Shown piece after piece: positions 1 to 64,000 of a DNA stretch of 64,000 bases; the stretch's first letter is position 1, and each line of letters opens with the position of its first letter. Under the pieces are notes generated by a model. That model was not told where the DNA came from. It worked only from the letters and a program-made list of their open reading frames with translations, and made no database searches. Source of the stretch: Lathyrus oleraceus (Eukaryota; Streptophyta; Magnoliopsida; Fabales; Fabaceae). A program made the position numbers and the translations under genes. Where the stretch lies: assembly GCF_024323335.1 (NCBI RefSeq), contig NC_066585.1:186550184-186614183 (forward strand), written 5' to 3'.

Positions 1-2964
1 AATCTGGTATGAGGATCAGGGCGACGTAGTTCCCCTACGAAGGGACACAGGACTAGCCTAACCAGATAACAGAGGGAGACACAACACTAGGGAGACTACG
101 ACTCGAGCCTAGATGTTGTCATGCAAAATCGTCCCTAAGTTAAGGTTTCTAGCTAACTTGCACCGGAAGCAAGCCTATCCTATTCAGCACAAGTAAACAG
201 CAAATCAAGCATTCACAAGTAGCACACACTATATGCACACAAAAGGGCTCAATCAAAGGGGTAAGACTGCAAGAGCAAGTCATCTGTACAAGGGTGGCGT
301 TAGCTCTTAACCTTGCCATTGAGGGGCTAAGGTGAAGCTGATGAAAGGAGAGTGAAGATAAGACTTCACAGCTCTTATCCCTGGTCAGGGAGAGCTTCAG
401 ACAAAGGAGCGTGGGTTCAGAAAGGAGGAACCCCTCTACACTCGAGACTCTGACACAACTGTATATTGTACAAGATCTTGGGTTTGTGTCCCAATGCATC
501 AACACAGTGGTGTGAGCAGAGGGACGACTCAACAGAATAGCGGGGGATAGATTGCATATCCCTTGGGTTCCGCCAATTGCCTCATTGAGGTCTTTACCTG
601 CTTGGCACAAAAGTAAACAATCACAAACATCGCCTCTTAAGGAGGACTTCAGACAGGTGCCTGGCCAAGTAACAGGCCAGGTCTTCCAGACTACATGGAG
701 ACAAGAATGTTATACCTCAGTGCAAATTGCTTAACAAGCAAAGCAAAGCAATCTTAGCAACTAATGTACCTGAAATCAATCAAATATCATCAGTATACCA
801 ATCACAGAACTAAACAGCAAATGGTTCACAATTAGCTATACACAGACAAACACAATCCAATGCACCAAAGTGCAAGCAACTCAAAAGCCAAACATCCTAC
901 AAAACAAAACAAGTTAGTGTACAATGGCAAATGACATCTCAATCAAAAGTGAATCCACCTCCTTAAGGTATTTTGCCTCTTAACCTGAAAATCACATTCA
1001 AACATGAGATACAAGACCACTAGGACAAGCCTAGGGTCAAAAAGGAGGAAAAAAGTCAAAACAGCAAGTGAAACATGATCAAAATCAACATTAATAACAT
1101 ACAAAGAGAATCCAATTGGTCTCACATCTAAACCATACCCCAAATTAATTTCATGCACAATTTAAGTCAAGCTAGGCAATTATGAGTCATATAGGAGCAA
1201 ACAGAAAGATCACACTCAATCAAATACCTAAACAGCTCAATAAATTCCACAAAAATTCCAGCCTAAACAGGACACATTCAATGAGCTACATATAAATTTT
1301 CATGCCATTTAGACAACAGGAAGTAGGTCAATGAAAATCATAAAGTTAGCAGCAATCCAAACAAGTCAACACATGGTAACAAAATGAGCATCAACTTCAA
1401 TCACATGCCAAACAGTGAAAACAATTAAGAAATGAGTGGGACCAAAGCCAAATTAACATCAAACATGTTATGAATCACTCCCTCAAATTTCACATTCATA
1501 TGATATAGTATGAGCATTTCATGAGACATAGAAGTCAAGTAGTCAAGCAAAGACCAAAAAATGCTAAACAGCAAACAAAAATCTCAATTAAATGGAAAAT
1601 GAATCAACAATTCATACAAAAATTCATGGTGAAACTAGACATATACAAGACACAGCATGCAAAATTTGAGATCAATTGGAAAAGCCTAGGCACGTCAAAT
1701 AAATTCATGAAATTGACCTAACCTAGTGTGACACAAATTGTCACACTCAACTTTCACACATCATATCTACCAAACCAGAGATCCAAAGTTCACAAAATAT
1801 ACATCAAAATAACCAGCAAGGAGTCAAGAATTAGCATGTGAAATTTCATTCAATTTGGATAAGGTATGAGTATTTCATGTTAAAAATGGTGAAACATACA
1901 AAAAATGCACACATGACAAAGATCCCTAGACAAAAGCAAAAATCCACCAAGCACAACTTGAGCTATCATACCTATAAAATTCTAGACAAAATTATGAAGC
2001 TAACAAAAAAACTCCCACTAAATTGGATTAGAAATGGATTTTATATGATTTTTTTGAAGTTTTATGTTAATTATTGAATGTTTATTTTAGGAATTAATGA
2101 ATTAATTTAGTCTGCAATGGCATTTCCGTAATATCTACAGCCAGGCCTAAAACGCAGCGTGCCACATTAATGCCGTGTCAGCATGCTATTGGTTCTTCTT
2201 GGTGGGAAACGGAATTTTGAAAGTGGGATGCTCAAACGCGGATTGAACGCGGTATTTCTCCAGAATTGCTTAACGTTCATCATCATGTTCATAGTTCTTG
2301 AGTCCAAAATTCGGTTACGCTCAAATTGCAACGAAAATGCACAAATGATATATGGATGGAAAGGTCTAAGCACGTAGATCACGAATATCACTATGAAATC
2401 GTCCAGAAATTCATGTACACTGCGAATCGATTGAAATAAGTTTGTGCATCTAAACCTTAATCTAAGATATCTCTCTCAATAATGGATTAAAATCAAAACT
2501 ACAAGCATCTTAGCACTCTACAATGAACGATCTACAAGAAGCACATCACAATTTGGCAAACGGTTAGATTCGAATTCCAACCTTGATCGATGGCAGTTGA
2601 TGAACTTGTGTGTTTCCAGGCGTGTAATGGTGAAACAGTCCAAGCTTGATGATGCAGGAAGCGTATGGAATGATTTGATCAGCTCAAAGGTGCTCCACGT
2701 GACGAGTTCTTCAAGCTGCCATGGATGAGGTAGTGTTCAATAGTTGGATTTCTTGCACGGTTTTGGCTCCGATTTGCTTCAACAGTACTTTGAATCTACC
2801 TGCAGATGAAGAAATCACAAAGAATATCCAGCACTATTGATGAATTATGGATGAAAATTGTGAAAAAAGTGGATGTGAAGTTGTGAGAAATTGAGAGAGT
2901 TTTTGATTTTCTGTTTTGGATCTTGAAGAATGATTAGTGCCTCTGCAAAACAGTTGCAATTATC

Positions 2965-2972
2965 TATTTATA
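2965..2972 (-). promoter_or_regulatory. TATA box of Ogre A 3' LTR
   Basis: TATAAATA on the minus strand, 1386 bp inside the LTR from its U3 end. The same octamer occurs in the Ogre A 5' LTR (36726-36733) and in the Ogre B LTR (52103-52110) at comparable depth. This suggests it marks the U3/R promoter of the family. Confidence 0.6.
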
Positions 2973-3670
2973 CCAAGGCTTAATCACAAAATCAATCCCA
3001 ATTAGCAAAATGGAGGGTTTTGTGTTAATGTGCAATTTTCAAGCTTTGGCCAAAATGCCCTTTCTTAAACCAGCTGATTTTTCTGTCCAAACTTGGTTCC
3101 AACAGGTCATAAATGACATTTAGAAAGTGTTGCAAAAAGCCTCATTTCAAAATTCCATGTATTTCTCAAATTGGACCATTTTGCCCTTGGATTTTAATTG
3201 TTGCACTTGAAAATTGACCTTTTTGTATGAAGACTTTTGGCAAAATGTGATGATTGATTATGAAAGTACACATCAAATGTGATTTGCTCAAAGAAAAACC
3301 ATCCAATTTGGCCACTCCATGTGAAAGTTATGGCACTTTGATTTCGGGCATTTTTTGAAAATGATTGGACCATATCTTGCTAACCACATATGGGAATTTC
3401 AAGTTCTTGGACTTTTTGGAATGGTGAGATCAAGATCTTCAACTTTCATGTTGGACAAAATTCCATTTGAAGCTTGTATGATGAAGTTATTTTGAAGAGA
3501 AAAACTTTCCATTTTGGGCAGCTGCAATTACAGGTCACCTGCTATTTTAGGAAACTTCTTGTCTGACCTCCAATTCTTCAACCTTGGTCTTTGGTATGTC
3601 AAATGAGACTTGTATGGACATGAATGAAGCCTTTCAAACCATCTCACCCCTTCCAATCCATAAAATCAGG

Positions 3671-3700
3671 CACAGTTGACCACAGTTGACCACAGTTGAC
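3671..3700. repeat. Three tandem 10-bp repeats containing TTGAC (W-box core)
   Basis: CACAGTTGAC is repeated three times without gap. Each copy carries the TTGAC core bound by plant WRKY factors; the first two read TTGACC. It lies in U3, about 700 bp upstream of the TATA box in element sense. More TTGAC cores lie nearby (about 3856, 3870, and inverted at 3887). WRKY binding is inference from the motif. Confidence 0.5.
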
Positions 3701-4358
3701 TTTCTATGGTTCCAGCTGAAATTCAGCTTGACTGATGAGCTTTGATCATCCAATATTTGGCCAAACCGTTTCAAAATGATCCTTAGACCATATGAACTTG
3801 ATAAATCAACCATAGGGCTTTGTTCCAATGAAAATAGCACATGCTTGCTGGATTGACTGATTCTCCTAACCAGTTTGACCTAATTTGTCAACTGAGCTTG
3901 CATTTGGGCAAATGGACAATGCAATGTTATGCAGTGGCCTATGTTATGCTATGACCTAATATGAAATGAATGTACAAAAGGTAGGGTGCAAATTTGAGGT
4001 GCTACACTTGGGAGGCATATTTTATGGATGAGAGCTTTGGGAACCATAGCCATGCTTGCCGTCATCTTCTCTTGGCCATATCAATGCACATAGGATCTCC
4101 TGGAAGCTTTAGACCTTGTGACTGCTCAAGCTACAAACAAGAAATGTTAGTGACATATTTTTGTGCTTTTGGTTAGTGAATAAAAAAAATGAGAAAAGCA
4201 ATGATATACAATTCAAGCATACTTGGTGATCTCAAACCAACTTACAAGAGATCCCACCCAAAGGCAAAGGGAACCAAGATGCTTATGATCCTTGAGGCTA
4301 TGCAAATGCAATGCTATGATTCCATGAGGGATCTTAGGGTCAAAATTAGGGTCTTACA

Positions 4359-7050
4359 GATGTCCCTATTTAAGGTCATTCTAGCCGGAGAAGTGAAGGT
4401 TAAAATCTTCGTCTCGACGAGGTAGAATGGGCTTAAATAATAACAAAGAGACGAATTTTGGTCCCTAAGAGACCTCATGATGCAAATGTATGTATGCAAA
4501 GGTTAATACTTCATGGGGATATGTGTCCACAAAGAGAAAAGAAATCGAGAGGAACTGACAATCCATATGAGCAATACACTCGATGGAACAGAGACTCTGG
4601 GGACTATAATGGGGATAAGAAAGGGAATAAAATGCGTGAGCAGGTCACGACTTAAGACTTGGTGAGAGACACGAGAAAAATTCCATGAAAATAAATCAAT
4701 GGAAAGACTCGAGCTGACTCAAAGGCGCATGTATTGGGGAATGTGCCAATACAGCAAAATTATCCATAGAGGATACCTTGGACAAAATGCAGACTCAGAT
4801 GGGGGATATCCACTAAGGGACTCACTTGGGAATGGCCAATCAGGACTCATCTGAGGAAACAACAGGAATCAGGTGTTACTGGTTACTGGGTAATAAGCTT
4901 AAGGAGACATGTGATCGCAACACCGGTATAAGGGTGAGAGAACAACACGCTCAGGGAGAATGAATATCTAAGACCGGTATGAGGGTGAGAGATATCAAAC
5001 ATCCACAACATCTGAGGAAGACCTGAAAGGTGTGTTTCAACTCAGGGAAATCTGACTCCACAGGGGACGAAAGTCATAATAGGGAGCAGAAAAAGTAAGG
5101 AACACCAGGGATACCGGTTACTGGGCATATAATAGGTGACCGACCAAGGGTGAATTGGGGAATATTTCCAAGACACCCATCATCTGAAAAGAGGGCTGAA
5201 AAAGCATACTCAATTACAGGATGGGCATTTGACTCCGCAAAAAGGGAATACAAATCTTACTCGACTGGGGAAGAGCGAAAGACTTCAACCCATGAGCGCA
5301 TCAGATATATTATCTATTGCCGTCAGAACATAGATAACATACTCGCATGGCAGATTATCCACAACCGGTTACTGGGTTAATGAAAGATAAATCGACCGAA
5401 AGACAAGGGCATCGGGATACCGAATATTAGGTATAAAAAGATGACAAATCAAAAGGGAGAAACGATCATTGCCGACAAAAAGCAAATGAAAGATGACTCG
5501 CTGGGGATACATTGACGAAAGCAATGATCCGGGAGATATATCACCAGTTACTGGGGGACATACTCAAAAGGGTGAAGGAATATCAATACCGAATATTGGA
5601 TAAAGATAATCGTCAAAGAGGGGATTACATCAACCGGATACTGGGTAGAAAACCACAGACTCCGCCGGGGAAAAAATAGGGTTTACAACTACCGGATACT
5701 GGGTAGAAGGCCACAGACTCCGTCGGGGAAAAGATGGACAATTACTGGTTACTGAGCAATCATTCACCTAAACTACGGGGAAGCGCATGGAACATCTCAA
5801 GAAGCCAATCTAGGAACAAACTAAAGAGGCACAATGAAACAAGACTCATCCCTATGAGGATATATCTCAGGGGGAACTCCATCCCAATATATGTGTTGGG
5901 AGGAAACAGAAACAACAATCATCCACGAGAGCATAACTCAGTGGGGAATATGGAAGAAAGGATCGACGCTTTCTGCTTATGGGGCTGACTCTACATGGGG
6001 AGATCAGACGTAAATATCTGCTTGGTGAAATATGTATCACCGAATAGCAGGAGACAACAAACAAATGTCATTATGGCAAATAATGCGACATGAATATTTG
6101 AATGTTAAAATTATGCACATATGCATGGTTTATGTATGATGAATGCTGACAAAACAGACGTATCTAACACAAACAGGTCCATAAATCAAATGAACAAACA
6201 TCTGGTACTACATCTCGAGAGAGAAAGCCAAGCCCACTAGAGGACATCCAAACTGATGGGGCAAAAGATACCAGGAACCAAACATCTCCGCAGGGGGAAG
6301 GATCATCAGCCATTCCAGCTAGGGACAGGATCAACACACAGATAAAATCCGTCGTAGAAGCAACCTCATTGGGGAAATTACCAGAGGGGAGGATGGAACT
6401 CTGTGGGGAACAACCGCCAAATCAGAAGTTTCCAAGGTCACCACCGTACTGCACTACCAAAGAGATCATATCTACCGAGGAGGAAGCATCATTACTCCGC
6501 TTGTTGGGAAGAAGGGATGAGTATCTTCACCAATCACTCTGCTCGGGAACACAAACAGGCTTTGAAGGAAGATGATACAAGCATGCTGGGAATATGAACA
6601 AATGTCTTACCCTGTTTGGGAATCATACCATCTTTGGGAGAGCACTAAAGACATCCCAAGTATCCTTTTGTCATTGTGAATGTTCACTTTGTTTAAAAAC
6701 AACTTTATGAAAATTTTATTTATTTAAACAACGATATTTCTCAATTAAAACATGCAAAACATTTGTTGAACAGGAACAAATAAGAGTGCAAAGAATTGGA
6801 TAAAGGCTCAAGTTTATTTGATGGGATGATAGTCTGCAAATGGCAAGACTCCATAGATCTTTACAAATTTGAAGTTGGTGATATATATTGGAAAAGGGCT
6901 ACATTGAACATAATGACCATTTCTCCACCAACTCTGAATCCAATGTATTTGAAGCTTCAGTTGAAAATGATTGAGCGAGAATCTCTGACAGATGATAGTT
7001 TGTAGAACAAAGTCTTGTCAGGATGCAGTTACTTGCCAAATCCCTAATTT
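4359..7050 (-). other. Ogre A 3' UTR and polypurine region, non-coding
   Basis: Between the 3' LTR and integrase lie about 2.7 kb without credible genes. The stretch next to the LTR (4359-4375, element sense CCTTAAATAGGGACATC) is the presumed plus-strand primer site. The region is full of short degenerate repeats such as CCGGTTACTGGGTA and TGGGGATA. It aligns by eye with 53245-56233 of Ogre B. One copy of a segment around 5250-5460 exists here, whereas Ogre B has two. Tandem-repeat-rich, hypervariable 3' UTRs are known for Ogre elements. Confidence 0.75.
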
Positions 7051-7206
7051 TTGCCTAGATTGCCCCGGGGTGAGGTACTCAATCTAGCGGAATACATATT
7101 CATTTTTTGTGTCTCTAACTTTTGCCTGGATCGCCCTTTCGGGTTTTCAATCCACCGAGAGTCTCATTTTTGCCTAAGCCGCCCTTTCGGGTTTTCAACT
7201 TAGCGA
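7051..7206 (-). repeat. Three imperfect direct repeats just after the integrase gene
   Basis: Copies start near 7051, 7122 and 7170. Each begins TTGCCT, carries a GCCC-rich centre (CGCCCTTTCGGG in two of them) and ends with a CAATCTAGCG, CAATCCACCG or CAACTTAGCG motif, so the unit is about 37-40 bp. CCCTTTCGGG can form a small stem. They lie just downstream of the integrase stop in element sense, so they would be in the transcript. Confidence 0.6.
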
Positions 7207-7224
7207 GCTATTCTGTTTTTATTT

Positions 7225-8606
7225 CTAGGCGAAGTATTTCATGACTGCATCTGAATTCACAAGACGAGTGAAATCCTCCCCATCCATAGTTGTAAGTATC
7301 AAAGGACCGCCTGAAAAGGCTCTCTTAACAACATATGGACCTTCATAGTTTGGAGTCCACTTGCCCCTGGAATCGGGCGCGAAAGACAAGACTTTCTTGA
7401 GCACAAGGTCACCTTCTCGGAACACACGAGGCTTGACCTTCTTATCAAAGGCTTTCTTCATCCTTTGCTGATATAACTGACCATGGCACATGGCAGTCAA
7501 TCTCTTTTCTTCTATCAAATTCAGTTGGTCATAACGACTCTGAACTCATTCAGCCTCAATCAACTTGGCTTCCATCAAGACTCTCATTGATAGGATCTCC
7601 ACCTCTACTAGGAGCACAGCCTCCATGCCGTATACAAGAGAGAAAGGGGTTTCCCCTGTTGAAGTGCGACAGATGTACGGTATCCATGCAAAGCAAATGG
7701 CAGCATCTCATGCCAATCCTTGTACGTAACAACCATCTTCTGGACAATCTTCTTGATATTCTTATTAGCAGCTTCAACAACCCCATTCATCTTGGGTCTG
7801 TAAGGAGAAGAATTATGATGGGCTATCTTGAACTCGCTACACATCTCTTTCATCATCTTGTTGTTCAAGTTAGATCCATTGTCAGTAATTATCTTATCTG
7901 GCACACCATAACGGCATATGAGTTGATTCTTGATAAACTTCACAACCACCTGCCTGGTTACATTTGCATATGACGCCGCTTCGACCCACTTGGTGAAGTA
8001 ATCAATTGCTACAAGAATAAATCTGTTACCGTTGGACGCTTTCGGATCTGTCATGCCATTCATGTCAATTCCCCACATGGAGAAAGGCCATGGTGATGAA
8101 ATCACATTCAGAAGTGTCAGGGGAATATGAATCTTATCCGCATATAAATGACACTTGTGGCATTTCTTCACATATTTGCAGCAGTCAAATTCCATTGTCA
8201 GCCAATAGTAGCCTGCTCTCAACATCTTTCTAGCCATGGCATGTCCATTGGAATGAGTACCACACGAACCCTCATGGACCTCAGTCATTAACAGGTATGC
8301 TTCGTGTCTATCCACGCATCTGAGCAGAACCATGTCAAAATTCCTCTTATAAAGCACATCGCCATTGAGGTAGAAACTGCCTGATAATCTCCTCAAAGTC
8401 TTTCTATCTTTCACAGATGCCCCAGGTGGGTAAATCTGGATCTGAAGAAAACACTTAATATCATAATACCATGGCTTGTCATCTTGCACCTCCTCTACTG
8501 CAAATACATGAGTTGGCATGTCCAAGCGCATCACAATGATATTGGGAACTTCATTCCAAAGTCTAACCATAATCATTGAAGCAAGTGTAGCAAGAGCATC
8601 TGCCAT
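7225..8606 (-). pseudogene. Ogre A integrase, frameshifted
   Basis: Integrase part of the Ogre polyprotein. It inserts the cDNA into chromosomes in the nuclear pre-integration complex. The frame 8606-7608 shows the zinc-binding region (H and C residues around YCKYVKKCHKCHLY-like sequence, near 8150-8290). The catalytic core has D in WGIDMNG, D in ITDNGSN and E in NGVVEAANKN, so all three catalytic residues are present. Near 7650 the frame is lost. The C-terminal part resumes in another frame (about 7518-7225) with the family signature RMKKAFDKKVKPR and a GPYVV motif. The upstream end overlaps the shifted RNase H frame. A single frameshift in the C-terminal half makes the gene defective. It is flanked by the 3' UTR repeats downstream. 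Confidence 0.85.
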
Positions 8607-10682
8607 CCGATTCTCATCTCGAGGGATATGATGGAAGTGAACCTCAGTGAAGAAAGTTGAAATCCTCCTCGCATAGTCTCTATATGGGATGAGGCCAGGT
8701 TGATTCGTCTCCCATTCACCCTTAATCTGATTAACAACAAGGGTCGAACACCATAAACATCAAGATGTTTGATCCTAAGATCAATACACTCTTCCAATCC
8801 CATAATACAGGCCTCATACTCAGCCATATTATTCGTGCATTTGAAAGTTAGCCTTGCTGTAAAAGGAAAATGTGTGCCCTGAGGAGTAATAATCACTGCC
8901 CCAATACCATTTCCATATTGATTTACAGCGCCATCAAACACCATGCTCCATCGAGAACCAGGCTCTGGTCCTTCATCGAGCGTAGGCTCATCACAGTCTT
9001 TCATTTTCAAATACAGAATCTCCTCATCTGGGAAGTCATACTGAACTGACTGATAATCTTCAATTGGTTGATGCGCCAAGTTGTTAGCCAAGATACTACC
9101 TTTAATAGCTTTCTGAGCTCGATACTCAATATCATACTCAGATAATAGCATCTGCCAACGGGCGATTCTCCCAGTTAAAGCAGGCTTCTCGAAGATATAC
9201 TTGATCGGATCCATTTTGGATATCAACCAAGTCGTATGATTCAACATATACTGGCGTAAGCGCTTAGCAGCCCAAGCCAAAGCACATCATGTTTTCTCAA
9301 GCATCGAGTATCGAGACTCACAATCAGTGAACTTTTTACTCAGGTAGTAAATAGCATATTCTTTCTTTCCCGATTCGTCTTGCTGACCAAGGACACAACC
9401 CATTGAGTCTTCAAGAACTGTCAGATACATAATTAAGGGTCTCCCTTCCATAGGCAGAGACAGAATCGGGGGCTTAGACAAATACTCCTTGATACTGTCA
9501 AAGGCCTTTTGGTAATCCTCGGTCCAATCATGAGACTGATCTTTCCGGAGGAGCTTGAATATCGGTGCACATGTGGCAGTCATGTGGTATATGAATCTAG
9601 AGATATAATTCTAGCAGCCAAGAAAACCTCGGACTTGCTTCTCAGTTTTGGGTGCAGGCATTTCTTGTATTGCTTTGACCTTGGCAGGATCAACCTCAAT
9701 ACCTCTCTCGCTTACGATAAAGCCCAATAAATTGCCGGAACGGACTCCAAATGTACACTTGTTAGGATTCAGACGAAGCTTATACTTCCTCAAACGCTGA
9801 AAAAGCTTCAACAAGTGTTCCACATGCTCAACTTCCGTTCTTGACTTCGCAATCATGTCATCAACATATACCTCGATCTCCTTCTGCATCATATCATGAA
9901 ACAAGGTAGTCATAGCTCGTTGGTACGTGGCTCCGGCATTCTTCAAACCGAAGGGCATCACTCGATAACAGAATGTTCCCTAAGGTGTGATGAATATTGT
10001 CTTCTCCATATCCTCGGGTGCCATCTTAATTTGGTTATATCCGAAAAATCCGTCCATAAACGAGAAGACATTGAATTTAGCTGTATTATCTACCAACATA
10101 TCAATATGAGGTAGAGGAAAATCATCTTTCGGACTAGCTTTATTCAAGTCTCTATAGTCCACACACATTCGGACTTTTCCATCTTTCTTAGGCACGGACA
10201 CAATATTGGCCACCCATTGAGGATATGTAGAAGTCACCAGAAACCCCGCATCAATTTGCTTATGAACTTCCTCTTTGATCTTCACTGCCATATCAGGATG
10301 AATTCTTCTGAGCTTCTACTTCACAGGCATGCACTCAGGCTTCAAAGGTAGGAAATGTTGCACGATATCAGTATCCAGACCAGGCATGTCTTCATAGGAC
10401 AAGGCAAAGACGTCGACATATTCTCGTAGCAACTCAATCAACCCCTCCTTAACAGATTCTTCCAGGAGTGCCCCTATCTTCACTTCTCGTACACAATCTT
10501 CAGACCCCAAGTTGATTGTTTCCAGATTCTCAATATGCGGCTGAATGATCTTCTCTTCATGCTCAAGTAGACGAGTAATCTCGTCAGGAATCTCTTCAAC
10601 ATCATCTTCTTCTGCCTCAAATACAGGGAACTCAAAGTTGGGAGATGGTGTTAGATCATTATGTTCAATGGGTTTGATCAAC
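8573..10682 (-). pseudogene. Ogre A reverse transcriptase and RNase H, nonsense codons and a frameshift
   Basis: RT copies the element RNA into cDNA and RNase H removes the template inside the virus-like particle. A single reading frame from 10682 to about 8757 shows RT blocks: VPKKDGKVRMCVDYRDLNKA near 10200, FMDGFFGYNQI near 10060 and the catalytic YVDD at about 9868-9857. RNase H follows, with FDGAVNQYGNGIGAV near 8930 and MAEYEA near 8825. Stops interrupt the frame at 10316-10318 (TAG), 9980-9982 (TAG), 9611-9613 (TAG) and 9287-9289 (TGA). Near 8757 the frame shifts, and the end of RNase H continues into the integrase frame. It begins just after the predicted intron acceptor at 10683. No full-length product is possible without suppression. 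Confidence 0.85.
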
Positions 10683-10945
10683 CTGCATAATGATTTTGAA
10701 TATAAAGAGATTTTAGAATTCAAACAAGGCAAATCATTATGCAGATGAAAAGATTGATTTTATTCTATTTTTAGGGTTTTATGTGATCACCAATTTCATG
10801 CAAAAGCGAAAAGGGAAAATAATTGAAAAAACAAACATTTAACATGAATTTATTGAATGAAAATATCATTGTATTTATGAGTCAACAATGTCATCACTCC
10901 TCCTTTTGGCATGGGAGGAGGGTTTTTAAACACAATGAACATTAC
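10683..10945 (-). other. Predicted Ogre intron between protease and RT
   Basis: Ogre elements are known for an intron between the protease and RT coding regions. On the minus strand a donor GTAATG starts at 10945 and an acceptor ATGCAG ends at 10683, giving a 263-bp intron. The upstream exon ends after two bases of a codon (10947-10946) and the downstream exon supplies the third base (10682). The RT frame is therefore joined in phase as a lysine codon. Splicing would also remove the TAA directly after the donor (10944-10942). The exact sites are my reading; the phase match is strong support. Confidence 0.7.
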
Positions 10946-11847
10946 TTTGACTTATGGATAACTGTTGGAACACCAACAGCGACCCAATTATTGCAGACCC
11001 CTCCAGGGATGACAAAGTTGCCAGAATCTTCCTCTGCATCCTCTTCCACAATAGCAGCAGTTTCCTCATCTTAACCAGTATGGATGAATCCACCACTCTT
11101 GAACAACCCATGCTTATTGAAGACGCCAGAAGAATACCCTATGCCAGCCCGGGACTTGTTGTCTTCCAGCTTAATCATTTGCTCCAATCCAGTAGTTGTA
11201 CCATGCTCAATGGCCAACTTAGCATCTTTATAGGACGCAAATAAATAAGTTCCTTTCTTAGTAGGCTCAGCAATAGATAAAGCTTGGAACGGAGTTCCAA
11301 CTTCATCCTCAGCATCTATGTAAGAAAAGGAAGACAAATGGCTAACCAGGAGAGCCTTTTCTCTCCCTACCACCACCAGCTTCTTGTTTTTGACAAACTT
11401 TAATTTTTGGTGTAGGGTGGATGTCACGGCGCCTGCCTCGTGAATCCATGGTCTTCCCAACAGACAGCTATACGATGGGTGAATATCCATGACCTGGAAG
11501 GTGATCTGGAAATCACTTGGTCCGATTTTGACTGGGAGCTCAACCTATCCAATCACAGTTTTACGGGACCCATCGAAAGCTTTAATCACTACTCCACTTT
11601 GCCTCATGGGAGGCCCCTAATATGATAATTTAGCAAGCGTGGAATTTGGCAACACATTCAACGATGATCCAGTGTCCACCAGCACATTGGACATGACATC
11701 ATCCTTGCAGCTCATAGAAATGTGTAATGCCAAGTTATGGGCTCTTCCCTCCTCGGGGAGATCAACATCACAAAAACTCAAGTGGTTACAAGCGGTGATG
11801 TTTGCAACAATACTGTCAAATTCATCAACAAAGATAATACGCCACAT
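10946..11847 (-). pseudogene. Ogre A aspartic protease region, disrupted
   Basis: Retropepsin-like domain that matures the gag-pol polyprotein. The frame 11847-11617 contains the active-site motif VLVDTGSSLNVL (near 11690). The frame 11490-11071 contains the conserved late protease block LLGRPWIH (near 11460) and a linker. A stop lies at 11617-11619 and the next frame is shifted. A TAA at 11071-11073 interrupts the linker, after which the same frame stays open to the predicted intron donor at 10945. The catalytic DTG is intact but the gene is broken several times. Confidence 0.75.
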
Positions 11848-14383
11848 CTAACACCTTTTGTAGAGCTTCTCGGTGTGGTTCTGAATTCATCAACAAAGAT
11901 AATACAGAGATCTTGGATGGCGTTTGTAGAAGCTGATCTACAATGTTGTACTCACTCCTTTTGATGAGCCTCAGCATCTCATCACAGTCTTCTTTCGCAT
12001 TGCCACTCTGGCCAACAGAGACAGGAGTTTTCACCACAGAGGCAGGTTTAGCGGCAACAAGTGCCGGATTCGGAGCATTCACAGCAGTCCCAACCGGGCA
12101 TTCAGCATAGTCAGCAACATTAGCCCTTCGAACATCAACTTGGGGTTTCGGCGGAGCCAAGAAAACACGACCGCTACGGGTCAAGTCACTGACGTCGGTA
12201 ATATTAACAACAAAGGTAGAGGGAAGGGGCACCTCCTTCCCATCCTCCAATTCCACGACATTGTAGCGATAGGGAACCGCCTTCTCAGAAGAGTATGGCA
12301 CAGGGCCAACTGGTTTAATGATCAAAGAAGGAGAAGCCTTTTGCTTGCTACCATTGTGCCTGATGACAACAGGCTCAGGGATACGAAATACTGGAGATAT
12401 TACATTGACTTCATCAGCATCTACATCAACATTTCTATTTTGAAGTATCTCAATGACTCCTTCATCCAACATTTCTTGAATGTCTTTGCGGACTTGGAGA
12501 CATCCTCTTTGATTGACAGTGCAAACTCGGCATCTGTCGTGGTCGTGCTCATAATGACTGTACTCACACAGCAGTCTATGCATCTCGACCAGAGATTTTC
12601 GAATATGGCTGACATATTTGACTTTGTATTTACCAGGGCAGTCCTGGACCATGTTGACGGAGGATTTCCCATACTCGGGCAATGGGTTCTTCTTCACATT
12701 AGGACCTACGTCCTCGAAACACAGAATACCACATCTCACAAGGTCTTGAACCTTGGTCTTCAGTGGGTAAAAGTTTTCCACGTCATGTCCGGGAGCACCG
12801 GAATGATAAACACAGTGTAATTCGGGCTTATACCACCACTGAGGGTTGGTAGGTATAGCTGGTGGGTCTCGTGGAGTAATCAATTTCCTCTCTATCAAAG
12901 AGGGATACAATTCGGCATAGGTCATGGGAATAGGATCGAAGGTGACCCTCTTCCTCTCATAGCTTGTACTGGCTTGATTACTGTTTCGAGGCTGGTAGGC
13001 CTGCTGTTGAGAACGGTGTTGTTATTGTTGATATTGCGGATGTTACTGTTGCTGATTGTTATTGTGATGTTGATACTGCTGATTATCTCTGAAAACAGGT
13101 GCTATGTGAGCCACCTGATGTTGGTTACCGACAGGACGCACGGTTTTCCTCCTCACTGAGGGTCTTCTTGGTTTAGCATGGGAGGTCACAACATGTGCCT
13201 CACCATCTTTCTTCTTTCTAAACGTCCCATACCGTTTGGCAGAAGAGCCTTCTTCTCTGGTCAGGCGCCCTTCCCTGACTCCCTCTTCCAGACGCATCCC
13301 CATATTCACCATCTCGGTTGAAATCAGAAGGAGCGCTGGCAATCATCCGTTCGTAATAAAAAGAACTCAAGGTCTTCAGAAAGATCTTGGTCATTTCCTT
13401 CTCCTCCAGTGGGGGCACAATCTGTGCTGCTAACTCTCGCCACCTCTAGGCATACTCTTTAAAAGTTTCCTTGTCCTTCTAGGACATGGCTCTCAACTGA
13501 TCCCTATCGGGAGCCATATCCACGTTATACTTGTATTGCTTGACGAAGGCCTCTCCAAGGTCATTGAAGGATCGGATGTTCGCGTTGTCCAAGCCCATAT
13601 ACCAACGTAGGGCAGCACCAGACAAATTGTCCTGGAAGTAGTGAATGAGAAGTTGATCATTGTCGGTCTAAGTCGACATCTTCCTGGCATACATGACTAG
13701 GTGACTGAGAGGGCAAGTATTTCCCTTATATATTTTTCAAAGTGACGTACTTTGAACTTTATAGGGATTTTGACATTAGGGACCAAGCAGAGTTCAGCAG
13801 CAGACTTGCCGAAGAGGTATTTTCCTCGGAGAGTTTTCAATTCCTTACGGAGCTCAAAAACCTGATCATTCATAGCATCCATCTTTTCATAGACATCTGG
13901 GCCCTCAGACGGCTCAGAATGATAGATGGTGTCGTCTACTCTAGGCATAGTATGCACGACAGGAGGAGGAACGGCTAGGACCGAGCTAGATGCCGGCAGA
14001 GAAGCAAAAGTGGGTGCAGGACCCTCAGGCATGAAGTTGGGAGGCATCCCCCATGGAAACCCGGCTGGCATAGTTGTTGGTGCAACGTGGGCGCTGGCCG
14101 CAGGCACAGTTGATGAGGCAATCTCGGAGATGACTGTCCTCTGGGGAGGAGTTGAAGGTGTTGGAGAAGACTGGCTCTGGGCAGCCATGAATGACTCCAT
14201 CAGGGCAGTCAATCTGGCTACTTCCTCCTTAAGTTCACGGTTCTCTTGCTCCAAATGATCCATTAGTCTTGATGCGTTGGCTCGGGTGTAGTACCGGTGA
14301 GTCAGCTTGTCTTTGAAATAAATGAAGAACACAAAGTTAAACCATAGAACAAGAAGCCTGGAACAAAACCTGCTTATGCACAT
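11825..14383 (-). pseudogene. Ogre A gag, several frameshifts and stops
   Basis: Capsid/nucleocapsid protein of the element. The N-terminal piece (14383-13697) has a coiled-coil-like stretch (residues about 40-70, HLEQENRELKEEVARLTALM) followed by a Pro/Ser/Ala-rich linker. Capsid pieces follow in changing frames (13690-13493, 13418-13218, 13342-13043), including a FLKTLSSFYYERMI block. The C-terminal piece (12925-11825, 366 codons) carries a zinc-knuckle-like CVYHSGAPGHDVEN at residues 38-51. The residue where the last Cys is expected is Phe, so this knuckle is probably defective. A 22-bp sequence is repeated at 11819-11840 and 11884-11905, at the point where the frame shifts into the protease. 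Confidence 0.75.
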
Positions 14384-14600
14384 GATGCATGCAATGCTTG
14401 TGCATATGATTTGTTTTTTATTTTATTTATCAGAGGAACTTTAGAGTCCTATTTGCAAATTTTGAAAATATTAATTATTTAGACATGTATGGAAATATCA
14501 CATCAATAATATTTGGAAAATATTTTTTACACCCAAGAAGTACAGTCTTGGTAACCAGATACAATACAAGAGAGAAGGAAAATGAACATCCTATGGAACC
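14384..14600 (-). other. Spacer between Ogre ORF1 and gag
   Basis: About 217 bp of AT-rich DNA with no credible frame. Separate ORF1 and gag units divided by a short spacer are normal for Ogre. I see no clear splice or promoter signal. Confidence 0.5.
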
Positions 14601-16154
14601 CTAAAAACAATCATCTAAAGCTCTGGACACTGGGAGATAAGCTGTACGAAGCCTCTTCACCTCCCTCTCGTAGGCTGCCTCCATATTTGCCTTCTCTTTG
14701 GCGAGTCGATCATACTTCCTTTTCCAAAACTTGGAACTCTGAGGAAGTAGAGAAGTCAATGCATCATCTGGATCATCTATAACCTGGTGCTCAAGGAACT
14801 CTATCAAAGCATCCTTCTCTCTGATCTGCTGAAGCAACTCCTCTCGTTCACGAATCCACGCACGTGAACAGTCTTCGTCTCTCAACTCCTCTACTCCTTG
14901 GTCAGGGAGGGTTGAAGGCCCAGCCGCGACCAAAGGTGTAGGTCTCGGATACTCATAAGGCATGAGGTACTCGGAACCTCTCCTCCTAACCCAAGAGGTG
15001 TAGGGTTCCAAAGCGATACAGTTCTTCGGACCCAGCTCCTTCCTTCCCTTCCTATGAATCTTGCACCAAGCGCGGACCATTCTCCCCTTCAAACCTTGGG
15101 GATCTTTACCCTCCTGAAAGAACACACCCTCTAACAGAATGTTATTAGGTTTATCCTTTAGGGGGAACCCAAGCTAACGACGTGCCAAAATAGGGTTGTA
15201 GTTAATCCCACCACATGTACCAAGAAGAGGCACATTGGAGAATTCACCACAAGAGTCGATAATCTGCACACCATCATACACACGGTTGTACCAAAAGATA
15301 TCATCATTAGTGAGAGACATAAGTCTCGTAGACCACCGTAGACATCCTTTGTTCTCCTTGAAGGCGACCGTCTGTGGCAAGTGCGAAATAAACCACTTCT
15401 ACAACAGAGACAAACAGCACACAATGGTACCATCACCCTTTGCATTCCTCATATGCAAAGAAAAGTAAGTGTCACCCAACAGAGTCGGAACGGGATTAAG
15501 AGTAGAGAAAATCCTAATGGCGTTCACATCCACAAACTTGTCGATGTTGGGGAATAACACTAGCCCATAGATGAGAAGTACAAATATGGCCTCAAAGGCG
15601 TCCACACTCATGGCATTCCCATACATAGTAGCTTGAGCAATGAGGAACTCAGAAGGGATACCTTGAATTCCACCTTTGGTAGTCATATGAGCACCAACCA
15701 GAGATTTATCTATATGCAACATATCAGCTATCTCTTGAGAAGTAAGAACACTCTCTAAGCCACTGAACGACAACTGGTCTAGAATAGGTATACCCACAAG
15801 GTAGGCATACTCCTCAAGCGTGGGCAAAAGCTGAAAATCCAGAAATGTGAAGCAACGGTACAAGGGATCATAGAACTGCACCAATACACTCATCAATCCT
15901 TCGTCCACTTGAGTAGTCAGAACAGATAGAAGCTTCCCAAAACGAGTCTTGAAACCCAAGGGATCTAATACATAGGATGTCAAATTCCTTAGCTCTTTCA
16001 AGTCGGGTTGTCTGAAACTGTACTTCTTTGTATTCCTTCTTTGTCTTTCCATGTCTGAAAATTTGCAAATAGACCTCTTAAGTTCCTTGAAAATTTTCTC
16101 ATTATTTGATGATATGGATGCAAATGGGTGCATGAATGCAACAATCACACTCAA
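14601..16154 (-). pseudogene. Ogre ORF1, single frame with two TAG stops
   Basis: Ogre elements carry an extra ORF upstream of gag whose function is unknown. Here one frame of 518 codons (ATG at 16154, stop at 14601) is broken only by TAG at 15399-15401 and TAG at 15174-15176. The N-terminal two thirds (about residues 50-330) resemble the plant-specific domain seen in many legume ORF1 and mobile-domain-like proteins (FYDPLYRCFTFLDFQLLPTL, FLIAQATMYG). The C-terminal part is charged and probably coiled coil (IREREELLQQIREKDALIEF). The frame is otherwise open, so it decayed by point mutation rather than rearrangement. The domain assignment is from recognition, not a search. Confidence 0.75.
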
Positions 16155-16661
16155 GGATCAAGCAAAACACACCAAACAAAGGTCATGGGATGGATCATGT
16201 CATCCTTAATATCAATCATCCATTTTGGTGGATTATGGTTTACACCTTATCAACCCCCAAGTTCCATTGATATTAAGGATACAAGAACGGATCAACCATG
16301 AATCAAGGGTTTGTTGCAAGTCACGAGCATGGAGTCTCGGTTAAGAACCACCCAAAGGGAGTGTACTAGGGTTTAAACCTGCCAAACATGTTCTACAAGA
16401 GGTTCCCATAGTCATCATCCCATCTTTCGGATATTATCGGATAAACGACTACTCGTATTCCAAGAATATTCTCAAGAGAGACTCTTATGAGTGTAGTATC
16501 GCGTAACAATCGTATCAAATCTTACACTTGAACGACCTTCGCACTACATCCTAAAAAATAGGCCAAGATGGGCTTGGTAAACTAAGGTTCTTGGCTTCTA
16601 AGGTCTATATTGGAAAGAGTAATGTCTAACCACAACTACTTGTGTGACATTATTGATCCCA
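16155..16661 (-). other. Ogre A 5' UTR, part next to ORF1
   Basis: Non-coding sequence between ORF1 and the copia insertion. The rest of the 5' UTR continues at 33119-33394 beyond the inserted element. No RNA gene or reading frame is supported. Confidence 0.7.
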
Positions 16662-16666
16662 ACATG
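16662..16666. other. Target-site duplication ACATG, left copy
   Basis: ACATG directly precedes the copia 5' LTR (TGTTGG at 16667). The same five bases follow the 3' LTR at 33114-33118. Confidence 0.95.
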
Positions 16667-17664
16667 TGTTGGTGTAAGCCCTAGTGGCCAATACTTTTGG
16701 TACTTGTATCGAATTATTTATTAATAATTAAAGGCATTTTCTTTATTATGGTTGATTAATAAAGTCCCTGGAATAGATAGTCCGTTTAATGTATTAAGTG
16801 TGACTTAATCATGAGAACACATTAAACATAAGGACACTATTCTTAAAGTATCCGTAGTCGAGCTTTAGTGTGAAGTGGGATAACATTAAAGCATTAAGAC
16901 TATTATGTTTGTAGACTGATGATCACATCTCATGGATCATGGATAAAGAGTTATCAAGTCTTAAACATAGGTATGAATATTAGGAGTAATATTTATACCG
17001 GATTGACCCGCTATGAGAATACTATATAGAAAGTTATGCAAAGTGTCATAAGTTATTCTCATGGTGATAATAGTGTATACCACTCTTTGACCTGAAACCA
17101 CTATGGATCCTAGATGTAGAGTCGAGTGCTTTATTGATGATCCAACGTTGTCCGTAACTGGATAACCATAAAGACAGTTGATGGGTACTCCACAAAGCAT
17201 GCTGAGGGAATGAGTGTCCTAGATGGAATTTACCCATCCTGCGTAACAGGATAAATGTCTATGGGCCCAATATTGAACTGGACAAGGGTGACATGGTCTA
17301 TACCTTGTGTTCAATATAGACATAAGGGCAAAGGGGTAATTATACACATAATTATTATCACAGGAGGTTTTGTCAGATCACATGACATTTTCGTGACTTG
17401 GGTAGCAGTGATGTGTTGCTAGATACCGCTCACTGTTTATTATGTTAAATGTGTGATTTAATATAATTGCCAACGTCGCGAAAACCTACAGGGTCACACA
17501 CAAAGGACGGAGTGATGAGAAATAGAGTAACTAAGGAACACCGTAAGGTACGATGCACTTAAGTGGGAGACGAAATATGGTAAGGTACCAAATACTTAAG
17601 TGATTTTGGCATATTATGAGATATGGGCCAAAATACACTTAAGTGGGCTTTTTAGCTTGAAGCC
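16667..17664 (+). repeat. Copia 5' LTR, first part (998 bp)
   Basis: Starts TGTTGG and matches 31746-32747 closely. It is interrupted after AAGCC by C1. Joined to 26443-26812 it makes 1368 bp, the same length as the 3' LTR. By eye about 20 substitutions and two single-base indels separate the two LTRs. Confidence 0.95.
17660..17664. other. Target-site duplication AAGCC, left copy of C1
   Basis: AAGCC precedes the C1 LTR start TGTAACA and recurs at 26438-26442. The undisturbed site is visible in the other copia LTR (...TTGAAGCCCACACAAG, near 32738-32753). Confidence 0.95.
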
Positions 17665-19781
17665 TGTAACACCCTTCTAAATACCCCAAAATATTTAATT
17701 AAAATAATAACATATCAATCAGAGTAATTATGCCCCGAAGGGTGTCACACAATCATTTCACAACAATTATCAAAATATCCTGTCATGCTCATTTATTAAA
17801 TCAAAATAAGACTCTTTTGCATAATTCGCAGCGGGTATAAAACATCGACATTCAAATCATGTACTACATTACATGTAAAGTTGAATCCACAACTAAATTA
17901 AAACATAGTCAAACATTCCCTCCCGATGTTACATCTACCAGAGCACGACCCACTAAGGACGACACTAGACTCCATAGCACTAGCTTCTACTCAACTCACT
18001 GCTCGTTACCTGAAAAATAGTCGTAAGGGTGAGTTCCTCAATCAATATAATAAGCATTATAGAACAACATGTAATGCTAAGTAAATAACACATCAATTCA
18101 CCCTAATCAGACTACGCACTCAGCAACGGCAATATCCGTTCAAAACATCATATTCAACAGTAACATATAGCATATGTATAATCTCAACCATACTCAACAT
18201 CAACAACACAACACACAACACACATATAATACTGGAATACATCCATTCATATTATATGCCATACATTCATTATGAAATGAGACTCCACACATGCGGTACC
18301 GACTATTCTTGAACATACAGTTCAAGCTCACCGATCAAATCCAGATGCGGCTACTAAGCTCACTAGTCCCACTCATTTGAGATCTAATGACTCACTCACC
18401 AATTCCTCACCATGGGAATTAGCTACAGCCCCGAAGGCTAGACTATGCACACTAATCATCTAGCATGCAAACATCAACAACAAATCCACAATGATTCACT
18501 CACTAATTCCTCACCATGGGAATTAGCTACAGCCCCAAAGGCTAGAATATGCATGCTAATCACCTAGCAATGCAACAACGACAGCAACAATTCAATAATA
18601 GACATAAGCTCACACTCTAAGCCATAAAATAGTCTATTCACAAATGCATACATAACTGATACATTCACAGCATCATGCTTATCATCACACATCATTAATA
18701 CATTTTATCACAAAAGCATATCACATCATGCCACATAACCAAATACAGTATTAGCACATTCTACTAATACCTATACTACTCAAAACAACGGGAAATGATC
18801 CCTACAACATCATACCTCAGCTAAGTACATCACTCAGCCTAAACAACCAAAAACTGCACAACAACCGCACAGGAAAATCACAATTTTGCCCATACGCGTA
18901 TTGCCTATGCCCATACGCGTATTGCCCACGCCTGACCAAATCCATACGCGTACTGCCCACTCTCATACGCGTATTGCGCATTTCCTCGCCCAACTCATAC
19001 GCGTATCACCTGTCTCATACGCGTATGCTACGCGTAACAATCTCCCATTACGCGTACCAACAGAGACCAATTTACGTTCAAAATATCATCTTTTTCACCC
19101 ATACGCGTAAGGCCTCCTCCATACGCGTACCAGCCATCTCATACGCGTATTGCCTAGTGCCATACGCATATGACCAGAAACCAGAACTCCCAGATCTGCA
19201 ATGGCTTTCTCTGCTACGAGATCTATCCAATCCCACCTTCCACAGTCCAATTTTCACACATAATTCCTTCCTATTGTCTAACACAAAACAGATCCTATTC
19301 GATTCCACAAAGTCTAACATTTCCACATCTAATTCCTACGAATTTCCCTCAATTATAACTCATTTTTGTTCGTCCCAAAGGTTCACAAATTCATCATGCA
19401 TCAATCTAATCAGAGGTAAAACAATGGTCTATCACTACCCATGACATATTATCACATAATACCCGTTAATCGATGATAAACCCCCCTTACCTGAGTTAAT
19501 CCAGCAATCTCTGATCTCCAAGCTTTTCCTCTTCTCTTGCTCTGCCTTTTTGCCCTTTTTCCACTTTCAACCGCTTCTCTGTGTTCTCCTTTTCACGTGC
19601 AACCCTTTTTACCAAAAATGGGACTTTTTATTATTCCAACTTATTTTATTCCAAATAAATAATTATCCCAATAATTATTATTCCAAAATAATAATAATAA
19701 TAATTCAATTATCTAATTAAATTAATAAACATATTATTAACTTAATTTAAATAATTATTATATTATTATCGGGGTGTTACA
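17665..19781 (-). repeat. C1 3' LTR, 2117 bp
   Basis: Bounded by the 7-bp inverted ends TGTAACA and TGTTACA. It is nearly identical to 24321-26437. It contains an approximately 104-bp direct duplication (starts 18401 and 18505, each with AATTCCTCACCATGGGAATT) and the TACGCGTA array (18892-19171). AT-rich trinucleotide runs lie near 19620-19770. Open frames of up to 156 codons across the array are by-products of the repeated motif, not genes. Confidence 0.95.
18892..19171. repeat. Array of 12 palindromes with TACGCGTA core, arranged in six pairs
   Basis: Palindrome 10-mers (ATACGCGTAT or near variants) start at 18892, 18913, 18944, 18965, 18997, 19017, 19028, 19048, 19101, 19121, 19141 and 19162. 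Taken in order they form six pairs with internal spacing 21, 21, 20, 20, 20 and 21 bp. Eleven contain ACGCGT, which fits the CGCG box recognised by plant CAMTA factors; the last is ATACGCATAT. Members of a pair are complementary and can form a 10-bp stem with a 10-11-nt loop in RNA or single-stranded DNA. A function is inference. Confidence 0.9.
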
Positions 19782-19794
19782 ACTCTCCCCCACT
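19782..19794 (-). other. C1 polypurine tract
   Basis: In element sense AGTGGGGGAGAGT lies directly before the 3' LTR. It is the primer for plus-strand DNA synthesis. The same tract is at 58288-58300 in C2. Confidence 0.9.
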
Positions 19795-19823
19795 AAAAGA
19801 GTTTTCGTCCTCGAAAACATACC

Positions 19824-22800
19824 TCAAGCGAACAACTCAGGATAAGACTCCTTCATCTGACTCTCAAGTTCCCAAGTCACATTGCCACCTGCTGGTCCTC
19901 CCCAAGCTACCTTCACCAAGGCGATCTCTTTACCCCGCAACTGCTTCAATTCTCGATCCTCGATCCTCATAGGTGATGTTTCCACAGTCAGGTTATCTCT
20001 CACCTGTACATCATCTATTTGGACTACATGCGACGGATCATGAATGTACCTCCTCAACTGAGACACATGAAAAACCTCATGCAAATTCGCAAGCGACGGC
20101 GGTAAAGCGACACGATAGGCTACCTCTCCTATCCTCTCCAAAATCTGATAAGGACCAATAAAACGAGGTGTCAACTTCTTCGACTTCAAAGCTCGACCAA
20201 CACCAGTTATCGGAGTAACACGAAGAAACACATGATCTCCCTCTTGGAACTCAAGTGACTTCCTCCTCTTATCATGATAACTCTTCTGACGACTCTGAGC
20301 AATTCTCATCTTCTCCTGAATCATCTTAATCTTTTCTGTAGTCTGTTGAACAATCTCCGGTCCAACCACAGCACTCTCACCGGACTCATACCAACATAAA
20401 GGTGTCCGACATCTCCTACCATACAAAGCTTCAAACGGTGCCATACCAATGCTCGAATGAAAACTATTGTTGTAGGTAAACTCAATCAAAGGTAAATAAC
20501 AATCCCAAGCACCTCCCTTTTCCAAAACACAAGCTCTCAAAAGATCCTCTAATGACTGAATCGTCCTCTCAGTCTGACCATCAGTTTGCGGATGATATGC
20601 AGAACTCAATCTCAGCTTAGTTCCCAAAGCCTTCTGCAAACCTTCCCAAAATTTCGATGTAAATCTAGGATCTCTGTCCGAAACAATACTCGACGGAATA
20701 CCATGCAAACTTACAATCTTCTCAATATACAACTCGGCTAATCTCTCTAACGGATAATCCATTCTGATCGGAATGAAATGAGCCGACTTCGTCAATCTAT
20801 CAACAATTACCCATATAGCCTCAAAATTCTTACTTGTCCTCGGCAAACCAGAAACAAAATCCATACTGATACTATCCCACTTCCACTCTGGAATAGCCAA
20901 CGGTTGCATTAGCCCAGACGGCTTCTGATGCTCAATCTTTGACTTCTGACAAGTCAAACAGGAATAAACAAAACTCGCAATTTCTCTTTTCATTCCCGGC
21001 CACCAAAATAACTTCTTCAAATCATGATACATCTTCGTAGCTCCAGGATGAATACTCAAGCCACTACGATGTCCTTCCTCAAGAATACTCTTCTTAAGTT
21101 CAGTAACATCCGGAATACACACCCGATTACCAAATTTCAAAACACCATTCTCGTCAACTCTGAATTCACCACCTTGACCTTGATTCACTAGAGTCAACTT
21201 GTCAACCAAAAGCATATCGGATTTCTGACCCTCTCTAATCTCATCCAAAATACCACTTGTTAACTTCAGCATACCCAATTTAACACTATTGTGAGTACTC
21301 TCACACACCAAACTCAAGTCTCTAAACTGCTCAATCAAATCCAATTCCTTAACCATTAACATAGACATATGCAATGATTTCCGACTCAATGCATCAGCTA
21401 CTACGTTTGCTTTACCCGGATGGTAATTCAAACCAAAATCATAATCCTTCAAGAATTCTAACCATCTCCTCTGTCTCATATTCAGCTCTTTCTGATCAAA
21501 CAAATACTTTAAACTCTTATGGTCACTGAAAACCTCAAATCTTGATCCATACAAATAATGCCTCCACAACTTCAGAACAAATACCACGGCTGCCAACTCT
21601 AAATCGTGCGTCGGATAGTTCTTCTCATGAACTCTCAGTTGTCTCGAAGCATAAGTTATAACCTGCTTATTCTGCATCAACACACCACCTAAACCCAACA
21701 ATGAAGCATCACAGTAAACTTCAAATGATTCCGACGGACTCGGTAATATCAGAATAGGAGCAGTAGTTAACCTTCTCTTTAACTCTTGGAAACCTTCTTC
21801 ACATTTTGAATCCCAAACAAACGCTTGCCCCTTTCTAGTCAACATTGTCAACGGTAACGCCAACTTGGAAAATCCCTCGATGAATTTCCTATAATATCCA
21901 GCCAAACCAAGAAAACTCCTTATCTCAGAAACTGACTTCGGAGCTTCCCACTTAGATACCGCTTCTATCTTAGAAGGATCAACAGCAACACCACCTCTTG
22001 AAATCACATGACCAAGAAAACTAACTTCTTCTAACCAAAATTCACACTTAGACAGTTTAGCAAATAACTTCTTTTCTCGTAGAACTCCCAAAACCACTCT
22101 CAAATGCTCAGCATGCTCTTCTTCAGATTTCGAATACACTAAAATGTCATCAATAAACACTACCACAAACTTGTCTAGGTACGGATGGAAAATCCTATTC
22201 ATATACTCCATAAATACTCCAGGCGCATTAGTCACACCAAAAGGCATTACAGAATACTCATAATGTCCATACCTTGTTCTGAAAGCAGTCTTCTGAATAT
22301 CCTCAGTTTTCACACGTATCTGATGATACCCAGATCTCAAATCTATCTTGCTGAACACACTCGCACCAACCAACTGATCCATCAAATCATCAATCCTCGG
22401 CAAAGGATACCGATTCTTGATCGTCACTTTATTCAGTTGCCTGTAGTCCACACACAACCTCATAGTACCTTCTTTCTTCTTAACCAATAACACTGGTGCA
22501 CCCCACGGCGACACACTCGGACGAATAAATTTCTTATCCAACAAATCTTCCAACTGACTCTTCAATTCAGTTAGCTCAACAGCAGACATACGGTACGGAG
22601 CCATCGATATTGGCCTAGTACCAGGTACCAAATCAATCGAGAACTCAACTTCACGCTCTGGCGGCAATTCATTCACCTCTTCCGGAAACACATCAGGAAA
22701 ATCACACACCACAGCCAGATCACAAATCACCAGTTTATCTTTAGCTTCCAAAGTCGCTAACAGCATAAACAACTCTGCCCCATCAGCTACTTCCTCATTC

Positions 22801-24194
22801 ACTTGCCTTGCTGATAGAAACAAACTCTTTTCTTCCTCAACCTCAGGAAAGATCACAGTCTTATCAAAACAGTTGATATAGACTCGGTTAAACACTAACC
22901 AGTTCATACCCAAAATAACATCAATCTGCACTAGTGGAAGACACACAAGGTCTATCCTAAAATCCCTACCAAAAATACTCAAAGGGCAACTTAAACAAAC
23001 TGAAGTAGTAGTCACTGAACCCTTCGCAGGAGTATCAATCACCATACTACCCAACATCTCAGATATCTCTAACTTAAGTTTCACAGCACAATCCAAAGAT
23101 ATAAAGGAATGAGTAGCACCTGTGTCAATAATAGCTACAAGAGGAAAGCCATTAATATAACACGTACCTCGGATCAAACGATCATCTGCAGAAGTCTCAG
23201 AACCCGATAAAGCAAAGACCTTGCCTCCTGACTGATTCTCTTTCTTCGGCTTAGGACACTGTGGACTGATATGACCCAACTCTCCACAGTTGAAACAAGT
23301 CACAGTCTTCAACCGACACTCTGCAGCCAAATGACCACCTTTTCCACACTTGAAACACTTCATCTCAGCACTGGTACACTCATGAACACGATGTCCAGCC
23401 CGACCACATCTGTAACACTTAACAGGAGCACTAGAGTCTCCCCCACTAGGCCTCTTCATCCCACTCTGCCTCTGGAAACCTTTGCCAGCTGCATACGGTT
23501 TCCCACGATCAATGTGATTCTTGCCTTTCCTATCAACCCTCTGCTGATAGCTCTCTGCTCTGGCCTTGGAATCCTGTTCAAAAATCCTGCAACAGTCAAC
23601 CAAGTCAGAAAACACCCTGATCCGCTGATATCCAATCGCCTGCTTGATCTCGGGACGCAACCCGTTCTCAAACTTCACACATTTGGAAAATTCCCCAGTA
23701 GCCTCACTATAGGGAGTATAATACTTTGACAGCTCTGTGAACTTAGCAGCATACTCAGTAACAGACCGGTTACCCTGCTTCAATTCCAAGAATTCTATTT
23801 CTTTCTTTCCTCTGACATCCTCTGGAAAGTACTTCCTCAGAAATCTCTCTCTGAACACAGCCCAAGAGATCTCAGCATTACCAGCAGTTTCTAACTCAGT
23901 GCGGGTAGCAACCCACCAATCATCAGCTTCCTCTGACAGCATATACGTACCGAACCTGACCTTCTGGTTATCGGCACACTCAGTCACTCTGAAGATTCTC
24001 TCGATCTCCTTCAACCACTTCTGAGCACCATCTGGATCGTATGCTCCCTTGAACATTGGAGGATTATTCTTCTGGAATTCACTCAGTTGACGAGCAGCTC
24101 CCATCCCCATAACATTCGGATTTCCTCCAAGTACTCCAGCTAGCATACCCAGAGCCTCAGCAATTGCAGCATCATCTCTACCTCTTCCAGCCAT
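19824..24194 (-). CDS. C1 gag-pol polyprotein, intact, 1456 aa
   Basis: Single open frame encoding all proteins of the element. The start MAGRGRD at 24194 is chosen because sister element C2 begins there and has no upstream Met; an in-frame ATG 11 codons earlier (24227) is an alternative. Domains in order: retrotransposon gag (about 40-230); three CCHC zinc knuckles (starting CYRCG, CFKCG, CFNCG; about 250-305); retropepsin with IIDTGATHS (about 345); RT with [18 protein letters not shown] and FIDDILVYS (about 490-690); RNase H with VYCDAS and a terminal DALSRK; integrase with H-H-C-C finger ([10 protein letters not shown]...CLTCQKSK) and D,D,E in DFVSGL, SDRDPRF and GQTERT; C-terminal chromodomain-like segment VKVAWGG...WELESQM in the last 50 residues. 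No key residue is missing, so it is likely functional. Confidence 0.96.
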
Positions 24195-24304
24195 CTCTAT
24201 TCTGAAAACCCAAACAAACTGAAACAATGAGTACTGATAGGGTTACGCAACACCTATACCGTACAGGGGAAACAGAATAACTACGACTCGACTCGACCGA
24301 CTAT

Positions 24305-24316
24305 GCTCTGATACCA
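24305..24316 (-). other. C1 primer-binding site, initiator-Met tRNA
   Basis: Element-sense TGGTATCAGAGC is complementary to the 3' end of plant initiator-Met tRNA. It is separated by four bases (TTAG) from the 5' LTR. The leader from here to the polyprotein start is about 110 bases. Confidence 0.95.
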
Positions 24317-24320
24317 CTAA

Positions 24321-26437
24321 TGTAACACCCTTCTAAATACCCCAAAATATTTAATTAAAATAATAACATATCAATCAGAGTAATTATGCCCCGAAGGGTG
24401 TCACACAATCATTTCACAACAATTATCAAAATATCCTGTCATGCTCATTTATTAAATCAAAATAAGACTCTTTTGCATAATTCGCAGCGGGTATAAAACA
24501 TCGACATTCAAATCATGTACTACATTACATGTAAAGTTGAATCCACAACTAAATTAAAACATAGTCAAACATTCCCTCCCGATGTTACATCTACCAGAGC
24601 ACGACCCACTAAGGACGACACTAGACTCCATAGCACTAGCTTCTACTCAACTCACTGCTCGTTACCTGAAAAATAGTTGTAAGGGTGAGTTCCTCAATCA
24701 ATATAATAAGCATTATAGAACAACATGTAATGCTAAGTAAATAACACATCAATTCACCCTAATTAGACTACGCACTCAGCAACGACAATATCCGTTCAAA
24801 ACATCATATTCAACAGTAACATATAGCATATGTATAATCTCAACCATACTCAACATCAACAACACAACACACAACACACATATAATACTGGAATACATCC
24901 ATTCATATTATATGCCATACATTCATTATGAAATGAGACTCCACACATGCGGTACCGACTATTCTTGAACATACAGTTCAAGCTCACCGATCAAATCCAG
25001 ATGCGGCTACTAAGCTCACTAGTCCCACTCATTTGAGATCTAATGACTCACTCACCAATTCCTCACCATGGGAATTAGCTACAGCCCCGAAGGCTAGACT
25101 ATGCACACTAATCATCTAGCATGCAAACATCAACAACAAATCCACAATGATTCACTCACTAATTCCTCACCATGGGAATTAGCTACAGCCCCAAAGGCTA
25201 GAATATGCATGCTAATCACCTAGCAATGCAACAACGACAGCAACAATTCAATAATAGACATAAGCTCACACTCTAAGCCATAAAACAGTCTATTCACAAA
25301 TGCATACATAACTGATACATTCACAGCATCATGCTTATCATCACACATCATTAATACATTTTATCACAAAAGCATATCACATCATGCCACATAACCAAAT
25401 ACAGTATTAGCACATTCTACTAATACCTATACTACTCAAAACAACGGGAAATGATCCCTACAACATCATACCTCAGCTAAGTACATCACTCAGCCTAAAC
25501 AACCAAAAACTGCACAACAACCGCACAGGAAAATCACAATTTTGCCCATACGCGTATTGCCTATGCCCATACGCGTATTGCCCACGCCTGACCAAATCCA
25601 TACGCGTACTGCCCACTCTCATACGCGTATTGCGCATTTCCTCGCCCAACTCATACGCGTATCACCTGTCTCATACGCGTATGCTACGCGTAACAATCTC
25701 CCATTACGCGTACCAACAGAGACCAATTTACGTTCAAAATATCATCTTTTTCACCCATACGCGTAAGGCCTCCTCCATACGCGTACCAGCCATCTCATAC
25801 GCGTATTGCCTAGTGCCATACGCATATGACCAGAAACCAGAACTCCCAGATCTGCAATGGCTTTCTCTGCTACGAGATCTATCCAATCCCACCTTCCACA
25901 GTCCAATTTTCACACATAATTCCTTCCTATTGTCTAACACAAAACAGATCCTATTCGATTCCACAAAGTCTAACATTTCCACATCTAATTCCTACGAATT
26001 TCCCTCAATTATAACTCATTTTCGTTCGTCCCAAAGGTTCACAAATTCATCATGCATCAATCTAATCAGAGGTAAAACAATGGTCTATCACTACCCATGA
26101 CATATTATCACATAATACCCGTTAATCGATGATAAACCCCCCTTACCTGAGTTAATCCAGCAATCTCTGATCTCCAAGCTTTTCCTCTTCTCTTGCTCTG
26201 CCTTTTTGCCCTTTTTCCACTTTCAACCGCTTCTCTGTGTTCTCCTTTTCACGTGCAACCCTTTTTACCAAAAATGGGACTTTTTATTATTCCAACTTAT
26301 TTTATTCCAAATAAATAATTATCCCAATAATTATTATTCCAAAATAATAATAATAATAATTCAATTATCTAATTAAATTAATAAACATATTATTAACTTA
26401 ATTTAAATAATTATTATATTATTATCGGGGTGTTACA
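24321..26437 (-). repeat. C1 5' LTR, 2117 bp
   Basis: Matches 17665-19781 with about five transitions. It carries the same palindrome array at 25548-25827. It contains the promoter for the element's transcript, although I cannot fix a TATA box with confidence in its AT-rich U3. Confidence 0.95.
25548..25827. repeat. TACGCGTA paired-palindrome array, second copy
   Basis: Same 12 motifs and spacings as 18892-19171, shifted by exactly 6656 bp. It lies in the 5' LTR, between about 610 and 890 bp from the LTR start in element sense, so it is probably in the transcribed leader or just upstream of it. Confidence 0.9.
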
Positions 26438-26442
26438 AAGCC
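26438..26442. other. Target-site duplication AAGCC, right copy of C1
   Basis: Second copy of the 5-bp duplication made by C1 insertion. Confidence 0.95.
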
Positions 26443-26812
26443 CACACAAGTGGTTCTATAAATAGAACCCCTTGGGTAGAAGCATTGTCACTCCACTCAG
26501 ACTGAAATTCAAGTAGAGACTTGGAATTTCGTTTCCCTCTCTCTCTCACTCAAAGCCTTCATTCATAACAGCTAGCACTGCGATTGAAGGAATCCGTTCG
26601 TGTGGACTGAGTAGAGACGTTGTCATCGTTCAATGTTCGTGATCGCCCCGTGGATTTGTATCCAAGGTTTTGATCATTGCAAGAGATCTGCACCAAAGGT
26701 CTGAATCGCCACAAGAGGTAACGATTCTATCACTGATCATGCCCATTCGTCAGGATCACTAAATGGAGAAATTTTTAAATTCCGCTACGCCTTGGATGGC
26801 AATTCTCCTTCA
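26443..26812 (+). repeat. Copia 5' LTR, second part (370 bp)
   Basis: Continues the LTR after the C1 insertion and ends ...CTTCA just before the primer site. It contains the TATA box and the likely start of transcription, now cut off from the upstream U3 by 8.8 kb of C1. Confidence 0.95.
26457..26464 (+). promoter_or_regulatory. TATA box of copia 5' LTR
   Basis: TATAAATA, with an exact counterpart at 32759-32766 in the 3' LTR. C1 inserted only 19 bp upstream of it. Confidence 0.8.
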
Positions 26813-26813
26813 G

Positions 26814-26825
26814 TGGTATCAGAGC
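26814..26825 (+). other. Copia primer-binding site, initiator-Met tRNA
   Basis: TGGTATCAGAGC one base after the LTR end. It is complementary to the 3' end of initiator-Met tRNA and is the minus-strand primer site. Confidence 0.95.
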
Positions 26826-28596
26826 CACTTACGAAACCATGAATCTGATAGCTGTTTTTGTTCTGTAATAATATGATTAAAGACAGAATGAATCAAAGAT
26901 TAAATTGAGATCGATCAAGTTACATATATATGATATATGTAATCCTGATGCAAAATACATTATATATGATATAGTGTTCTCGTTTCGTTCATTCAAACAT
27001 TCAAAGATTGTTTTCCTTTGAGCGATCAATGGTCGTTTGCTTCTTGATCCGACATTAGTATGGTGAAGCAATGACGTGTTGATCAATCATACTGAATTAA
27101 CAATCGAGATGTGTTTGACGGTCTGAAATTGGTGCATCAGGGTTAGTGACGGCACAAGGGTTGTGTTGTCAGAGAGTTATGCGATTGGGGTTTGATTGGA
27201 CAAGAGTTGTGCTCTCTAAACACTTTTTGGAACAGTGTTAACCGGTTAATGCACATGGTTAACCGGTTAACGAAATACGAAATAAAAATTTTGAGTTTTT
27301 TCAACAGTGTTAACTGGTTAACGCATTTGGTTAACCGGTTAACGCAAGGCGGAAAACAGTTTTCCAAGACATTTTCAAACAGTGTTAACCGGTTAACGCA
27401 TTTGGTTAACCGGTTAACGCAAGGCAGAAAACAATTTTTTTCAGATTTCAAACAGTGTTAACCGGTTAACGCATATGGTTAACCGGTTAACGCAAGGAAA
27501 AATTCACCCGTTCGGCTAACTCAGTGCTTTAAAAGTATCAAGTGTTGATACGAAAAGCGACATCGATTTTAAATGAATTTTTCATTAAAATGTGGTGATC
27601 GATCGTCGAGATTTAATTTGATTTTAATTAATTAAAGGAATTAATAATAATAATAATAAAGTGTTTATTATTGTCTTGTGGTGATCGGTTATGGCCTTAG
27701 TTTTCCTTTATTCTGCTTTGGGTTTTTTTAAATACGACCTGCGTATCGTGCCTCTCTCTTAATCTCCCAAATGTAACTTCTTTTCTCATCTCACTCCCTC
27801 GTATGTAAAACGAGTTTCTTTTATGTAATGTAATGGTATGAAGAAAGCAAAGAAGTCAGTGCCAAAGGAGGACAACCTTGAAGATCTTTCTTGGAGAAGC
27901 TTAGATCGTTGTTAGGTTAGCTTAGGTTCTCTCATTGGCTTGGGAGAACAATTGCGCTAGGGGCCATAACTGTTTCATTGTGTTTGTATGTATGTTGATG
28001 CATGTGAATGTATGTTGATGCATGTGAGAGACGGTTTATATGATAAACAAGCCGGTGAGATCAGAAAGATGCAATTCCCTCAAATTAAATATTAAGTTTA
28101 TGCTTTCCAAGTTTTAACACTCATCAAGACTAGTAATGGATAATGTAGGTTTCGCCTACGTGAGGTGCATGATCTATATATTAGTAAGGTGCGATGGGAT
28201 AATTGTAATATCCAACTGTTAAAACAATGGGTCAAACTTAATTAAACAAATTATAATAAGATTATATATATGTTTAGAAGCAAGAGTTGGGAATGATCCA
28301 TATGATGGATTGGAATAAGGAGTTATTCACCCAACTGAAATTTTCAAGAGTTGTATGAGATACAATTGGAAGGAGTTCCTACCTAAATAACCTAGTTTTG
28401 TGTAATCCGCCTACGCGGACTTAGAACGAAGTGAAATATGGATCTCGACCCACTAGAAAATCTTCCAACAGGATTTTCCGAATCAAATGATGAGGGTCAT
28501 TTGTTTTGAATAAAATAGTGGGAGCATATTTAATTAAAGGCCTAATTAAATATGTCAATGATACTTATATTTTCATTAATCCTTGTGTAGATTACC
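26826..28596 (+). other. Copia 5' leader, 1.8 kb, non-coding
   Basis: Long untranslated leader between primer site and gag. It contains the GTTAACCGGTTAAC array (27237-27491). Two overlapping open frames on opposite strands at 27143-27461 (repeated VNRLT peptides) only mirror this array. The rest is AT-rich and shows no gene. Confidence 0.8.
27237..27491. repeat. Four-unit paired-palindrome array (GTTAACCGGTTAAC) in copia leader
   Basis: Palindromes start at 27237/27258, 27309/27330, 27384/27405 and 27457/27478. Every pair is 21 bp apart and units repeat at 72, 75 and 73 bp. Each unit reads CAGT-palindrome-7-nt loop (GCACATG, GCATTTG, GCATTTG, GCATATG)-palindrome. The two 14-mers in a pair are mutually complementary, allowing a 14-bp stem with a 7-nt loop. 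The 14-mer holds two inverted GGTTAA boxes, the core of plant GT (trihelix) sites. Variants: T for C at the central CpG of the 27309 copy, and a terminal T in the first. Confidence 0.92.
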
Positions 28597-29487
28597 ATGA
28601 CAGCAAACACCTCTAACAACATCCTGCGATCAATCCTTGATAAGGAAAAATTGTCTGGGACAAATTTTCTGGATTGGCACCGAAACCTGAGGATTGTCCT
28701 CAAACATGATAAAAAGCTGTATGTCTTGGAGACACCTGTTCCTGAAGAGGAACCTCCTAGTTCTGCACCTAAGGCAGAAAAAGATGCTTATAAGAAGCAT
28801 GTCGATGATGCCAATGAAACTGCTTGTCTCATGCTAGCTACCATGAACTCAGAATTGCAAAAGCAACATGAGAACATGTCAGCGTTCGATATGATCGAAC
28901 ACCTGAAGATGCTCTATCAAGAGCAAGCAAGGCATGAGAGGTTTGAAGTTTTAAAAGCCCTCTTTCAAGGCAAGTTAGCTGAGGGAGCCCCTGTAGGTCC
29001 CCATGTACTTAAGATGATTGGGTATGTGGAAAACCTTGAGAGATTGGGTTTTCCCCTCGAAAAGGAACTCGCGGCTGATTTGATCTTGCAATCGTTGCCA
29101 GATAGTTTCAGTCAATTTGTCCTAAATTTCAATATGATTGATATGGACAAATCTCTTCCTGAACTACTCGTCATGTTAAGAACTGCCGAGCAGAATCTGA
29201 AGTCAAAAGGGAAGTCCATTCTGATGATCGGAAATGGAAAGAGACAGAACAAAAGGCCCACTAAGCAGGGTGATAAAGGGAAAGGCAAGGAAGTTGCCAA
29301 ACCCAAACCCACCGTTGCTTCTTTAAAGCCTAATGGAGGCATAGCAAAAGAGGGCACCTGCTTCGATTGCGGTAAGACCGGACACTGGAAGAGGAACTGC
29401 CCAAAGTACCTGGAAGATAAGAAGAATGGAGTAGAGACTTCAACTTCAGGTATTTTTGTTATTAATTTATCTACTTCTGCATCATGA
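28597..29487 (+). CDS. Copia gag with one zinc knuckle
   Basis: Encodes the capsid-nucleocapsid protein that packages the element RNA. 296 codons from ATG (MTANTSNNIL) to TGA at 29485-29487. The N-terminal half shows the copia gag pattern (LSGTNFLDWHRNLRIVL, residues about 19-35). A single CCHC knuckle, CFDCGKTGHWKRNC, lies near residues 256-269. The TGA stands just before the protease domain and the same frame continues beyond it. The stop therefore probably replaced a tryptophan codon of a once continuous gag-pol frame. The gag part itself is intact and could still be translated. Confidence 0.88.
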   Translation: MTANTSNNILRSILDKEKLSGTNFLDWHRNLRIVLKHDKKLYVLETPVPEEEPPSSAPKAEKDAYKKHVDDANETACLMLATMNSELQKQHENMSAFDMIEHLKMLYQEQARHERFEVLKALFQGKLAEGAPVGPHVLKMIGYVENLERLGFPLEKELAADLILQSLPDSFSQFVLNFNMIDMDKSLPELLVMLRTAEQNLKSKGKSILMIGNGKRQNKRPTKQGDKGKGKEVAKPKPTVASLKPNGGIAKEGTCFDCGKTGHWKRNCPKYLEDKKNGVETSTSGIFVINLSTSAS

Positions 29488-31731
29488 GTATTAGATACTA
29501 GATGCGGTTCTCACATTTGTACAAATGTGCAGGGACTAAAAAGGAGTAGAAAATTGGCAAAAGGTGAAGTCGACCTACGAGTTGGCTATGGAGCAAAGGT
29601 TGCTGCTTTAGCCGTAGGAACTTATGTATTGACTTTACCTAGTGGTTTAATAATTCAGTTAGAGAACTGTTATTATGTACCTGCAATTAGCGGGAATATT
29701 AATTCCATTGCTTGTTTGGACAAGTTTGGTTTTTCATTTATAATAAAGAACAATTGTTGCTCAATTTATTTGAATGATATATTCTATGCTACTGCACAAG
29801 TGAACAATGGACTATATGTCATTGATTTTGAAATGTCTATTTATAACATTAATACTAAAAGGATGAAACCTAATGAGTTAAATCCAACTTACCTTTGGCA
29901 TTGTCGATTAGGCCACATAAATGAGAAACACATTTCCAAACTCCATAAAGATGGACTGTTGGACTCTTTTGATTATGAATCATATGAGGCATGCAGATCT
30001 TGTTTAATTGGAAAGATGACAAAGTCTCCATTCACAGGAAAAGGTGAAAGAGATAATGATCTTTTGGCCCTCATACATACTGATGTATGTGGACCACTGA
30101 ACATGCCAGCCAGAGGAGGTTTTCAGTACTTCATCACATTTACTGATGATTTCAGTAGATACGGTTATGTGTATTTAATGAAACACAAATCATATTCCTT
30201 TGAAGAGTTCAAGGAATTCAAGAATGAAGTACAAAACCAACTAGGTAAGAATATTAAAACTCTTTGATCAGATTGAGGTGGTGAGTATTTAAGCCTAGAG
30301 TTTGATGACCATCTAAAAGAGTGTGGGATCCTATCCCAACTCACTCCTCCTGGAACACCCCAATGGGATGGTGTATCTGAGAGAAGAAATCGAACCCTGT
30401 TATACATGGTCCGATCCATGATGAGTCACGTCGATCTTCCAAACTCCATTTGCGGACATGCACTATTGACAACAGCTTACACACTTAACCGTGTTCCATC
30501 CAAAAGGTTAAGAAGACACCATATGAGATATGGAGTGGTAAGAAACCATATATGTCTTACATGAAGATTTGGGGTTGCGAAGTTTATGTGAAACGACAAA
30601 TTTCAACTAAGCTTGAGCCCAAATCTGACAAATGCTTATTTGTGGGGTATCCTAAAGAAACAAGAGGGTATTACTTCTACAATCCTTCTGACGGCAAAGT
30701 GTTTGTTGCTCGAACTGGAGTTTTCCTGGAAAGGGATTTTATTTCCAAAGGAACCAGTGGGAGGAAAGTAGAGCTTGAAGAAATTCAAGAATCACAAAGC
30801 ATCGATACACCTATGGAGGAATTAGAGCAGGAAACATAAGTAGTTATGTAAGAGCAACCTGCTCAAGTAGAACAAGACCAGCGTAGGTCAGGCAGGATAC
30901 GTCACCTACCTGTGATATATGGATATCTGATCAAGGTGATGTATTACTCATGGATCAAGATGAGTCTGTGACCTACTCATGGAATCTTCGTTTTGATGAA
31001 ACAGTAAAACAGTATGGATTCATCAAGAACAAAGATGAGCCTTGTGTCTACAAGAAGGTTAGTGGGAGCATGATCGTATTCCTGGTATTATATGTAGATG
31101 ACATATTACTCATTGGAAACGATATCCCTACCCTGCAACAAGTAAAGTCTTGGTTGGGGAAATGCTTTTCTATGAAGGACCTAGGTGAAGCAGCCTATAT
31201 ATTAGGAATCAGAATCCATAGAGATAGATCACAAAACTGCTTGGCCTAAGTCAGAATACATACATAGACAAAGTGCTGAGACGCTTTAATATGCATGATT
31301 CAAATGGTTATGTGTTTTGCTTAAATGGTGGCACTGTGAGCTTGAAAAGTTCAAAGCAAGATACAATTGCTGATTCTACAATCGAGGCCGAGTATATTGC
31401 TGCCTCAAGTGCAGCAAAGGAAGCTATTTGGATCAGGAAGTTCATTAGTGAACTTGGCATAGTCCCTAGCGTTGTGGATCCCATTGGTCTCTATTATGAT
31501 AACAATGGTGCTATCGCACAAGCTAAGGAGCCTAGATCTCACCAACGATCCAAACACATCCTCAGGCGTTATCATCTCATTCGAGAGATAATAGATAGAG
31601 GAGATGTGAAAATATGTAAAGTACCTACACTTGACAATATTGCTGACCCACTGAGAAAGCCTCTTGCGCAGCAGAAGCATGATGGCCATACTAGATCAAT
31701 GGGCATAAGGGGTGTGCCTGATTGGCTCTAG
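29488..31731 (+). pseudogene. Copia pol remnant: protease, integrase, partial RT, partial RNase H
   Basis: The frame continues from gag with the protease motif, which reads LDTRCGSH where DTG is expected, so the active-site Gly is lost. Integrase follows: finger HCRLGHINEKH...CRSCLIGK near 29900-30010, D in HTDVCGPL, a degraded DNA-binding block with TGA at 30265-30267 and 30274-30276, and a SERRNRTL block near 30390. A frameshift lies near 30510 and a new frame (30552-30839) carries the integrase tail. At about 30975 the sequence jumps to the late RT, which has YVDDILLIGND near 31090, so the first catalytic block is deleted. Near 31305 it jumps again into RNase H (DSTIEAEYIAAS, DNNGAIAQAKEP). 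No active enzyme can be made. Confidence 0.9.
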
Positions 31732-31735
31732 TGCT

Positions 31736-31745
31736 AGTGGGAGAT
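31736..31745 (+). other. Copia polypurine tract
   Basis: AGTGGGAGAT immediately before the 3' LTR start at 31746. Plus-strand primer site. Confidence 0.85.
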
Positions 31746-33113
31746 TGTTGGTGTAAGCCCTAGAGGCCAATACTTTTAGTACTTGTATCGAATTATTTAT
31801 TAATAATAAAAGGCATTTTCTTTATTATGGTTGATTAATAAAGTCCCTGGAATAGATAGTCCGTTTAATGTATTAAGTGTGACTTAATCATGAGAACACA
31901 TTAAACATAAGGACACTATTCTTAAAGTATCCGTAGTCGAGCTTTAGTGTGAAGTGGGATAACATTAAAGCATTAAGACTATTATGTTTGTAGACTGATG
32001 ATCATATCTCATGGATCATGGATAAAGAGTTATCAAGTCTTAAACATAGGTATGAATATTAGGAGTAATATTTATACCGGATTGACCCGCTATGAGAATA
32101 CTATATAGAAAGTTATGCAAAGTGTCATAAGTTATTCTCATGGTGATAATAGTGTATACCACTCTTAGACCTGAAACCACTATGGATCCTAGATGTAGAG
32201 TCGAGTGCTTTATTGCTGATCCAATGTTGTCCGTAACTGGATAACCATAAAGACAGTTGATGGGTACTCCACAAAGCATGCTGAGGGACATGAGTGTCCT
32301 AGATGGAATTTGCCCATCTTGCGTAACAGGATAAATGTCTATGGGCCCAATATTGAACTGGACAAGGGTGACACGGTCTATACCTTGTGTTCAATATAGA
32401 CATAAGGGCAAAGGGGTAATTATACACATAATTATTATCACAGGAGGTTTTGTCAGATCACATGACATTTTCGTGACTTGGGTAGCAGTGATGTGTTGCT
32501 AGATACCGCTCACTGTTTATTATGTTAAATGCGTGATTTAATATAATTGCCAACGTCGCGAAAACCTACAGGGTCACACACAAAGGACGGATTGATGAGA
32601 AATAGAGTAACTAAGGAACACCGTAAGGTACGATGCACTTAAGTGGGAGACGAAATATGGTAAGATACCAAATACTTAAGTGATTTTGGCATATTATGAG
32701 ATATGGGCCAAAATACACTTAAGTGGGCTTTTTAGCTTGAAGCCCACACAAGTGGTTCTATAAATAGAACCCCTTGGGTAGAAGCATTGTCACTCCACTC
32801 AGACTGAAATTCAAGTAGAGACTTGGAATTTCGTTTCCCTCTCTCTCTCACTCAAAGCCTTCATTCATAACAGCTAGCACTGCGATTGAAGGAATCCGTT
32901 CGTGTGGACTGAGTAGAGACGTTGTCATCGTTCAACGTTCGTGATCGCCTGTGGATTTGTATCCAAGGTTTTGATCGTTGCAAGAGATCTACACCAAAGG
33001 TCTGAATCGCCACAAGAGGTAACGATTCTATCACTGATCATGCCCATTCGTAAGGATCACTAAATGGAGAAATTTTTAAATTCCGCTGCACCTTGGATGG
33101 CAATTCTCCTTCA
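31746..33113 (+). repeat. Copia 3' LTR, 1368 bp
   Basis: Starts TGTTGG and ends CTTCA, followed by ACATG. It is uninterrupted and shows the pre-insertion site of C1. TATAAATA lies at 32759-32766. This LTR could still drive transcription into Ogre A sequence on the right. Confidence 0.95.
32759..32766 (+). promoter_or_regulatory. TATA box of copia 3' LTR
   Basis: TATAAATA in the same context as 26457-26464. Here the upstream U3 is intact. Confidence 0.75.
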
Positions 33114-33118
33114 ACATG
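33114..33118. other. Target-site duplication ACATG, right copy
   Basis: Second copy of the 5-bp duplication flanking the copia element (left copy 16662-16666). Confidence 0.95.
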
Positions 33119-33394
33119 ACCTCCACCAAGTTAATGGGCTTGCAAGTCAACTTGTTAAGGAATAACTCCACACAAGTCAACAAGACTATGCCATTCTCCT
33201 ATGCTAAGTGCACTCGAGTTCGGGTATAGAACTAATCTCACAAAGATCACCAAGCATACAAGGAATTAATATTCAAGCAATTCAATCATTACATACAATA
33301 CAATAATCCCAAATTGCACAAAAATATGTCACAAGAATAATATACACAACAATACAACAAAATATGAAAAGTAGGCAAAACCCACTAGGCAAAT
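33119..33394 (-). other. Ogre A 5' UTR, part next to the primer site
   Basis: Resumes the Ogre A 5' UTR interrupted at 16666. AT-rich and non-coding. Confidence 0.75.
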
Positions 33395-33414
33395 GGTCCC
33401 CAGCAGAGTCGCCA
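33395..33414 (-). other. Ogre A primer-binding site, tRNA-Arg type
   Basis: The plus strand reads GGTCCCCAGCAGAGTCGCCA. Its 3' part matches the acceptor end of a plant tRNA-Arg with CCA. In element sense TGGCGACTCTGCTGGGG is therefore the primer site, six bases from the LTR. A tRNA-Arg primer is known for Ogre. There is no tRNA gene here. Confidence 0.8.
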
Positions 33415-33420
33415 CTTTTC

Positions 33421-36400
33421 TGTAGCGGGGTATTCTTTACCATTGGAGATATTGACTAAATCCAAGGTAAACCATACAAGTCGAGTCTCCACCGCACTTC
33501 TATTTATCCAAAGGACTGGTTAGAAAGCGAACAAAAACCTAAAAGTTTTATCGAATCAAAAACTAGTAAAAATGTCAGAGATCGGGGTAAGGGGGTTGGT
33601 TATGCGATGGGAAGGTTTTAAGCACCCAAAACATCCTAGGTACTCCTAGGGATCCCTTTTCATACTTGTTGTAAGGTTGGTATTTTGTGAAAATTTATTT
33701 GTGCAAACATGATTGAAGAGATGAGAAGAGAATATACAAATTGTTTACATTTTGTGCTTGGATGGATAAACCCATTGCCTACGTACCATCTTAAAAAAGA
33801 TTAGGATCAAAACCTCGTAGTTCGGGGTAAAAATCTCAAAAATGAGTTGGTGAATTGATTGGTCCAAAAGCCTTAAGGTCTTTTGTTATCCAAGGGAGAA
33901 AACTCATCCTAACCACAAATCCACCATGTGAGGATAGCTTCAACATGCTAGTGAGGGGTTAACCCTATAATAAGCATGGAAGACTCATTGTCCATCACTA
34001 AGGATATAGGTGAGTATTACATCTACCTCAAGAATAACTCAAACCTAATAGCTAAAGGTTATGGAAAGTTTTTGATTAAGAAAGTGGCCATTGAAACCAC
34101 AAAAGTATTTGGATGAGTTATATTTACCAATGAAAATTATTTACAAAATATGGTCAAAGTTGATTTAAAGATTCAATTCAAAATAAGTGTTATGAGAAAA
34201 AGCTTGAAAATCAAAAGCATAAGGCTTAGGTTTCTAATGTTTGAAAAGAAGCGTTAAATGTTTGCACAAAAGTTTTGGCTTGGGTTAGAGTGGAGGGAAG
34301 AAGAAGAATGGCTAAAGTCCTAATCATACAAGAGATGAGGGATAAGAAACAAGACCACAAATGGAGTTCCTATCTTGAGATCATATTGATGATCCAAGTA
34401 GCTCCCATCCTTTGGAATATGCAAGCAAAATAATTGTAAGCTCAAGAAATCAACATAATCAAACAAGCTCTTAGAAGATCCCCAATGTCTCTTGTATCTT
34501 CCACTTTGGGTGAACATGGGAATGGTTCTTCAATTTGAGCTCACATAGGATCCCCTAGCATAAAAACACACACATCAAAAAGTTCTATGAAGTAAATCAA
34601 GAATGGATAAGAGTGGGTTTAGAGACTTGGTTCTTCTAATCCATCTTCAACATTAAGGTCCTTTTACTCCAATTTGCATAGGGAATATCCTAGGAACTAA
34701 GTCCATTTGTCCATTTCTTTGCATTTGGTCCACAACAAACAAAACAAAGCACAAGCACAATAATATATACACAATTATGTGCTCAAGTGAGCAAAAGGAA
34801 AATTACATTAACATAAACATGTGCTCAAATGAGCAAAGGGGAAAAAGCAAATGAATAATATGTGCAAGAATAGTAAATTGCATAAATGTAAAGAGCAAAA
34901 AGTAAATGTTAATGGTTAAGGGTTAGTGTTAATAGTTAGTGTGCCATAAGGCAAATTTAGCGCTATGTTAAGCAATCGTAATTGGACTTATGTAGAATTC
35001 ACAACTATCTGAGGCCGGTCAATAATAATGTAGGCAACAACACAAGTTAGAGGTCTTGATTAGTGAATCAAACTCCAACAACTTGCCATGCCAAAAAGAA
35101 GATGAGAAATGATTTTGTATTGATTTAGGTTTTTTGCATGATTTAGGAAGCAACCTATCCTTAATGTAAAGCCATTCACTTGATCCATGATCAAGATGAA
35201 TTAGATTTGAATTAAGGAAGATTAAACCTTCATGTATCAATGCTAACCACCAATCCTTAACTCATTGATCAAAAAGAAAAAGAGAAAAGAAGAAGAAGAT
35301 GAAGAATTAAAATGCATTAATAGAAATGGAATGAGATAATCAACAAGCATTGACCAAAGATAGAGAAGATCAAGGTCAAACAATAGAAAACAGAAGTAAA
35401 ATGAAGATTAGAAGTCAAGAAACAACTTCTAATATTAAAATAAAACTTGAATTAAAATAATAAAGAAAGGTCAAACTTCAAACTCACTTCAAATCAACTT
35501 TGAAAAGTCCAAGTGAATTATCCCAAGTTCAACATGGTCAAACAAAGTTTGACAAAAAATTTCAGCAATTTTAAAAGTCAGAAACTATTTTAAATCGATT
35601 TAAAATGCATAAAAATAACCTAATTGAATTAAAATCTCAAATAAATCTCAAATCAATTAATAAATTGATGAGAATATTTTTCATAGATCTATCATCATTC
35701 AAAGAGGTTGGAAAAATATTTTTGTATTTTTTGGATATCAAAAACTATTTAAAATGAATTAAAAATAACCAGAAAAGGGAAAATTACTAAAAAATATCAA
35801 ATGATAAAATAAAAAATATTAAAAATCATTTTTAGAAAGTAGAAATTAAAAGGAGAAGAATGAAATTGGTCCCATAATTTTTGGACCAATAATGAGAGAG
35901 ATATGAATTTTCAAAATGAAATGGAATTAAAATAATAAAAGGAAAATAAAATCAGAAAATAGAAAAAGAGAAAAAGCGTGAGCCATTGGATGGAGATTCA
36001 TTAATTGACGTGGATCATCACACGACTTAGGAGCGCGCGTTCACCATACACCTTGGTCAACTGAAACACACCAAGCCTCTAAAGAAGTCATAACATTGGA
36101 TGCATGAGATTCAATCAGGAAATAGAGATGGACGCTCCTGATTGAATTTGGAGACCAGATGGTGGACAACACCACCGTCTTCTCCAGCCAAACTCCAGCC
36201 ACCTCAAAAATTGCAGAAATTAAAATGGCAACCAAAATGCACGATCCAGGCATCAATCGAGAGTTGGGGTGATGTACATCACCCCTGTACCACTCAATTC
36301 CATTCTAGATCTCTATATTGAGAGAAATCAGAAGTGGAAATTCTGTGGTGTTCATATGAACTTCATGATTTTCAAAAATTGAAAGCATAGCAATGTTGCC

Positions 36401-38256
36401 TCTATGCAGAGGACTTCAGATCACACAATAACAAAACAAATAGAGCACTATACAAGCTGGTTCAAAGCAAATAACAGTTGAAGTAAACCTTTGAATTTCA
36501 AGGCTTTGAGTCACGATCTTTGGATGCTTTTGCTTACAGTAGTCACTATGGATCAAGGAGAGAAGGTTTAGGAACTTTGAGATCTGAAGATTGATCAATG
36601 AAATCAAAATTCAGATCTGAAAAACTTGAAGAAAAATGGATTAGTTCCTTTAGTGATGGCTAGGATTTCAGTTCAGCAGCAATTGGGGCGCCTTAAGGTT
36701 GCTAAAATGAGAGGCCATGGCATTGTATTTATAGCTGAGCAAGGCTGAGTTGCATGAACAAATCATGTGCATGGATGGAAAGGGCCTCCATGCATGGGCC
36801 TGTACAAGCGCATGGAGGGCCCAATTCCACTTGGAATTGCAAGCTTATGCCAAAGGGAATGAGAATGGACGTGCAGATTGGACAATATTAGCTCATGCAT
36901 GGCAATTGAAATGATTTTCCAAAAATGCACTATAACATTCAAGTCTTCGAAAATGCCATGTCCATACTTGAAATGCAACCTTATGAGTAATGGTTGGAAA
37001 GCTTATTGCATAAGGAACAAATGTTATGTTGATCAAAACTCCATTTGGGCCTTGGAAATTAATGAAAATTGAACTTGAAGTGTAGGGTGCAAAACATGCA
37101 TATGTGAGATTTTCAAAATTGGCCAAAGTTCAAGCCCTTCTGTCTTAATGATGCAAGCTCTAAATGACAAAATATTCAACATCAAAGTTGTATATCTTTT
37201 CAAGAAAATAAATTTGGTCTCAAATTTTGCATCATTTGGATTTTTGATGAAGAAGTTAGGGGCACTTGAAGTTGGACTTTTTCACATTTCAATGCATTTG
37301 GTCCAAAGTGACCTATAATGTTTTGCATTATCACATGTATTTCTTTTGAGATTTTGAAATTTTTCTCAACATAAAATTTTAAGTAGACGTCTTAAGCTTT
37401 CCAATGAATTTGATCTAACATCAAAATCATGAAAAATGAAGGAGTATGTCCTTGGGAAGTTGACCCAAAATTAGGGTTTCAGTCAAAATGACCTATAATG
37501 TCTTGGAATGTATGATGACCTTCCAAGCTTCAAATCAATTTTTGATGAACATGAAAGTTGTTCATATAGTCCTTAAGAACATATTTTTTCTCTTGGGGTC
37601 ATCTCGATTTGACAAACACATAAAAAGTTAGGTCTTAGTGTATTTCAAAATAGTCAGATGAATTGACTGATCAACTTCTCAAGTCCAAACCTCATATCTT
37701 GATGAATTGATGATTGAGGGAACTCAAATAAGTTCAAATATTCATGAAATGATGAATTAAAGAACTTCCCTTGATTGTATTTGACCATGGGTTGAGGTTG
37801 CTTCATGAGCAAGGCACAGTTGATGAACAGATGAATTAGGGTTTCCTTGGGAAACAAGCCTCAAACTCTTTGGTTTGCTTTGATCAAAATGATGAGTTGA
37901 GATACTTGGGAGGCATATTTGATGGATGAGAGCTTTGATAACCATAGTCATGCTTGCCTTCACCTTCTCTTGGCCATATCAATGCACATAGGATCTCCTA
38001 GAAGCTTTAGACCTTGTGACTGCTCAAGCTACAAACAAGAAATGTTAGTGACATATTTTTGTGCTTTTGGTTAGTGAATAAAAAAAATGAGAAAAGCAAT
38101 GGTATACAATTCAAGCATGCTTGGTGATCTCAAACCAACTCACAAGAGGTCCCACCCAAAGGCAAAGGGAACCAAGATGCTTATGATCCTTGAGGCTATG
38201 CAAATGCAATGCTATGATGCCATGAGGGATCTTAGGGTCAAAATTAGGGTCTTACA
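33421..38256 (-). repeat. Ogre A 5' LTR, 4836 bp
   Basis: The element-sense start is at 38256 (TGTAAGACCC) and the end at 33421 (...CCCCGCTACA). The first 850 bp on the plus strand (33421-34270) resemble the Ogre B LTR at 48222-49050. The last 350 bp (37906-38256) nearly match the left LTR. The middle differs strongly from both, sharing only general layout and scattered blocks. TATAAATA at 36726-36733 (minus). No genes are supported in this 4.8 kb. Confidence 0.88.
36726..36733 (-). promoter_or_regulatory. TATA box of Ogre A 5' LTR
   Basis: TATAAATA on the minus strand, 1523 bp from the LTR start. Same octamer as in the other two Ogre LTRs. Confidence 0.6.
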
Positions 38257-40930
38257 GACATAAATCCATAAATAAGTTTTTTTAGAATGAACACGAATCT
38301 ATCTTTCTGAAGATTTCACTTAAAATCGAGTTTCAATTCTCCTTTTGTTTCAAGATTGAAACCCCAAAAATCCAAGCCTTTCATTGATCCATTTCATTTC
38401 CTGCAAGCTTCTAGAGTCGAGCCAAGGCAAATTAGAAGCAAGATCAAGCTGAATTGAAGCTACCCAAAGGTAATTTTTCTCAAACTTCTCTTCTTCGATT
38501 CTCCCTCATTTCTCAACTATTTTTCTTGATTATTATTTGTCTGAAGTCCTACCAATATAGGCAACAAGATTAAGTTGCTTTGAGGTCAAATCGAAGAAAC
38601 TCAGATCATGCACCTCAAATTTCAAATTCATGTATCTTTCAATATACTTGGAATTTGATGAAATGGAGGTCAGATTCGAGCTCCTGAACATTTTCCTTTA
38701 AAATCATGTCCACACTTTTTATTTTAGTGAAGGTTGGTGGTGGACCAGTCCGGTGAGGTTCACCCGAGAGGAAGACCGAAGCTAGGGCCCGGGTGGTGCG
38801 TTGGCACCTTCCTAACCTTCTGATTTGTTTCAAACGTTTTAATCATAGCCTTTGGTTCAGATTACCATGTGTGTGGCGCATTGAATGAAATGTACATTTC
38901 ATCTCCCAAAATGAATGGATGGTATTGATTAGATGAAATTCCTCTCATGATCAATTTGTGTTTCTGATTCCCCTTCCCTCTTCATCTCCATCCCTATTCT
39001 CCCCCTCAATCCATCATTGACCAATGAAATCTTTTCATGTCTAATGCTAGTTGATTCATCAATGACCTTGTGTTAGATGAATCAACATGAGTCAGACTGA
39101 GATATGTCCTTCCCCCCATTTCTTTTAGTGTGTGATATGTTTTAGGAATTTGGTTCTTTGTACTAAATCTGTAACATGCATTAACACCTATATTTTATTG
39201 CCCGGCCTCAGATAGTTGTGACTTCTACATAAGTCCAATTACGATTTCTTAACATAGAGCTAAATTTGACCCTCAAAGCATACCATTTTAGTAAGTGAGA
39301 TTGTAAGTCTCCCATTCTTCATGGCATTGTGTGGAGACTTGACCTTTTTTCCTTTCATGAGAGCTAGTGGCATACTTGTTGAATTATCCAAGTTGGAGCC
39401 CTTCTCATGGAAGATGTCTTGGTCCAAGGATTCATACTTGTGAATGAATGATTGAGTATTCTCCAAAGAATGACTTAATCAATTAGAACTCTTCACTAAC
39501 ATTTGACTAACACTTGACTAACTCTTTATTAATTTTGCTTTTACTTTCAAGTCATTTACTTAATGCACTTTAAATTTCAGTCATTTACCATTCATTTTCC
39601 ATTTACATTTCATACAACTTGTTTATGTTTCAGTCCTCTTCACTTTGCTCACTTGAGTCATATCTTGTGATTGTACATATTGTTTGTTTGTCTTTGTTTT
39701 TGTTTATGGTCTTAGGACCTTAAAATACCTAATAACAACAAAAACCCTAAGAAGCTTCCTTTGTTGTGATTAATGGAGTGCATGAGGTTGCTGCTGAAGT
39801 AGACATTGTAGCATACTTTATTGAGGCAACATCATCCAGGGTTGTATTTGAGGCTCTAGGTAGGCCGTTGCTGGCATGACAAAGGGTTACCTTTTATCTT
39901 CAATGTTACTTGCCCTTCTTGAGTCCCACTATAGTTTCTCGAGACGTCCTTCAAGTTTGTTCATGAGTATCAGAAAGTTTGCTAGCTAGAAAGTTGGAGG
40001 AAGGTCGAAAGTGGAAAGGATGTGCAAATGTATATGCATGTATGCAAATGCATGAAAATGCATGTGTATGCAAAAAAATATTTTTTAATTTTTAATTTTG
40101 AAGGTATGCTAAAAGTTTTCTTTTATATGTAATGCAAGTGTTACATTAGGATAATGACACATAGGAGAATCCACACGGTTTAGCGGTAATGCCAAATATA
40201 AGGACGCCTTGTTTAAGAATGCTCCTTATAGATATGGATAATGATTGGCATGGGAAACCCAAACAAGTTTAAGGATAGGTAAGGTAATATGCAAGCATGA
40301 CCTAGTTAAGTGAGTTTCCTTATGATATGCTAGCTCTAAGTTTAGGCTACCCAGTCCCCTCACAGGGTAAGCTCTAGGATTTTAGGATGATAGCTCTAAA
40401 GTCATGGATTATACCCTTATTTTACCATGAGAAAGAGCAAGCCTTCCTACGGTAATCCTTCGGGATAAGTCTCGTCTAGGCGGGACCTTAGTAACGACCT
40501 TTGCAGGTTGATAACATAAGGTCACCCTAAGTTAAGAGGGTTCTAGAAGATGTCCCCAGAGTCATAGACCGAACTCAAAATTCTATCATGAAGAAGTGTT
40601 GGCCTTCTCATGATAAACCTTTTGAATTGATCTACTCTGGACGGAATCGTCATCAGAGACCCTACGAGATGAGAACCCCGGTGGCCAAGACAGGATGACC
40701 CCTTACTTAAGCTTATATTTTTTCTCGAGCTTGGATTTTAGCTTCGCACATAGTATCAATATCAACCAATGACAGTTTAATATAAGAGAGTAGTAAAGAG
40801 AATATAGTGTAAAATAAAATGAATAAATGAGAAGCAGTAAAAACAGATAAATAAATAAAAAGCAAGCAAATCAAGAAAACACACAAAGCCCTAGAACCGG
40901 AGGTTAGGATGGACTCTCTTTAGGGAAAGT
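38257..40930. repeat. Old Ogre-type LTR relic in inverse orientation, then unassigned repeat DNA
   Basis: The stretch 39206-39265 is a close inverted match to about 34963-35025 of the Ogre A LTR. The surrounding 38257-39700 has the same kind of composition and layout, so it is probably an Ogre-type LTR in plus orientation. From about 39720 to 40930 I see no gene. This part resembles a 5' UTR of another large gypsy element only in general character. Confidence 0.5.
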
Positions 40931-40939
40931 ATAAGAACA

Positions 40940-41480
40940 TCCCCAGCAGAGTCTCTAGTTGTCGCGGCTGAAAAAATGACAGAGTCACCACCATCCTTTA
41001 TTTGTTCCTAAGGAACAGGGAAATAATTATAAAACCTATAAACTAAGGGTGAGATGATAGGATCGGGAGTCAATTAAGTAAGGGGAAGGTACTAAGCACC
41101 CCTTACCTCCATTGTACTCAATGAGATCCTCCTTCGATTATAAGGTTAATGTGTGTTTCTAGGGTGTTTGCTTTAATATTTATTAATTATTTAATTATTT
41201 ATAAAAATGTTTTATTATTTTAATAAGGGAAACCCAAAAAATTGTTTTTTGGTTATTATACTCGCTAGAGTCTTACAACTCTATGCCTACGTACTCTCAA
41301 ATTTATTGAAGGGTCAGAGCCCCGTAGTTCGTCTTAAAAAATGTTGGTTGGCTGGTTGTTTTTATCCCTTGAAAGTTCTCACGCATCAGGGGTGGAGAAG
41401 TAATGGATTTTGAAAAATGTCTCAATGCACTAGGGCAGATGACTTATAGTTTGAGGTGAATTTAGATTGATTTTATCCCA
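40940..41480 (-). repeat. Diverged Ogre-type primer site and LTR edge
   Basis: TCCCCAGCAGAGTC at 40940-40953 repeats the core of the Ogre A primer site. It is followed at 40960 by TGTCGCGG, comparable with TGTAGCGG at the Ogre LTR edges. The next few hundred bases share landmarks with 33421-33850 (AAGCACC...CCTA, CCTACGTAC, CCCGTAGTTCG). It is therefore the end of another minus-strand Ogre-type LTR of a different subfamily. Its right end is not clear. Confidence 0.55.
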
Positions 41481-43110
41481 ATTGATTATTTGCAAAAATG
41501 TAATTATTAATTTATTTAAGAAAAATGATATTATATATTTATTTAATAAAAATATTAAAAGGTTAATTATATAAACTCAAATATTATATTCTTTATCCCA
41601 AAATTTTTTTATCCCTTAAACCATAAAATTTTCTTAAAGATTTATTCCATTATTATCCCTATTATTGATAAAATAAATAAATATAATATAATATAATATT
41701 TAATTTATTGATAAAAATATATATTATATATTATATAACATATCCATTTTGATTGATTGAAAAAAAAAATCTAACTATTTTGATTTGACAAAGTAAATCC
41801 ACACAGATATTATATATATTTAAAGAAAACTTTAAGGCAATTAAATGAATTCTTAGGAGCTGTACATGTATCATAGTCAGAACATTGAAGTACGGTTAAA
41901 AGAGTTAAGAGTTGGATATAAAAGGAAATGATGCAGATATGTCAGAATAATATATCATGGAGATGCTGAGATATTTTGACTACTTTATTTGAATTTTTTT
42001 ACTTCAATACCCTTCTTTCTCTTTACTTCAATTGATTTCAAGTGTTGTCAATGTCATAGGTTTCAAGGTGGTAAATTTACAAAGAAAAAATATACATTAA
42101 ACAAGGTGAATCATGAGGGGGAAAATTTGTTTATCACGGAGATGCTGATAATTGATATTCCATGTGGGATTTTTTACAAAAAGTTTTTTTCCAGACAAAA
42201 CGCTACATAGAAAAATCTACATAAAGCATCAAATTTATAGGAAAATTTACAGATAAAAGAAAATTAAAAAACATATTCAGATACGTCGATTAAATTAGCA
42301 CACCTTGATAAATTTAAGAAAATTTAAGAGTAAGCACCAATTATTTTAAATGGTTCTTATTTATTTAAAAGTTGGTTAGTTTGATATATGTGGAAAAAAA
42401 TGATTATTTTAAATTTTAAATTGAGGAAGATGGGTATTGGGATGAAAAGTTCACTTTATTTTTCTCTTAAAAATTAAAAATAGTATTCAAAGATTTGAAT
42501 AACAATCGAGATTACATTACGGTTTAAAAAAAAGTTTAAAATACTTTCTACTACTTTGTCTGAAGTAAAAGTAAATTTAAATCCAATTAGGGATGTTAGA
42601 GAGATATGAAAAAGAAAGATTAAAGTTTGTTTTAATTTATCTTATAATTTGAAATTACTCTGAATTTTTCATTTTTGAGAGTTTTTTTTTGGTATAATTT
42701 AACTGATTATAAGTTTACTAAGGTTTCTCCTAATTTAAGTTACTTATATCATAAATTTTTCAACACAAAAAATTTAGTATAAATTAGTTATTTTGTATTC
42801 TCAAAAGAATCTAATTACAACTTAAATTTTAGAAGAAATTATAATCATTAAAATAATTAAACATTTGTGTTTACAATCTAAATGTCACGTAAAATAAAAA
42901 CAATATTTAGTTCAATACAAGTGTTTCTTCTTAACTTAAATATAAAATATAGAGATCTTTTATTTATTATTTGATGCTTTGAATTACGTTTTCTTTTTGA
43001 TATTAATAGAATTTATTCTCAAAAGTTTATTCTTGAAGGATCGTTTCTTTCGAGAGTATATTAAAAGTTGTTGTTAAAGAGTTCTTGTGTTCGTGTATTT
43101 TTTTGTTGAG
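41480..43110. other. Very AT-rich, non-coding stretch
   Basis: Runs of TATA, TTTA and poly-A/T dominate. No frame, RNA gene or clear repeat boundary is supported. It may include the rest of the diverged LTR starting at 40960. Confidence 0.5.
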
Positions 43111-43119
43111 AGAATTTTT

Positions 43120-43403
43120 TGATCGATATTATTTTGGGCCGGTTGACCGTCTAAGGAGGAGAGGCCAATTAATATTTCAAAGAAGGTCCACCAACCAACT
43201 CGATCCAATGATAAATACTTTTGTGCTCATGAGATCAAAGATATATTCATACTTTTCATATTTCACCTATCTTTTTCAGATTTATGAACTGATTTGAATG
43301 TTGAAGTTCTAACCTTGCAAGTTCACCCCCGTGATCCACCATGTCACCACATCAAGAGTACAACATCATAATCCAAACATATTTTTGGTTTCGGTTTGGA
43401 ACA
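43120..43403 (+). repeat. Probable 5' LTR end of the Tat-like relic
   Basis: The segment around 43285-43330 (TTGAAGTTCTAACCTTGCAA) resembles 47588-47612 (TTGAAGTGCTAACCTTAAAG). Both are followed by a primer-site-like TTGGCGCC or TTGTCGTC ...GGGAA motif (43404 and 47706). The left limit is a guess. Confidence 0.45.
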
Positions 43404-43423
43404 TTGGCGCCATCAATGGGAAT

Positions 43424-43690
43424 AGATTGTTGATTCTCGTAAAAATCTACAATCAGATCCCGTCTGACCTTAATTACTACACAATTCAAAGATCAGATCT
43501 TGTCTGATCTATATCCAAATCACTGTAGTAGAACCTTCCCATGGATACGGTGACTCACGATTTCGACTCCTCACATTCCTACAAACAATCTAGTCTGACG
43601 TTGACACTAGTCTTTGTGATCAATCTGATTAGATAGACGTCACTGAAGTAAGGAAATCTTCTCATGTCAAACTCCACTCAGTACGTTATG
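43424..43690 (+). other. Short leader remnant, gag missing
   Basis: Only about 260 bp separate the primer-site-like motif from the protease, where a gag gene of over 1 kb is expected. No gag motif is seen, so this is consistent with an internal deletion. Confidence 0.45.
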
Positions 43691-44098
43691 CAGACCGAAT
43701 AGCAAGAAGATGACAAGCCGATATTAGGTTTTCGTGACCATGAGAAGGTAGATGGAATCCTTAATGTTACGTCGATGTTGGTTATAACTACCACTCTCAC
43801 AAACCACGTCGTTTTAGGCCTCCTAATAGATGAGGAAAGTGCGTGTAACTTGGTGTACTTAGAAATCATAAAGAAATTAGGTTTACGGGTGCAAGATCTA
43901 AAACCATATGAATACATGAACCTTCTAGCATTCAATGATTCAACTACTCGACTGTGCGGGGGTATTGATATGACGGTCTCGCTCAGAGAAAGGAAATATG
44001 GAAAAATTGCAAGTATGTACTTGGTAGTTCCTTGTGTAAGTGTCTTTAAGTTCATCCTTGGGACACCTTTCTTGGTAGCATTGGACGCGGTGGTCTAG
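43691..44098 (+). pseudogene. Protease region of Tat-like relic
   Basis: The frame 43775-44098 shows a retropepsin-like pattern. LLIDEESACNLVY (near 43820) stands where the DTG/DSG active site is expected, reading DEE and therefore inactive. A late protease block follows, FILGTPFLVALDAVV. It ends at TAG 44096-44098. Downstream 44099-44412 is degraded sequence between protease and RT. Confidence 0.6.
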
Positions 44099-44412
44099 AC
44101 GAACCCGATTCACTCATCGGGGAAAAGGCTCTAAGACCACTACCTGATGGAGAATTCAAAGTTATCCAGCTCGACTATAATCATTCTTAGTCAGTAAAGA
44201 TAGGAGTAAGTCTCCTAGTCGAAGTGAAAGAAGAGTTCATCAAGCTCCTAAAAGCTAACACTTACCTTTTTCTCCATTTCACCATACAAAATGTCTGACA
44301 TTGACCCGAGCGTGGAGGGCCATAAGTTTAACATCGATCTGAGAGCCCAATATGTGTCACAGTAAAGGAGACACTGGTCCCCTTAGAAGGCTACCACAAT
44401 AACCGTAATGAT

Positions 44413-44880
44413 TTGAGGATTGTTAGATACCGATTCATTTCCAAATCAAGATACACTAAATGGCTTTCTAACATCGTTCTATTTAAAAAAGATATGGGGA
44501 AGTGGAGAATGTGTGTAGATTACACGGATCTCAACAAAGCATGTCTAAAGGATTCTTACCCCATGCCAAACATTAAAAAATTGGTAGACAACTCAGCTTG
44601 CTATAAACTTCTAACGTTCATGGATGTGTATCTTGGCTACAACCAAATACCTATGTATGAACCGGTTAGAGGAAAAAAGACCTTCATGACTGAACAAGTA
44701 AACTACCAATACAACGTGATTCCCTTTAGGCTGAAGAACGTAGGAAAAACATACTAGAGGATTATGAACAAGGTCTTCCAAGAGGAAATAGGAAAAACTC
44801 TAGAGGTTTACATGGATGATATGATTTTGAAGTCCAATGACGAGGACCTACACAACCTGCACCTTGATATAGTATTTTAG
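44413..44880 (+). pseudogene. Reverse transcriptase of Tat-like relic
   Basis: RT palm and fingers. LFKKDMGKWRMCVDYTDLNKA lies near 44490, FMDVYLGYNQI near 44620 and MPF-equivalent VIPFRLKNVG near 44720. After an in-frame TAG (44755-44757) the catalytic YMDD follows at 44809-44820. A second TAG (44878-44880) ends the recognisable part. The catalytic aspartates remain but the frame is broken. Confidence 0.75.
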
Positions 44881-46173
44881 AGAGTTTGAAAGTATAACAT
44901 GAGGCTCACCCTAGAAAAGTGCACTTTTGAGGTTTGAGCGAGCAAGTTTTTAGGATTCTACCTGATAGAAAGAGGGATCAAGGCTAACCCTGAAAAGTCC
45001 TAGGCAATCATCAAGATAAACACAGTATTACTAAGAAGGAGGATATGAAGCTCAACATGATGTTAGGAGCTATGAATAAGTTAATCTAGAAATATGCTCA
45101 ACATGCATTACCGTTTTGCAGGTTGTTAAGTAAGGAGGTCCAATTCTAGTGGACCCTAGAGTGTGAACATGATTTCTCGTCCCTGAAAACCTCTTTATCC
45201 ACTCCACTGGTCCTAACACGGCCGAGCAGTGGGAAAATCTTATACATTTACATCCTTGTGCTCGAGGATGCGATCAACACCGTACTAACCAGGGAATTAG
45301 ATTTCCAACAATTTCTGGTGTACTTCATCTCTAAAGCTTTGGTTGGTCCAGAGTTCGGTGTACTTCCTTGCACATTATATATTTGTTCAGGCTGACTTGC
45401 CTCTAAAATAGGTATTGCACCAACTAAACCTTGCTGGCCAGCTAACGAAGTGTTCCATTGAAATGTCTGAGTTCAACGTCTCCTTTGATTCATGGAAGAT
45501 GTTGAAAGCATAATTGTTCGCCAATTTCATAATTGAGATGACGCTCACCTTTCCAAATCCAACCCACACGTGGACTGTATTCACATACAGATCCTCTAAC
45601 AACTGAGAAAGAGGGGTTGGCATGATTCTAGAGAATAAAGCTAGATTGATGATCAAATTCTCCATACACTTTGAATTTGAAGCCACCAACAACCAGACCA
45701 ATAAGGAGGTAGTTATCGCGGGGCTCACTCTAGCATCAGAAATGGGGGAAAAGAACATCAAGCTGAAAACAAACTCCCAACTAATAGTCTCTTAGGTGAA
45801 GGGAGAAGCCCAAACAAGAGACCTGTTGTTACAAAGATACATGGTAATGACTAGGGAGAAACTGGAAATGTTCAAGATATCCAAAGTTGAACACATTCCT
45901 AGGGAACAAAATACTCGAGAAGACGTCCTATCTAAGCTCACAAGTATGAGGGGATCCGAGATCAACCACTCCTTCATCCAGGAAACTCTCAAGAACACAA
46001 ACATCAAATCCTTCAAATTCGCCATGATAACCATAGACGATGTTATCCAACCTTCATTGACATCATTTATCAAGGCATACATAGAGCAAGGCACACTCCT
46101 ACTTGATGCATCCAAAGCTACCCTCATGAGAAGGAGATTTGATTCATATTATGTGATCGAAGAAACTTTGTAA
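44881..46173 (+). pseudogene. RNase H region of Tat-like relic
   Basis: Highly decayed between 44881 and 45790, with no long frame. The end of RNase H is recognisable in 45796-46173 as VEHIPREQNTREDVLSKL (near 45885), the block that ends the domain in gypsy elements. Following residues lead towards the integrase finger. Confidence 0.6.
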
Positions 46174-47335
46174 AGAAGAGACATGTTGACTCCCATATTG
46201 AAATGTCTTGAAGAAAAAGAGGAAATGTGTATATTCTCCTTGAAGTACACGAGGTAAAAGTTGGACAACATTTAGGCGCACAAGCGTTGGCCAAGAAATT
46301 CTTCATAGTAGAATATGTTTGGCTATCCATGGTCAAGAACACCAAAGAATAAGTGAAGAGGTTCAATCAATGTCAAAGATGTGGGGACTTTCATAATGAA
46401 ACCCCGTTAGAGTTGCACGAGCTAAGTCCACTACTGTCATTCTCTCTATTGGGTATGGACATCCTTTTTCCACCCCCCAGAGCATCGGACTAACTTAAGT
46501 ACCTAATAGTAGCAGTCGATTACTTCACCAAGTGGGTGGAAGTTGAAGCTCTAGGAAAAATCTTGGAGCCAAATGTCTTGAAGTTCTTTAAGATAAGTAT
46601 CATGACCATGTTTGGAATCCCTCAAGCCATCATAATAGACAATGTAACCCAATTCACAGACAAATACCTGAGGGTCTTGCTGGAAAGGTTAAAGGTAAAA
46701 CAACATTTCACATTAGTAGAACACTCACAGAAGAAAGGAAAAGCAAAAGCTGCAAATTATATGCTATTGAGATGGCTGAAAAGAAAACTGCAAACTGCCA
46801 AGGGAAAATGGGCGTATGAGTTCCCCCATGTCCTTTGGGCGTACCAAACAAATCCCCATTCAATGATCGATGAAACCCCTTATCAATTGACATATGGAAC
46901 TTGACATGTCATATTGATAGAGGTTAAAGGACTAAGTCGGACAACGACACACCCTTTATCCTATGAAGACAATAAATAATCAATCAGAGAAGAAATTGAC
47001 TTCCTCAAAGAACATGAAGTATGCTTTCTTTACAAGCACTGTCATTAAATAAGTTATTGCAACACAATACAATAAGCTTGCCCTACCTAGAGAATTCCAA
47101 GTTGGGTACCTCATATTAATACGGACCGATGTGGGGGGAAAGAATGGCAGGGACGTGAAGCTTGCATCCAATTGGGAAAGACCGTACATAGTCCAAGTCA
47201 ACACTGAGAAATGAGCGTACACCTTAGAGACTTTGATGGCAGAACCAATTCTGAGAATCTAGAACGCCACTAAACTCAAAAGGTATTTTAGTCGAAACCA
47301 TTTATGTAAAAAGCTAAGGGTGAAGGACTTGGTTA
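46174..47335 (+). pseudogene. Integrase of Tat-like relic, catalytic Glu replaced
   Basis: The finger remnant CQRCGDFHNE lies near 46370. The core runs from VDYFTKWVEVEAL (near 46520, first D) through IIDNVTQFTDK (near 46630, second D). The third position reads GKAKAANYM (near 46740), where GxxEAAN is expected, so Glu is replaced by Lys. The conserved WAYQTNPHS...ETPYQLTYGT block follows (near 46840-46900) and ends at a TGA. The rest to 47335 is a broken C-terminal part. Inactive by both stops and the active-site change. Confidence 0.75.
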
Positions 47336-47703
47336 TCACTTATGTAACAATTTCGGCCCAGAGAGCACACTGATCCACCACGTTACTCGCAAAGCATGGA
47401 CATTATCTTAGTCTAGTGTATAGAAGTTCTAAATCAAATATCCATAAGACAGATCTCTGTATTCCTTGCCAATATATTATCAATTTATTATAGCCACCCA
47501 ACTATATAAGATTGAAACACGCCATTTCTAATGTACATTTTAAATTCAAACTTTATTCATTTATCTTACTCTCATACTAACTTGGGCATTGAAGTGCTAA
47601 CCTTAAAGGTTAATTCCTCTTTCACAACACTAGATGCTTAAGTCTACCATTACAATCCATAGTCTTTGATCACCGATCAATTTTGATTCCCTCATGGAAC
47701 ATT
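47336..47703 (+). repeat. Second LTR-like segment of the Tat-like relic
   Basis: Follows the integrase remnant and ends in a segment similar to 43285-43403. It is followed by the primer-site-like TTGTCGTCTGTGGGAA at 47706. The left limit is approximate. Confidence 0.45.
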
Positions 47704-48221
47704 GTTGTCGTCTGTGGGAATCGACATCTGATTCCCATGTTCTCCAAGTTTGAACATTCATATCTCCAATCACTTAACTAAAGCTTACTCATCCTAGAAG
47801 TTAAGGTCTCTCGAATTTTAACCATAAACCTCTATTTTTATCCCCTTCGACCTAAGATCAACACCTCTCCTCAAATATCTAACAGATCCACCAGCAATGG
47901 CAAATTCCCTATCCACTCACTCCGCCGCACAATGTGAGGCAGTTGCAACTGCTCGAGCTGCAAGATATCCATTACCTCCTCCACAGAATAGTGATGATCA
48001 AATCATCATAAACACTTAATGGGCACCACCACATCAAGATCTCGTTTAGCCTCTCTCGTTTGTAGTTTATACTCCACAACTTCAGCAAGGTGAATCGTCA
48101 TTCATGCCTCCAGTACCACCGGTGGTATCAAGACCATAGGAATTACCTAGACTCCAGTCTTTGTAAGCCAACCTCGGTGTGTGAGGCTCTAATGAACTAT
48201 GACATAGTGTTTATAACATGG
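47704..48221 (+). pseudogene. Leader and gag start of a further Tat-like copy, cut by Ogre B
   Basis: Behind the second LTR the sequence does not leave the element but begins another leader. At 47897 an ATG opens a gag-like N-terminus (MANSLSTHSAAQCEAVATAR, Pro-rich after residue 24) with TAA at 48017-48019 and further stops. It is truncated at 48221 by the Ogre B LTR. This suggests an LTR-internal-LTR-internal tandem, or two related insertions. Gag identity is tentative. Confidence 0.4.
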
Positions 48222-49265
48222 TGTAGCGGTGTATTCGTTACCATTGGAGATATTGACTAAATCCAAGATAAATCATACAAAGTCGAGTCGCCATCGCACT
48301 TCTATTTATCCAAAGGAATGGTTAGAAAGCGAACAAAAACCTAAAAAGTTTTACAAATAAAACTAGTAAAAGAAGGTCAGAGATCTGGGTAAGGGGGTTA
48401 GTTATACAATGGGAAGGTGTTAGGCACCTAATGCATCCTAGGTACTCCTAGGGAGCCTTTTTCACGCTTGTTGCAAAGGTTATTGTTTATGAAAATTATT
48501 TGTGCAAACATGATTGAAGAGATGAGAAAAGAATATACAAGTTTATTTACATTTTGTGTTTGGATGGATGAACCCATTGCCTACGTACCCTCTTATGAAA
48601 AGATTAGGATCAAAACCTCGTAGTTCGGGTAAAAAATTTCAAAACAAATGAGTGGATTGATTGGTCCAAAAGCCTTAAGGTCTTTTGTTATCAAAGGGAG
48701 AAAACTCAACCTGAAAAAACCACAAGTCCACCATGTGATGACAGCTTCGACATGCTAGTGAGGGGTTAGCCCTATAATAAGCATGGAAGGCTTACAATCC
48801 AATCACTAAGGACAAAGGTGAGCATTATATCTACCACAAAGATAACTCAAACCTAATAGCAAAAGGTTATGAAAAATTTGATTAAGAAGTGATCATTGAA
48901 ACCACAAAAGAAGCATTTGAGTGGGTTGTGTTTACCAATTAGAAGTATGTACAAAAATGGTCAAAGTTGACTTAAAGATTCAATTCACAATGAGTGTTAT
49001 GAAAAGAAAGTTTGAAAATCAAAAGCCTAAGGCTTAGGTTTCTAATGTTGGAAACAAGTCAAATGTTTGCACAAAAATTGTTTTTGGTTTGAGGTTAGGA
49101 TGGAGAAGAAAAGGTTAAAGGTGAGAGGTAAGGGATGAAACACATCAGGAGTTCCTCTCTTGAGATCATATGTAGATGATCCAAGTAGATTCCTTTGGAA
49201 TAGACAAGCACAAGGTAAAAGCAATCACAACAAGGCTCAAAAGAGATCAAACAAAAGGAAACAAG

Positions 49266-49455
49266 ATGCCAATATATGGACTTACACCCAACTCCTGTCA
49301 ACAAAACGGAAACAGAATGCCAATATATGGACTTAAATCTGACTCCTAACAACAAAACGGAAACAGAATGCCAATATATGGACTTAGATCCGACTCCAAA
49401 CAAACAAATGGAAACAGAATGCCAATATATGGACTTAGATCCGACTCCAAACCAC
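49266..49455. repeat. 51-bp minisatellite in Ogre B LTR, about 3.7 copies
   Basis: Copies start at 49266, 49317, 49368 and 49419 with ATGCCAATATATGGACTTA, exactly 51 bp apart. The last is partial. Because 51 is a multiple of three, the array stays open in several frames on both strands (137 codons on minus, 70 and 61 on plus). These repetitive peptides are an artefact of the array. Confidence 0.93.
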
Positions 49456-52102
49456 AAACATGCATCAAAAGCAAACATGCAAAAGTAAACAATGCAAACA
49501 ATGATCACACACTATATACAAACAAGAGGCTTCAAACCAAGGGTGGGCTTTAGTCAAGAGGGGTCATATCAACCTCGACAAACAAGCCAAACTGTACAAA
49601 GGTAATTTGTAGCTCTTAACCACTAACATTGAGAGTTAGGGTGAAGCTGATCAAAGATGGAGATGAGGATGAGACCTCATGCTCTTAACCCTGGCCTGGG
49701 TGAGCTCATGATAAAGAAAGCGTGGGGATCTAGAAAGAGGGATCCTATTCCACTTGACAGACACTGGACAAAGATCTTGGGTGCATGTTCAGGAGCATCA
49801 GCACGTAGTGCGAGCATAATGAACGACTCACTGAATAACGGGGGATTGATTGCTAATCCCTTTTATTCGTCAATTGCCTCTTCACTTAGGAGGACTTATC
49901 AAGTAACATGGCTCACTTGGAGGTCTTTGGCACAAATGTAAACAATCACAAACAGAGCCTCTTAAGGAGAACTTCAGCCAAATACCTGCCAAAAAGGTGA
50001 CAGGACTTCCAGACTACATGGAGTAAGAGAATAGCTACCTAAGTGGTGTATCAACCACAATCCAAAGCTCAAGCAAGAGCTAAAAGCAAGCAACTAATGT
50101 ACCTGTACAAAAGCTAAACAGTTAATATCTCAGACAAACAATCAGAAAACAAACAGAGAAAACATCCAACTGTTACACAATTCAATGAGCAATGGTCAAG
50201 CATTCAAATGAAGCAATGAGCTCAACTCATCAACTCAAACTCATACAAAACACAAAGAAGTCAGAACACAATCCAATTTGCATCTCAAAAGGTGAGCAAC
50301 TCAACCATTAATGCTAAGTGTCCAAACCTGAAACACAAGTCAAGGTTAGTTCATGTACAAAACACTAGTGCAAAGACTAGGTTCAAAACCAAACCAAATG
50401 ATCAAAACAGAAGTCAATCTTTCACATATTGCACATTCAATCATTCAATAAAATTTCCTCAAAAGGACCAACATCAATGCACAAAGCAAGTAGCTCAAAT
50501 GATCAATGTAAAGCAAAGGCAAGCAAAGGTGCACAAAATGGACATCCAAATTAGAAAATCCAAATCAAAACAAAAAAGCATCCAATGGCCATGAAATTTT
50601 TTATGCAAGTTACTCATGTTATGAACAAGCAATGTACAAAAAATCAAATCCAGAAGAGCTCAAATGATAGGTGAACAAAAATGCAAAAATTGAATGCCAA
50701 AAATGTGACACAAATTGTCACACTACATCTTTATGTGTCAAAAACAATGAATACAAATGAGAAAAAATTCAAACCAGTGCTCAAAAATTCATATCACATG
50801 TGAAGATCAAGCATACAAAAATTCAGATCAATTGGATCAAGGATGAAGATTTCACAAAACAATGAATGTAACATGTCAATTTGGCATAAGGTTCAATCAA
50901 AAATTTTCAAATAAAAATCCAGAAACAAACAATTCATGAAAATAATCCTATAAAAAACTAGACATCAAAACAAGATTATGAAAAAAAATTGGAGTCAATT
51001 TGGAGCATTTTACTATTTCTTATGATTTTTTAAAGATGAACAAAATAATATGAAATATTAAAATGAAATGGAGGGAAATAAAATTTGAATTAAAATCAGG
51101 AATATTCATGACCATTGGATCAGGCGCGAAAACAAATCAAGCGGACCAGATTTGAACATGTAAAATGCAGAGTTTCATTAATACAGTCTGCGTGCCACTA
51201 AGCATTCAATATACACACATGGCAGGTCAAAGCAGCATGGACCAATCATTATCACACATAAGCGAACACATGGAAGCGCACATCAGCCAAATGAAACGAA
51301 GCGTTTCATTAATCCTAGTCACTAGCACATTCATCAGTCAAAGCAAATGTGGCATGGTCAAACAGATAACATCCAATGGAACGGACATGCAAGCGCCTAC
51401 ATCAGCATACACGGTGGACAAAACCCTAACAAACCAGACGACGGTAACAACCGTCTTCTCCGGCCATCCAGGCGGCGGAGATCAAATTTTTTTTTCCAGA
51501 AATGCATGGATTGTACATCATTCGAACCGTCTCTCATCATATATCTCAATTATCATATTAATTTCATCTGAATCATCATATATCGCACGGATCGAAGAGA
51601 AACATAATCACACTCAAAAATTCCAATTCATCATACAAACTCATTAATCATCCATTTTAAGATCTAAACATATCAGCATGCTCCTCTAAGCAGGATCTAC
51701 ACAATCATATCAAGAAAATAGCAAAATGAGAGGATCGAATTTTCACTTACTTGAAATGCAGTGCTAAAAAATCGTGCTCTCAAGCTCTCAAACTCTCCAG
51801 ATCTTCTTCCTGAACCTTGCTTTGAAGCTTTGTGCACAAAGAAGCAATTGAAAACACTCAAATCCAACTCAATTTCAGAACTCCATCTTCATGTTCATGC
51901 ACTCGATCTGCCTGAAAACTAGCTCAATTGTCCAAACCAAGGGATGAATCTTGCTCAGAATTCCACAAGGATCATGAATATGCAAAGAGATTGAAGGTTT
52001 GTATGAAGAAATTTGAATTTTCGAAGAGAGAGAATTTGGAGGGAATTTGGAGAATTTTGAGATTTGAATTCTGTTATTCTCTCAATTACAGTTAGGGTTT
52101 GC

Positions 52103-52110
52103 TATTTATA
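52103..52110 (-). promoter_or_regulatory. TATA box of Ogre B LTR
   Basis: TATAAATA on the minus strand, 1134 bp from the LTR start, in the same surroundings as in the left Ogre LTR. Confidence 0.6.
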
Positions 52111-54234
52111 TGGTGTGCTAATCATGCTGCTAATCCAATTAAGCCTTGGTTAATCAAGATTAGTGAAATATGGATCAATTTGCAAAAATGCAAAAGTGAG
52201 GTAGCATGGCCATGTAGCACGTGAACAGTACCCATGCAAGCTTCAACTTCACTTAAAACCAACCAATAAACATGATGGAAGTGGTATTTTGCTTGTAGCT
52301 TAAGCCAAATTTGAATTATTAAATTTCCCTCCATTTGGCACATGTATGAACAAGTGATCATGTGAGCTTCTTCCAGGCATGGTAATGGTTCATTTGAAAA
52401 GTATTGGTCATGAGGAGTATTTTGCAAAAAGAATGGACCAAATTGGAGTTTTGAATCAAAAGTTATGTCACTTTGAACTTCCATGCACACTTTGTAATCA
52501 TTTGGCCATAACTTCTCAACCAATCATCAGATTGACATGATATAGGACTTTTTGGAAATGGGAGAGAAAGATCTACAACTTTTATGTTCACCAAAAATCC
52601 ATTCAAAGCTTCTTTGATGTTGATAAGTCAAGTTGAATGTGGACCAGAAACTTGCCATTTTTGGAAACTTGAAATTACAGGTCACTTTCCATTTTTGGAA
52701 ACTTTTGCCATGACTTCAAAATCTTCAAGATAGATGTTTGAAATGACAAATGAACTTTGTTTGAACATGATTGAGGTGTTTAACTTCATCTCCCCAACCT
52801 CAAAGTCCTTAGTTGACTGCATAGTTGACTATTTGGTCTTCAGATGACTTGGAATGCCTTAATGAACTTGAGCCTGTACCACTTGATGAAATGGCTTCAA
52901 AATGAAACCCTAGCTCAATGTAAGCTCTTTGTAATGATCATGTGGTCCTTATATCAAGAAAATGTCTCATCTCTTGCACAAAGGATGCTCTTGAAGTGCT
53001 TGACCTGTGATTGCCTAAGCTACAAACAAAAAGTGAAAATGACATATTTTTGTGCTTTTGGTTAGTGAAAAAAACATGAAAAGCAATGATATACAATACA
53101 AGCATGCCTGGTGATCTCAAATCACTCACAAGGAGATCCCACCCAAAGGGAAAGGAAGCCAAGATGCTCAATGATCCTTGAGGCTATGCAATGCAATGCT
53201 TATGATGCCATGAGGGATCTTAGGGAAAAAATTGGGGTCTTACAGATGCCCCTATTTAAGGTCATTCTAGCCGGAGAAGTGAAGGTTAAAATCTTCGTCT
53301 CGACGAGATAGAATGGGCTTAAATAATAACAGAGAGACAAATTTTGGTCCCTGAAAGACCTCATGATGCAAATGTATGTATGCAAAACAAACCAGTTCTT
53401 GTGGGGATATGTGTCCACAAAGAAGAAAAGACATCGGAAAAAAGACAATACATAGGAGTACTACACTCATTAAGGAATATAGACTCTAACGGGGACTCTC
53501 ATGGGGATAGAAAAGAAATGCGTGAGCAGGTCACGACTCAAATTCGGGGAGTAAAGGACTGACACCGCGTGAATAGGTCACGACTCAGAACTGGGGAGAA
53601 GAGTTTCCAAAGGGAATAAATCCTATTGGAAAGACTCGAGCTGACTCAAAAATGCGTGTATTGGGGAATATGCCAACACAGCAACACTATCCACAACGGA
53701 TACTTCGGATAAAAATCCGGACTCAGGCTGGGGAAAGATATGAACAAAAGATCCCTGCCGGGAAATGCATGTATTGGGGAAAACGCCAACATAGCAAAAA
53801 GGAGAATCACAACAGAAACTCCACTGGGGAAATCTGAAAAGAGTATCCAGGGGAAGCAAAGGGATGAGGTGTTACCGGTTACTGGGTAACAAGCTCAATG
53901 AGACATGTGATCTGATCACCGGGTGGGGTGAGAGAACGACAAGCTCGGGAAGAATGAATATCTAAGACCGGTATAAGGGTGAGAGATATCAATCAACCAA
54001 ACATCTGAGGAAGACCTAAAAAAGGTGTATTTCACTCAGGAAAATCTGACTCCACAGGGGACCAAGGGCATAATAGGGAGCAGAAAGGAAGGAACACCAG
54101 GGATACCGGTTACTGGGTATATAATAGGTGACCGACCAAGACGTGAATTGGTGTGTGTTCCAAAACACTCATCATCCTGAAGAAAGCAGAAACGCAAACT
54201 TGTTTATAGGATGGACATTCGATTCCACAAAGGG

Positions 54235-54966
54235 AAACACGAATCTTACTCGACTGAGGAAGAGCAAAAGACTTCAACTGAAGAGTGCATGAGATATATT
54301 ATCTATTGCCGTCAAAACGTAGATAATATACTCGCATGGAAGATTATCCACAACCGGTTAGTAGGTTAATAAAGGATAAATCGACCGAAAGGAAGAGGCA
54401 TCGGGATACCAAAACTAGGTATATAATGATGACCAATTCAGGAGAGAAACAATCGTTACCAACAACAATAGGGTAGACGAGAGATGACTCAAGGGGATAA
54501 ATTGTGTAAACAAAGCAATTATCCAAGCAAATGGGGGGAAAATCAACACCGAATATATTGGATGAAGATAACTGTCCAAGAGATGCGATTCCAAAACAGG
54601 AATACGAATCTTACTCAATTGGGGAAAGACCAAAAGGTTTCAACCAAAGAGTGCATGAGATATATTATCTATTGCCGTCAAAACATAGATAATATACTCG
54701 CATGGAAGATTATCCATAATCGGTTACAGGGTTAATGAAGGATAAATCATCCGAAAAGAAAGGCATCGGGATACCAAAACTAGGTATATACTGATGACCA
54801 ATCAAAGGGAGCAACAAACAATCATTATCAACAAAGGATAAATGAGAGCTGACTCACTGGGTATACATTGACGAAAGCAACGATCCAGGAGACACATCCC
54901 CGGTTACTGAGAGATATGCTCAAAAAGCAGGGGAGTAACAGACATCACCGGCAAATGGTAAATGAA
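54235..54966. repeat. About 366-bp direct duplication in Ogre B 3' UTR
   Basis: The anchor GAGTGCATGAGATATATTAT occurs at 54283 and again at 54649. Flanking sequence on both sides matches, including CATCGGGATACC and the CTAGGTATATA stretch. Ogre A has a single copy near 5250-5460. The exact limits are approximate. Confidence 0.8.
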
Positions 54967-54976
54967 AGAGGACCCA

Positions 54977-55075
54977 CTGGGGATAAAATTGCTTACTCAG
55001 AGCAATTATCCACAAGAAGGAGGAAACCCGCTGGGGATAAAATTGCTTACTCAGAGCAATTATCCGAAAAGGGGG
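54977..55075. repeat. 54-bp tandem duplication in Ogre B 3' UTR
   Basis: CTGGGGATAAAATTGCTTAC starts at 54977 and 55031, followed in both by TCAGAGCAATTATCC. More diverged relatives are near 54495 and 55180. The ACTCAGAGCAATTATCC-type core is the local building block of this UTR. Confidence 0.8.
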
Positions 55076-56233
55076 AAGGAATATCAATATCGAATACTGG
55101 ATAATGATAACCATCAAAGAGGGGATTACATCTACCGAATACTGGGTAGAAAACCACAAACTCAGCCAGGGATAAGATGAATGATTGCCGATTACTGAGC
55201 AATTATTCATTTATGCCACGGGGGAGCACAAACTCCGATGGGGAGGGAACAATGGGATTTACAACTACCGGATACAAGGTAGCAAACCACAAACTCCGTC
55301 GGCGACTTCACTGGGGAATAAGGTGAATAATTTACTGATTACTGATCAATTATTCATCTACCACAGGGAAGCACCAGAAACAGTCACAAAAGCCAATTTA
55401 GGATCAAACCAAAAAGGCAAACCGAATCAAGACTCATCCTAATGAGGATATAACTCAATAGGGAAACCCATCCCAATATATGTGTTGGGAGGAAACGGAA
55501 ACAACCGTCGTCCACGAGGATATAACTCAGTGGGGAAATGGCAGGAAAGATAAACACTTTCTGCTTAAGGGGCTGACTCTACATGGAGGGATCAGACACC
55601 GACATCTGCTTGGGGAGAAATATACCACCAAATAGCAGGAGACAACAAACAAAGATATATGACAAAGAATGCAACATGAATATCTGAATGTTATGATTAT
55701 GCATGTATATGCGTGATTTATGTTTGATGAATGCTGACAAACAGACATATCTAACACAAACAGGTCCAGGAATCAACCACCCGATACTACATCTCAAGAG
55801 AGAAAGCTAGGATCATCGGAGAATATACAATCTGCCGGGATCAGAGACAACAACATCACTGCAGGGATGAATCATCAGTCTCAGCTGGGAAAAAGGTTCA
55901 TTGCACGGGCAGAAACTGCCACAAAAGCAACTCCAAGCCACTCCACTAGGAAATCCACCTGATGGAGAAAAGATCGCACAAGTAGAATTTGCCACACAAG
56001 CAACTCTACTATGGATCAGAGATATCAGGAAACACCAAATCTCTGTGGGGGAATGAACAACAAACATTCCAACTGGGAACCGGATCACGGCGCCAAACAA
56101 GTTCTGCTGAGGGAACCACTCCGTCGGGGAAATGATCAAAAAGAGGTAATGGATCTCTGTGGGGATACAACCACCAACCAGAAGCTCCCAAGGGTCAAAC
56201 GAACCAAGAGCTCTCACCTGCTGAGGGGGAAGG

Positions 56234-58168
56234 TGTAACACCCTTCTAAAATACCCCAAATATTTAATTTAAATAACAACATATATCAATCAGAGTAAAT
56301 ATGCAATTAAGGGTGTCACACAATTACTTCACACCATTCACCATGATAACTGTCATGCTCTTTTATTAATTCAAAACATAAAGCATTTGCACAATACGCA
56401 GCGGATAGAGCTTAAATCAATCATGCAAAACATGTAGCATATTACATGTAAACTGGTTCACAACCAACAATAAAACATTTAAAACATCCCATCCCGATGT
56501 TACATCTACCAGAGCATGACCCACTAAGGAACTACACTAGACTTCAAGCACTAGCTCCTACCCAATCACTGCTCGTTACCTGAAAAATAGTTGTAAGGGT
56601 GAGTTCCTCAATCGATATAATAAGCATTATAAAATATCATGCAATGTTAAGTAATTTAACACATTTCATCACCCTAATCATAGCACACATTCAGTAACGG
56701 CACATCAACTCAAACATCATACTCAACACCAACATAAAGCACACGTATAATCTCAATTCATGCTCAACACCAACACAAAACACACTTATAATATTGGAAT
56801 ACATCCATTCATATTATACGCCATACATACACTATGCAATGAGACTCCATGCATGCGGTACCGACTATTCGTGAACATATAGTTCAACTTCACCGACCAA
56901 ATCCAGGTACGGCTACCAAGCTCACTAGTCCCACTCATTTGAGACCTAGTGACTCACATCACTAATTCCTCACCATGGGAATTAGCTACCACCCCAAGGG
57001 CCATGCTATGCACGCTAATCACCTAGCATGCAACATCAACAACAGTCCAAAATGACTAACATCACTAATTCCTCACCATGGGAATTAGCTACCACCATAA
57101 AGGCCACATTATGCTATGCCAAATCACCTAGCATGCAACATCAACAACAATCCACAATGGACATATGCTCACACTCTAAGCCATAAAACAGTCCATCCAC
57201 AATTACATACATAATATATACATTCACAACATTATGCATATTTTCACACATCATCAGCATATTTATCACATAATTATATCATGTCATGCCAAATAATTCA
57301 GTCACAGTATTAGCACACTCTACTAATACCTATCCTACTCAAAACAACGAGAAATAATCCCTACTATATCACACACCGATATAGGCCAATCACCAATTTT
57401 GTTCACAACATTAAAATATTAATTTTTCACTTTTCCAACAGTGTTAACCGGTTAACGCCCTGGGTTAACCGGTTAACGCAGCACAGAACACGCTTTCTGG
57501 CAAAATTCAACAGTGTTAACCGGTTAACGCCCTGGGTTAACCGGTTAACGCAGACAGAACAGCAATATTTTCACAACCCACAACAGTGTTAACCGGTTAA
57601 CGCCCTGGGTTAACCGGTTAACGCAAGCAAAACAGCAATACCTCACAATTCCTAACAGTGTTAACCGGTTAACACCCTGGGTTAACCGGTTAATGCAAGA
57701 CAGAAAGCTGTTCCTGCGCTAACACGGAGCAGAATGCAGAATTCTCCGCATTTTCCGCCGTTGGAGGACTTCCGGACCTCCGATTCCGATTCCGTAAAAA
57801 GCTATACGTTCGGGAAATCACAACTCATACAAATACAGATTCAATTACAGTTTTCACATCATCTATTCATCACAATTTTTCAACATTCATAATCCAATTA
57901 GGGTCAAATCAACGGCTTATCACTACCCATTACATGTTAACCCATAATACCCATTAAACGACGATAAACCCCCCTTACCTGAGTTAATCCGGCAATCCTT
58001 TAGCCTCAAGCTCTTCTCTTCTCCAACCTTCTTCCTCTTGCTCTGCCTCTTTGCCCTTTTCCTCTTTTCAGCCGCTTCTCTGCTTTCACATGAAAACTCT
58101 TTTTACCAAAATGGAACTCTTTTTTCCTTATTTCCAACTTATATATATTTTCCAATAATTATTATTCC

Positions 58169-58199
<31 letters not shown>

Positions 58200-58287
58200 T
58201 TCCAATAATTCCAATTATTTAATTAAATTAATAAATATAATATTAACTTAAATTAAATAATTATCTTATTTTTATCGGGGTGTTACA
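56234..58287 (-). repeat. C2 3' LTR, 2054 bp
   Basis: Ends TGTAACA and TGTTACA. It is related to the C1 LTR on both sides but has a different central module (about 57370-57900). It contains an approximately 103-bp direct duplication (starts 56964 and 57067, each with AATTCCTCACCATGGGAATT), the GTTAACCGGTTAAC array and an ATA/ATT trinucleotide run near 58165-58200. Confidence 0.95.
57443..57694. repeat. Four-unit paired-palindrome array (GTTAACCGGTTAAC) in C2 LTR
   Basis: Palindromes start at 57443/57464, 57515/57536, 57588/57609 and 57660/57681. Each pair is exactly 21 bp apart and units repeat at 72, 73 and 72 bp. The 7-nt loops are GCCCTGG three times and ACCCTGG once. Flanks CAGT before and GCA after agree with the copia array at 27237-27491, as does the inter-unit text (GACAGAACAGCAA versus GGCAGAAAACAA). 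The last 14-mer ends in T. The matching array of the right LTR would begin near 64035, just outside the window. Confidence 0.92.
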
Positions 58288-58300
58288 ACTCTCCCCCACT
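58288..58300 (-). other. C2 polypurine tract
   Basis: Element-sense AGTGGGGGAGAGT directly before the 3' LTR, identical to C1. Confidence 0.9.
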
Positions 58301-58328
58301 AAAAGAGTTTTCGTCCTCGAAACATACC

Positions 58329-61300
58329 TCAAGCGAATAACTCCGGATAAGACTCCTTCATCTGATTCTCAAGTTCCCAAGTCACATTGCCACCTGCTGG
58401 TCCTCCCCAAGCTACCTTTACCAAAACAATCTCTTTACCCCGCAACTGCTTCAACTCTCGATCCTCGATCCTCATAGGTGATGTTTCAACAGTCAGGTTA
58501 TCTCTCACCTGTACATCATCTACTTGGACAACATGCGACGGATCAGGAATGTACCTCCTCAACTGAGACACATGAAAAACCTCATGCAAATTCGCAAGTG
58601 ACGGCGGTAAAGCGATACGATAGGCTACCTTCCCTATCCTCTCCAAAATCTGATAAGGACCAATAAATCGAGGTGTCAACTTCTTCGACTTCAAAGCTCG
58701 ACCAACCCCAGTTATCGGAGTAACACGAAGAAACACATGATCTCCCTCTTGAAACTCAAGTGACTTCCTCCTCTTGTCGTGATAACTCTTCTGACGACTC
58801 TGAGCAATCCTCATCTTCTCCTGAATCATCTTAATCTTTTCCGTAGTTTGTTGAACAATCTCCGGTCCAACCACAACACTCTCACCGGACTCATACCAAC
58901 ATAAAGGCGTCCGACATCTCCTACCATACAAAGCTTCAAACGGTGCCATACCAATGCTCGAATGAAAACTATTGTTGTAGGTAAACTCAATCAAAGGCAA
59001 ATAACAATCCCAAGCACCTCCCTTTTCCAAAACACAAGCCCTCAAAAGATCCTCTAGTGACTGAATCGTCCTCTCAGTCTGACCATCAGTCTGCGGATGA
59101 TATGCAGAACTCAATCTCAGCTTAGTTCCCAAAGCCTTCTGCAAACCTTCCCAAAACTTCGATGTAAATCTAGGATCTCTGTCCGAAACAATACTCGACG
59201 GAATACCATGCAAACTTACAATCTTCTCGATATACAACTCGGCTAATCTCTCTAACGGATAATCCATTCTGATCGGAATGAAATGAGCCAATTTCGTCAA
59301 TCTATCAACAATCACCCAAATGGCTTCAAAATTCTTAATTGTTCTCGGTAAACCAGAAACAAAATCCATACTGATACTATCCCACTTCCACTCTGGAATA
59401 GCCAACGGTTGCATTAGCCCAGACGGCTTCTGATGCTCAATCTTTGACTTCTGACAAGTCAAACAAGAATAAACAAAACTCGCAATTTCTCTTTTCATTC
59501 CCGGCCACCAAAATAACTTCTTCAAATCATGATACATCTTCGTAGCCCCAGGATGAATACTCAGGCCACTACGATGTCCTTCCTCAAGAATACTCTTCTT
59601 AAGTTCGGTAACATCCGGAATACACACCCGATTACCAAATTTCAAAACACCATTCTCATCCACTCTGAATTCACCACCTTGACCTTGATTCACTAAAGTC
59701 AACTTATCAACCAAAAGTACTTCGGATTTCTGACCCTCTCTGATCTCATCCAGAATACCACTCGTTAACTTCAACATTCCCAATTTAACACTATTGTGAG
59801 TACTCTCACACACCAAACTCAAGTCTCTAAACTGCTCAATTAAATCCAATTCTTTAACCATTAACATAGACATATGCAATGATTTCCGACTCAATGCATC
59901 AGCCACTACGTTTGCTTTACCCGGATGGTAATTCAAACCAAAGTCATAATCCTTCAGAAACTCTAACCATCTCCTCTGTCTCATATTCAGCTCTTTCTGA
60001 TCAAACAAATACTTTAAACTCTTATGGTCACTGAAAACCTCAAATCTTGACCCGTACAAGTAATGCCTCCATAACTTCAGAACAAATACCACGGCTGCCA
60101 ACTCTAAATCGTGTGTCGGATAGTTCCTCTCATGAACCCTCAGTTGTCTCGAAGCATAAGCTATAACCTGCTTATTCTGCATCAACACACCACCCAAACC
60201 CAACAATGAAGCATCACAGTAAACCTCAAATGATTCTGATGGACTCGGTAATATCAGAATAGGAGCAGTAGTCAACCTTCTCTTTAACTCTTGGAAACCT
60301 TCTTCACATTTTGAGTCCCAAACAAACGCTTGCCCCTTTCTAGTCAACATCGTCAACGGTAACGCCAACTTAGAAAATCCCTCAATGAATTTCCTATAGT
60401 AACCAGCCAAACCAAGGAAACTTCGAATCTCGGCAACAGACTTCGGAGCTTCCCACTTAGACACCGCTTCTATCTTAGAAGGATCAACAGCAACACCACC
60501 TCTTGAAATCACATGACCAAGAAAACTAACCTCCTCTAACCAAAATTCACACTTGGATAGTTTAGCAAATAACTTCTTTTCTCGTAGAACTCCTAAAACC
60601 ACCCTCAAATGCTCAGCATGCTCTTCTTCAGATTTCAAATACACCAAAATATCATCAATAAACACCACAACAAACTGATCTAGGTACGGATGGAAAATCC
60701 TATTCATATACTCCATAAATACTCCAGGCGCATTAGTCACACCAAAAGGCATTACAGAATACTCATAATGTCCATACCTTGTTCTAAAAGCAGTCTTCTG
60801 AATATCCTCAGTTTTCACACGTATCTGATGATACCCAGATCTCAAATCTATTTTACTGAACACACTCGCACCAACCAACTGATCCATCAAATCATCAATC
60901 CTTGGCAAAGGATACCGATTCTTGATCGTCACTTTATTCAGTTGCCTGTAGTCCACACACAACCTCATAGTACCTTCTTTCTTCTTAACCAATAACACTG
61001 GTGCACCCCACGGTGACACACTCGGACGAATAAATTTCTTATCCAACAGATCTTCCAACTGACTCTTCAATTCAGTTAACTCAACAGCAGACATACGGTA
61101 CGGAGCCATCGACATCGGCCTAGTACCAGGTACCAAATCAATCGAGAACTCAACTTCACGCTCTGGCGGTAATTCATTCACTTCTTCTGGAAACACATCA
61201 GGAAAATCACACACCACAGCTAGATCGCAAATCACCAGTTTATCTTTAGCCTCCAAAGTCGCTAACAGCATAAACAACTCTGCCCCATCTACTACTGCCT

Positions 61301-62699
61301 CATTCACCTGCCTTGCTGATAGAAACAAACTCTTTCCTTCCTCAATCTCAGGAAATATCACAGTCTTATCAAAACAGTTGATAGAAACTCGGTTAAACAC
61401 CAACCAGTTCATACCCAAGATAACATCAATCTGCACTAATGGAAGACACACAAGGTCTATCCCAAAGTCTCTACCAAAAATACTCAAAGGACAATTCAAA
61501 CAAACTGAAGTAGTAGTCACTGAACCCTTCGCAGGAGTATCAATCACCATACTTCCATGCATCTCAGATATCTCTAACTTAAGTTTCACAGCACAATCCA
61601 AAGATATAAAGGAATGAGTAGCACCGGTGTCAATAATAGCTACAAGAGGAAAGCCATTAATATAACACGTACCTTGGATCAAACGATCATCTACAAAAGT
61701 CTCAGAACCCGATAAAGCGAAGACCTTGCCTCCCGACTGGTTCTCTTTCTTCGGCTTAGGACACTGTGGGCTAATATGACCCACCTCTCCACAGTTGAAA
61801 CAAGTCATAGTCTTCAACCGGCACTCTGCAGCCAAGTGACCACCTTTGCCACACTTGAAACACTTCTTCTCAGCACTGGTACACTCATGGAAACGATGTC
61901 CAGCCTGACCACATCTTTAACACTTAGCAGGAGCACTGGAGTCTCCCCCACTAGGTCTCCTCATCCCATTTTGTCTCTGGAAACCTTTGCCAACTGCATA
62001 CGGCTTCCCACGATCATTCTGATTCTTGCCTTTCCTATCAACCCTCTGCTGATAGCTCTCCGCTCTAGTTTTGGTATCCTGTTCAAAAATTCTGCAACAG
62101 TCAACCAAATCAGAAAACACTCTAATCCGCTGATACCCAATAGCCTGCTTGATCTCGGGACGTAACCCGTTCTCAAACTTCACACATTTTGAGAATTCCC
62201 CAGTAGCCTCATCATAGGGAGTGTAATACTTCGACAGCTCTGTGAACTTAGCAGCATACTCCGTAACAGACCGGTTGCCCTGCTTCAATTCCAAGAACTC
62301 TATCTCTTTCTTTCCTCTGACATCCTCTGGAAAGTACTTCCTCAGGAATCTCTCTCTGAACACAGCCCAAGTGATCTCAGTATTCCCAGCAGATTCCAAC
62401 TCAGTGCGGGTAGCAACCCACCAATCATCTGCTTCTTCTGACAGCATATGCGTACCGAACCTGACCTTCTGGTTCTCGACACACTCAGTCACTCGGAAGA
62501 TCCTCTCAATCTCCTTCAACCACTTCTGAGCGCCATCTGGATCGTATGCTCCCTTGAACATTGGAGGATTGTTCTTCTGGAACTCACTCAGTTGACGAGC
62601 AGCTCCCATTCCCACAACATTCAGATTTCCTCCAAGTACTCCAGCTAGCATACCCAGAGCCTGAGCAATCGCAGCATCGTCTCTACCTCTTCCAGCCAT
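58329..62699 (-). pseudogene. C2 gag-pol polyprotein, one in-frame TAA in the first zinc knuckle
   Basis: Same length (1456 codons plus stop) and domain order as C1: gag, three CCHC knuckles, protease (IIDTGATHS), RT (FIDDILVY), RNase H, integrase with D,D,E, and chromodomain-like end. The start MAGRGRD at 62699 has no in-frame Met just upstream. A TAA at 61919-61917 replaces the Tyr codon that follows the first Cys of knuckle one in C1 (TAC in C1). The same frame is open on both sides, so this is the only visible lesion. It gives a truncated gag of 260 residues without knuckles. The large downstream frame starts at an internal Met (61835) within knuckle two. Readthrough is possible but the position is not one expected for a programmed stop. 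Confidence 0.93.
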
Positions 62700-62809
62700 C
62701 TCTATTCTGAAAACCCAATCAAGCTAAAACAATAAGTACTGATAGGGTTACACAACACCTATCCCGTACAGGGAAAACAGAATAATTACGACTCGACTCG
62801 ACCGACTAT

Positions 62810-62821
62810 GCTCTGATACCA
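62810..62821 (-). other. C2 primer-binding site, initiator-Met tRNA
   Basis: Element-sense TGGTATCAGAGC, four bases from the 5' LTR, as in C1. Confidence 0.95.
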
Positions 62822-62825
62822 CTAA

Positions 62826-64000
62826 TGTAACACCCTTCTAAAATACCCCAAATATTTAATTTAAATAACAACATATATCAATCAGAGTAAATATGCAATT
62901 AAGGGTGTCACACAATTACTTCACACCATTCACCATGATAACTGTCATGCTCTTTTATTAATTCAAAACATAAAGCATTTGCACAATACGCAGCGGATAG
63001 AGCTTAAATCAATCATGCAAAACATGTAGCATATTACATGTAAACTGGTTCACAACCAACAATAAAACATTTAAAACATCCCATCCCGATGTTACATCTA
63101 CCAGAGCATGACCCACTAAGGAACTACACTAGACTTCAAGCACTAGCTCCTACCCAATCACTGCTCGTTACCTGAAAAATAGTTGTAAGGGTGAGTTCCT
63201 CAATCGATATAATAAGCATTATAAAATATCATGCAATGTTAAGTAATTTAACACATTTCATCACCCTAATCATAGCACACATTCAGTAACGGCACATCAA
63301 CTCAAACATCATACTCAACACCAACATAAAGCACACGTATAATCTCAATTCATGCTCAACACCAACACAAAACACACTTATAATATTGGAATACATCCAT
63401 TCATATTATACGCCATACATACACTATGCAATGAGACTCCATGCATGCGGTACCGACTATTCGTGAACATATAGTTCAACTTCACCGACCAAATCCAGGT
63501 ACGGCTACCAAGCTCACTAGTCCCACTCATTTGAGACCTAGTGACTCACATCACTAATTCCTCACCATGGGAATTAGCTACCACCCCAAGGGCCATGCTA
63601 TGCACGCTAATCACCTAGCATGCAACATCAACAACAGTCCAAAATGACTAACATCACTAATTCCTCACCATGGGAATTAGCTACCACCATAAAGGCCACA
63701 TTATGCTATGCCAAATCACCTAGCATGCAACATCAACAACAATCCACAATGGACATATGCTCACACTCTAAGCCATAAAACAGTCCATCCACAATTACAT
63801 ACATAATATATACATTCACAACATTATGCATATTTTCACACATCATCAGCATATTTATCACATAATTATATCATGTCATGCCAAATAATTCAGTCACAGT
63901 ATTAGCACACTCTACTAATACCTATCCTACTCAAAACAACGAGAAATAATCCCTACTATATCACACACCGATATAGGCCAATCACCAATTTTGTTCACAA
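62826..64000 (-). repeat. C2 5' LTR, 1175 bp visible
   Basis: Plus-strand start TGTAACACCC. It appears identical to 56234-57408 along the whole visible length. It runs off the window just before the palindrome array. Confidence 0.95.

Follow-up and report, generated by a model that had tools for sequence, protein, structure and literature searches.

Organization of the locus

The window, that is, the whole 64-kb stretch of DNA analysed here, carries LTR retrotransposons of the copia and gypsy types. The limits of the copia element were established by comparison of the window with itself: its 5' LTR is found in two parts (16667-17664 and 26438-26812) and its 3' LTR at 31746-33113. On the plus strand it carries a TATA-like motif, CTATAAATAG, in the 5' LTR (26457-26466, about 780 bp upstream of the module described below; a putative promoter element), a sequence resembling a primer-binding site (PBS), TGGTATCAGAGC, at 26813-26824, and a gag reading frame (Retrotran_gag_2) at 28591-29487. 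The region 16667-33113 is a nested insertion, with a gypsy element, hereafter the sister gypsy, within the copia 5' LTR, and the copia pol is broken into several short open stretches. The sister gypsy (17665-26438, minus strand) has its 3' LTR at 17665-19782 and its 5' LTR at 24321-26438, likewise delimited by self-comparison of the window.

The second gypsy of the window, C2, extends on the minus strand from 56234 to beyond 64000. Its 3' LTR (56234-58288) has the ends TGTAACA...TGTTACA when read on the minus strand, and its 5' LTR (62826-64000) is cut by the end of the window before its array. The PBS-like TGGTATCAGAGC of C2 (62810-62821, minus strand) is presumably that of tRNA-Met. The pol frame (58329-61916, minus strand) has the order protease, reverse transcriptase (RT), RNase H and integrase zinc domain. 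Gag, protease, RT, RNase H and integrase domains are present in both gypsy elements, all on the minus strand. Named protein relatives of the gypsy pol, among the 120 listed of 7908, include those of Trifolium, Vicia and Lathyrus oleraceus, and also of plants such as Solanum and Oryza; the scan of viral_contigs with the gypsy pol found no relative. The two LTRs of the sister gypsy are 99.76% identical, and the visible part of the C2 5' LTR is 100% identical to the 3' LTR over 1175 bp, so that both insertions look young.

Other repeats were also observed. Both gypsy LTRs contain a direct duplication of about 104 bp (18386-18587 and 56950-57159), outside the swapped block described below. About four tandem units of 51 bp, close to five helical turns, lie at 49250-49458 and lack the palindrome words, and a lone perfect palindrome of 20 bp, GGGGTGATGTACATCACCCC, is found at 36266-36285.

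A paired-palindrome module in the C2 LTR and the copia leader

The C2 3' LTR contains four paired units with eight copies of the word GTTAACCGGTTAAC, one of them mismatched (57443-57694, minus strand). Four paired units are also found in the copia leader, between the PBS and gag (27237-27491, plus strand). With up to three mismatches, the 14-mer GTTAACCGGTTAAC occurs at 18 places in the window, against 1.73 expected, and none of 100 shuffles reached 18; 16 of these places (13 exact, three with one mismatch) make up the two modules.

An earlier note on this DNA had described the module from the letters alone, and most of its description was borne out. The palindromes of all eight pairs, four in C2 and four in copia, are exactly 21 bp apart, and the units measure about 72 bp (steps of 72, 73 and 72 in gypsy; 72, 75 and 73 in copia). 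CAGT precedes all eight pairs as claimed, but GCA follows only seven, copia unit 1 having GAA. The claimed partial agreement of the text between the units also stands: with the palindromes removed, copia and gypsy spacers agree on the same strand at 18.9 of 31 bases, against 8.9 in the opposite orientation, and in 20,000 joint column permutations the mean was 8.8 and the largest value 14.9, none reaching that observed. This homology of the spacers upholds the common origin that the note had argued for. Since the gypsy genes lie on the minus strand and the copia gag on the plus strand, the module is, as had been noticed, inverted relative to transcription between the two elements.

According to the earlier note, copia and gypsy elements have no other LTR or leader homology, and self-comparison of the window (E up to 1e-10) gave zero copia-gypsy matches outside the module, the similarity ending about 20 bp or less from the edges of the arrays. 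The module in copia may be the remnant of a nested gypsy LTR, but the same comparison detected no further LTR sequence beside it.

The pair is not invariant elsewhere. Triples, which retain the 21-bp step, are found at loci L029 and L039, and single palindromes in peptides P0121 and P0123 and at locus L042. A peptide query for GTTAAC gave four matches among 2773 candidates, one gypsy-like and three copia-like. A coding role of the array was ruled out by the 73-bp units, which break the frame, and by stops in the frames.

Abundance and spacing in the host genome

The word GTTAACCGGTTAAC occurs exactly at 127,292 places in the 3.795-Gb host genome (1550 contigs), and the reversed-word control at 672. 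Exact pairs separated by a gap of 7 are found at 56,985 places (control, 0), with 55 exact pairs at gaps 0-6 and 671 at gaps 8-35; among the matches listed for the latter range, the commonest gap is 28 (2 x 21 bp) and gap 8 is rare. By subtraction, 34,477 exact pairs fall at gaps 36-38, which correspond to the distance between units. The base in the middle of the gap is A or T in 14,217 of the 56,985 exact gap-7 pairs, a feature typical of nearly all sampled copia and Sirevirus-like units (see below). The genome-wide check of spacing proposed in the earlier note thus revealed no random spacing of exact words. These counts, which cover exact words only, are dominated by the copying of elements and do not represent independent events; the uniform spacing therefore reflects shared ancestry in part. 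Decayed copies are under-represented because both searches and samples used exact words. In the copia family, the word is at its expected place beside 1,217 of 1,410 exact leader anchors. Outside the host genome, the GTTAAC pair was found 0 times in viral_contigs and 0 times in genome_contigs.

Other carriers of the module

The 16 GTTAAC loci sampled were taken from the places listed on contig C1, first 12 Mb. They comprise ten C2-type gypsy LTRs, five copia leaders (one of them, L029, rearranged) and one LTR of another family (L027). Two further places, L022 and L040/L041, are classified as Sirevirus-like from their polypurine tract (PPT) copies, the C-rich LTR end and the description of Bousios 2010 (PMC2829016): each has four copies of the GGGGGAG type, and the 3' end of the LTR is C-rich in L022. 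The linker holds one palindrome pair, ahead of the polypurine copies, and the LTR holds two, which form an inverted repeat with AACAGT outside (L022:7042-7852 and L040:445-1224). For one pol fragment of the Sirevirus-like copies, Pfam gave no match.

L027 and L045 were grouped as one LTR family, X, by their right flanks, which are 83-87% identical; their left flanks are only 56.9% identical. Family X is provisionally called gypsy-type from its TGTAACA...TGTTACA-like ends and the position of the cassette.

The module is thus present in gypsy LTRs, in the copia leader, in Sirevirus-like LTRs and linkers and in the LTR of family X. The two unrelated classes of the earlier note hold as carriers, but that description was too narrow. 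AACAGT precedes 31 of 44 gypsy units, 19 of 19 copia units and two of three Sirevirus-like units. In the last group AACAGT and some of the inner spacer match gypsy and copia, and the remainder does not. The text flanking the palindromes is strongly homologous among gypsy, copia and X, and less so in the Sirevirus-like copies.

Two words in one gypsy LTR slot

The C2 and sister LTRs differ in a block that does not align between them, though the sequences on both sides do. In C2 this block, which includes the array, lies at 57372-57878 (minus strand), and its sister counterpart at 18813-19389. In the same slot as GTTAACCGGTTAAC in C2, the sister 3' LTR carries an array of a different word, TACGCGTA, with 11 exact copies and one mismatched copy (18893-19170, minus strand); the same array is found in the sister 5' LTR (25549-25826, minus strand). 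This second word in the slot goes unmentioned in the earlier note.

The exact 14-mer TACTCAAAACAACG, which adjoins the block and is common to C2 and sister LTRs, was used as an anchor. It occurs at 5,518 places in the genome (reversed control, 50) and covers a subset of similar LTRs, L037 being the only sampled C2-type locus that has it. At the expected distance from it, GTTAACCGGTTAAC was found at 1,312 places and TACGCGTA at 3,986, and one or the other word lies beside 5,298 of the 5,518 exact-anchor LTRs (96%), a count in which an anchor may be counted twice and mutated words may be missed. Pairs of TACGCGTA with gaps of 2-32 number 95,552 genome-wide (control, 13). In C2/sister LTRs the slot is filled by either a GTTAACCGGTTAAC or a TACGCGTA array.

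The non-array part of the C2 cassette (57709-57878) contains an inverted GGAGG...CCTCC motif, also found in the X copies L027 and L044, which may be a second regulatory part.

A scan for ATACGCGTAT pairs matched two IMG/VR contigs, L001 and L002, with 58-59% G+C and two TACGCGTA sites each. The sequences around the palindrome pair, 21 bp apart, are alike in the two contigs (L001:2726-2756 and L002:229-259). This pair is possibly an ordinary operator, and the contigs were judged unrelated to the plant arrays.

Probable exchange of the cassette between families

The 168 nt beside the array are 85.7% identical between C2 and the family X copy L027 (X27). The flanks of these two copies are at or near background level: 49.5% identity on the left and 44.9% on the right, with 43.9 and 44.7% for one shuffle each. 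In C2-type copies, divergence is similar for the block and for the sides of the LTR (for example 84.8/87.6/84.2% for L031), so that slow evolution of the block alone is a poor explanation of what C2 and X27 share. The comparison of these few copies points to exchange as a good explanation. As a counterweight, the X27 block is about equally similar to C2 and to the other X copy (83.6%), which is itself 77.0% identical to C2.

The X cassette of L044/L045 has gaps of the copia type (GCATTTG, and TCATTTG in one unit) and copia-like tails. Of its three units in L044, two resemble copia units more closely (up to 42 and 46 of 57 bases) than gypsy units (at most 39 and 36); the maximum of the copia-gypsy baseline is 37 of 57. 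The third unit matches a copia unit best (43) but on average lies nearest to X27 (38.3), and its tail, next to the gypsy-type block, is gypsy-like. L044/L045 thus forms a bridge between the copia and gypsy modules, and would fit either direction of transfer. The exchanged cassette suggested earlier gains support both from these copia-like units and from the cassette common to C2 and L027. None of the findings speaks for a host-derived cassette, which the note had put forward as a possibility. An unrooted and poorly resolved tree of the units (85 columns) groups them by family, with the Sirevirus-like rows on long branches; this clustering fits transfer followed by local amplification.

Constraint, decay and helical phase

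Units were defined as two sites with up to three mismatches each, 21 bp apart. Four of 73 units were dropped from the constraint count as artefacts of triple palindromes, and one exact pair per array was set aside because the loci had been found by exact pairs. In the remaining palindromes, 12 of 1400 bases depart from the word, 11 of them by C>T or G>A, and identity across the far flanks is about 50%. In the sampled exact-word copies, the words and the 21-bp spacing are thus much more uniform than their surroundings. Two decayed copies were kept outside this count: the seven sites of L044 have 1, 0, 2, 1, 1, 1 and 1 mismatches, which affect six of the seven words and are not confined to C>T or G>A; the sites of L043 carry as many as three mismatches, and two of its spacings are 22 bp.

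The spacings of TACGCGTA in the sister array are 21, 31, 21, 32, 20, 11, 20, 53, 20, 20 and 21 bp (mean resultant 0.96 at 10.4 bp). A peptide query for this word gave 17 matches among 83 candidates. If each peptide motif is taken as TACGCGTA, the spacings decoded from these 17 related peptides are 11, 19-21, 30-33, 52-53 and 62, with a resultant of 0.90 over 138 of 140 spacings, those of 95 and 143 being excluded by a 70-bp cut. In six further TACGCGTA arrays among the matches listed, 52 of 60 spacings lie within 1.5 bp of whole 10.5-bp turns, the misses being six of 19, a single 28 and one or other of the values 33 and 54, which both deviate by exactly 1.5 bp; the resultants range from 0.66, for the array with the 28-bp spacing, to 0.97 at 10.4 bp. 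The distances between GTTAAC units range from 50 to 54. That the TACGCGTA spacings appear mostly to be whole helical turns is suggestive only: the arrays have a common descent and expand by tandem duplication, so the phasing is not independent evidence.

Comparison with known systems

Palindromic arrays are already known in Sireviruses: the accessible text of Bousios 2010 (PMC2829016) describes element-specific palindromic RM boxes in LTRs and linkers with no common binder identified, terms the RM motif Sirevirus-specific and absent from classic elements, and gives a CGG-CCG core signature for all but Tnd-1 of 13 elements. The arrays described here resemble them in having palindromic words with dyad symmetry, clustered in non-coding DNA in at least eight copies (eight in the C2 LTR, eight in the copia leader and 12 of the TACGCGTA type per sister LTR). 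L022, with six palindromes across the linker and one LTR, and L040/L041 share the LTR/linker layout, and L022 and L040 each have four PPT-like copies, multiple PPTs and a polyC-rich LTR 3' end being features of Sireviruses. The cluster starts about 320 bp after the PPT/LTR junction in L022, about 595 bp in C2 and about 610 bp in the sister LTR; the range given in that text for Sirevirus RM clusters is 200-400 bp.

There are also differences. The same module is found here in gypsy LTRs and in a copia leader, and C2 and the sister gypsy have RT before integrase, the gypsy order. The CGG...CCG order is absent from the words found here, AACCGGTT and TACGCGTA, as it is from Tnd-1, and the 21-bp pairing and the two-word slot are without counterpart in the accessible text of PMC2829016. 

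With regard to position, the same text places the Sirevirus RM cluster upstream of the LTR TATA box; the copia module lies downstream of the TATA-like box, and no clear TATA box was found in the C2 and sister gypsy LTRs.

Excerpts of PMC10760457 describe a maize palindrome, CACCGGAC...GTCCGGTG, in structured regions of Copia and Helitron elements. The likeness is that of one palindrome across superfamilies, but in those excerpts only the motif is shared, with neither homologous flanks nor a swapped LTR slot. The VANDAL transposons and their VANC proteins, as excerpted from PMC5735166, provide another parallel in motif arrays with rapid turnover between related transposons. The Drosophila Copia 5' UTR activator and Tnt1 box I are named in the accessible part of PMC2829016, and no plant retrotransposon paper with the words described here was found among the matches listed from the open-access literature.

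The Drosophila Copia activator and Tnt1 box I are symmetric cis-acting boxes in a leader or an LTR, and we know of no report of their sharing between superfamilies.

Possible function of the module

We lean, with no great margin of confidence, towards reading the module as a cassette of DNA-binding sites that acts in cis, is located in non-coding regions of the LTR retrotransposons of this genome and has been exchanged across families. Each palindrome would be bound by a hypothetical protein as a dimer, and two dimers, two helical turns apart, could bind cooperatively on one face of the DNA. The array might then tune transcription of the element, as an enhancer or as a site countering or attracting silencing. 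With a different word, the element would come under another DNA-binding protein, and the sharing of the cassette between C2 and X could have arisen by recombination or template switching. Candidate binders would be R2R3-MYB (YAACNG) or GT factors for the first word and a CAMTA-like protein (CGCG box) for the second.

The copia module, being downstream of the TATA-like box, is probably transcribed, and a role in RNA is therefore possible for it. Each pair, being an inverted repeat, could fold as a hairpin (stem of at least 14 bp, 7-nt loop); in the RNA the array would act in packaging, in dimerization or as a source of small RNAs. The predicted folds are far more stable than those of shuffled sequences (z of -11.1 for copia, -7.8 for C2 and -7.3 for the sister array), but any array of identical palindromes folds strongly. 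An excess of maize small RNAs on Sirevirus palindrome clusters is mentioned in an excerpt of PMC10760457, citing Bousios 2016. Such a role seems unlikely to us as the general explanation: the orientation is opposite in copia and gypsy, the units are inverted within the Sirevirus-like LTR, and the TACGCGTA arrays, spaced by 11 to 53 bp, do not form uniform hairpins.

We also doubt that the module is a minisatellite without function, neutral or selfish, whose palindromic repeat slips and converts easily and has spread between LTRs by hitch-hiking. The number of units does vary among arrays, satellite DNA is reported to come often from tandem repeats derived from retrotransposons (excerpts of PMC7004042), the copying of elements inflates the counts, and the old copies L043 and L044 decay. 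In the sampled exact-word arrays, however, the words and the 7-bp gap hardly vary while the unit drifts elsewhere. The words include CpG, for which rapid mutation is expected where it is methylated, and the occupancy of the slot in nearly all exact-anchor LTRs is difficult to reconcile with a passive repeat.

The arrays could, by analogy with VANC and VANDAL, be the target of an element-encoded or host protein that recognizes them and removes silencing, but we regard this as improbable. VANC target motifs are tandem repeats that differ strongly between related elements (excerpts of PMC5735166), and their rapid turnover resembles the two-word slot; VANDALs nevertheless encode a dedicated protein, whereas C2 and the sister gypsy contain no frame of at least 250 aa beyond gag-pol, and the word 'palindrome' occurs 0 times in the VANC paper (PMC5735166).

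Separate amplification, in each family, of sites for one host protein is very improbable; near-identical palindromes do occur in distant Sireviruses with very low homology (accessible text of PMC2829016), and convergence may still account for the Sirevirus link, but for gypsy, copia and X it is disfavoured by the homologous spacers outside the palindromes, the AACAGT that precedes most units and the non-array bases common to X27 and C2.

Significance

Copia and gypsy are usually regarded as separate lineages with private LTRs. Sharing of one homologous regulatory module between gypsy LTRs and a copia leader, probably extending to the LTRs of Sireviruses, would imply movement of regulatory sequence across superfamilies. 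In the open-access literature searched, the occurrence of the module in gypsy, copia and Sirevirus-like elements alike appears to be new, as do the two-word slot and the exchange of the cassette among LTR families.

The binding-site reading can be extended, tentatively and at less than even confidence, to a plug-in array traded between superfamilies, in which the sites would face one side of the helix, the word would select the host or element DNA-binding protein that drives or protects the element, and the slot could be refilled. Two words in one slot with a fixed spacing predict two binding proteins in a tetramer-like arrangement, and the control of these elements thereby becomes testable. 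If the traded array is real, families would share or change the 'key' as part of an arms race, and such genomes would become an enormous reservoir of potential binding sites for the host; in this one the exact word occurs 127,292 times.
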